In this document: positions 1 to 32,452 of the stretch, one piece after another
How the letters are laid out: each line of letters starts with the position of its first letter
Position numbering within the stretch: the stretch's first letter is position 1
Assembly: GCA_025774865.1 (NCBI GenBank)
Contig: JALGZO010000673.1
Span: 1 to 32,452, forward strand
From: a bacterium
GTDB lineage: Bacteria > ARS69
Reading direction: 5' to 3'
Length of the DNA: 32,452 bases
The notes under the pieces: model-generated
Seen by the model: the letters and a program-made list of their open reading frames with translations, nothing else
The model's database searches: none
Told to the model about the DNA's origin: nothing
Made by a program: the position numbers and the translations under genes

Positions 1-109
1 AAGTCGGGTTCGGGGTGAGCAGGGTGAAATCACGCCAGGGCCACGTTTCCATCGGCGTGTCTCCCTGATTGATGTCACTCGGGCCCGGGATAGCGGACCG
101 CTCGCTCAT
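1..109 (-). CDS. Possible 5' end of a CDS running off the left edge (MSERSAIPGPSDINQGDTPMETWPWRDFTLLTPNPT...)
   Basis: Open minus-strand frame from ATG at 109 to the window edge; no recognisable domain in 36 codons. Confidence 0.25.
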   Translation of the reverse strand, partial: MSERSAIPGPSDINQGDTPMETWPWRDFTLLTPNPT

Positions 110-153
110 GTACTCTAGCGGATGAGGGGGACGCCTCCACCAGGATTCCGTCT

Positions 154-2085
154 TCAGTCGGCACCGGTATCGCCCGTCGAGCTGCCGGACTCTCCGGCCT
201 CGGCCGCCACAACCAGCTCTTCGAACATTCCCGGGTCCGCCCAGTCGCGGTGACAGAAGACGCAGTTCCCGCGGCTCGTGGGAAGCGCGGGATCCTCCTT
301 CTTCTCCTGCTCCCGGAGACGATGACACTCCAGACAGCTACCGTGCATGGCGTCCTTGTATCCGGGCGCCAGGTGGGCGAACCCCTTCTTCTCGTAGGAC
401 GCGAGCCCCACCATGTTCTCCCGGTGGCACTTCACGCAGGCCTCGTACGTCTCCCGGCGATCCGACAGGTCGGCGGCGAGGAATTCCCGGCGATCCTCCT
501 CCTTCTCGAAACGCTCTTCGTGCTGCACCATCCGGAACATCGGCGTGGGCACCTCCATGTCCAGATGGCAGCGACGACAGCTCGTGTTGTTGTCGGCCGG
601 ATAGTTCAGGTGGTGGCACTTGATGCACGTCTCCTCGACCTTCTCGAACTCGTAGACCTTCAGGAACTCCTCCTGATGCTTCTTGTGATCGAAGGCCGTG
701 ACCATGCCGTTACGGTTCGCGTCCAGACTGAACTTCGTCCGCATCTCGTCATTTGCGATCACGGCCGGATTCACCGGCTGGCGAATGGGTTCGAACGCGC
801 CCGTCGCCTGGGTCTTCAGCGCGGCCCACGTGATCGGCGTGAAGAGCACCGCGATCCGGACGAGGCGCCACACGAAGGCCCCGGTCACCTCCTTCCCCTC
901 TTCCCGCGTCCAGACGTCCCCCGGTGGCTCGTGCCCCGGCGCGTCGCCGAAGCGTCCCGCGTCATCGATGACGTGGAACCGCTCCAGAAGGAAGAAGAAG
1001 ACGAGGCCGACGATCGCCAGCACCCCGAAGCTGATCACGAGCTCACTGACGTTCGGGAAGTAGACCGCGTTCGACGATCGAAAGTAGCCCACGATCCCGG
1101 TGTCGATCCGGTGCATCGCGAGTCCGAGGAACGCGCTGACGCCGGCGACGGTCAATCCCGCCGTGCTGCGACGCATCTTCGGCCGGGAGAAGAGCACGAC
1201 CGGGATGATGGCCTGGAGGAGGATCTCCACGAAGAAGACCCGGCTCTCCCACGTCTGGTCCGGACCGAACACGAAGTTCCACTTGCCGTTGACCGTGAAG
1301 TCGGCCGTCCGGATCACCGCGTAGATCGCCAGGAGCCACGCGCTTCCTTTCGCCAGGCCGGACAAGACCGCCGGATCGTTCGGACGCCCGTACAGCCGGC
1401 CCGTGAAGAGCATCAAGAGGATGATCGTCGCGATCCCGCCGCCCATCGCGGAGACGAGAAACTCGGGTGGAATCCAGAGGCTGAACCACAGCGGGTGAAG
1501 CCGCGTCGGCGAGGCCATGAAGATCGAGCCGAGCGAGCTGTGGTGCATCGTGGAGAGCGTGATACCCAGCACGACGAACGGTAGCATCCGCTCGTGCATC
1601 CAGTGCGTGATCTTCTTCAGGGGAAATCGCTCGGTGACGATCGGCACGAGCTCCAGCGCCGTGACACCCCAGTACATCGACACGCACCAGAACACTTCGA
1701 AGAGGAACGAGTGTGGGTTCCACATGAAGAAGGGATGCCATCCGCGGTGCGGCAGCCCGATATCGAAGATGAGCGCGAAGAGGCTCGAGCCGTAACCGAG
1801 GAACCCGACGAGCACGCTGACTCGCGCCACGGGCCGGTACCGCTCCATCTGGAAGATGTAGATGATCGAGGCGACGACGAACCCGCTCGTGGCGAGCGCC
1901 GCTCCCGCGACCATGTTGAATACCTTCCACCAGCCCCATGGCAGCGCGTCCATCATGTTCGTGGAGGCACCGAGGCCGAACGCGAACCGTCCGATGCCCG
2001 CGACCATCCCCGCGATGGCGAGCGCCCAGAGAACGTCCTTCATCGGCTGGAGGAGTCGGCTGCGTCCGGTCACCATTCGGGGCAT
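154..2085 (-). CDS. NrfD/HybB-type polytopic quinone-interacting membrane subunit fused to a C-terminal pentaheme cytochrome c domain (HmcC-like)
   Basis: 643 aa; hydrophobic NrfD/HybB-like N-terminal part, then C-terminal CIKCH, CRRCH, CVKCH, CLECH, CVFCH (5 CXXCH). Starts 2 bp after the upstream ferredoxin gene. Confidence 0.85.
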   Translation of the reverse strand: MPRMVTGRSRLLQPMKDVLWALAIAGMVAGIGRFAFGLGASTNMMDALPWGWWKVFNMVAGAALATSGFVVASIIYIFQMERYRPVARVSVLVGFLGYGSSLFALIFDIGLPHRGWHPFFMWNPHSFLFEVFWCVSMYWGVTALELVPIVTERFPLKKITHWMHERMLPFVVLGITLSTMHHSSLGSIFMASPTRLHPLWFSLWIPPEFLVSAMGGGIATIILLMLFTGRLYGRPNDPAVLSGLAKGSAWLLAIYAVIRTADFTVNGKWNFVFGPDQTWESRVFFVEILLQAIIPVVLFSRPKMRRSTAGLTVAGVSAFLGLAMHRIDTGIVGYFRSSNAVYFPNVSELVISFGVLAIVGLVFFFLLERFHVIDDAGRFGDAPGHEPPGDVWTREEGKEVTGAFVWRLVRIAVLFTPITWAALKTQATGAFEPIRQPVNPAVIANDEMRTKFSLDANRNGMVTAFDHKKHQEEFLKVYEFEKVEETCIKCHHLNYPADNNTSCRRCHLDMEVPTPMFRMVQHEERFEKEEDRREFLAADLSDRRETYEACVKCHRENMVGLASYEKKGFAHLAPGYKDAMHGSCLECHRLREQEKKEDPALPTSRGNCVFCHRDWADPGMFEELVVAAEAGESGSSTGDTGAD

Positions 2086-2086
2086 G

Positions 2087-2974
2087 TCATTCCTCTTCGC
2101 TTCCGGGCGTCTCGTCCGGCCTTCCGTCGGCCGCCTCCCGCGCCCGCTCGGCCATCAACCGCTGGCGGCGCCGCAAGAACCACGCCCCGACGAGCCCCGC
2201 CCCCACCGTGAAGAACTGCACCGGCGTCACGAGAACCCAGCTGTGCAGCAAGTGGGGGATGGATTCGGTCTCGAGTGACGGCACCCGCATCTTCGCGAAC
2301 TCCGCGGACGTCGGGATCCGCAGGGCGTCGTTCAGTGGCACGTCGCTCAGGTAGATCACGGACGTCCCGCCGAACTCGCGCTCGCCGTACACGTGGTCCT
2401 GATAGAGGTCCGGCTGCTCGGCGATGCGGCGCTTCGCCTCCTCCAGAAGCTTCTCGCGGGGACCGAAGACCGTGGCCCCGGTCGGGCACGCCGCGGTGCA
2501 CGCGGGCACGCCGCCCTCCACGCGGCACTCGTCGTTCATCTTGCACTTGCGAACGAAGGGCAGGGCTTGATCGTACTCGTAGCGCGGAATCATGAACGGA
2601 CACGCGAGCATGCAGTAGCGGCAGCCGATGCACTTGTCGGCGTCGTACTCGACCGCGCCGTCGGGCGACTTGGAGAACGCTCCCACCAGGCACGCCGACT
2701 GGCATGACGCCTCCCGGCAGTGCAGACACTGCCGGCGGACGTTTCGCCAGGTTCCTTCCTCTTTCCCCGGGATCCGCACGATGGACGTGTACCGGCGCCC
2801 GGACAGCCCGTCGTCGGCCCGGTAGCGGGTCGGGATCTCACGGGGAAGCTTGTTTTGAACGACGCACGCTTCTACGCACCGCTCGCAGCCGATGCACTTC
2901 GTCACGTCCGTGAGGATCGCCTTCTCGGGGCTCACCTTTCCGGGACCGGCTTCCTGCGTTTGCGGTGTGCTCAC
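2087..2974 (-). CDS. HybA/HmcB-like multi-[4Fe-4S] ferredoxin subunit with C-terminal TM anchor
   Basis: CIGCERCVEAC, CLHCREASCQSAC, CIGCRYCMLAC and further Cys pairs; hydrophobic segment SWVLVTPVQFFTVGAGLVGAWFL near the C-terminus. Confidence 0.88.
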   Translation of the reverse strand: MSTPQTQEAGPGKVSPEKAILTDVTKCIGCERCVEACVVQNKLPREIPTRYRADDGLSGRRYTSIVRIPGKEEGTWRNVRRQCLHCREASCQSACLVGAFSKSPDGAVEYDADKCIGCRYCMLACPFMIPRYEYDQALPFVRKCKMNDECRVEGGVPACTAACPTGATVFGPREKLLEEAKRRIAEQPDLYQDHVYGEREFGGTSVIYLSDVPLNDALRIPTSAEFAKMRVPSLETESIPHLLHSWVLVTPVQFFTVGAGLVGAWFLRRRQRLMAERAREAADGRPDETPGSEEE

Positions 2975-2995
2975 GTCGGACTCCTCGCAGCCTCG

Positions 2996-4504
2996 TCAGA
3001 GACCGAGGTTCGGGTTCACGGGTTCGATCCGGAAGTAGTCCTCCCACGTCTGCGGCCCGGCGCCGAGCTGGACGTGGCACTCGAGACAGAGCTTCCGGTA
3101 GGCGTCGTCGTAGCCGGGGGCCTTCGATCCCACGGCCGCGCTGCCCGGCACCGGACCGCTCTCGCCGTGGCACTTCGAGCAGGCCTGGATGCGTTCGGCC
3201 TCGCCGGTCCAGGCCGCGGCCGCCTTCGTCGCCGTCACGGGCAATCCGTCGTGCTGGAGGATTCCGTGGTGACAGTTGCGGCACGAGAAAGACCAGCTGA
3301 CCGCGTGGTCCCGGTGGTTCCAGGCGAATCGGCCATCCGGCCCTTCGTAGACGTAGACGTTCACGTCTTCCCGCTCCGTCGCCACGGCGTGCCAGGAGAG
3401 AAGGCCGTTCTCTTTCTCCTGGTGGCAGCCGAGGCATCTCTTCCGCAGCGCCTCCGCGACCGGCGGGTTGTCGTAGAGACCGGTGCCGTGACAACGGTTG
3501 CAGGACATGTGCGGCTGTTCGATCGCGGCGTCCGCGTGGTGGCACTTCACGCACTCCATGCCCTCGCCGTACTGCGCGTGGCGGTCGTGATCCCAGAGCA
3601 CGAGCCCCACGTCCAGGTCGGCGAGCAGCGACGGGTCCGGCTCGTGACAGTCGTTGCAGGCCACCGGCAGATCCTCCGGGCCGCCCGCGAAGTCCGTACG
3701 GTGGCACTCCGCGCACCGCTGGTGGACCGCCTGCTCGAGCGCGGGCCGCTGCACCTCGGTGTCGACGACCCATCCCCCGTGACAGTCTTTGCAGGTCCGC
3801 CGATCCTCCTCGGGGTTCGCGACGACGTGACAGCGCCCGCATTCCCCATGCTTCGCCTGCTCGTGAGATTTCTGCCCGGTGGCGAGCAACAGCCCTTCTG
3901 TCGCTGCCGTCTCGTGACACGCGGAGCACGCGCGATAGTCTGCCTCGGACTGCGCCTCCTCGTCCTGGTGATGGCATGACAGGCAGCGTTCGTGCAGCGT
4001 CGCCGCCCCTTCGATCTCGTAGCGGCGCGCGTGGGCGTGGTGGTCCCAGCGCACGAGCCCGTGCAACCCCGAGAACTCCTGCGCGTGGCAGTCGCGACAG
4101 CCGACCGGACCGGCCTGCATCGCCGTGTGACATCCGAGGCACCGCCCGTGGTACGCGGTCATCGGCGGTGGACCGTGGTCGTCGCCGTACTCCGGCGTCT
4201 CGACTTCGACCCCGTGGAACCCGGCCAAGAGGACCGCGTCCTGGTTCGTCTGCGTCTGGTGACAATCGCGGCACGGCCGAGGCTCCTGGACACCCGCCCG
4301 CTCCTGATGGTGACAAACCTGACAGTTCGCGATGTCCTTCATCCGGGCGTGCATCTCATGGTTCCAGACGACGTTGCCGAACCGCGACGGCAGAACCATG
4401 TCCGGTTCGAGCGCGGGACGAGCCAGGTAGGCGAACACGCCCACGCCGATGGAGAGGAAGAGACCCGTGATCAGGAGCGTGAGCGGGATGCGCCGGCGTC
4501 TCAT
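2996..4504 (-). CDS. 16-heme multiheme cytochrome c (HmcA-like), N-terminal signal/anchor
   Basis: From ATG at 4504 (MRRRRIPLTLLITGLFLSIGVGVFAYLARPAL...) I count 16 CXXCH motifs. The ATG overlaps the upstream stop (ATGA). The 573-aa ORF extension to 4717 is probably spurious. Confidence 0.9.
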   Translation of the reverse strand: MRRRRIPLTLLITGLFLSIGVGVFAYLARPALEPDMVLPSRFGNVVWNHEMHARMKDIANCQVCHHQERAGVQEPRPCRDCHQTQTNQDAVLLAGFHGVEVETPEYGDDHGPPPMTAYHGRCLGCHTAMQAGPVGCRDCHAQEFSGLHGLVRWDHHAHARRYEIEGAATLHERCLSCHHQDEEAQSEADYRACSACHETAATEGLLLATGQKSHEQAKHGECGRCHVVANPEEDRRTCKDCHGGWVVDTEVQRPALEQAVHQRCAECHRTDFAGGPEDLPVACNDCHEPDPSLLADLDVGLVLWDHDRHAQYGEGMECVKCHHADAAIEQPHMSCNRCHGTGLYDNPPVAEALRKRCLGCHQEKENGLLSWHAVATEREDVNVYVYEGPDGRFAWNHRDHAVSWSFSCRNCHHGILQHDGLPVTATKAAAAWTGEAERIQACSKCHGESGPVPGSAAVGSKAPGYDDAYRKLCLECHVQLGAGPQTWEDYFRIEPVNPNLGL

Positions 4505-4956
4505 CGCGACACCCGCCGCAGGATGCGTGCGACGAACGGGGTCAGCCGTGGGTCCCCGGCGGCCCGCCGGTCGACCCACCGGAGGACCCCGAAGGCGAGA
4601 GCCGCGCCGGATACCGCACCCAGAAACGCCGCCGCGTCCGCGACCAGTCCGGAACTCGTCGGCAGCGTTGTCCCCACGATCGCCCCCGCGACCATCCCGA
4701 GAAGCGGTACCACCCACACGAGAAGCGACAGCCGCAGCAGGCCGTGCTGGGGGAGGTCGAGCTCGACCGTGTCACCGGGTTCAGCGCCGACCGCGTTCCG
4801 GACCGTCACGATCTCGACGCAGGCCTCGGGATCCGGGAGCGTGCACGTGCTCGCCTCGGAGCAGCCCGTGCACGCCGAGCCGCGCGACGTGGAGACATCC
4901 GCGAGGGACCCCTGCGCCGAGACCACGACGCCGACCGAAGTGCTGCTCGCCTTCAA
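4501..4956 (-). CDS. RseC/MucC-family protein (SoxR-reducing system RseC-like)
   Basis: KASSTSVGVVVSAQGSLADVSTSRGSACTGCSEASTC... with Cys-rich N-terminal region and two hydrophobic helices; likely TTG start at 4956 preceded by AGGGAGGG. Confidence 0.75.
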   Translation of the reverse strand: MKASSTSVGVVVSAQGSLADVSTSRGSACTGCSEASTCTLPDPEACVEIVTVRNAVGAEPGDTVELDLPQHGLLRLSLLVWVVPLLGMVAGAIVGTTLPTSSGLVADAAAFLGAVSGAALAFGVLRWVDRRAAGDPRLTPFVARILRRVSR

Positions 4957-4982
4957 TGTCGCAATCCCTCCCTTCGCATGAG

Positions 4983-7124
4983 CTAGACGTCCGGCGAGAC
5001 GCGCATGAACTCGGCGAGGTGCTCGCGCAATCCCCGCCCGTTCGTGTGGTGGTCGCGCTCGACGTCTTTGAAGAAGCAAAGCGTCCCACATCGCATGCAG
5101 CGATTGGCCTCTGCGCGCATCAAGTCTTCGGTCACGACGAGGTCGACCTCGTCGAACGTGTGGATCCGTTCCTCGACCGGAAGCTCGGGGTGGCGCGTCG
5201 CGGGCAGCTGCTCGACGCCGTCGATCTCGACGGCCCGTGACTCTTCGAGAGGCGTGGGGCCCTTGAACGTGCCCGGCGGCATCCACGGCTTCTCTCCGTT
5301 GAGAAATTGATGGATCGAGCGCGCCGCACGACGGCCGCTCCCCACGGCGTCGACCAGCAGCGCGGGGCCGGTCCAGAGGTCGCCACCCGTGAAGATGTTC
5401 GGGACGTCGGACTGCAGCGTTTGTTCGTCGGCCTGGATCGTGTTCCACTTCGTGACCTTCAGCCCCCGCTCCTTCAGGTCGTCTGTGTACCAGTCGGGCA
5501 ACGGCTTCTGACCGATCGCCGCGATCACGACGTCCACGTCCATCATGGTTTCGGAGCCCTCGATCGGGACGGGACGCCGCCGGCCGGAGTCGTCCGGCTC
5601 GCCGAGCTCCATCCGCAGGAACTCGATTCTCCGGAGCTTTCCCTCCTCGTCACCGAGGAGTCGCGTCGGCGCGGCGAGGAAGTGGTACTTCACGCCTTCC
5701 TCCTCCGCCGCCACGATCTCGACTGCGTTCGCCGGCATCTCCTTGCGCGTCCGCCGGTAGAGAAGCGTGACCTCCGACGCCCCCATTCGGAGAGATGAGC
5801 GACAGGCGTCCATGGCGGTGTTGCCGCCGCCGACCACGACGACCCGCTGCCCGGAGAGATCCACGTGGATGCCGAGCTCGCGCTTCTCGAGGAACTCCGT
5901 CCCCTTCCACACGCCATCCAGGTCCTCTCCGTCGCAGCGGAGCGACGAGTTGTCCCAAGCGCCGAGCGCGATGAGGACCGCGTCGAACTCCGACTCGAGA
6001 TCCTCGATGAAGAAGTCCTTCCCGAGCCCGAGCTCGACGCGCGTCTCGACCCCCAGGTCGAGAATCTCCCCGATCTCGACGTCCAGGACCTTCTTCGGCA
6101 GGCGGTACTCGGGGATGCCGTAGCGCATCATGCCGCCGAGCTCCGGTTTGGATTCGAAGATCGTCGGGTGATGGCCGAGGCGGCGCAGGAAGTACGCAGC
6201 GGTGAGCCCACAGGGCCCTCCGCCCACGATCGCGACCTTCTTGCCGGTGCTCGGCAAGACGAGGGTCGGGCGGCGCTCCGAGACGTTCATCTCCCAGTCG
6301 GCGCAGAAGCGCTTGATGTAGTTGTGGTGGACCGGCTCGTCGTCGATCGCGACCCGGCGGCACCCGACTTCGCAGGGGGCCGGGCACACCCGCCCGCAGA
6401 TCAGCGGCAACGGATTGCGTTCCTTCACGACGTTGATCGCTTCGGCATAAAGGCCGTTCGAGGCGAGATCCACGTAGCGAGGGATGTCGATCTGAGCCGG
6501 GCAGAGCTGAGCGCACGGTGCATGACATTCGCCGACGGCATTGAAGTGCAGCAACCGCTCGCTCAACTTGAAGACCTTGATGATGTTCGTGGGACAGACC
6601 TCCTCGCACTTCCCGCAGCCGACGCACTTGTCCGCGACGACGATGGGGAAGCCCTCGTCGCCCCGCTCCAGCGCGTCGAAGGGGCACTCGCGCACGCAGG
6701 TCCATCCACCCAGGCAACCGTTCTGACACGTGATGTCGCCGCCGAAGAGCTCGAACATCGAGCGGCAGTCGAGTGCGCCGTCGTAGCGGTATTTGCGGTC
6801 GGCGCGGTCCCCTCCGGCACAGCCGTGGATCGCGACGCGAGGCTCCGCGCTGCCCGCTGCCCCGCCGAGGATCCCGGCGACCCTCGCGGTCGTGTCGCTG
6901 CCGCCGGCGATGCACGCGTCGACCGAGGCCTTTCCGGCCACCATCGCCTCTGCGCACGCGGAGCAGCCCGAGAATCCGCAGCCACCGCAGTTCGCGCCCG
7001 GGAGCGCGTCCTCCACCTCCGCGATGCGCACGTCGACGTCCACGTGGAAGACCCGTGCCGCCACTGCCAGCACGCCGGCCGCCGCGAGCCCGATGCCTGT
7101 CATGATGATTGCCGGTTCGTACAT
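4983..7124 (-). CDS. rnfB: RnfB fused to a GltD/NfnB-like FAD/NADPH oxidoreductase module
   Basis: N-terminus MYEPAIIMTGIGLAAAG then LPGANCGGCGFSGCSACAEAM (RnfB Fe-S domain), CQNGCLGGWTCVRECPFDAL, CVGCGKCEEVCP; then GltD-like GECHAPCAQLCPAQIDIPRYV, KVAIVGGGPCGLTAAYFL (FAD) and VVVVGGGNTAMDACRSSLRMGASEVTLLYRRTRKEMPA (NADPH). ATGA overlap with rnfA. Confidence 0.9.
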   Translation of the reverse strand: MYEPAIIMTGIGLAAAGVLAVAARVFHVDVDVRIAEVEDALPGANCGGCGFSGCSACAEAMVAGKASVDACIAGGSDTTARVAGILGGAAGSAEPRVAIHGCAGGDRADRKYRYDGALDCRSMFELFGGDITCQNGCLGGWTCVRECPFDALERGDEGFPIVVADKCVGCGKCEEVCPTNIIKVFKLSERLLHFNAVGECHAPCAQLCPAQIDIPRYVDLASNGLYAEAINVVKERNPLPLICGRVCPAPCEVGCRRVAIDDEPVHHNYIKRFCADWEMNVSERRPTLVLPSTGKKVAIVGGGPCGLTAAYFLRRLGHHPTIFESKPELGGMMRYGIPEYRLPKKVLDVEIGEILDLGVETRVELGLGKDFFIEDLESEFDAVLIALGAWDNSSLRCDGEDLDGVWKGTEFLEKRELGIHVDLSGQRVVVVGGGNTAMDACRSSLRMGASEVTLLYRRTRKEMPANAVEIVAAEEEGVKYHFLAAPTRLLGDEEGKLRRIEFLRMELGEPDDSGRRRPVPIEGSETMMDVDVVIAAIGQKPLPDWYTDDLKERGLKVTKWNTIQADEQTLQSDVPNIFTGGDLWTGPALLVDAVGSGRRAARSIHQFLNGEKPWMPPGTFKGPTPLEESRAVEIDGVEQLPATRHPELPVEERIHTFDEVDLVVTEDLMRAEANRCMRCGTLCFFKDVERDHHTNGRGLREHLAEFMRVSPDV

Positions 7125-7699
7125 CAGATCATTCCCTTGAACGCGTAGAAGGAGAGGGCCATGAGGCCGGCGGTCACGAGCCCGATACCGGTTCCCTGCA
7201 TCGGCTTCGGGACGTGCGCCGTCTCGAACCGCTCCCGGATGCCCGCGAAGAGCACCAGCGCCAGCCCGAAGCCGGCTGCCGATGCCGCGGAGAATACGAT
7301 GGTTTCGAGCAGGTTGAGCTCTTCCTGGACATTGATGATCGCGACGCCCAGGACCGCGCAGTTCGTCGTGATGAGCGGCAGGAAGATTCCCAGCGACTTG
7401 TAGAGGGTGGGAATCGACTTGCGAAGGAACAGCTCGACGAACTGCACGAGGGTCGCGATGACGAGGATGAACGCGAGCGTCCGCACGTAGCCGATGCCGA
7501 TCGGGATCAGGAGGAAGCGGTCCACCGCCCACGTGATCACACCCGCCAGCGTCAGCACGAAGAGGACCGCGCCGGACATGCCGACGGCGGTGTCCATCTT
7601 CTTCGAGACCCCGAGGAACGGACAGTTCCCCAGGAACCTCGCCAGCAGGATGTTGTGGATGAACACCGCGCCGATGACGAGCTCGAGGTAGTGATCCAT
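7124..7699 (-). CDS. rnfA: RnfA, electron transport complex membrane subunit
   Basis: MDHYLELVIGAVFIHNILLARFLGNCPFLGVSKK and LITTNCAVLGVAI: both membrane Cys motifs conserved. Confidence 0.95.
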   Translation of the reverse strand: MDHYLELVIGAVFIHNILLARFLGNCPFLGVSKKMDTAVGMSGAVLFVLTLAGVITWAVDRFLLIPIGIGYVRTLAFILVIATLVQFVELFLRKSIPTLYKSLGIFLPLITTNCAVLGVAIINVQEELNLLETIVFSAASAAGFGLALVLFAGIRERFETAHVPKPMQGTGIGLVTAGLMALSFYAFKGMI

Positions 7700-7709
7700 T
7701 GCCGACCCC

Positions 7710-8360
7710 CTAGCTCGTCTTCGACGGGAAGAGGTTCATGATGCCGAGCAGGAGCCCGAGTGCGACGAATGCTCCGGGCGCCTGCGCGAAGAACGCGAAC
7801 GGCTCGGCGAGGAACACCCTCTCGCCGAAGAAGAGAGTCAAGGTCCCCGCTCCGAAGAACTCGCGCACGGCACCCAGCACCGTCAGCGCGATCGTGAAAC
7901 CCAGTCCCATCCCGAGCCCGTCGGCGATGGAAGGAATCAGCCCGTTCTTTCGCGCGAACGCCTCGGCCCGGCCGAGGATGATGCAGTTCACGACGATCAG
8001 CGGGATGAAGAGCCCCAGGCTCTCGGAGAGCTGGAAAAAATACGCCTTGGTGATCATCTCCACGCAGACCACGAAGGTCGCGATGATCACGATGTACGCC
8101 GCCACCCGGACTTCGTTCGGAATCACCTTGCGTAGAGCCGAGACCAGGAAGTTCGAGCAGACGAGAACGAACGTCGCCGCGATCCCCATGCCGAACCCGT
8201 TCTCGGCGGTCGTGGTCACCGCGAGCGCCGGACAGAGTCCCAGCACGAGCCGGAAGGGCGGGATGTCGGTCCAGAGTCCCTTCGTGAACTCGCGCGCCAC
8301 GGCGGCGGCGCTCATCCGCGGGCGGACGGGAACGGCGATCGGCACGGACGGCGCGCTCAC
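7710..8360 (-). CDS. rnfE: RnfE, electron transport complex membrane subunit
   Basis: LVLGLCPALAVTTTAENGFGMG and LIVVNCIILGRAEAFA motifs. Confidence 0.95.
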   Translation of the reverse strand: MSAPSVPIAVPVRPRMSAAAVAREFTKGLWTDIPPFRLVLGLCPALAVTTTAENGFGMGIAATFVLVCSNFLVSALRKVIPNEVRVAAYIVIIATFVVCVEMITKAYFFQLSESLGLFIPLIVVNCIILGRAEAFARKNGLIPSIADGLGMGLGFTIALTVLGAVREFFGAGTLTLFFGERVFLAEPFAFFAQAPGAFVALGLLLGIMNLFPSKTS

Positions 8361-9010
8361 GAGACACCTCCTGGCTCATCCTCGTCCACCCGCAGCGCCT
8401 CCAGATCGTCGCGGATCGCGGCCTCGTGCTCCCTGAATTTCGTCATCGCCGCGTCCACCGCGTCGGCGACGGCGCGGCTGGAAACCGTTGCTCCGGTGAT
8501 CGCGTCGATGGCGCCGCCGTCCTTCTTCACTTTGAACATGGTGTCACCGGCGAGCCCCGCGAACTGCTCCGTGAACGCCTCCTCCCGCACCCGCGTGCCC
8601 ACGCCGGGTGTCTCGCTCATCGTCGTCACGCCGACGCCGGTGACTCCCATCGACGCGAGGTCGACGCCGACCATGACCCCGACGTCGCCGCCGAATCCCT
8701 GGCCCGCGCCTTCCAGCGCGACCGCGGCCGGGCGCCCGTCCTGCTTCAGCACGAAGAACAGGAGTGGACTCCTTTCGCCGATCTCGACGAGGTGCTTCTC
8801 CGCGAGGAGCTCCTCTTCGAGACCGAGACGATCCTCGGGACCGATCTCCCGACCCATCGCTTGATAGATGTCCACCACGGCGGGGATCTTCTTGAACTTG
8901 AGCACGTTGTTCGCGGCGAGCTCGTACGTCGCCTCGTGAAGCGCGCCGAGGGACAGCCCGCTTCCGAGCGTGATCAGGCCGAGCACGAGGAGCATGCGCG
9001 TGGAAGTCAC
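8357..9010 (-). CDS. rnfG: RnfG, FMN-binding subunit
   Basis: GTG start at 9010 (VTSTRMLLVLGLITLG...), C-terminal covalent-FMN motif DAITGATVSSRAV; overlaps rnfD and rnfE. Confidence 0.92.
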   Translation of the reverse strand: MTSTRMLLVLGLITLGSGLSLGALHEATYELAANNVLKFKKIPAVVDIYQAMGREIGPEDRLGLEEELLAEKHLVEIGERSPLLFFVLKQDGRPAAVALEGAGQGFGGDVGVMVGVDLASMGVTGVGVTTMSETPGVGTRVREEAFTEQFAGLAGDTMFKVKKDGGAIDAITGATVSSRAVADAVDAAMTKFREHEAAIRDDLEALRVDEDEPGGVS

Positions 9011-9969
9011 GGGGTCACCGCCTCCTGCCGCCGGATCCGGAACCGATCGAGCAACGGGGTCAGGATGTTCATCAGGATCACCGCAAACGGTACGGCGTCG
9101 GCCCAGACCCCGAAGCCTCGAATCAGGACGATCAGGAACCCGAGTCCGAAACCGTAGAGCCACATCGCGCGACGGTTCGCCGGCGAGCACGTGGGATCGG
9201 TGGCGAGGAAGAACGCCGCGAGGAACACGTGGCCCTTCAAGAACTGGTCGCCGAAGCTCCCCTCCAGGCGCCCGGCGAAGAGGAGCGCGAAGACCGCGAC
9301 GCCGCCGAGAACCCCCAGGGAGATCTGCGGTCGGATAACTCCCCGCGCCCAGAGGAAGAGACCGCCGAACGCGGTGAGCAGGACCGAAGTGGATGTGGCC
9401 GACGCGACGCTTGCCATCCCGACCGGGTAGATCCAATGAGGCCACGACAGAACGAGGACCAACCAGCCGATGACGGCGGGGTGCATCGGGTAGCTCCCGA
9501 TGCCGCCGAAGAGCTGCTTGCCGAGGAACACCGCGACCACGACTCCGATCAGGAGCACCCAAACCGGAACCGTCGGCGGTAAGAGGAGCGCCAGCAGAAC
9601 TCCCATGAGAGCCGCGTGGCCGTCGAGCGCCCGATAGGGCTGGCGCATCGCGATCTGCGAGAGGTACTCGACCAGAACCGCGAAACCCGAAGCCAGCGCG
9701 ACCGTCCCGAGAATCCCGAGCAGCCAGAGCGGACCGGTGTCGATTCCCATCTCGACCGCCAGCATCTTCACGATCGGGCCGAGCGAGCCGACTCCGGCGT
9801 CGGCCGGATCGAGAACGGCGGCTTTCGGCCCGAACGCGTGTCCGATGGCCCCGAAGAGCGCGGTCGGCATCAGCGCCAGCACCGTCAGGTGGTGAGCGCG
9901 CGTGAGACCGCGACGCGCTCGTACATGCGGAGCGGCTCCGACGGTGTAGTGAGTGGAGGGATCGGGCAC
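9007..9969 (-). CDS. rnfD: RnfD, membrane subunit, lacking the usual covalent-FMN loop
   Basis: LDGHAALMGVLLALLLPP, GKQLFGGIGSYPMHPAVIGW, FFLATDPTCSP, PFAVILMNILTPLLD match RnfD; the region between SWPHWIYP and GGLFLWARG is very short. Confidence 0.9.
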   Translation of the reverse strand: MPDPSTHYTVGAAPHVRARRGLTRAHHLTVLALMPTALFGAIGHAFGPKAAVLDPADAGVGSLGPIVKMLAVEMGIDTGPLWLLGILGTVALASGFAVLVEYLSQIAMRQPYRALDGHAALMGVLLALLLPPTVPVWVLLIGVVVAVFLGKQLFGGIGSYPMHPAVIGWLVLVLSWPHWIYPVGMASVASATSTSVLLTAFGGLFLWARGVIRPQISLGVLGGVAVFALLFAGRLEGSFGDQFLKGHVFLAAFFLATDPTCSPANRRAMWLYGFGLGFLIVLIRGFGVWADAVPFAVILMNILTPLLDRFRIRRQEAVTP

Positions 9970-9973
9970 GGCG

Positions 9974-11344
9974 TCAGTCCTTGGTCACGGTGGCGACGGG
10001 AACGGCGATCGGGTCCGGCTCGCGCGGAGCCGGGGTGGGACCGGCGGTGTCGTCGGCGACGATCGCGGCCGTCGCGGCGATCTCGCGCTTGGCGAGTCGG
10101 ATGTGTTGGAGGATCGGACGCCGGGCCGGACAGACGGTGGCGCAGAGTCCGCATTCGATGCAGTCGTCCAGGCCGTAGTCAGGCGTCCGGTCGAAGAGAC
10201 TGAACTCCGCGAAGCGCGTCAGCTGGTGAGCCGGAAGTTTCTCCGGACACACGTCGAGGCACCACCCGCAGTTCACGCAGGGCTCATCGCTCCAGTCGCG
10301 GAACGTGCCCTTCTTGATCAGCATGAGCGCGTCGACGGTGGCGTCGACGGCCGCATCGAGCGAGTACTGCGCGAGCCCCCGGAATAGCCCCCCGGTCACG
10401 ATCTTGTCGCCGGGCTCGGGCTCGACACCGGCCGCGGCAAACACGTCGCCGAGGCGCGTGCCCATGGAAACGCGGAAGTTGCCGATCGACGCGCCGGAAG
10501 AGTCGAGGATCGTCACGACCCGGCTCGAGGGAACCCGACCGAGCTCGACGGCACCGAGGGCCGCGAGGGCGCGGGCGAGCGGGATGACGGCCGGCCGCGC
10601 GCCCTTCACGCGGACGCGGCGCGCGACCGCCTCCGGGAGCGTCGCCGGATACTCGGCGGCGAGGGGCAGGATCTCGATCCCCGCGCCAGCGGCCGCCATA
10701 CGGATCGCCGCCGCCCGCGCTTCGAGGACGGCGAGGACCGGCCGGTCGGCGCCAGCGAGGCGCGCCACCAGGAGGGTCGCGCGGGCGGCCGCGCTCGGAT
10801 CGTCCAGCAGAAGACTGAGCGCCGCCGTGATCCCGGGCTCGGGGTCGGCGGCCAGGACGACGACGGTATCGGCCGCCTCCGGCAGCTCGAGCTGAACGCC
10901 GGCCTTCCGCAAACGAACCCGAAGATCGTCGACCGAGGCGCAGCTCGGGTCGAGCGGCGCGAACGCTGTGTCGCCGTTGCCGGCGGGCTCGAGGAGGACC
11001 GCGAGCCCGGGCTTTCCGCCCCGGACGTCGGGCGCCTGTTTCACGCCGGCGATCCTGCCCGCCGTGGGGCTCGGGACGATGGGGAGGTCGCCCACGGTGC
11101 CGAGAGGCTGCCCGGCGGCGACCTCCTGGTCCGCCGTCACCGATGGCGACAGCCGCGGTCCGCTCACGTCGGAGCGTCCCAGAAAGATGGCGAGGGTGTC
11201 GGGAGCGGGAAGCTCGGTGAGCGGGGCTGGCTCCACCGCCAGTGGGTACCGCGCTTCCGGCACGGCGAGGAGCCGCCGGAGCAGGCGAAAAAGTCCGAGC
11301 CTGGGGCGCCCCGTCGCTCCAGGGGCATGCGCCGCCGTTGTCAA
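9974..11344 (-). CDS. rnfC: RnfC, Fe-S subunit, with eroded NADH/FMN-binding motifs
   Basis: CVNCGWCLDVCPEKLP and CIECGLCATVCPARRP, RnfC C-terminal architecture. TTG start at 11344 preceded by GAGGGGAG preferred; ORF track extends to 11377. Confidence 0.88.
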   Translation of the reverse strand: MTTAAHAPGATGRPRLGLFRLLRRLLAVPEARYPLAVEPAPLTELPAPDTLAIFLGRSDVSGPRLSPSVTADQEVAAGQPLGTVGDLPIVPSPTAGRIAGVKQAPDVRGGKPGLAVLLEPAGNGDTAFAPLDPSCASVDDLRVRLRKAGVQLELPEAADTVVVLAADPEPGITAALSLLLDDPSAAARATLLVARLAGADRPVLAVLEARAAAIRMAAAGAGIEILPLAAEYPATLPEAVARRVRVKGARPAVIPLARALAALGAVELGRVPSSRVVTILDSSGASIGNFRVSMGTRLGDVFAAAGVEPEPGDKIVTGGLFRGLAQYSLDAAVDATVDALMLIKKGTFRDWSDEPCVNCGWCLDVCPEKLPAHQLTRFAEFSLFDRTPDYGLDDCIECGLCATVCPARRPILQHIRLAKREIAATAAIVADDTAGPTPAPREPDPIAVPVATVTKD

Positions 11345-11425
11345 ACGCTCGCTCCCCTCGCGGACCCGAACGGGCAAAACAAGGAGCCCCAGCCAGCCTG
11401 CGGGCAGATCCCGGATATCCCGCCA

Positions 11426-11443
11426 GCTCTGGATTACCAGAGC
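11426..11443. promoter_or_regulatory. Candidate operator: perfect dyad GCTCTGG-ATTA-CCAGAGC in the rnfC/iorA divergent region
   Basis: 7-bp arms, 4-bp loop; adjacent to AT-rich TATATTCTAAT (11453-11463), which could be a -10 for ior. Confidence 0.45.
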
Positions 11444-11549
11444 AAGAATTCCTATATTCTAATTGTCGGGGATTCGTCCGACCGTCAAGGGTCAGCGGAC
11501 GGCGACCGGCGACCATCGGGAGCATCGGGGGACCTCGTTGAAGCAGCTC

Positions 11550-13322
11550 ATGTCGGGGAACGAGGCGGTCGCTCGGGGCGCCTGGGAAGCAGGGACCCAC
11601 TACGCGACGGGCTACCCGGGCACCCCGAGCACCGAGATCATCGAGACTCTCTCCGGGTATCCCGGCGTCACCGCGGAGTGGTCGACGAACGAGAAGGTGG
11701 CCTTCGACGTCGCCACGGGCGTCTCACTCGCGGGCAAACGGGCTCTCGTGACCATGAAGCACGTCGGCCTCAACGTGGCGGCCGACTCCTTCATGGTTCT
11801 CCCCTACTCCGGCTGCATTGGCGGGTTCGTCGTCGTCTCCGCGGACGATCCGGGGATGCACTCGTCCCAGAACGAGCAAGACAACCGCTACTTCGCGAAG
11901 TTCGGCAAGGTCCCTCTTCTCGAGCCGGTCGATCCCCAGGAAGCCAAGGACTTCGTCCGCATCGCGTTCGACATCTCCGAGCGGTTTGAAACCCCGGTGC
12001 TTCTCCGCACCACGACGCGCATCTCGCACACGAAAGGCGTGGTGACGCTCGGGGAGCCCGTGACTCCTTCCCCGAAGAGCTACGAGACCGACATCCCCCG
12101 CTTCCTCGTTCCTCCTTTCGCGCGCCGGCTCCGACCCTTGGTCGAGGAGCGGCTCGAGCGTCTGCAGGAGTTCAGCGAGAGCTTCGAATACAACCGCGTG
12201 GAGGAAGGGGATCCCGGCGTCGGCGTGATCACGAGCGGCGTGGCCTACCAGTACGCCCGCGAGGTTCTACCGCACGCCACCTACTTGCGGCTCGGGATGT
12301 CGTTCCCGTTCCCCGTCGCGATGGTGCGTCGCTTCTGCGAACGTTTCGATCAGGTGCTCGTCATCGAGGAAGGAGAGCCGTTTCTCGAGGAGTCTCTTCG
12401 CGTCAACGGAATCGACAACGTCGTGGGTAAGCAGAAGATTCCGCTCACGGGCGAGCTGAACCCCGAGATCCTGGCGCACGCGATCCACGGGACACCGCCC
12501 CCGAAGTCCTACGCCGACGAGATGCCGATTCCGCCCCGGCCACCGCTGTTCTGCCTCGGCTGCCCCCACCGGGGCGTGTTCTACGCGCTGAAGAAGAGGA
12601 TGAAGGCCGGCGTGGTCGCTCTGGGCGACATCGGTTGCTATACGCTCGGAGGGCTTCCACCGTACTCGTCGATGCAGACCTCACTCTGCATGGGAGCGAG
12701 CGTCGGGAACGCGCTCGGCTTCGCCCAGGCGACGGGAGACAACGGCGATCGCAAAGCCGTGGGCATCATCGGCGACGGCACATTCCTGCACGGCGGGATT
12801 CCAGGATTGATCGACATGGTCTACAAGAAGAGCCTGGCGACTCTCGTCATTTGCGACAACTCGACGACGGCCATGACCGGCCAGCAGCAGAATCCCGCGA
12901 GCGGCAAGACGATCGCGGGGGAGGCTGCGCCGCGCGTCGATCTCGTGCGGCTCATCGAGTCCATCGGAGTGGATTTCGTCCGCGTGATCGACCCGTACGA
13001 CATCCAGGATCTGCGTAAGACCTTGAGTGCGGCGATCCGGCACCCCGGTCCATCGGTCGTGATCGCGCGGCACGCCTGCCTGATGATCCGTGAGGAACGG
13101 GAAAAGGTGCGGGAACCGATCCGGTTCGACCCCGAGCCCTGCAATTTCTGCAAGGCTTGCTACGAGTTCGGGTGTCCCGCGATCGATTGGAGCGACGAGT
13201 CGGGTCCGATCATCGACGAGCTGCAGTGCATGGGGTGCGAGATGTGCGCCACGTTCTGCGGACCGGGGGCCCTGCAGCCGGCGGAAGCGGTCGGTCTGGC
13301 GCTGGGGGACGGGGCGTCATGA
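11550..13322 (+). CDS. iorA: Indolepyruvate ferredoxin oxidoreductase alpha subunit
   Basis: MSGNEAVARGAWEAGTHYATGYPGTPSTEI, TPP-binding GDIGCYTLGGLPPYSS / GIIGDGTFLHGGIPGL, C-terminal CNFCKACYEFGCP and CMGCEMCATFCGPGA. TTG at 11538 is an alternative start; ORF track opens at 11463. Confidence 0.93.
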   Translation: MSGNEAVARGAWEAGTHYATGYPGTPSTEIIETLSGYPGVTAEWSTNEKVAFDVATGVSLAGKRALVTMKHVGLNVAADSFMVLPYSGCIGGFVVVSADDPGMHSSQNEQDNRYFAKFGKVPLLEPVDPQEAKDFVRIAFDISERFETPVLLRTTTRISHTKGVVTLGEPVTPSPKSYETDIPRFLVPPFARRLRPLVEERLERLQEFSESFEYNRVEEGDPGVGVITSGVAYQYAREVLPHATYLRLGMSFPFPVAMVRRFCERFDQVLVIEEGEPFLEESLRVNGIDNVVGKQKIPLTGELNPEILAHAIHGTPPPKSYADEMPIPPRPPLFCLGCPHRGVFYALKKRMKAGVVALGDIGCYTLGGLPPYSSMQTSLCMGASVGNALGFAQATGDNGDRKAVGIIGDGTFLHGGIPGLIDMVYKKSLATLVICDNSTTAMTGQQQNPASGKTIAGEAAPRVDLVRLIESIGVDFVRVIDPYDIQDLRKTLSAAIRHPGPSVVIARHACLMIREEREKVREPIRFDPEPCNFCKACYEFGCPAIDWSDESGPIIDELQCMGCEMCATFCGPGALQPAEAVGLALGDGAS

Positions 13323-13876
13323 CGGAGGGGATCACGAACGTTCTGATGGCGGGAGTGGGAGGGCAGGGCGTCCTCGTCGCGGGCGAGACGCTGGCGCTCG
13401 CCGCTCTGGCGGATGGGCTCGAGGCCAAGCAGTCCGAGGTTCACGGGGTAGCGCAGCGCGGGGGAAGCGTCGTCAGTCATGTCCGGTTCGGGCCGAGAGT
13501 CCACTCGCCGCTCATTCGATGCGGCGAGGCCAGCGTGCTGTACGCCGCCGAACGCCTCGAAGCGCTTCGTTACGCGCACCACCTGAAGCCGGGTGGCAAC
13601 ATCGTCATGGATGATCGCGCGATCCAACCCATCCGGATGCCGGATGCGCCCGACACCCAGTATCCGGAAGAGGTTCCGGAGTTTCTCCGCAGCAAGCGGT
13701 ACGAGGTTCTCGTGCTCGAAGCCGTTCGCGAGGCGGAGACCCTGGGCGACAAGCGCTGCGCCAACGTGCTGCTGCTCGGGGCGCTCGCGACCCGGCTCCA
13801 GATCGGCGACGAGGCGTGGAATCTCGCCCTCCGAGAGCGGCTTCCCGCGAAGGTCCTGGAGCCGGTTCCCTCCTGA
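13319..13876 (+). CDS. iorB: Indolepyruvate ferredoxin oxidoreductase beta subunit
   Basis: NVLMAGVGGQGVLVAGETLALAAL...QSEVHGVAQRGGSVVSHVRFG typical of the gamma/beta domain of 2-oxoacid:Fd oxidoreductases; overlaps iorA. Confidence 0.92.
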   Translation: MTEGITNVLMAGVGGQGVLVAGETLALAALADGLEAKQSEVHGVAQRGGSVVSHVRFGPRVHSPLIRCGEASVLYAAERLEALRYAHHLKPGGNIVMDDRAIQPIRMPDAPDTQYPEEVPEFLRSKRYEVLVLEAVREAETLGDKRCANVLLLGALATRLQIGDEAWNLALRERLPAKVLEPVPS

Positions 13877-13950
13877 GCTGCGGCCGCTCCTCCCGCTCGC
13901 CCGCGCTCCGTGCGATATTCCCGGAACCGCAAACCACGGAGAGACCGTCG

Positions 13951-14853
13951 ATGAAAACCCGGCTCCTCGTCTCGGTACTGATCGTCTCGGGAGTACTCCA
14001 GGCCCGACTGACCGCCGCCCAGATCATCGTCATCGGCGAGGATCGTCGCGCGTCCGCGTCCGCCTTCGTGTCATCCGGGAAGGACTTCGATCAGGAGCAG
14101 CACTCGGAGGTCGCCCCGGACGCGGGACCGTTCGACGTGTCCCTGTTCGCCGACGCCGCGATCACGGACGCCAATGCGAGCGCAAGCGCCAGCCAGATCT
14201 CGGTGATCGCCACGAGCTTCCTCCGCGCCGAAGGAACCGCCACCGGAGTCGCGGAGGTCTTCGTGGAGGACGCGACGGCTTACGGGGCTTCCCAGTCCAA
14301 CGTCGCGATCCGATTCGTGCTGGCACAGCCGGCCGCCTTCTCCCTCGTGGGTTTCATCGAGGGTGAAGCCAACGCGACGATGACCGTACAGCTGTCGCGG
14401 CCGTTCGAGACCGTCGCGTGGTACAGCGCGACCGACGAGCGAATCGACCTGAACCAGGACGGTGCTCTGGAGGCGGACACCTACGATCTCAACGTCACCT
14501 GCTCGGCGGTCGCGGCGGTGTTCTCACCCGGCGCCGCCCAGCAGGGAACCGGCCGCTACGATGTCCTCATGGCCCTCGGCCAGAGCACGGATGCCCCGGT
14601 TCTCGCGGCCCCGTCCGTCCGGGCGTTTCCGAATCCGTTCCGCGAAAGCACCCGTTTGACGATTCCCGACGGCACGCGTGAAGTCCGGATCGTGGACGCG
14701 CGGGGCCGACTCGTGCGCACGCTCTCCGCTTCGTCCACCGTGCTCTTCGACGGTCGAGACGCCGGGGGGCGTCCGCTCGCAAGCGGCGTGTACTGGGTCA
14801 CGCTGATCGGGGCGGAGGATCCGCAGGCGGTCAAGCTGGTTCGCCTGCGGTAG
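13951..14853 (+). CDS. Secreted protein with C-terminal FlgD-Ig/T9SS type A sorting-like domain
   Basis: Signal peptide MKTRLLVSVLIVSGVLQARLTAAQ; C-terminus FPNPFRESTRLTI...VRIVDARGRLVRTL...FDGRDAGGRPLASGVYWVTL. Confidence 0.75.
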   Translation: MKTRLLVSVLIVSGVLQARLTAAQIIVIGEDRRASASAFVSSGKDFDQEQHSEVAPDAGPFDVSLFADAAITDANASASASQISVIATSFLRAEGTATGVAEVFVEDATAYGASQSNVAIRFVLAQPAAFSLVGFIEGEANATMTVQLSRPFETVAWYSATDERIDLNQDGALEADTYDLNVTCSAVAAVFSPGAAQQGTGRYDVLMALGQSTDAPVLAAPSVRAFPNPFRESTRLTIPDGTREVRIVDARGRLVRTLSASSTVLFDGRDAGGRPLASGVYWVTLIGAEDPQAVKLVRLR

Positions 14854-16077
14854 TCACCGGCGACGCTTCGCCGAGCTCCGCCTCCTCCTCTTCGCCGCGG
14901 CCTTTCGGGTGCTCTTGCGCGCGGTCTTCTTCTTCGCCGCTTTCTTCGTTCCCTTGGCTCCCTTGCGGGCAGCTTTCTTCTTCGCCGCTTTCTTCGGTGT
15001 GCGCTTGCGCGCAGCTTTCTTCTTCGCAGCCCTCGTCCTGCTTCTCGGCGCGGCCTGCTCGGCTCCGGTGGGGTGGTCGCCCGGTGAAAGGAGCTCGATG
15101 TCGAGCGCCTGGGTCACGAAGTGGATCGGGTTGATGATCGTGGTCCCGGGTTGTTCCTCGGTGCCCTGCGAGCCGCCGAAGAGCAAGCCGATGCACGCTC
15201 CGTCGGAGTCGTAGACGAGCGATCCCGAGTCGCCGCCGCTCGAGAACTCCTCCTCGCTCGGGGCCTGCGACACGATGATCTGGTCCACGAACGTAGCCTT
15301 CTGGAACAGGCTGTACTTGACCTGGACGGTGCCGAAGAGAGCCTGCACGAAGCCCTGCGTGTGCTCGGTAGTGCGGCCGGTCTTCTGGACGAACTCACCG
15401 AGGTCGCTCTCGTCAAGGCGACGGGGGGCCACCGGAAGCCCGGGGCCGACATCCACCGTATTCCAGAGAACGTCGCCCGGGTCGGGCGTCGCGATCGCGC
15501 AGTCCACCCGGTTCTCCGCGCCCGGCGCGAAGTCGATCGGGGCGAAACGCGTGAGCCGGGCAATCCGGTCCCGCGGATCCTGGCCGCCGTCGGCGGGGCC
15601 CGGTTGAAGGACCGGGTCGCCGATCGTGGCGTCGTTGGACTCCGCGAGCACGTGATTGTTCGAGAGGATGACCACATCGCCGGTCACCCGGTCGCGGACG
15701 AGACCGCCGAGCGTCCCCGCCGTGATGTTCACGTGCCCCACGCTGATGCCGCTCCGGGCGGGGCGTTCGCGCTGCGTGTACTCCAGCGCGTTGAAGCGGG
15801 CCGCCTGCACGTCCGTGATGAACTCGAGCACTCCGCCCTGGGCACGATCGTCGGGGACGCTGAGCGTCCGCGGAATGCGGTTCGAGAGCGGAAGCCGGCG
15901 GAGCGAGAGCTTCTCGTTCACGTAGACCACGATCGCGAGGTCTTTGAGGTTCTTGCCGGCGGTGCGCTTGCGGCCGATTGCAAAGCCGTTGATGCAGTCG
16001 CAGTGAAGAAGCTGCAGGAACTGGTTGACGCCTCGGACGAGGCGCTTGTGGTCGCGGAACGATGCCCGTGCCATCAC
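14854..16077 (-). CDS. Trypsin-like (NAL1-like) serine protease with a histone-H1-like lysine/alanine/arginine-rich C-terminal tail
   Basis: [12 protein letters not shown] (His), NRVDCAIA (Asp), [13 protein letters not shown] (Ser); about 63-aa tail [40 protein letters not shown]... No obvious signal peptide. Confidence 0.78.
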
Positions 16078-16123
16078 TTCCCTCCTATCCCATCCACCCG
16101 CGGCACGGCCGAACCCGCCGGGT

Positions 16124-16339
16124 TCAGCGCGCCCGGAACTCTGACGTCAGCTGGACTTCCACCGGGAAGCCCTCGATCTCCTCGGGCAGGTCGCTCGGAC
16201 GCTGCCCGCTCCTGGTGTAGACCACGATGCAAAATCCTTCCGGATCCTGCGAGGACCGGCCGATCGCGACTCCGATCACGGACTCGATCTCCATCAGGCG
16301 CGCCCGATGGCGATCGAGTGCATCCTTGATCACGGACAT
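16124..16339 (-). CDS. Small protein resembling the N-terminal domain of the neighbouring protease
   Basis: [71 protein letters not shown]; start uncertain (ORF extends to 16408). Confidence 0.55.
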
Positions 16340-16445
16340 GTCGGGCTCACGAACATGGTTCTTCCCAAAGAATTCCGCACACATCGAACATCGGCAAGGA
16401 TCTGCCAAGGATCAAGGCAAATCAGCCACCGACGGCGTCCGTCGC

Positions 16446-17981
16446 TCAGTGCTTGTGCAGATCCTTGTGCATGATCCGCCGGAACTCGGTGATCTGCTCA
16501 GGCTTCGAGAGACTGGACAGGCGCGTCGCGAGATCCCGGTCGCTTTCCTGCCGGAGCTTCTCCGCCACGAGATCGATCCAGACGGGCGCGAAGCCGCGCT
16601 CCTCCAGGAACGCTCGTCGCGCCAGCAGCCGCTCCGCCGCTTCGGCGGCACTCGCGGGGAGAGTCTCGAGCGAGTCCGTCACGCCCGCGCCACGACCTCC
16701 ACCATGGTCGACCTCGAGCGACTTCGCGCGGTCCAGCGCTTCGTCCCGAGACAAACCATCCGCGACGCACAGCGTGACCGCCGCCAGCAGCAGGTGCGGA
16801 AATGCGCTTCCGTCGGGACTGCGAAACTCGACCGTGGCTTGGGAGCGCGCGTCCGGCGGCGGGCCCGACTCCGACGGATTCATGGCCTGGTCCATCCTGG
16901 TCGCGGTGCGGAAATCGAGCGGGATCCGGATGAGGCTGGAGCGATCGTGGCGTCCCCAGCAGACGTGAGTCGGCGCTTCCTGCCCCGGGACGAGGCGCAG
17001 ATAGCTGGAAGCGACCGTGTTTCCGAACGCCGTGAGGGCGGGCGCCTCGCCCAGCAGACCGCCGATCAGCCGGAGGGCATCCTCGGAGAGTTCTCCATCG
17101 TCGTCGCGCATCGTGTTGCGTCCGTCCCGCTCCAGGGCCAGGTGAAGGTGCATTCCGCTGCCGGCCATCCCCGGCTCGAGCTTCGGCGAGTACGTGACGG
17201 ACGCGCCGTACCGGTCGGCGATCACCCGGATCAGCCAGCGGGCCACCGACACCCACGTGCCCAGGTCCTCCACCGGGACGAGTGAGAGCTCGAGCTCGTA
17301 CTGCTCGGCGCGATGTCCTTGGAGCTCCGGATTCTCGGACTCGATCTGATCCAGGTAGCCGACCTCGCCGTGGCAGTACTTGACGCTCCCGGTCACCTCG
17401 CTGACGACGCGGAGGATCTCGTCCGCGACGTCTCGGCCGTGCAGGTACGGTTCGGCCTGGTGGTAGTTGCGCTGTGCCTTGCCGGTGAAGCGATCGTCGC
17501 CTCGTTCCATGATGAGATAGAACTCCAGCTCCGCGAGGGCGCGAAGCGTGGCGCCCGTCGAGGTTCGAAGGTTCTCCACCGCCGCGGCCAGCAGGTTGTC
17601 CGGAGTCACCGGACATGGTGAACCGTCGCGACCGGCGAACCGGCAGACGATGTCCATCTCGTCGGCCGCCCACGGATTCCGGAACGCCCACCGGTAGACG
17701 GGAACGACGTACAGGTCGCTTCCGGAGGAGTCGAAGAGGCCGGGGAACAGACTGGACCCATCGACGCGCTCACCGAAGGCTAGAACGCGCTCGAGATGCT
17801 CGGGATCCACGATGGGTATGCGCAATTCGCGGAGCTTGCCGTCGAACCCGGGGTAGCGGAGGTTGATCACGCGGATGCCGTCTTCCAGCACGAAGCGCAC
17901 GAGATCCTGCCGCTGCCACCGGTCGGGCGGCTTCCGAAGGCGCCGGACGAGCGGGCGCACGTCGTGGACGGGCTCTTCCAT
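16446..17981 (-). CDS. Glutamine synthetase family protein (type I-like, divergent)
   Basis: LAELEFYLI, EQYELEL, GSGMHLHLAL, SSYLRLVPGQEAP, SSLIRIPLD, VEFRSPDGSAFPHLLLA motifs. Confidence 0.88.
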   Translation of the reverse strand: MEEPVHDVRPLVRRLRKPPDRWQRQDLVRFVLEDGIRVINLRYPGFDGKLRELRIPIVDPEHLERVLAFGERVDGSSLFPGLFDSSGSDLYVVPVYRWAFRNPWAADEMDIVCRFAGRDGSPCPVTPDNLLAAAVENLRTSTGATLRALAELEFYLIMERGDDRFTGKAQRNYHQAEPYLHGRDVADEILRVVSEVTGSVKYCHGEVGYLDQIESENPELQGHRAEQYELELSLVPVEDLGTWVSVARWLIRVIADRYGASVTYSPKLEPGMAGSGMHLHLALERDGRNTMRDDDGELSEDALRLIGGLLGEAPALTAFGNTVASSYLRLVPGQEAPTHVCWGRHDRSSLIRIPLDFRTATRMDQAMNPSESGPPPDARSQATVEFRSPDGSAFPHLLLAAVTLCVADGLSRDEALDRAKSLEVDHGGGRGAGVTDSLETLPASAAEAAERLLARRAFLEERGFAPVWIDLVAEKLRQESDRDLATRLSSLSKPEQITEFRRIMHKDLHKH

Positions 17982-18130
17982 GATCTCTGTTTAGCGGAAT
18001 CGGGCGTGCCCGACCAGGCTGAACGCGAGGAAGGCACTACCAGGGCATGTCGAGCATATGGCCCGGGGATGTGGCAATCTACTCGGGCTGATGTTCTCGT
18101 GATCGGAGAGAGCGGAAGGGAGGCAACCAC

Positions 18131-19150
18131 ATGGACTCGGCCATTCGCTCCCGCATTACCGGTGTCGGTTCGTACGTACCACCACGGGTCGTCACGAACC
18201 AGGAGCTCACGGAGTACATGGACACCTCTGACGAGTGGATCGTCGAGCGGACCGGCATTCACACTCGCCATTGGGTGGATCCGGAGACGTCGACCTCCGA
18301 CCTGGCCCTGGAGGCGGCTCAGCGCGCGCTGGCCGCCGCTGGCGTGGACGGACCCGACCTCGACATGATCATGCTCGCCACGCTGAGTCCGGATCACCAG
18401 TTTCCGGGAACGGCATGCTTCCTCCAGGCCAAGATGGCCTTGCCCGGAGTCCCGGCTCTGGACGTGCGTCAGCAATGCAGCGGTTTCATCTATGCGATGG
18501 CGATCGCCGACCAGTTCATTCGCGCCGGTACGTATCAGAAGGTGCTCATCGCCGGCGCCGAAGTTCATTCGAAGGGGCTCGAGCTGAGCACGCGAGGCCG
18601 CGACGTCAGCGTGTTGTTCGGCGATGGAGCGGGCGCGGTCGTCGTGGAAGCGGCTCAGGTCACCGATCCCGAGCGCGAGCCCCACGTCTTTTCCACCCAC
18701 CTCCACGCCGACGGGACCTTCGCCAAAGAGCTCTGGCTCGGCGCACCCGGGATGGGGTACGTGGGACCGTACGTGAACGAGGGGGCGTTCGAGCGAGGCG
18801 AGCAGTACCCGCAGATGAACGGGCGCACGGTCTTCGTCCACGCCGTGAAGCACATGGCCGAATCCGTGATGGAAGCCCTCGACGCCAACGGCGTGGAGCT
18901 CGAGGACGTAGAGCTGTTCTTCTTCCATCAAGCGAACCAGCGCATCAGCGAGGCCGCCGCGCATCGACTCGGCATTCCCGGCGACAAGGTGTTCAACACG
19001 ATCGACCGGTTCGGAAACACGACGGCGGCTTCGATCCCCATCGGCCTGGACTGCGCCGTTCAAGCGGGCAAGTTGCAGCCCGGCATGCTGGTCGCCTGCG
19101 CGGCGTTCGGCAGCGGGTTCACCTGGTGCTCTCTGCTGCTCCGGTGGTGA
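18131..19150 (+). CDS. fabH: Beta-ketoacyl-ACP synthase III family protein
   Basis: ITGVGSYVPPRVVTN, DVRQQCSGFIYA (Cys), FFFHQANQRI (His), FGNTTAASIPI (Asn) catalytic motifs; RBS GAAGGGAGG. Confidence 0.92.
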   Translation: MDSAIRSRITGVGSYVPPRVVTNQELTEYMDTSDEWIVERTGIHTRHWVDPETSTSDLALEAAQRALAAAGVDGPDLDMIMLATLSPDHQFPGTACFLQAKMALPGVPALDVRQQCSGFIYAMAIADQFIRAGTYQKVLIAGAEVHSKGLELSTRGRDVSVLFGDGAGAVVVEAAQVTDPEREPHVFSTHLHADGTFAKELWLGAPGMGYVGPYVNEGAFERGEQYPQMNGRTVFVHAVKHMAESVMEALDANGVELEDVELFFFHQANQRISEAAAHRLGIPGDKVFNTIDRFGNTTAASIPIGLDCAVQAGKLQPGMLVACAAFGSGFTWCSLLLRW

Positions 19151-19241
19151 TCCGGGAGGTCGGCGAATCCGTTTCGAGCCGGTGGAGGCGCCGTCGTGAA
19201 CTCGCATGAGGGCCGGCCCGAGATCGCCAGGGCGCCTCCCC

Positions 19242-19285
19242 TTGACGACATCCGGATATCTGCATATCTAATACCGGACCCGGTA
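19242..19285 (+). promoter_or_regulatory. Candidate sigma-70 promoter (TTGACG-17-TATCTA) with two dyads, likely ArsR operator
   Basis: -35 TTGACG 19242-19247, -10 TATCTA 19265-19270; GATAT-CTGC-ATATC at 19255-19268 and TACCGG-AC-CCGGTA at 19272-19285; located just upstream of the ArsR gene. Confidence 0.55.
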
Positions 19286-19304
19286 CTCGTGAAAGGGCCC
19301 GGAG

Positions 19305-19643
19305 ATGTCGGAAGCGATCCCACAGGCAGCTATCGAAAGGCTGGTCAACGACTTGGAGCTGGCCGAGCAGCGTGCGGAGATCCTCCGGGCGCTGGGGAAC
19401 CCGGTCCGTCTCCGCCTCGTGGCGCGGCTCTGCTTCTCCCAGGAGAGAACGGTCAGCGAGCTCTGCGACGAGCTCGGCCTCGCCCAGTCCACGGTGTCCC
19501 GGCAGCTGGGGGCGCTTCGGCTCCTGGGCCTCGTTCGCTGCCGGCAGGACGGCGGCTTCCGGTTCTACTCGCTCGCCCTTCCCCAGGTCGTGTCGCTCAT
19601 TGAGTGCCTGGCCACGTGTCGGCCGGACTTGCCCCACCTGTAG
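19305..19643 (+). CDS. ArsR/SmtB-family transcriptional regulator
   Basis: LRALGNPVRLRLVARLCFSQERTVSELCDELGLAQSTVSRQLGALRLLGLVRCRQDGGFRFYSL winged-helix pattern; C-terminal ECLATC. Confidence 0.9.
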   Translation: MSEAIPQAAIERLVNDLELAEQRAEILRALGNPVRLRLVARLCFSQERTVSELCDELGLAQSTVSRQLGALRLLGLVRCRQDGGFRFYSLALPQVVSLIECLATCRPDLPHL

Positions 19644-19664
19644 AGGAAGAAAGGGTCGCGGAAG

Positions 19665-21878
19665 ATGGGGGTCACACGGCGTCAGTTCCTCAAGATCGGC
19701 GGAGCCGCCGCCGGCGCCAGCGTCGGCTCCGGGCTCGTCACGGACTGGTGGGGTCTCGATCCGGACGTCGTCCACGATCCGGCCACCGACGGCGACCGAA
19801 TCGTCCCCACGTTCTGCGAGATCTGCTTCTGGAAGTGCGGCGTCCTCGCCCACGTGAAGGACGGCCGCGTCACGAAGATCACCGGCAATCCCGAGCATCC
19901 TCTCTCCCGGGGCCGACTCTGCCCCCGCGGCACCGGTGGCACCGGTCTCCTCTACGATCCGGATCGGCTGAAGAAGCCGCTCCTTCGCCGAGAGAAACGT
20001 GGCGCGCAGTCCTTCGAGGCAGTCAGCTGGGACGACGCACTCGACACCGTCGCGGAAGGGATGCTGAAGATCCAGGAACGCTACGGACCCGAGGCACTTG
20101 CCCTCTACAATCACGGCTACGGGGCGAGTTGGTTCAAGCACCTCCTTCGCGCCTACGGTTCTCCGAACATCGCCGCCCCTTCCTATGCCCAGTGCCGCGG
20201 ACCTCGTGAGGTCGGCTTCCAGCTGACCTTCGGCGCCGGGGTCGGTTCTCCCGAGAAGACCGACATGGCGAACTCGCGGGTCATCACCCTGATCGGTTCG
20301 CACCTCGGCGAGAACATGCACAACACCCAGGTCCAGGATCTCGCGACCGCGCTCGATCGTGGCGCCGAGCTCGTGGTCGTCGATCCGCGCTACTCCACCG
20401 TCGCCGGCAAGGCGCGCTACTGGCTCCCGATCAAGCCCGGCACCGACCTCGCGCTGCTCCTCGCATGGATGCACGTGATCGTGAAGGAAGGGCTCTACGA
20501 CCGCGATTACCTCGACCGGTACGCCATCGGCCTCGACGAGCTGAAGAAGCACCTCGAGGACAAGACTCCGGAATGGGCGTGGGTGCAGACGACGATTCGG
20601 CCCGAGACGATCGTGGAGACGGCGCGCTTTCTCGCCGGCGCGCGGCCAGCGTCCCTCGTTCACCCGGGGCGCCACGTCACGTGGTACGGCGACGACACGC
20701 AGCGGAGCCGGGCCATCGCGATGCTGAACGCGCTGCTCGGTTCCTGGGGACGGCGCGGGGGATTCGTCTTCCCGAATCAGATCTCGCTCCCGAAGTACCC
20801 GTACACGGCCTACGGCAAGAACCCGCCGCTTCCCGCTGACACCCCCAGGGGCACGGTCTACCCGCTCGCGGACGCGACCCTCGCCTCGGGAATGTGCGAC
20901 GCGAGCATTCCGGGCACGGCCGACTACGACATCAAGGGATGGATCGTCTACGGCTCGAATCTCCTGCAATCCCTGCCCGATCCGGAGAAGACGAAGCGGG
21001 CCCTGCAGGAGCTCGACCTCGTCGTCGTGGTGGACGTGCTGCCGGCGGAGATCGCGGGCTGGGCCGACGTGGTGCTGCCCGAGTGCACGTACCTCGAGCG
21101 GTGCGACGAAGTACACACGCCGGCCTATCAGGAGCCCTTCCTCGCGGTGCGCCAGCCGGTCGTCCCGCCCATGTACGACACGAAGCCAGGCTGGTGGATC
21201 GCGCGCGAGATCGCCCACCGGATCGGTCTCGCGGACTACTTCCCCTGGGAAGACAGCATCGAGTACGCGAAGCAACGCGTGAAGTCCGGCGGCTTCGACT
21301 GCGACGTGCTCATGGAGAAGGGAGTCGTCGTCGCCGACGCCGGGCCGGTCACGATCGAAGAGGGACTCGAACCCGACTTCCCCACCCCTTCCGGCAAGAT
21401 CGAACTCCATTCCGAGCAGCTCGCGGACGCGGGCTTCGATCCCGTGCCGAACTTCACGGCCCCCGAGGAACCGCCGCCGGGACACTTCCGGCTCCTCTTC
21501 GGACGGGCCCCGGTCCACACCTTCGGCCGGACCACGAACAACCGCTTCCTCTCCGAGGTCTACGACGAGAACGAGATCTGGGTGAACGCGCGCATGGCCG
21601 AGGAGCTCGGCCTCGAGAACGGCGAGCGTGTGACGCTGGTGAACCAGGACGGCGTGCGCTCCGAGCCGATCCGTGTGAAGGCCACCCAGCGAATTCGGTC
21701 CGACTGCGTGTACATGGTGCACGGCTACGGGCACAGCGCGAAGGGATTGCGGTTCGCGCGTGGTCGTGGCGCGGATGACAGCAAGCTCGTCACACGCTAC
21801 CGCACGGATCCGATCATGGGGGGCACGGGAATGAACGTGAACTTCGTGCGGATCGAGAGAGCCGGGGTACCGGCATGA
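19665..21878 (+). CDS. Molybdopterin oxidoreductase, polysulfide/thiosulfate reductase catalytic subunit-like (PsrA/PhsA family)
   Basis: Tat motif RRQFLKIGGAAAG; CEICFWKCGVLAHVKDGRVTKITGNPEHPLSRGRLCPRG; candidate Mo ligand SYAQCRGPREVG; molybdopterin dinucleotide-binding C-terminus. Confidence 0.9.
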   Translation: MGVTRRQFLKIGGAAAGASVGSGLVTDWWGLDPDVVHDPATDGDRIVPTFCEICFWKCGVLAHVKDGRVTKITGNPEHPLSRGRLCPRGTGGTGLLYDPDRLKKPLLRREKRGAQSFEAVSWDDALDTVAEGMLKIQERYGPEALALYNHGYGASWFKHLLRAYGSPNIAAPSYAQCRGPREVGFQLTFGAGVGSPEKTDMANSRVITLIGSHLGENMHNTQVQDLATALDRGAELVVVDPRYSTVAGKARYWLPIKPGTDLALLLAWMHVIVKEGLYDRDYLDRYAIGLDELKKHLEDKTPEWAWVQTTIRPETIVETARFLAGARPASLVHPGRHVTWYGDDTQRSRAIAMLNALLGSWGRRGGFVFPNQISLPKYPYTAYGKNPPLPADTPRGTVYPLADATLASGMCDASIPGTADYDIKGWIVYGSNLLQSLPDPEKTKRALQELDLVVVVDVLPAEIAGWADVVLPECTYLERCDEVHTPAYQEPFLAVRQPVVPPMYDTKPGWWIAREIAHRIGLADYFPWEDSIEYAKQRVKSGGFDCDVLMEKGVVVADAGPVTIEEGLEPDFPTPSGKIELHSEQLADAGFDPVPNFTAPEEPPPGHFRLLFGRAPVHTFGRTTNNRFLSEVYDENEIWVNARMAEELGLENGERVTLVNQDGVRSEPIRVKATQRIRSDCVYMVHGYGHSAKGLRFARGRGADDSKLVTRYRTDPIMGGTGMNVNFVRIERAGVPA

Positions 21879-22441
21879 GCGCGCGGAGGAAGCGCCACGC
21901 GATGATCGTCGACACGACTCTCTGTGTCGGCTGCCAGGCGTGCGTCCTGGCCTGCAAGGCGGAGAACGACGTTCCGGACGGGTACTGCCGCGATTGGATC
22001 GTGGAGGAAGTCCGAGGCGAGTTCCCCGGGTTGCAGGCGGAGATCCGCTCCGAGCGCTGCAACCATTGCAGCCATCCCCCCTGCGTCACGGCCTGCCCCA
22101 CCGGGGCGAGCCACGTGAACGAGGGGGGTACGATCCTCGTCACCCACGACAAATGCACCGGCTGCAAAGCCTGTATCTCCGCCTGCCCCTACGACGCCCG
22201 CTTCGTGCACCCGAACGGATACGTGGACAAGTGCACGTTCTGTCTGCACCGCGTGCAGCGCGGCCAGCTTCCGGCCTGCGTCGAGGTCTGCCCGACCTCT
22301 TGCCTCCACTTCGGCAACCTCGAGGATCCGGCTTCCGACGTCGCCCGGCTCCTGCGCACCCGACCCTGGAAGGTGAATCAGCCCGAGACCGGCTGCGAGC
22401 CGAACGTCTTCTTCCTGACCGGGAGGGAGCGTCATGCGTAG
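21875..22441 (+). CDS. 4Fe-4S ferredoxin subunit (PsrB-like)
   Basis: CVGCQACVLACK, CNHCSHPPCVTACPTGA, CTGCKACISACPYDAR, C-x2-C...CVEVCPTSC; ATGA overlap with the upstream gene. Confidence 0.93.
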   Translation: MSARRKRHAMIVDTTLCVGCQACVLACKAENDVPDGYCRDWIVEEVRGEFPGLQAEIRSERCNHCSHPPCVTACPTGASHVNEGGTILVTHDKCTGCKACISACPYDARFVHPNGYVDKCTFCLHRVQRGQLPACVEVCPTSCLHFGNLEDPASDVARLLRTRPWKVNQPETGCEPNVFFLTGRERHA

Positions 22442-23411
22442 CGTCACCGAGCTCCTCGAGGTCGTTCACGGACGGCACAACGAATTGATCGATCCCGGCC
22501 TCCACGTATGGGGCTGGGAGATTCCGGTCTATCTCTTCCTCGGCGGGCTCGCGGCGGGGCTCCTGATTCTGCCGGCCGCCCTCGAGTGGCGGCGCGAGCG
22601 GGAAGGCGACGATCAACTCGCGACGGCCGTGCGCTGGGCTCCGCTCATGGCCCTCGGGATGATCTCGATCGGGATGCTCGCGCTGTTTCTCGATCTCGAG
22701 TTCAAGCTGCACGTGTATCGCTTCTACCTCTCGTTCGAGGCAGCGAGCCCCATGTCCTGGGGCGCCTGGATCCTTCTCCTCGTCTACCCCGTCGGCTGGT
22801 TTCTCGGGATCGGCCTCACGAACTACCGGGAACGGGCGCGCCTCGGGCGCGGTTGGACGCGCACCGTGGTCGAGCTCACGGCGCGCGTGTTCCGAAATCA
22901 CCGTGAGGTGGTGCTGGCGGGAAACGTCGTCGCGGGCGTGGCGCTCGGGACGTACACCGGGCTCCTGCTCGGAGCACTCGCCGCCCGACCGCTCTGGAAC
23001 AGCACGATCCTGGGTCCGCTCTTCCTCGTGTCCGGCCTCTCGACGGCGGCCGCCTGGCTCTCGCTCTTCCGTCTTCCCGAAGCGCTCCACCTCCGGCTCA
23101 GCCGCTGGGAGATGGGACTTCTCGGAACCGAGGCGGCGTTCCTCGCCATGTATCTGCTCGACCTCGCAACCGGAGCGCGAGCGAGCGCCGCCGCGGCCCG
23201 CGTCCTTCTCGGCGGGCCGTGGACCGGGCCGTTCTGGTCCGTCGTCTTCGGAATGGGGCTCGCGGTCCCCTTCGCCCTGAAGTGGGTGGAGACGACGCGC
23301 CACCAACGGCCCGCGCTCGCCGCTCCCGTCCTGGTTCTCCTGGGGGGCTTGGGTCTCCGCTGGATCCTGGTCGCGGCCGGACAAACCGCCTCGTACGCGA
23401 TGTTGCCGTAG
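22434..23411 (+). CDS. NrfD/PsrC-family membrane subunit
   Basis: Polytopic; WGWEIPVYLFLGGLAAGLLILPAALE, NrfD signature; overlaps the ferredoxin gene. Confidence 0.9.
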   Translation: MRSVTELLEVVHGRHNELIDPGLHVWGWEIPVYLFLGGLAAGLLILPAALEWRREREGDDQLATAVRWAPLMALGMISIGMLALFLDLEFKLHVYRFYLSFEAASPMSWGAWILLLVYPVGWFLGIGLTNYRERARLGRGWTRTVVELTARVFRNHREVVLAGNVVAGVALGTYTGLLLGALAARPLWNSTILGPLFLVSGLSTAAAWLSLFRLPEALHLRLSRWEMGLLGTEAAFLAMYLLDLATGARASAAAARVLLGGPWTGPFWSVVFGMGLAVPFALKWVETTRHQRPALAAPVLVLLGGLGLRWILVAAGQTASYAMLP

Positions 23412-23425
23412 GAAGGAGCTTCGAC

Positions 23426-23980
23426 ATGCGCCCTCGACCTTTCTGGAATCCTTACCTGGCCGGCGTCGTGCTCGGTGTCGTGCTCCTCGCCTCGTTCCTC
23501 GTGATGGGCTGGGGGCTCGGCTCGTCCGGCGCGGTCACGCGCTTCGGAGTCGGCGCCGCCCACCTGATCGCTCCCGAGGCCGTCGAGTCGAACGACTACT
23601 TCGCTCGTTACCTGGGAGACACGCACATCCTCGACGACTGGCTCGTCTTCCTCGTGCTGGGCGTCTTCCTCGGCGGGCTCTTCGGGGCCTACACGGGAGG
23701 GCGACTCCGCTCCGAGGTGGTGCGAGGCGAGGTGTTCGAGCGACAGCGCGGAAGCGGCGGAGGCCCTCGTCGGTTCGGCGTCTCCCCCCGCACGCGCCTC
23801 GCGCTCGCGCTCTCGGGCGGCGTGATCATGGGGATCGCGGCCCGCCTGGCTCGCGGCTGCACGTCTGGACAGGCGCTCACCGGCGGCGCGCTGCTCTCGG
23901 TCGGCGCGTGGGTCTTCATGTTCGCGGTGTTCGCCGGAGGCTACCTCGTGGCTCCGCTCGTGCGGAGGCAGTGGCGATGA
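23426..23980 (+). CDS. YeeE/YedE family sulfur-transport membrane protein (first half)
   Basis: MRPRPFWNPYLAGVVLGVVLLASF..., LARGCTSGQALTGGALLSVGAW; RBS GGAAGGAG. Confidence 0.88.
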   Translation: MRPRPFWNPYLAGVVLGVVLLASFLVMGWGLGSSGAVTRFGVGAAHLIAPEAVESNDYFARYLGDTHILDDWLVFLVLGVFLGGLFGAYTGGRLRSEVVRGEVFERQRGSGGGPRRFGVSPRTRLALALSGGVIMGIAARLARGCTSGQALTGGALLSVGAWVFMFAVFAGGYLVAPLVRRQWR

Positions 23981-25149
23981 ACGAGCTCCCCCTCTACATG
24001 AAGGATGCGTTCGGTCATCCCGCGGGTCTCGTGATCGCCACCGCGCTGGGTTTCGCGTTCGGCTTCGTGCTCGAAAGATCGGGATTCGGACGCGCGTCGA
24101 TCCTCGCCGCGCAGTTCTACTTCACGAACCTTCGCGTCCTGAAGGTCATGTTCGCCGCCATCGTCACGGCGCTGCTCGGCATCACGATCCTCTCGGGGCT
24201 CGGCATCCTCGATCTCGAAGCGATGCGCGTCCCGGAGACGTGGCTCTGGCCGCAGCTCGTCGGCGGGCTCTTGCTCGGCGCCGGCTTCATCATCTCGGGC
24301 TACTGCCCGGGAACGGGCGTCGTGGCCCTGGCGTCGGGAAAGTGGGACGGGCTCGTGGCGATCGTCGGGGTGATGCTGGGATCGGTGGCGTTCGGGTTCG
24401 CGTATCCGTTCCTCGCCGGTTTCTACACGAGCGGCCACCTCGGAGTCCTGCGGCTCCCGGAGCTTCTCGGTTTACCGCAGGCGGTCGTGGCGGCCGCCGT
24501 GGTGCTCATGGCGCTCGGGATGTTCGCGGGCGGCGAGATCGTCGAGAGGAAGTTCGGACCGCGCGGCAACCGCCGGCTCGAACGTCCGAGATCGGGCGAT
24601 CCAGTCCATCGGCGCCGCGTGTTCGCAGGGCTGTCCGTGGCGATGGGGCTCGGTGTCCTGACGCTCTTGGCCCCGAAGGCGGCGACCGTCGAGGCGTCGC
24701 GCGGATTCGGCTCGATGAGCGCGCGCGAGCTCGCGACCCGTCTCGTGGAGGATCCGTCGAGCGTGTGGCTGGTCGATCTTCGGGACGAAACGGAGAGCCG
24801 GATTCCCGGCGCGATTCCCTTGGCGGGAGACGACACAGCGCTACTGGCTGATCTTCCCTCGACTCGCTCGCTCGTCCTCTACGCGGAGGCCGACCCCGAG
24901 GTACCTGCCTCTGCGCACCACTTCGACGGAGATGTCTTCGTTCTCGAGGGCGGGTACCGGGCCTTCGCCAGAGAGATCCTCGAGCCGCCGGTTCTCTCTC
25001 CGGAAGCCACGGCGCACGACGTCGACGATTACCGGCTACTCTCCGCGCTACACGCGTACTTCACGGGAGCGTCGGTCGTCGAGGCGCCACCGGCCGTGAC
25101 CCCGAGGAAGTTGCAACGGAAGACACCCAAGAAGGGCGGCGGCTGTTGA
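23977..25149 (+). CDS. YeeE/YedE family protein (second half) fused to a rhodanese-like domain lacking the catalytic Cys; C-terminus KKGGGC
   Basis: FGFVLERSGFGRASILAAQFYF, GYCPGTGVVALASGKWDG; rhodanese-like VWLVDLRDETESRIPGAIPL...LVLYAEADPEV...VFVLEGGYRAF. Confidence 0.85.
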   Translation: MNELPLYMKDAFGHPAGLVIATALGFAFGFVLERSGFGRASILAAQFYFTNLRVLKVMFAAIVTALLGITILSGLGILDLEAMRVPETWLWPQLVGGLLLGAGFIISGYCPGTGVVALASGKWDGLVAIVGVMLGSVAFGFAYPFLAGFYTSGHLGVLRLPELLGLPQAVVAAAVVLMALGMFAGGEIVERKFGPRGNRRLERPRSGDPVHRRRVFAGLSVAMGLGVLTLLAPKAATVEASRGFGSMSARELATRLVEDPSSVWLVDLRDETESRIPGAIPLAGDDTALLADLPSTRSLVLYAEADPEVPASAHHFDGDVFVLEGGYRAFAREILEPPVLSPEATAHDVDDYRLLSALHAYFTGASVVEAPPAVTPRKLQRKTPKKGGGC

Positions 25150-25177
25150 TCGCCGTGTCAGGCAAGGAGGTGCCGTC

Positions 25178-25660
25178 ATGCTGCAGGCCACGGTGAAGAG
25201 AGTCGAGGGGTACAGCCTCCTCGGCAAGTCGAACAGCAACCACTGGATTCCGATGGACGGCCCGAAGAAGATCGGGGCCGAGGACGCGGCCGCTCGCCCG
25301 AAGGAGCTCCTGCTCCTGGCGCTGGGAGGGTGCACGGCCTTCGACGTCGAAATGATTCTCCGCAAGCGACGCGTGCAGCTCGATCGGTTCGACGTCGAGC
25401 TCGAAGCCGACGAAGCCGGCGATCACCCCATGGTCTTCACGGAGGTCCGGATGACCTATCGCTTCGAGGGCGAACAGGTGCCGGCGGCCGACGTCGAGCG
25501 AGCGATTCGGCTCTCGGAGGAGAAGTACTGCTCCGTGAGCGCGATGCTCCGGAAGGCGTTCCCGATCCGGTGGAGGGCCACGATCAACGGCGACGAGGTC
25601 CTCACCGGCCCGGCGCCCCCGGAGCCCGACATGATGCGACTCGCGGGCCCGGCCGCGTAG
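25178..25660 (+). CDS. OsmC family protein
   Basis: RPKELLLLALGGCTAFDVEMILRK...EEKYCSVSAMLRK: both OsmC Cys; strong AAGGAGGTG Shine-Dalgarno. Confidence 0.9.
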   Translation: MLQATVKRVEGYSLLGKSNSNHWIPMDGPKKIGAEDAAARPKELLLLALGGCTAFDVEMILRKRRVQLDRFDVELEADEAGDHPMVFTEVRMTYRFEGEQVPAADVERAIRLSEEKYCSVSAMLRKAFPIRWRATINGDEVLTGPAPPEPDMMRLAGPAA

Positions 25661-25661
25661 C

Positions 25662-26873
25662 CTACCCGCGCGCCACGACGACCGCCGTGGCGTCATCGGG
25701 GTTCGGCCGCCCGCCCGCGTGCCGCTCCGCGTCGTCGAACAGATCCCGGAGAATCTCGGGCCCCGTCCGGTCGAGGTCGCGCCGGACCGATCGCTCCACG
25801 CCCTCCTCACCGAAGAAGCCGCCGGACGGATCGAGCCGCTCCAGCAGGCCGTCCGTCACCGCGACGAAGACCTCGCCCGGGTGCAGCCGCGCCCAGCCGC
25901 TCCGGAAAACGGCCTCCGGCACGGGCCCGAGGATCGTCCCCCCGAGCTCCAGTCGCCGGGCGGGTCCCGCCCCGATGATGAGAGCGGGCGGGTGTCCCGC
26001 GTTCACGTAGGTGATCGTTCCGTCCGAGTCCAGCTCACCCGCGAACAGCGAGACGAACCGGCTGGACAGACGGCTTCGCGCGATCACGCGATTGAGCCGC
26101 GAGACCACGTGCGAGAGCTTGAGGCCGCCATCGCACCCCATCCGGAATCCGGTCACCACGTCACGCGCGAGCAGCGCCGCGCTCAGCCCGTGGCCGCTCG
26201 CGTCCCCCACGGTGACAGCGAGGGTATCCGCGTCTCCCGAAAAGAAGTCGTAGAGATCTCCGCCGACCGCCTCGGCCGGGACCGAGCGCGCAGCGAGGGT
26301 GAAGCCCCGAAACTCCGGTAACGGCTCGGGGAGGAGGCTCCGCTGGATCTCTGCGGCCTGCTCGATGTCCGATTTGAGATCGCGCAGGCGCGTGCGGAGG
26401 TTGATCGCGTTCCGTAGCGTATTGAGCGTGAAGTCGAGGTTGTCCCGCTCCCACCCGGAGCGCAGTCCGAACGCCACGATCCGGCGTGGCTCCCCGCGAA
26501 GCAGCAGCGCCGCGGACTCCCGCCCGCAGCCGATCCGCTCTTCGAGCTCGCGCTGAATGCCTTCGGCCGATTCCTCGAAGATGTAGACGCCGTGCTCCAG
26601 GACGCGCTGGATGGGCGGATACTCCTGCGGGACGAGGAGCTCCTCGTCGCCTGCGGTCGAGGTGCCCGCTGCGAGGAGGAACCCGTCCATGTCCTCTTCG
26701 TAGAGGCGCCAGCTCTCCAGGAAGAGCGTGGAGCCGAAACGCTCCACGATCTGCCGGGCCACCTCGGCGAATCCCTCCGTGGTGCCGGCCGCCGGCGCCT
26801 CGTGGAGGAGCTGCTCCAGATCGCGATAGAACTGCTTCGGCTGGAAATCCTGCACATAGCCGGTATCCGGCAT
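25662..26873 (-). CDS. GAF-like domain plus SpoIIE/PP2C-type serine phosphatase
   Basis: AAEIQRSLLPEPLPEFRGFTLAARSVPAEAVGGDLYDFF, VTVGDASGHGLSAALLA, TYVNAGHPPALI, VAVTDGLLERLDPSGGFFGEEG, PDDATAVVV. Confidence 0.92.
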   Translation of the reverse strand: MPDTGYVQDFQPKQFYRDLEQLLHEAPAAGTTEGFAEVARQIVERFGSTLFLESWRLYEEDMDGFLLAAGTSTAGDEELLVPQEYPPIQRVLEHGVYIFEESAEGIQRELEERIGCGRESAALLLRGEPRRIVAFGLRSGWERDNLDFTLNTLRNAINLRTRLRDLKSDIEQAAEIQRSLLPEPLPEFRGFTLAARSVPAEAVGGDLYDFFSGDADTLAVTVGDASGHGLSAALLARDVVTGFRMGCDGGLKLSHVVSRLNRVIARSRLSSRFVSLFAGELDSDGTITYVNAGHPPALIIGAGPARRLELGGTILGPVPEAVFRSGWARLHPGEVFVAVTDGLLERLDPSGGFFGEEGVERSVRRDLDRTGPEILRDLFDDAERHAGGRPNPDDATAVVVARG

Positions 26874-27027
26874 CGGCTCCTCCGGTGGAAGGGGATCGAG
26901 CCTCCAGGATGTCGCGATCGGTTGAAGTCGACCAGGGGCCGCCGGTGAAGATTCGCGGTGGCCGGCGGCTGAACCTGGGCGGACGAAGAAAAGCGTTCAG
27001 AGATGACCGAGATCATGCCCGATTTCA

Positions 27028-27054
27028 TGACCCGATATACTTTTAACCTGGTCA
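27028..27054. promoter_or_regulatory. Candidate promoter/operator upstream of the MarR-hdr operon: TGACC-N17-GGTCA flanking TATACT
   Basis: TGACC 27028-27032, TATACT 27036-27041, GGTCA 27050-27054; further ATGACCGA-like copies at 27003 and 27014. Confidence 0.35.
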
Positions 27055-27135
27055 AGGAGTGGCCCCCACCGGCGCTCCCTGACCCCGGGGCAAGCGCTCG
27101 CGGCGGACTCCGGGGATTGGTGGGACCACCAGGAG

Positions 27136-27807
27136 ATGACGACCATGGGAAGAGGGCCCACGGTCGAAGCGATCCGTGACTTCCTGGGAAGTGGACACAT
27201 CTTCACGTCGGCCGTCGACGAGCTGATGCGGGAGCAGTTGCGGGCCGTCTCAGACGCCTCGGTCACGGTGGCCCAGCTGAGGTTGCTCCTCTTCGTCTCC
27301 CGCACCCACTCGCAGACGCTCCACGCGGTCGCCCGCTTCCTGGGAGTGAGTGACGCCGCCGCGAGCAAAGGCGTGGACCGCCTCGTGCGCTGCAACCTAT
27401 TGCGCCGAGTCGAGGCGCCCCTCGACCGCCGGGCGATCCACCTTTCTCTGACGGAGGGTGGTCGACGCCTGATGAAGCGCTTCCGCGCGGCCAGGAATCG
27501 CGCGCTGACGACCCTGTTCCGAGAGTACTCCGACGGCGACCTGCGTCGAATCTCGGATCAGCTGGACCATCTATCCGCGACGATCATCGTCCGCGAGGAA
27601 GATCGAGAGACCATCTGCTCTCGCTGCGGAATCTATTTCCGAAGCAGGTGCCTGCTGCGGGAGAGGGAGAACCGGACTTGCGCGTTCCACCTCTCTCGTC
27701 GCGACAGCCACGAGCCCATCGTTCTCGCCCCTGATGTCGTGTCGAACGATGCGGCCTTCGGCTCGAGGAAGGAAGCCGACCACGATGAAACCCACGATCA
27801 GAACTGA
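27136..27807 (+). CDS. MarR-family regulator with C-terminal Cys/His cluster
   Basis: Winged-helix LHAVARFLGVSDAAASKGVDRLVRCNLLRRVEAPLDRRAIHLSLTEGGRRL; C-terminal CSRCGIYFRSRCLLRERENRTCAFH. ATG 27145 fits the AGGAG spacing better than 27136. Confidence 0.85.
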   Translation: MTTMGRGPTVEAIRDFLGSGHIFTSAVDELMREQLRAVSDASVTVAQLRLLLFVSRTHSQTLHAVARFLGVSDAAASKGVDRLVRCNLLRRVEAPLDRRAIHLSLTEGGRRLMKRFRAARNRALTTLFREYSDGDLRRISDQLDHLSATIIVREEDRETICSRCGIYFRSRCLLRERENRTCAFHLSRRDSHEPIVLAPDVVSNDAAFGSRKEADHDETHDQN

Positions 27808-28366
27808 GGCCGACCGGGACCCCGGGTTCACGAGCTGGATCGGGAGCCTCCCCGCCGCGACCGGGGTCGCCCAGTGCATTCACTGCGGGCTGTGCGCCGG
27901 CAGTTGTCCCCTCGCGACTTACATGGACAGGAGCCCCCGCCAGCTCCTTTACCTCGCGAGAGAGGGCTTCAAGGAAGACGTCCTGAAGAGCTTCACCATC
28001 TGGCTGTGCACCAGTTGCTACACGTGCACGGTGAGGTGCCCCCGGGGAATCAAGGTGACGGAGCTCATGTACGCGCTGAAGCGAAAGGCCATCGAGGAAG
28101 GGCTCTACCCGAAGCGGTTCGCCATCCCGATCCTGGCGCGAGAGTTCCGCAAGATGATCCTCGCTCGGGGTCGCGTCACCGAATCCCGTCTCGTCCTGAA
28201 GCTCATCTTGAGGACGAACGTGATGAGACTCCCGCGCATGTTCCGCATGGGGCGGGATCTCCTGAGAGCGGGGCGCTTCAGCCTGGGGGGCGAGTCGATC
28301 AAGGGGCGTGAGCAGCTCGTGAAGATCCTCGACGCGGTCGAGCAGGAGAAGGAGATGGCGGCATGA
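27785..28366 (+). CDS. hdrC: Heterodisulfide reductase subunit C-like protein
   Basis: CIHCGLCAGSCPL and CTSCYTCTVRCPRGI; overlaps the end of the MarR gene by 23 bp. Confidence 0.92.
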   Translation: MKPTIRTEADRDPGFTSWIGSLPAATGVAQCIHCGLCAGSCPLATYMDRSPRQLLYLAREGFKEDVLKSFTIWLCTSCYTCTVRCPRGIKVTELMYALKRKAIEEGLYPKRFAIPILAREFRKMILARGRVTESRLVLKLILRTNVMRLPRMFRMGRDLLRAGRFSLGGESIKGREQLVKILDAVEQEKEMAA

Positions 28367-29241
28367 ATCGGTATCTCTATTACCCCGGCTGCTCCGTCAA
28401 GGGCACCGCGAAACCGTACGAGGAATCGCTTCTTGCGGTATTCGAGGCTCTGGACGTCCGGCTGGACGAGCTCGACGACTGGAACTGCTGCGGCGCCACG
28501 GCCTACATGTCCATCGACGAAACCCAGGCGGTGGCCCTGGCGGGAAGGAACCTCGCGCTGGCCGAGCAGGACGGTCTGGACCTCGTCACCCCCTGCAGCG
28601 CCTGCTACCTGGTTCTCCTGAAGACTCGGAACCAGCTCCAGGACGACCCCGAGCTTCGCACGCGCGTGACGGGCGCGATGCAGAGGGCCGGCCTCGGGTA
28701 CGAAGGTACCGCCCGGGTCAGACATCCCATCGACGTCCTCGTGAACGACATCGGACTGGACGCGATCTCCGCGCGCGTGACCGCGCCGCTCGAGGGTGTG
28801 AGGGTCGCGCCCTACTACGGATGTCAGATCGTTCGCCCCTACGCGCTCTTCGATTCGCAGGAAGATCCGCAGACGATGGACAGGATTCTGGAGGCCGCGG
28901 GGACCACGGTCGTTAACTACCGGTTCAAGACCCGTTGCTGCGGGGGGAGCCAGACGGGGACGCTGCCGGATATCGGCCTGCATCTCGTCTATGGTCTTCT
29001 CAAGGAAGCACTGAACCAGTCCGCCGACATGATCGCCACGGTCTGCCCCCTCTGCCAGTTCAACCTCGAGGTGCACCAGAAAGAGATTCAGCGTCTCTAC
29101 GGAATCGAGCCGTTGCCGGTCGTCTACTTCACCCAGCTCCTGGGACTGGCCCTGGGCGTACCGACACGAAAGCTGGGGCTGCACCGCTGCATCGTCCCGG
29201 CCGAGCCCGTGTTGATGAGGAGGGTCGCACATGTCGGCTGA
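28363..29241 (+). CDS. hdrB: Heterodisulfide reductase subunit B-like protein with both CCG domains
   Basis: YYPGCSVKG...NCCGATAYMS...PCSACY and YYGCQIVRP...RCCGGSQTG...CPLCQ. Confidence 0.94.
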   Translation: MNRYLYYPGCSVKGTAKPYEESLLAVFEALDVRLDELDDWNCCGATAYMSIDETQAVALAGRNLALAEQDGLDLVTPCSACYLVLLKTRNQLQDDPELRTRVTGAMQRAGLGYEGTARVRHPIDVLVNDIGLDAISARVTAPLEGVRVAPYYGCQIVRPYALFDSQEDPQTMDRILEAAGTTVVNYRFKTRCCGGSQTGTLPDIGLHLVYGLLKEALNQSADMIATVCPLCQFNLEVHQKEIQRLYGIEPLPVVYFTQLLGLALGVPTRKLGLHRCIVPAEPVLMRRVAHVG

Positions 29242-31243
29242 CCATGGAAACGGCGACCGGGCACTCGACCAGGGTCCTCCCAAGATCGGCGTCTACGTCT
29301 GCCATTGCGGCACCAATATCGCCGGCGTCGTCGACGTAGAGCGGGTGGCGAAGTACGCGGCCACCCTTCCGGGCGTCGCGCTGTCCCGGGACTACAAGTA
29401 CATGTGCTCCGATCCGGGGCAGGAGCTCATCAAGCAGGACATCGAGGAACACGCACTCAACCGCATCGTGGTCGCCTCGTGCTCGCCCTGCCTGCACGAA
29501 AAGACGTTCCGCAACGCCACGAGCGAAGGCGGTCTGAACCCCTTCTTCTTCCAGATGGTCAACATCCGGGAGCACGACAGCTGGGTTCACTCGGATCGCG
29601 AGGAAGCCACGGCCAAGGCGGAGGATCTGGTGCGCGCCGCCGTCGCGCGGGTCGCGCGTCACAAACCGCTCGAGCGGCGTCGCGTTCCCGTCAATCCCAA
29701 TGCGCTCGTCGTGGGAGGAGGCATCGCCGGGATTCAGGCGGCGCTCACGCTCGCCAACGCCGGGAAGCACGTTTACCTGGTGGAGAGAGAGCCGAGCATC
29801 GGCGGACACATGGCGAAGTTCGACAAGACCTTCCCCACTCTCGACTGCGCCGCCTGCATTCTCACCCCCAAAATGACCGAGGTGAAATCGCACCCGAACA
29901 TCACGCTCTGGACCTACTCGGAAGTCACCACGGTCGAGGGTTACGTGGGCAACTACCACGTCACGGTGAAGAGGAAGCCCCGCTACGTCATCGAGGACCT
30001 CTGCGTGGGTTGCGCGGAATGCGTGGAGGCCTGCATCTACAAGAAGGGCAAGTACTCGGACGATTTCAACCTGGGTCTGAGCAAGCGCAAGCCGATCTAC
30101 CTCCCCTTTCCGCAGGCCGTGCCGCCGGTTGTCGTCATCGATCGAGGAGCGTGCGTCGAGTTCAAGACCGGCAAATGCGCGAAGACCTGCGTGGAGGTCT
30201 GCGGGGAACGCGAAGCGATCGACTTCGAACAAGTCGAGAGTGTGGAGACCGTCGACGTCGGGGCGATCATCCTGGCCACGGGATTCAAGACTTTCAACCC
30301 GCGGCGTACGCCGCACTACGGCTACGGAGTGTACCCGAACGTCTACACATCGCTCGAGGTCGAGCGTCTCGTCAACTCCTCCGGCCCGACGAATGGCGAG
30401 GTCCTCATGCGCGACGGTAGCAAGCCCGAGTCGATCGGGATCATCCATTGCGTGGGGAGCCGGAACGCCAACACCAACGCGTATTGCTCCCGAGTGTGCT
30501 GCATGTACTCCCTGAAGCTCGCCCATCTCCTCCACGAGAAGACGGATGCGGAGATCTACGAGTTCTACATCGACATGCGCACCCCGGGGAAAGGGTTCGA
30601 AGAGTTCTACAACCGCGTGGCCGAGGAAGGAGTCCACCTCATCCGGGGCAAGGTGGCGAGCGTGTCTCCCACCGAGGACGGCGACGAGAAGGTGGCCCTG
30701 CACGTCGAGGACACGCTGGCCGGCATGGTGCGGAAGATTCCCGTCGACATGGTCGTTCTCGCGGTGGGGCTCGAGGCGCAGGAGGACGCGGAGGAAGTCC
30801 GGCGGCGGTTCAACATCACTTGTTCCAGCGAGGGCTTCTTCCTGGAGCGACATCCGAAGCTGGCCCCCGTGAGCACGTTCACCGACGGCGTTTTCGTCGC
30901 CGGTTGTTGCCAAAGCCCGAAGGACATCCCGGACACCGTGGCCCAGGCGGGCGCCGCCGCGGCGGAAACGCTCGCGCTGATCGACGCGGGTCACGTGGAG
31001 CTCGAGCCGAACACGGCCTTCGTGACAGAGGAGGAGTGCTCCGGCTGCAAGACCTGCGTCGCACTCTGCCCCTACTCGGCGATCTCCTTCGACGAGGAGA
31101 AAAAGGTGGCCGAGATCAACGAGGTGCTCTGCAAGGGCTGCGGGGTCTGTGTCGCCGCGTGTCCGTCCGCGTCCATTACGCAGAACCTCTTCGAAGACGA
31201 AGAGATCTTCGAGGAAATCGAGGGGGTGCTCAGTCATGCGTGA
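29231..31243 (+). CDS. hdrA: Heterodisulfide reductase subunit A-like flavoprotein
   Basis: GVYVCHCGTNIAG, CSPCLHEKTF, ALVVGGGIAGIQAALTLANAGKHVYLVERE, multiple 4Fe-4S motifs including C-terminal CSGCKTCVALCP and CKGCGVCVAACP. Confidence 0.95.
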   Translation: MSADHGNGDRALDQGPPKIGVYVCHCGTNIAGVVDVERVAKYAATLPGVALSRDYKYMCSDPGQELIKQDIEEHALNRIVVASCSPCLHEKTFRNATSEGGLNPFFFQMVNIREHDSWVHSDREEATAKAEDLVRAAVARVARHKPLERRRVPVNPNALVVGGGIAGIQAALTLANAGKHVYLVEREPSIGGHMAKFDKTFPTLDCAACILTPKMTEVKSHPNITLWTYSEVTTVEGYVGNYHVTVKRKPRYVIEDLCVGCAECVEACIYKKGKYSDDFNLGLSKRKPIYLPFPQAVPPVVVIDRGACVEFKTGKCAKTCVEVCGEREAIDFEQVESVETVDVGAIILATGFKTFNPRRTPHYGYGVYPNVYTSLEVERLVNSSGPTNGEVLMRDGSKPESIGIIHCVGSRNANTNAYCSRVCCMYSLKLAHLLHEKTDAEIYEFYIDMRTPGKGFEEFYNRVAEEGVHLIRGKVASVSPTEDGDEKVALHVEDTLAGMVRKIPVDMVVLAVGLEAQEDAEEVRRRFNITCSSEGFFLERHPKLAPVSTFTDGVFVAGCCQSPKDIPDTVAQAGAAAAETLALIDAGHVELEPNTAFVTEEECSGCKTCVALCPYSAISFDEEKKVAEINEVLCKGCGVCVAACPSASITQNLFEDEEIFEEIEGVLSHA

Positions 31244-31718
31244 GGCGACCCAGAAGCCCGGCGTGTCAAAGCCGGACGCTCACGAGCCGAAGATCATCTG
31301 CTTCTTCTGCAACTGGTGCACCTACCTGGCGGCGGATCTCGCGGGCACGTCCCGCATGAAGTATCCGGCCAACGTGCGCGTGATCCGGCTCATGTGCTCC
31401 GGGCGATTGGACCCGCAATTCGTTCTCGACGCGTTCGCGAAGGGAGCCGACGGCGTGCTCGTCGGCGGGTGCCACCCGGGCGACTGCCATTATCAAGAAG
31501 GCAACTACAAGGCTCTGAGACGTTGCCGTTTTCTGCGGCCGCTCCTCGAAGGCATGGGGATCGACCGGGAACGGTTTCGCCTCGAATGGATCTCGGCGTC
31601 CGAAGCCGACAAGCTCCGGGCCGTGGTCGACGAAATGGTCGAGGATTTGCGGGCCTTGGGGGCGCTGAGAATGAGCGTACCGGAAGAGGTCTTCGCCGAG
31701 GAGGCGAGCGTGTCATGA
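31236..31718 (+). CDS. mvhD: MvhD/FlpD-like [2Fe-2S] iron-sulfur protein
   Basis: ICFFCNWCTYLAADLAGTSRMKYP...RLMCSGRLDPQFVLDAF...GADGVLVGGCHPGDCHYQEGN. Confidence 0.93.
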   Translation: MREATQKPGVSKPDAHEPKIICFFCNWCTYLAADLAGTSRMKYPANVRVIRLMCSGRLDPQFVLDAFAKGADGVLVGGCHPGDCHYQEGNYKALRRCRFLRPLLEGMGIDRERFRLEWISASEADKLRAVVDEMVEDLRALGALRMSVPEEVFAEEASVS

Positions 31719-32452
31719 GTGAGGCAAAGCCGAAGGTCGGTTTCTACTGGTGCGCGAGCTGCGGTGGCTGTGAGGAAGCGGTCGTGGATCTCGCGGAGAA
31801 GATCCTGGACGTCGTCGAGGCGGTCGACATCGTCTTCTGGCCCGTCGCCCTGGACTTCAAGAGGAAGGACGTAGAGGCCATGGAGGACGGCGCCATCCTC
31901 GCGACGTTCGTCAACGGCGCCGTTCGCACGACCGAGCAGAAGGAGATGGCGCAGCTCCTGAGGCGGAAATCGCAGCTCCTGATCGCGTTCGGCGCCTGCT
32001 CCCACTTGGGAGGCATTCCGGGGCTGGCGAACCTCTGGGACCGCCGGAGCGTGTTCCAAACCGTGTACCGGGACTCCCCCAGCACGGTCAATCCCGAGGG
32101 CGTCTTTCCGAAGACGCGATTCGCCGACAACGGCCGCGAAGTCACTCTTCCCGGGTTCTACGACACGGTGAGAACTCTGGATCAAGTCGTGGACGTCGAC
32201 TACTACGTGCCCGGTTGCGCTCCGACTCCGAAGATCATCCTGCAGGCGCTCGAGGCGCTGCTGAGCGGAGAGCTGCCGCCCAAGAGGACCGTGCTCGCCC
32301 CCGACCACGCTCTCTGTCTCGAGTGCCCACGCAAGGACTCGCGTCCGAGCGACCTGGCGATCACGGAGTTCAAGCGACCGCACGAAGTGCTCATCGACGA
32401 GGATACGTGCCTGCTGGCGCAAAGCGTGCCATGCATGGGGCCGGCCACCCGC
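31715..32452 (+). CDS. mvhG: MvhG-like (F420-non-reducing hydrogenase small-subunit family) protein, truncated by the window edge
   Basis: Manual translation, absent from the ORF track because it has no stop: MSEAKPKVGFYWCASCGGCEEAVVDLAEKILDVVEAVDIVFWPVALDF...FGACSHLGGIPGLAN...VPGCAPTPKIILQALEALL...CLECPRKDS...; ATGA overlap with mvhD. Confidence 0.88.
   Translation, partial: MSEAKPKVGFYWCASCGGCEEAVVDLAEKILDVVEAVDIVFWPVALDFKRKDVEAMEDGAILATFVNGAVRTTEQKEMAQLLRRKSQLLIAFGACSHLGGIPGLANLWDRRSVFQTVYRDSPSTVNPEGVFPKTRFADNGREVTLPGFYDTVRTLDQVVDVDYYVPGCAPTPKIILQALEALLSGELPPKRTVLAPDHALCLECPRKDSRPSDLAITEFKRPHEVLIDEDTCLLAQSVPCMGPATR

Follow-up and report, generated by a model that had tools for sequence, protein, structure and literature searches.

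An Rnf2-type complex with an NADPH-type module fused to RnfB, an RnfC lacking FMN/NADH motifs and an RnfD lacking FMN contacts: a possible one-way conduit to periplasmic cytochromes

The window (the whole stretch of bacterial DNA that was analyzed, 32,452 nucleotides) contains an rnf operon on the minus strand. Its six subunits are homologous to those of the canonical RnfABCDGE complexes of A. woodii, C. tetanomorphum, and A. vinelandii, and its genes follow the same CDGEAB order. The first gene is an rnfC variant (9974..11344), which is read as a protein of 456 aa from TTG; the frame is open over 9974-11377 and also gives a 467-aa reading, and the TTG at 11344 could plausibly be the start codon. 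It is followed by an rnfD variant (9007..9969), rnfG (8357..9010), rnfE (7710..8360; start codon uncertain), rnfA (7124..7699), and, as the last rnf gene, an rnfB fusion encoding 713 aa (4983..7124). On the same strand lie an rseC-like gene (4501..4983; Pfam PF04246; start uncertain) and genes for an HmcA-like class III cytochrome c with 16 CxxCH motifs (2996..4504), an HmcB-like 4Fe-4S protein (2087..2974), and an HmcC/NrfD-like membrane protein carrying haem motifs at its C terminus (154..2085). Divergent from rnfC, the plus strand carries iorA (11463..13322), which encodes the alpha subunit of indolepyruvate:ferredoxin oxidoreductase and scores over the TIGR03336 cut-off, and its neighbor iorB (13319..13876). 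Elsewhere in the window, we observed a gene (14854-16077) whose product has no Pfam match but shows trypsin-like motifs (SNNHVL, GDSGS) and ends in a long tail that is rich in Lys/Ala/Arg and histone H1-like, a divergent glutamine synthetase family protein (16446-17981), a set of the thiosulfate/polysulfide reductase type (PhsA-like molybdoenzyme, Fe-S subunit, and NrfD-type protein; 19665-25149) ending with a YeeE-type sulfur-transport gene (23908-25149), and an HdrA2-like flavoprotein (29231-31243) scoring 843.8 bits, below the cut-off of 1100.

A preliminary description of rnfC had proposed that its NADH/FMN motifs are erased and that both [4Fe-4S] sites are kept, and every replacement string and cysteine motif that it quoted was found in the protein. 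Alignment with two canonical RnfCs, one from the window's own assembly and one from a sister genome, showed that the glycine-rich loop GLGGAAFPTHVK is missing, that INGxECEPYxTxDH has become VVLAADPEPGITAA, and that YPQGAEKML has become YPATLPEAV. According to alignments and column counts, RKAGVQLELPEAADTVVVLAADPEPGITAA (10820..10909, minus strand; residues 157-186 of the 467-aa reading) replaces both GLGGAGFPT..K and INxxECEPYxTxD. In the alignment, YPATLPEAVARRV (10613..10651, minus strand) occupies the position of canonical YPQGAEKxL, and the YPQG(A/G/S)EK segment is absent. All eight Cys of the two [4Fe-4S] clusters are present, in motif 1, CVNCGWCLDVCP (10244..10279, minus strand), and motif 2, CIECGLCATVCP (10127..10162, minus strand). 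The profile comparisons agreed with the loss: TIGR01945 (rnfC) gave 140 bits against a cut-off of 246, and a weak, sub-threshold match to Pfam Complex1_51K persisted (21.1, under the cut-off of 31.2). The AlphaFold model (pLDDT 84.8) matched best the RnfCs of A. woodii, A. vinelandii, and C. tetanomorphum (TM 0.69-0.73, normalized to query length), with NqrA chains of NQR complexes only next (TM 0.57-0.63), indicating that the protein has an RnfC fold without the FMN motifs. With the Cys present and both fold and sequence closer to RnfC, the possibility that the protein is an NqrA was ruled out.

A full-length RnfB fusion was found in 7 of the 386 sampled genomes (G000, which is the window's assembly, and G002, G258, G222, G260, G123, and G202), which belong to six families. 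A SAR324 MAG is a further carrier with the same operon and the same losses, and a single-genome oddity was thereby ruled out. Seven loci with rnfC were readable, namely those of six of the seven fusion genomes and that of the SAR324 MAG. RnfC lacked all three motifs in 7/7 of these loci and in none of 28 canonical loci. The orthologues of the sister genome G002, from a different genus (48% identity), and of the SAR324 MAG (L040; 37% identity) showed the same losses, which excludes a frameshift or assembly artefact. In the SAR324 MAG, RnfC and RnfD form one open frame of 764 aa (L040:5838-8132). About 55 canonical RnfCs retain at least two of the three motifs; one further RnfC (L012/L185) has the glycine loop together with NGCECESF and YPQGVEN. 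In a tree of RnfA and RnfE, the seven fusion-type complexes formed one clade with 100% ultrafast bootstrap support. Canonical Rnf is also encoded in four fusion genomes (G002, G123, G202, and G222) and on another contig of the window's assembly, for which contamination is estimated at 8.3%.

Weak TIGR01945 matches elsewhere were considered as further FMN-less RnfCs and rejected. Many of them align only from about profile position 115, and we suspect that these belong to another RnfC-like family, PduS; a few are RnfC-like without rnfA/E nearby. Among the RnfC-like genes, those of G133 and G270 (L181:11361-12590 and L182:10272-11501) have no glycine loop, and no rnfA/E was detected nearby. They are adjoined by an RnfD-like gene without the FMN motif (loci L173 and L175), and the pair is possibly another reduced Rnf-like system.

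Across the seven variants, 18 of the 66 near-invariant RnfC columns (conserved to 95% or more among 28 canonical RnfCs) were shared by all, and these included all eight Cys. The columns of the lost motifs were missing in 7/7, with no alternative conserved residues in their place. The NxEC part of INxAECEPY is gone, as had been claimed, but the E-P dipeptide, which was also held to be erased, stays as D-x-E-P in 7/7 variants. A loss of NADH/FMN chemistry from RnfC is well supported by these comparisons and by the fold model. RnfC is the fastest-diverging subunit within the clade, with a mean pairwise identity of 30% among variants versus 46% among canonical proteins, suggesting relaxed catalytic constraint. 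The eight invariant Cys point to a wire or an Fe-S structure, and the structural or electron-wire role suggested in the preliminary description would fit this pattern.

The fast divergence of RnfC, together with the second, canonical Rnf in the sister genome and in the window's assembly, would also be expected if RnfC and RnfD of a redundant copy were simply drifting to loss. We regard such ordinary decay as very improbable. The frames are open and the Cys invariant across a clade of several families, members of the clade resemble one another more closely in RnfA and RnfE than canonical Rnfs do, and the proteins have been detected by proteomics in Desulfobacteraceae (PMC5109826, PMC11887813). 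The retained subunits keep their redox motifs. The near-invariant columns common to all variants numbered 34/36 in RnfA and 25/29 in RnfE, compared with 16/49 in RnfD. In the window, both RnfA and RnfE have the cluster Cys of canonical Rnf, and RnfG has the flavinylation motif ITGAT, which is conserved as (S/T)GA(T/S) in the RnfG variants. RnfG flavinylation needs ApbE, and an ApbE gene is present in the genome.

The window RnfB consists of a polyferredoxin domain (about residues 1-195), which aligns to RnfB chains 7zc6_B and 9eri_B, and a C-terminal FAD-NADP(H) module of the NfnB/GltD type. The module contains Fer4_20, a GltD/DPD-type 4Fe-4S domain (6285..6527, minus strand; Pfam PF14691, E 1.2e-22), and a Pyr_redox_2 FAD/NAD(P)-binding domain (5334..6242, minus strand; Pfam PF07992, E 1.2e-32) in which the alignment placed a GGGNTA motif. 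Among solved structures, its best relatives are the chains that bind NADPH in the NfnABC and StnABC transhydrogenases, of which the window shows only the NADPH-type module, fused to RnfB. The FAD motif and the GGGNxA nucleotide motif were present in 8/8 RnfB fusions, and the GltD domain was absent from all 17 canonical RnfB-like frames found. GxGxxA is read as an NADP(H)-type motif (PMC7483475), and by this motif alone the module is predicted to be NADP(H)-specific. Structure prediction for the fusion gave a poor model (pLDDT 59.7), which was left out of the evidence.

Such a module could make the complex a membrane-bound bifurcating or confurcating enzyme, in which NADPH at the NfnB-like FAD would split its electrons between an RnfB-A/E-G branch to a cytochrome and the Fe-S clusters of RnfC, and RnfC would serve as a ferredoxin port, its clusters reducing or oxidizing ferredoxin. 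The module has an Arg (in EYRLPK) matching Arg201 of NfnL, which is discussed as tuning FAD (PMC7483475); however, this Arg is also found in homologues of other function, and the cluster motif CPxPCExxC resembles that of the NfnA/StnC NADPH modules, not NfnL. Retention of all eight RnfC Cys in 7/7 variants and the contact between RnfC and RnfB in A. woodii Rnf (PMC11889175) are in line with a ferredoxin port, as is the ferredoxin-producing iorAB beside the operon, although iorAB was seen in this position only in the window. On balance, we consider bifurcation unlikely.

In known structures, RnfD carries its FMN on a Thr, close to Arg130 and Glu185, riboflavin is bound with an Asp and an Asn, and the FMN is the link between RnfG and riboflavin (PMC9588780, PMC11889175). 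The covalent-FMN Thr of canonical RnfDs sits in (T/S)xATPL. This segment is deleted in the RnfDs of the window, G002, and the SAR324 MAG (3/7); the residue aligned to the attachment Thr is Glu or Asp in G222 and G202 (2/7), and G260 and G123 do have an aligned Thr, though no longer in a PL context (2/7). The columns of Arg130 and Glu185 (C. tetanomorphum numbering), with equivalence to structure positions read from the alignment, were lost in all seven variants, including the window. The riboflavin Asp is D/E in 7/7, and the riboflavin Asn is N in four and H in three. Riboflavin may persist, and the return path is therefore weakened by sequence rather than proven cut. By implication, an RnfD without its FMN contacts would interrupt the U-shaped return path.

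The acidic residue kept at the riboflavin Asp position leaves room for a pump of the kind already published. Rnf2 has been described as a sodium-pumping complex linking NADH with the ferredoxin and NADP pools (PMC11887813), and in an adapted form the nucleotide site would have moved from RnfC to RnfB, ferredoxin would meet RnfC at its two [4Fe-4S] clusters, and the U-shaped path would run in reverse between the ferredoxin and NAD(P) pools. The presence of all six subunits agrees with such a pump. Against it stand the loss of Arg130 and Glu185 in every variant, the deleted or acidic Thr position in 5/7, and the linking position of the RnfD FMN in the known structures, and we judge the reversed path improbable.

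The preliminary description lacked both the NAD(P)H module of RnfB and the loss of FMN contacts in RnfD, as read from the alignments. With nucleotide binding reappearing on RnfB and RnfD altered, the change spans the whole complex. The RnfB fusion, FMN-less RnfC, and altered RnfD occurred together in 7/7 readable loci and in no canonical locus, alongside the conserved RnfA/E and RnfG site; as the carriers form a single clade, this joint gain and loss counts as one evolutionary step or step series, not as seven replicates.

The neighboring genes were then compared. Multihaem genes (at least four CxxCH) lay within 5 kb of 6/7 readable fusion-type operons and of 0/28 canonical loci, the canonical sample being skewed to strong TIGR01945 matches and some of its loci ending at contig edges. 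A truncated eighth fusion locus (L085) also has a multihaem gene beside the fusion gene, whereas none was present in the region examined around the G260 operon. In Desulfovibrio, cytochromes are known to accompany canonical Rnfs. In the window, HmcB and HmcC were the best NCBIfam matches of their proteins and HmcA was the second for the 16-haem cytochrome, for which TmcA scored higher; the HmcA, HmcB, and HmcC matches were all below their cut-offs, so the module does not reach the family-level score of HmcABC. Downstream of the fusion-type rnf operon of G202, we also observed NiFe hydrogenase-looking genes (L089:520-3615).

Published descriptions of Rnf2 match these features, and by its gene content the window complex is of the Rnf2 ("Tol2-type", large-RnfB) type. 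In Desulfobacula toluolica Tol2, RnfB has about 700 aa with NAD-binding sites, and RnfC has no NADH-oxidoreductase domain (PMC5109826). D. multivorans has both Rnf types; its rnf2 cluster includes a cytochrome, and the proteins are formed (PMC5109826). The window likewise shows a large RnfB with Pyr_redox_2 and Fer4_20, an RnfC without the NADH-oxidoreductase domain, apart from the sub-threshold Complex1_51K match, and a cytochrome gene in the cluster, and a second, ordinary Rnf in the genome is shared with Tol2, Desulfococcus multivorans, and Desulfobacterium autotrophicum HRM2. The erased RnfC is thus a known feature of a known type, as is the RnfB fusion. The 16-haem HmcA-like cytochrome with HmcB/HmcC-like partners differs from Rnf2 as described, and the loss of RnfD FMN contacts is the addition made here; the RnfD change is unmentioned in the main texts of PMC5109826 and PMC11887813.

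Compared with canonical Rnf, the window complex lacks the FMN/NADH site of RnfC and the FMN contacts of RnfD and carries an additional FAD/NADP(H) module on RnfB; the RnfC fold is common to both. Na+-NQR resembles the window complex in two respects, reached separately: its input subunit bears an NAD(P)H module, and NqrA, its RnfC homologue, has no flavin. However, the NfnB-like module has no relationship to NqrF, the Fe-S Cys have been lost from NqrA too, and NqrB keeps its flavins and a quinone site; Pfam matching of the operon proteins gave no NqrF-type input domain (FAD + 2Fe-2S, ferredoxin-reductase type). In the NQR model, the RnfC site was lost when a new NADH input module was recruited (PMC4014512). 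This model is the closest evolutionary parallel, and the fusion clade would have undergone such a change independently, with the RnfC clusters still present. The proposed output end resembles Methanosarcina acetivorans Rnf, which does not react with NAD(P) and for which electron transfer from RnfG to a multihaem cytochrome c has been proposed (PMC4023990). Unlike the window complex, M. acetivorans Rnf has no described NADPH module on RnfB, and its rnfC match scores above the canonical family cut-off. The two-subunit NQR/RNF-like systems (PMC8238504, PMC10979944) are similar in their proposed one-way export of NAD(P)H electrons and lost RnfD-like flavinylation site, but only the D/G branch survives in them, with an NAD domain fused to it, whereas the intact branch of the window is B-A-E-G. 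The Rnf core comprises two opposite transmembrane paths (PMC8238504), and motif comparison showed the outward path kept and the return path stripped in fusion-type Rnf.

We consider it somewhat more probable than its negation that the complex is a one-way conduit from NADPH, perhaps with ferredoxin, to a periplasmic cytochrome, possibly ion-pumping, as an Rnf2-type re-wiring. More tentatively, at a little short of even chances, fusion-type Rnf would be a one-way ion-pumping NADPH:periplasmic cytochrome c (menaquinone) oxidoreductase that arose by an NQR-like re-wiring of independent origin. NADPH, perhaps with ferredoxin, would reduce the RnfB fusion at its FAD and Fe-S clusters, and electrons would cross the membrane via the [2Fe-2S] cluster of RnfA/E and arrive at the FMN that RnfG carries in the periplasm. 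As the way back through RnfD and RnfC is without FMN sites, they would exit from RnfG to a periplasmic multihaem cytochrome and not return to NAD+. In the window genome, the HmcABC-like module would receive them and may exchange electrons with menaquinone. The input end would work like NQR and the output end like the cytochrome-linked Methanosarcina Rnf. A sodium pump has been proposed at RnfA/E, with sodium transport coupled to the RnfA/E step (PMC11889175), so pumping there could survive. RnfC would be a scaffold whose two Fe-S clusters may side-feed the RnfB domain. The co-occurring changes, the kept RnfA/E and RnfG sites, the adjoining multihaem genes, the expression of Rnf2 proteins, and the ApbE gene argue for this conduit. 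Arguing against it are the invariant RnfC Cys, which suggest redox activity of a kind superfluous in a dead-end scaffold, the riboflavin that RnfD may retain, the published role of Rnf2 between the ferredoxin, NAD, and NADP pools, the cytochrome-free surroundings of the G260 operon, and the single origin of the co-occurrence.

If RnfD is truly without FMN, as the seven sequences suggest, electrons cannot take the accepted route, and export from NADPH to periplasmic cytochromes would be the function of the complex, which would then be a second example, beside NQR, of an Rnf re-plumbed through a swap of its input module. Rnf2 is reported to belong to the core genome of Desulfobacteraceae and to be abundant in all six strains studied (PMC11887813). 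Should the one-way oxidoreductase be true, the current description of Rnf2 as a link between the ferredoxin and NAD pools would be wrong.
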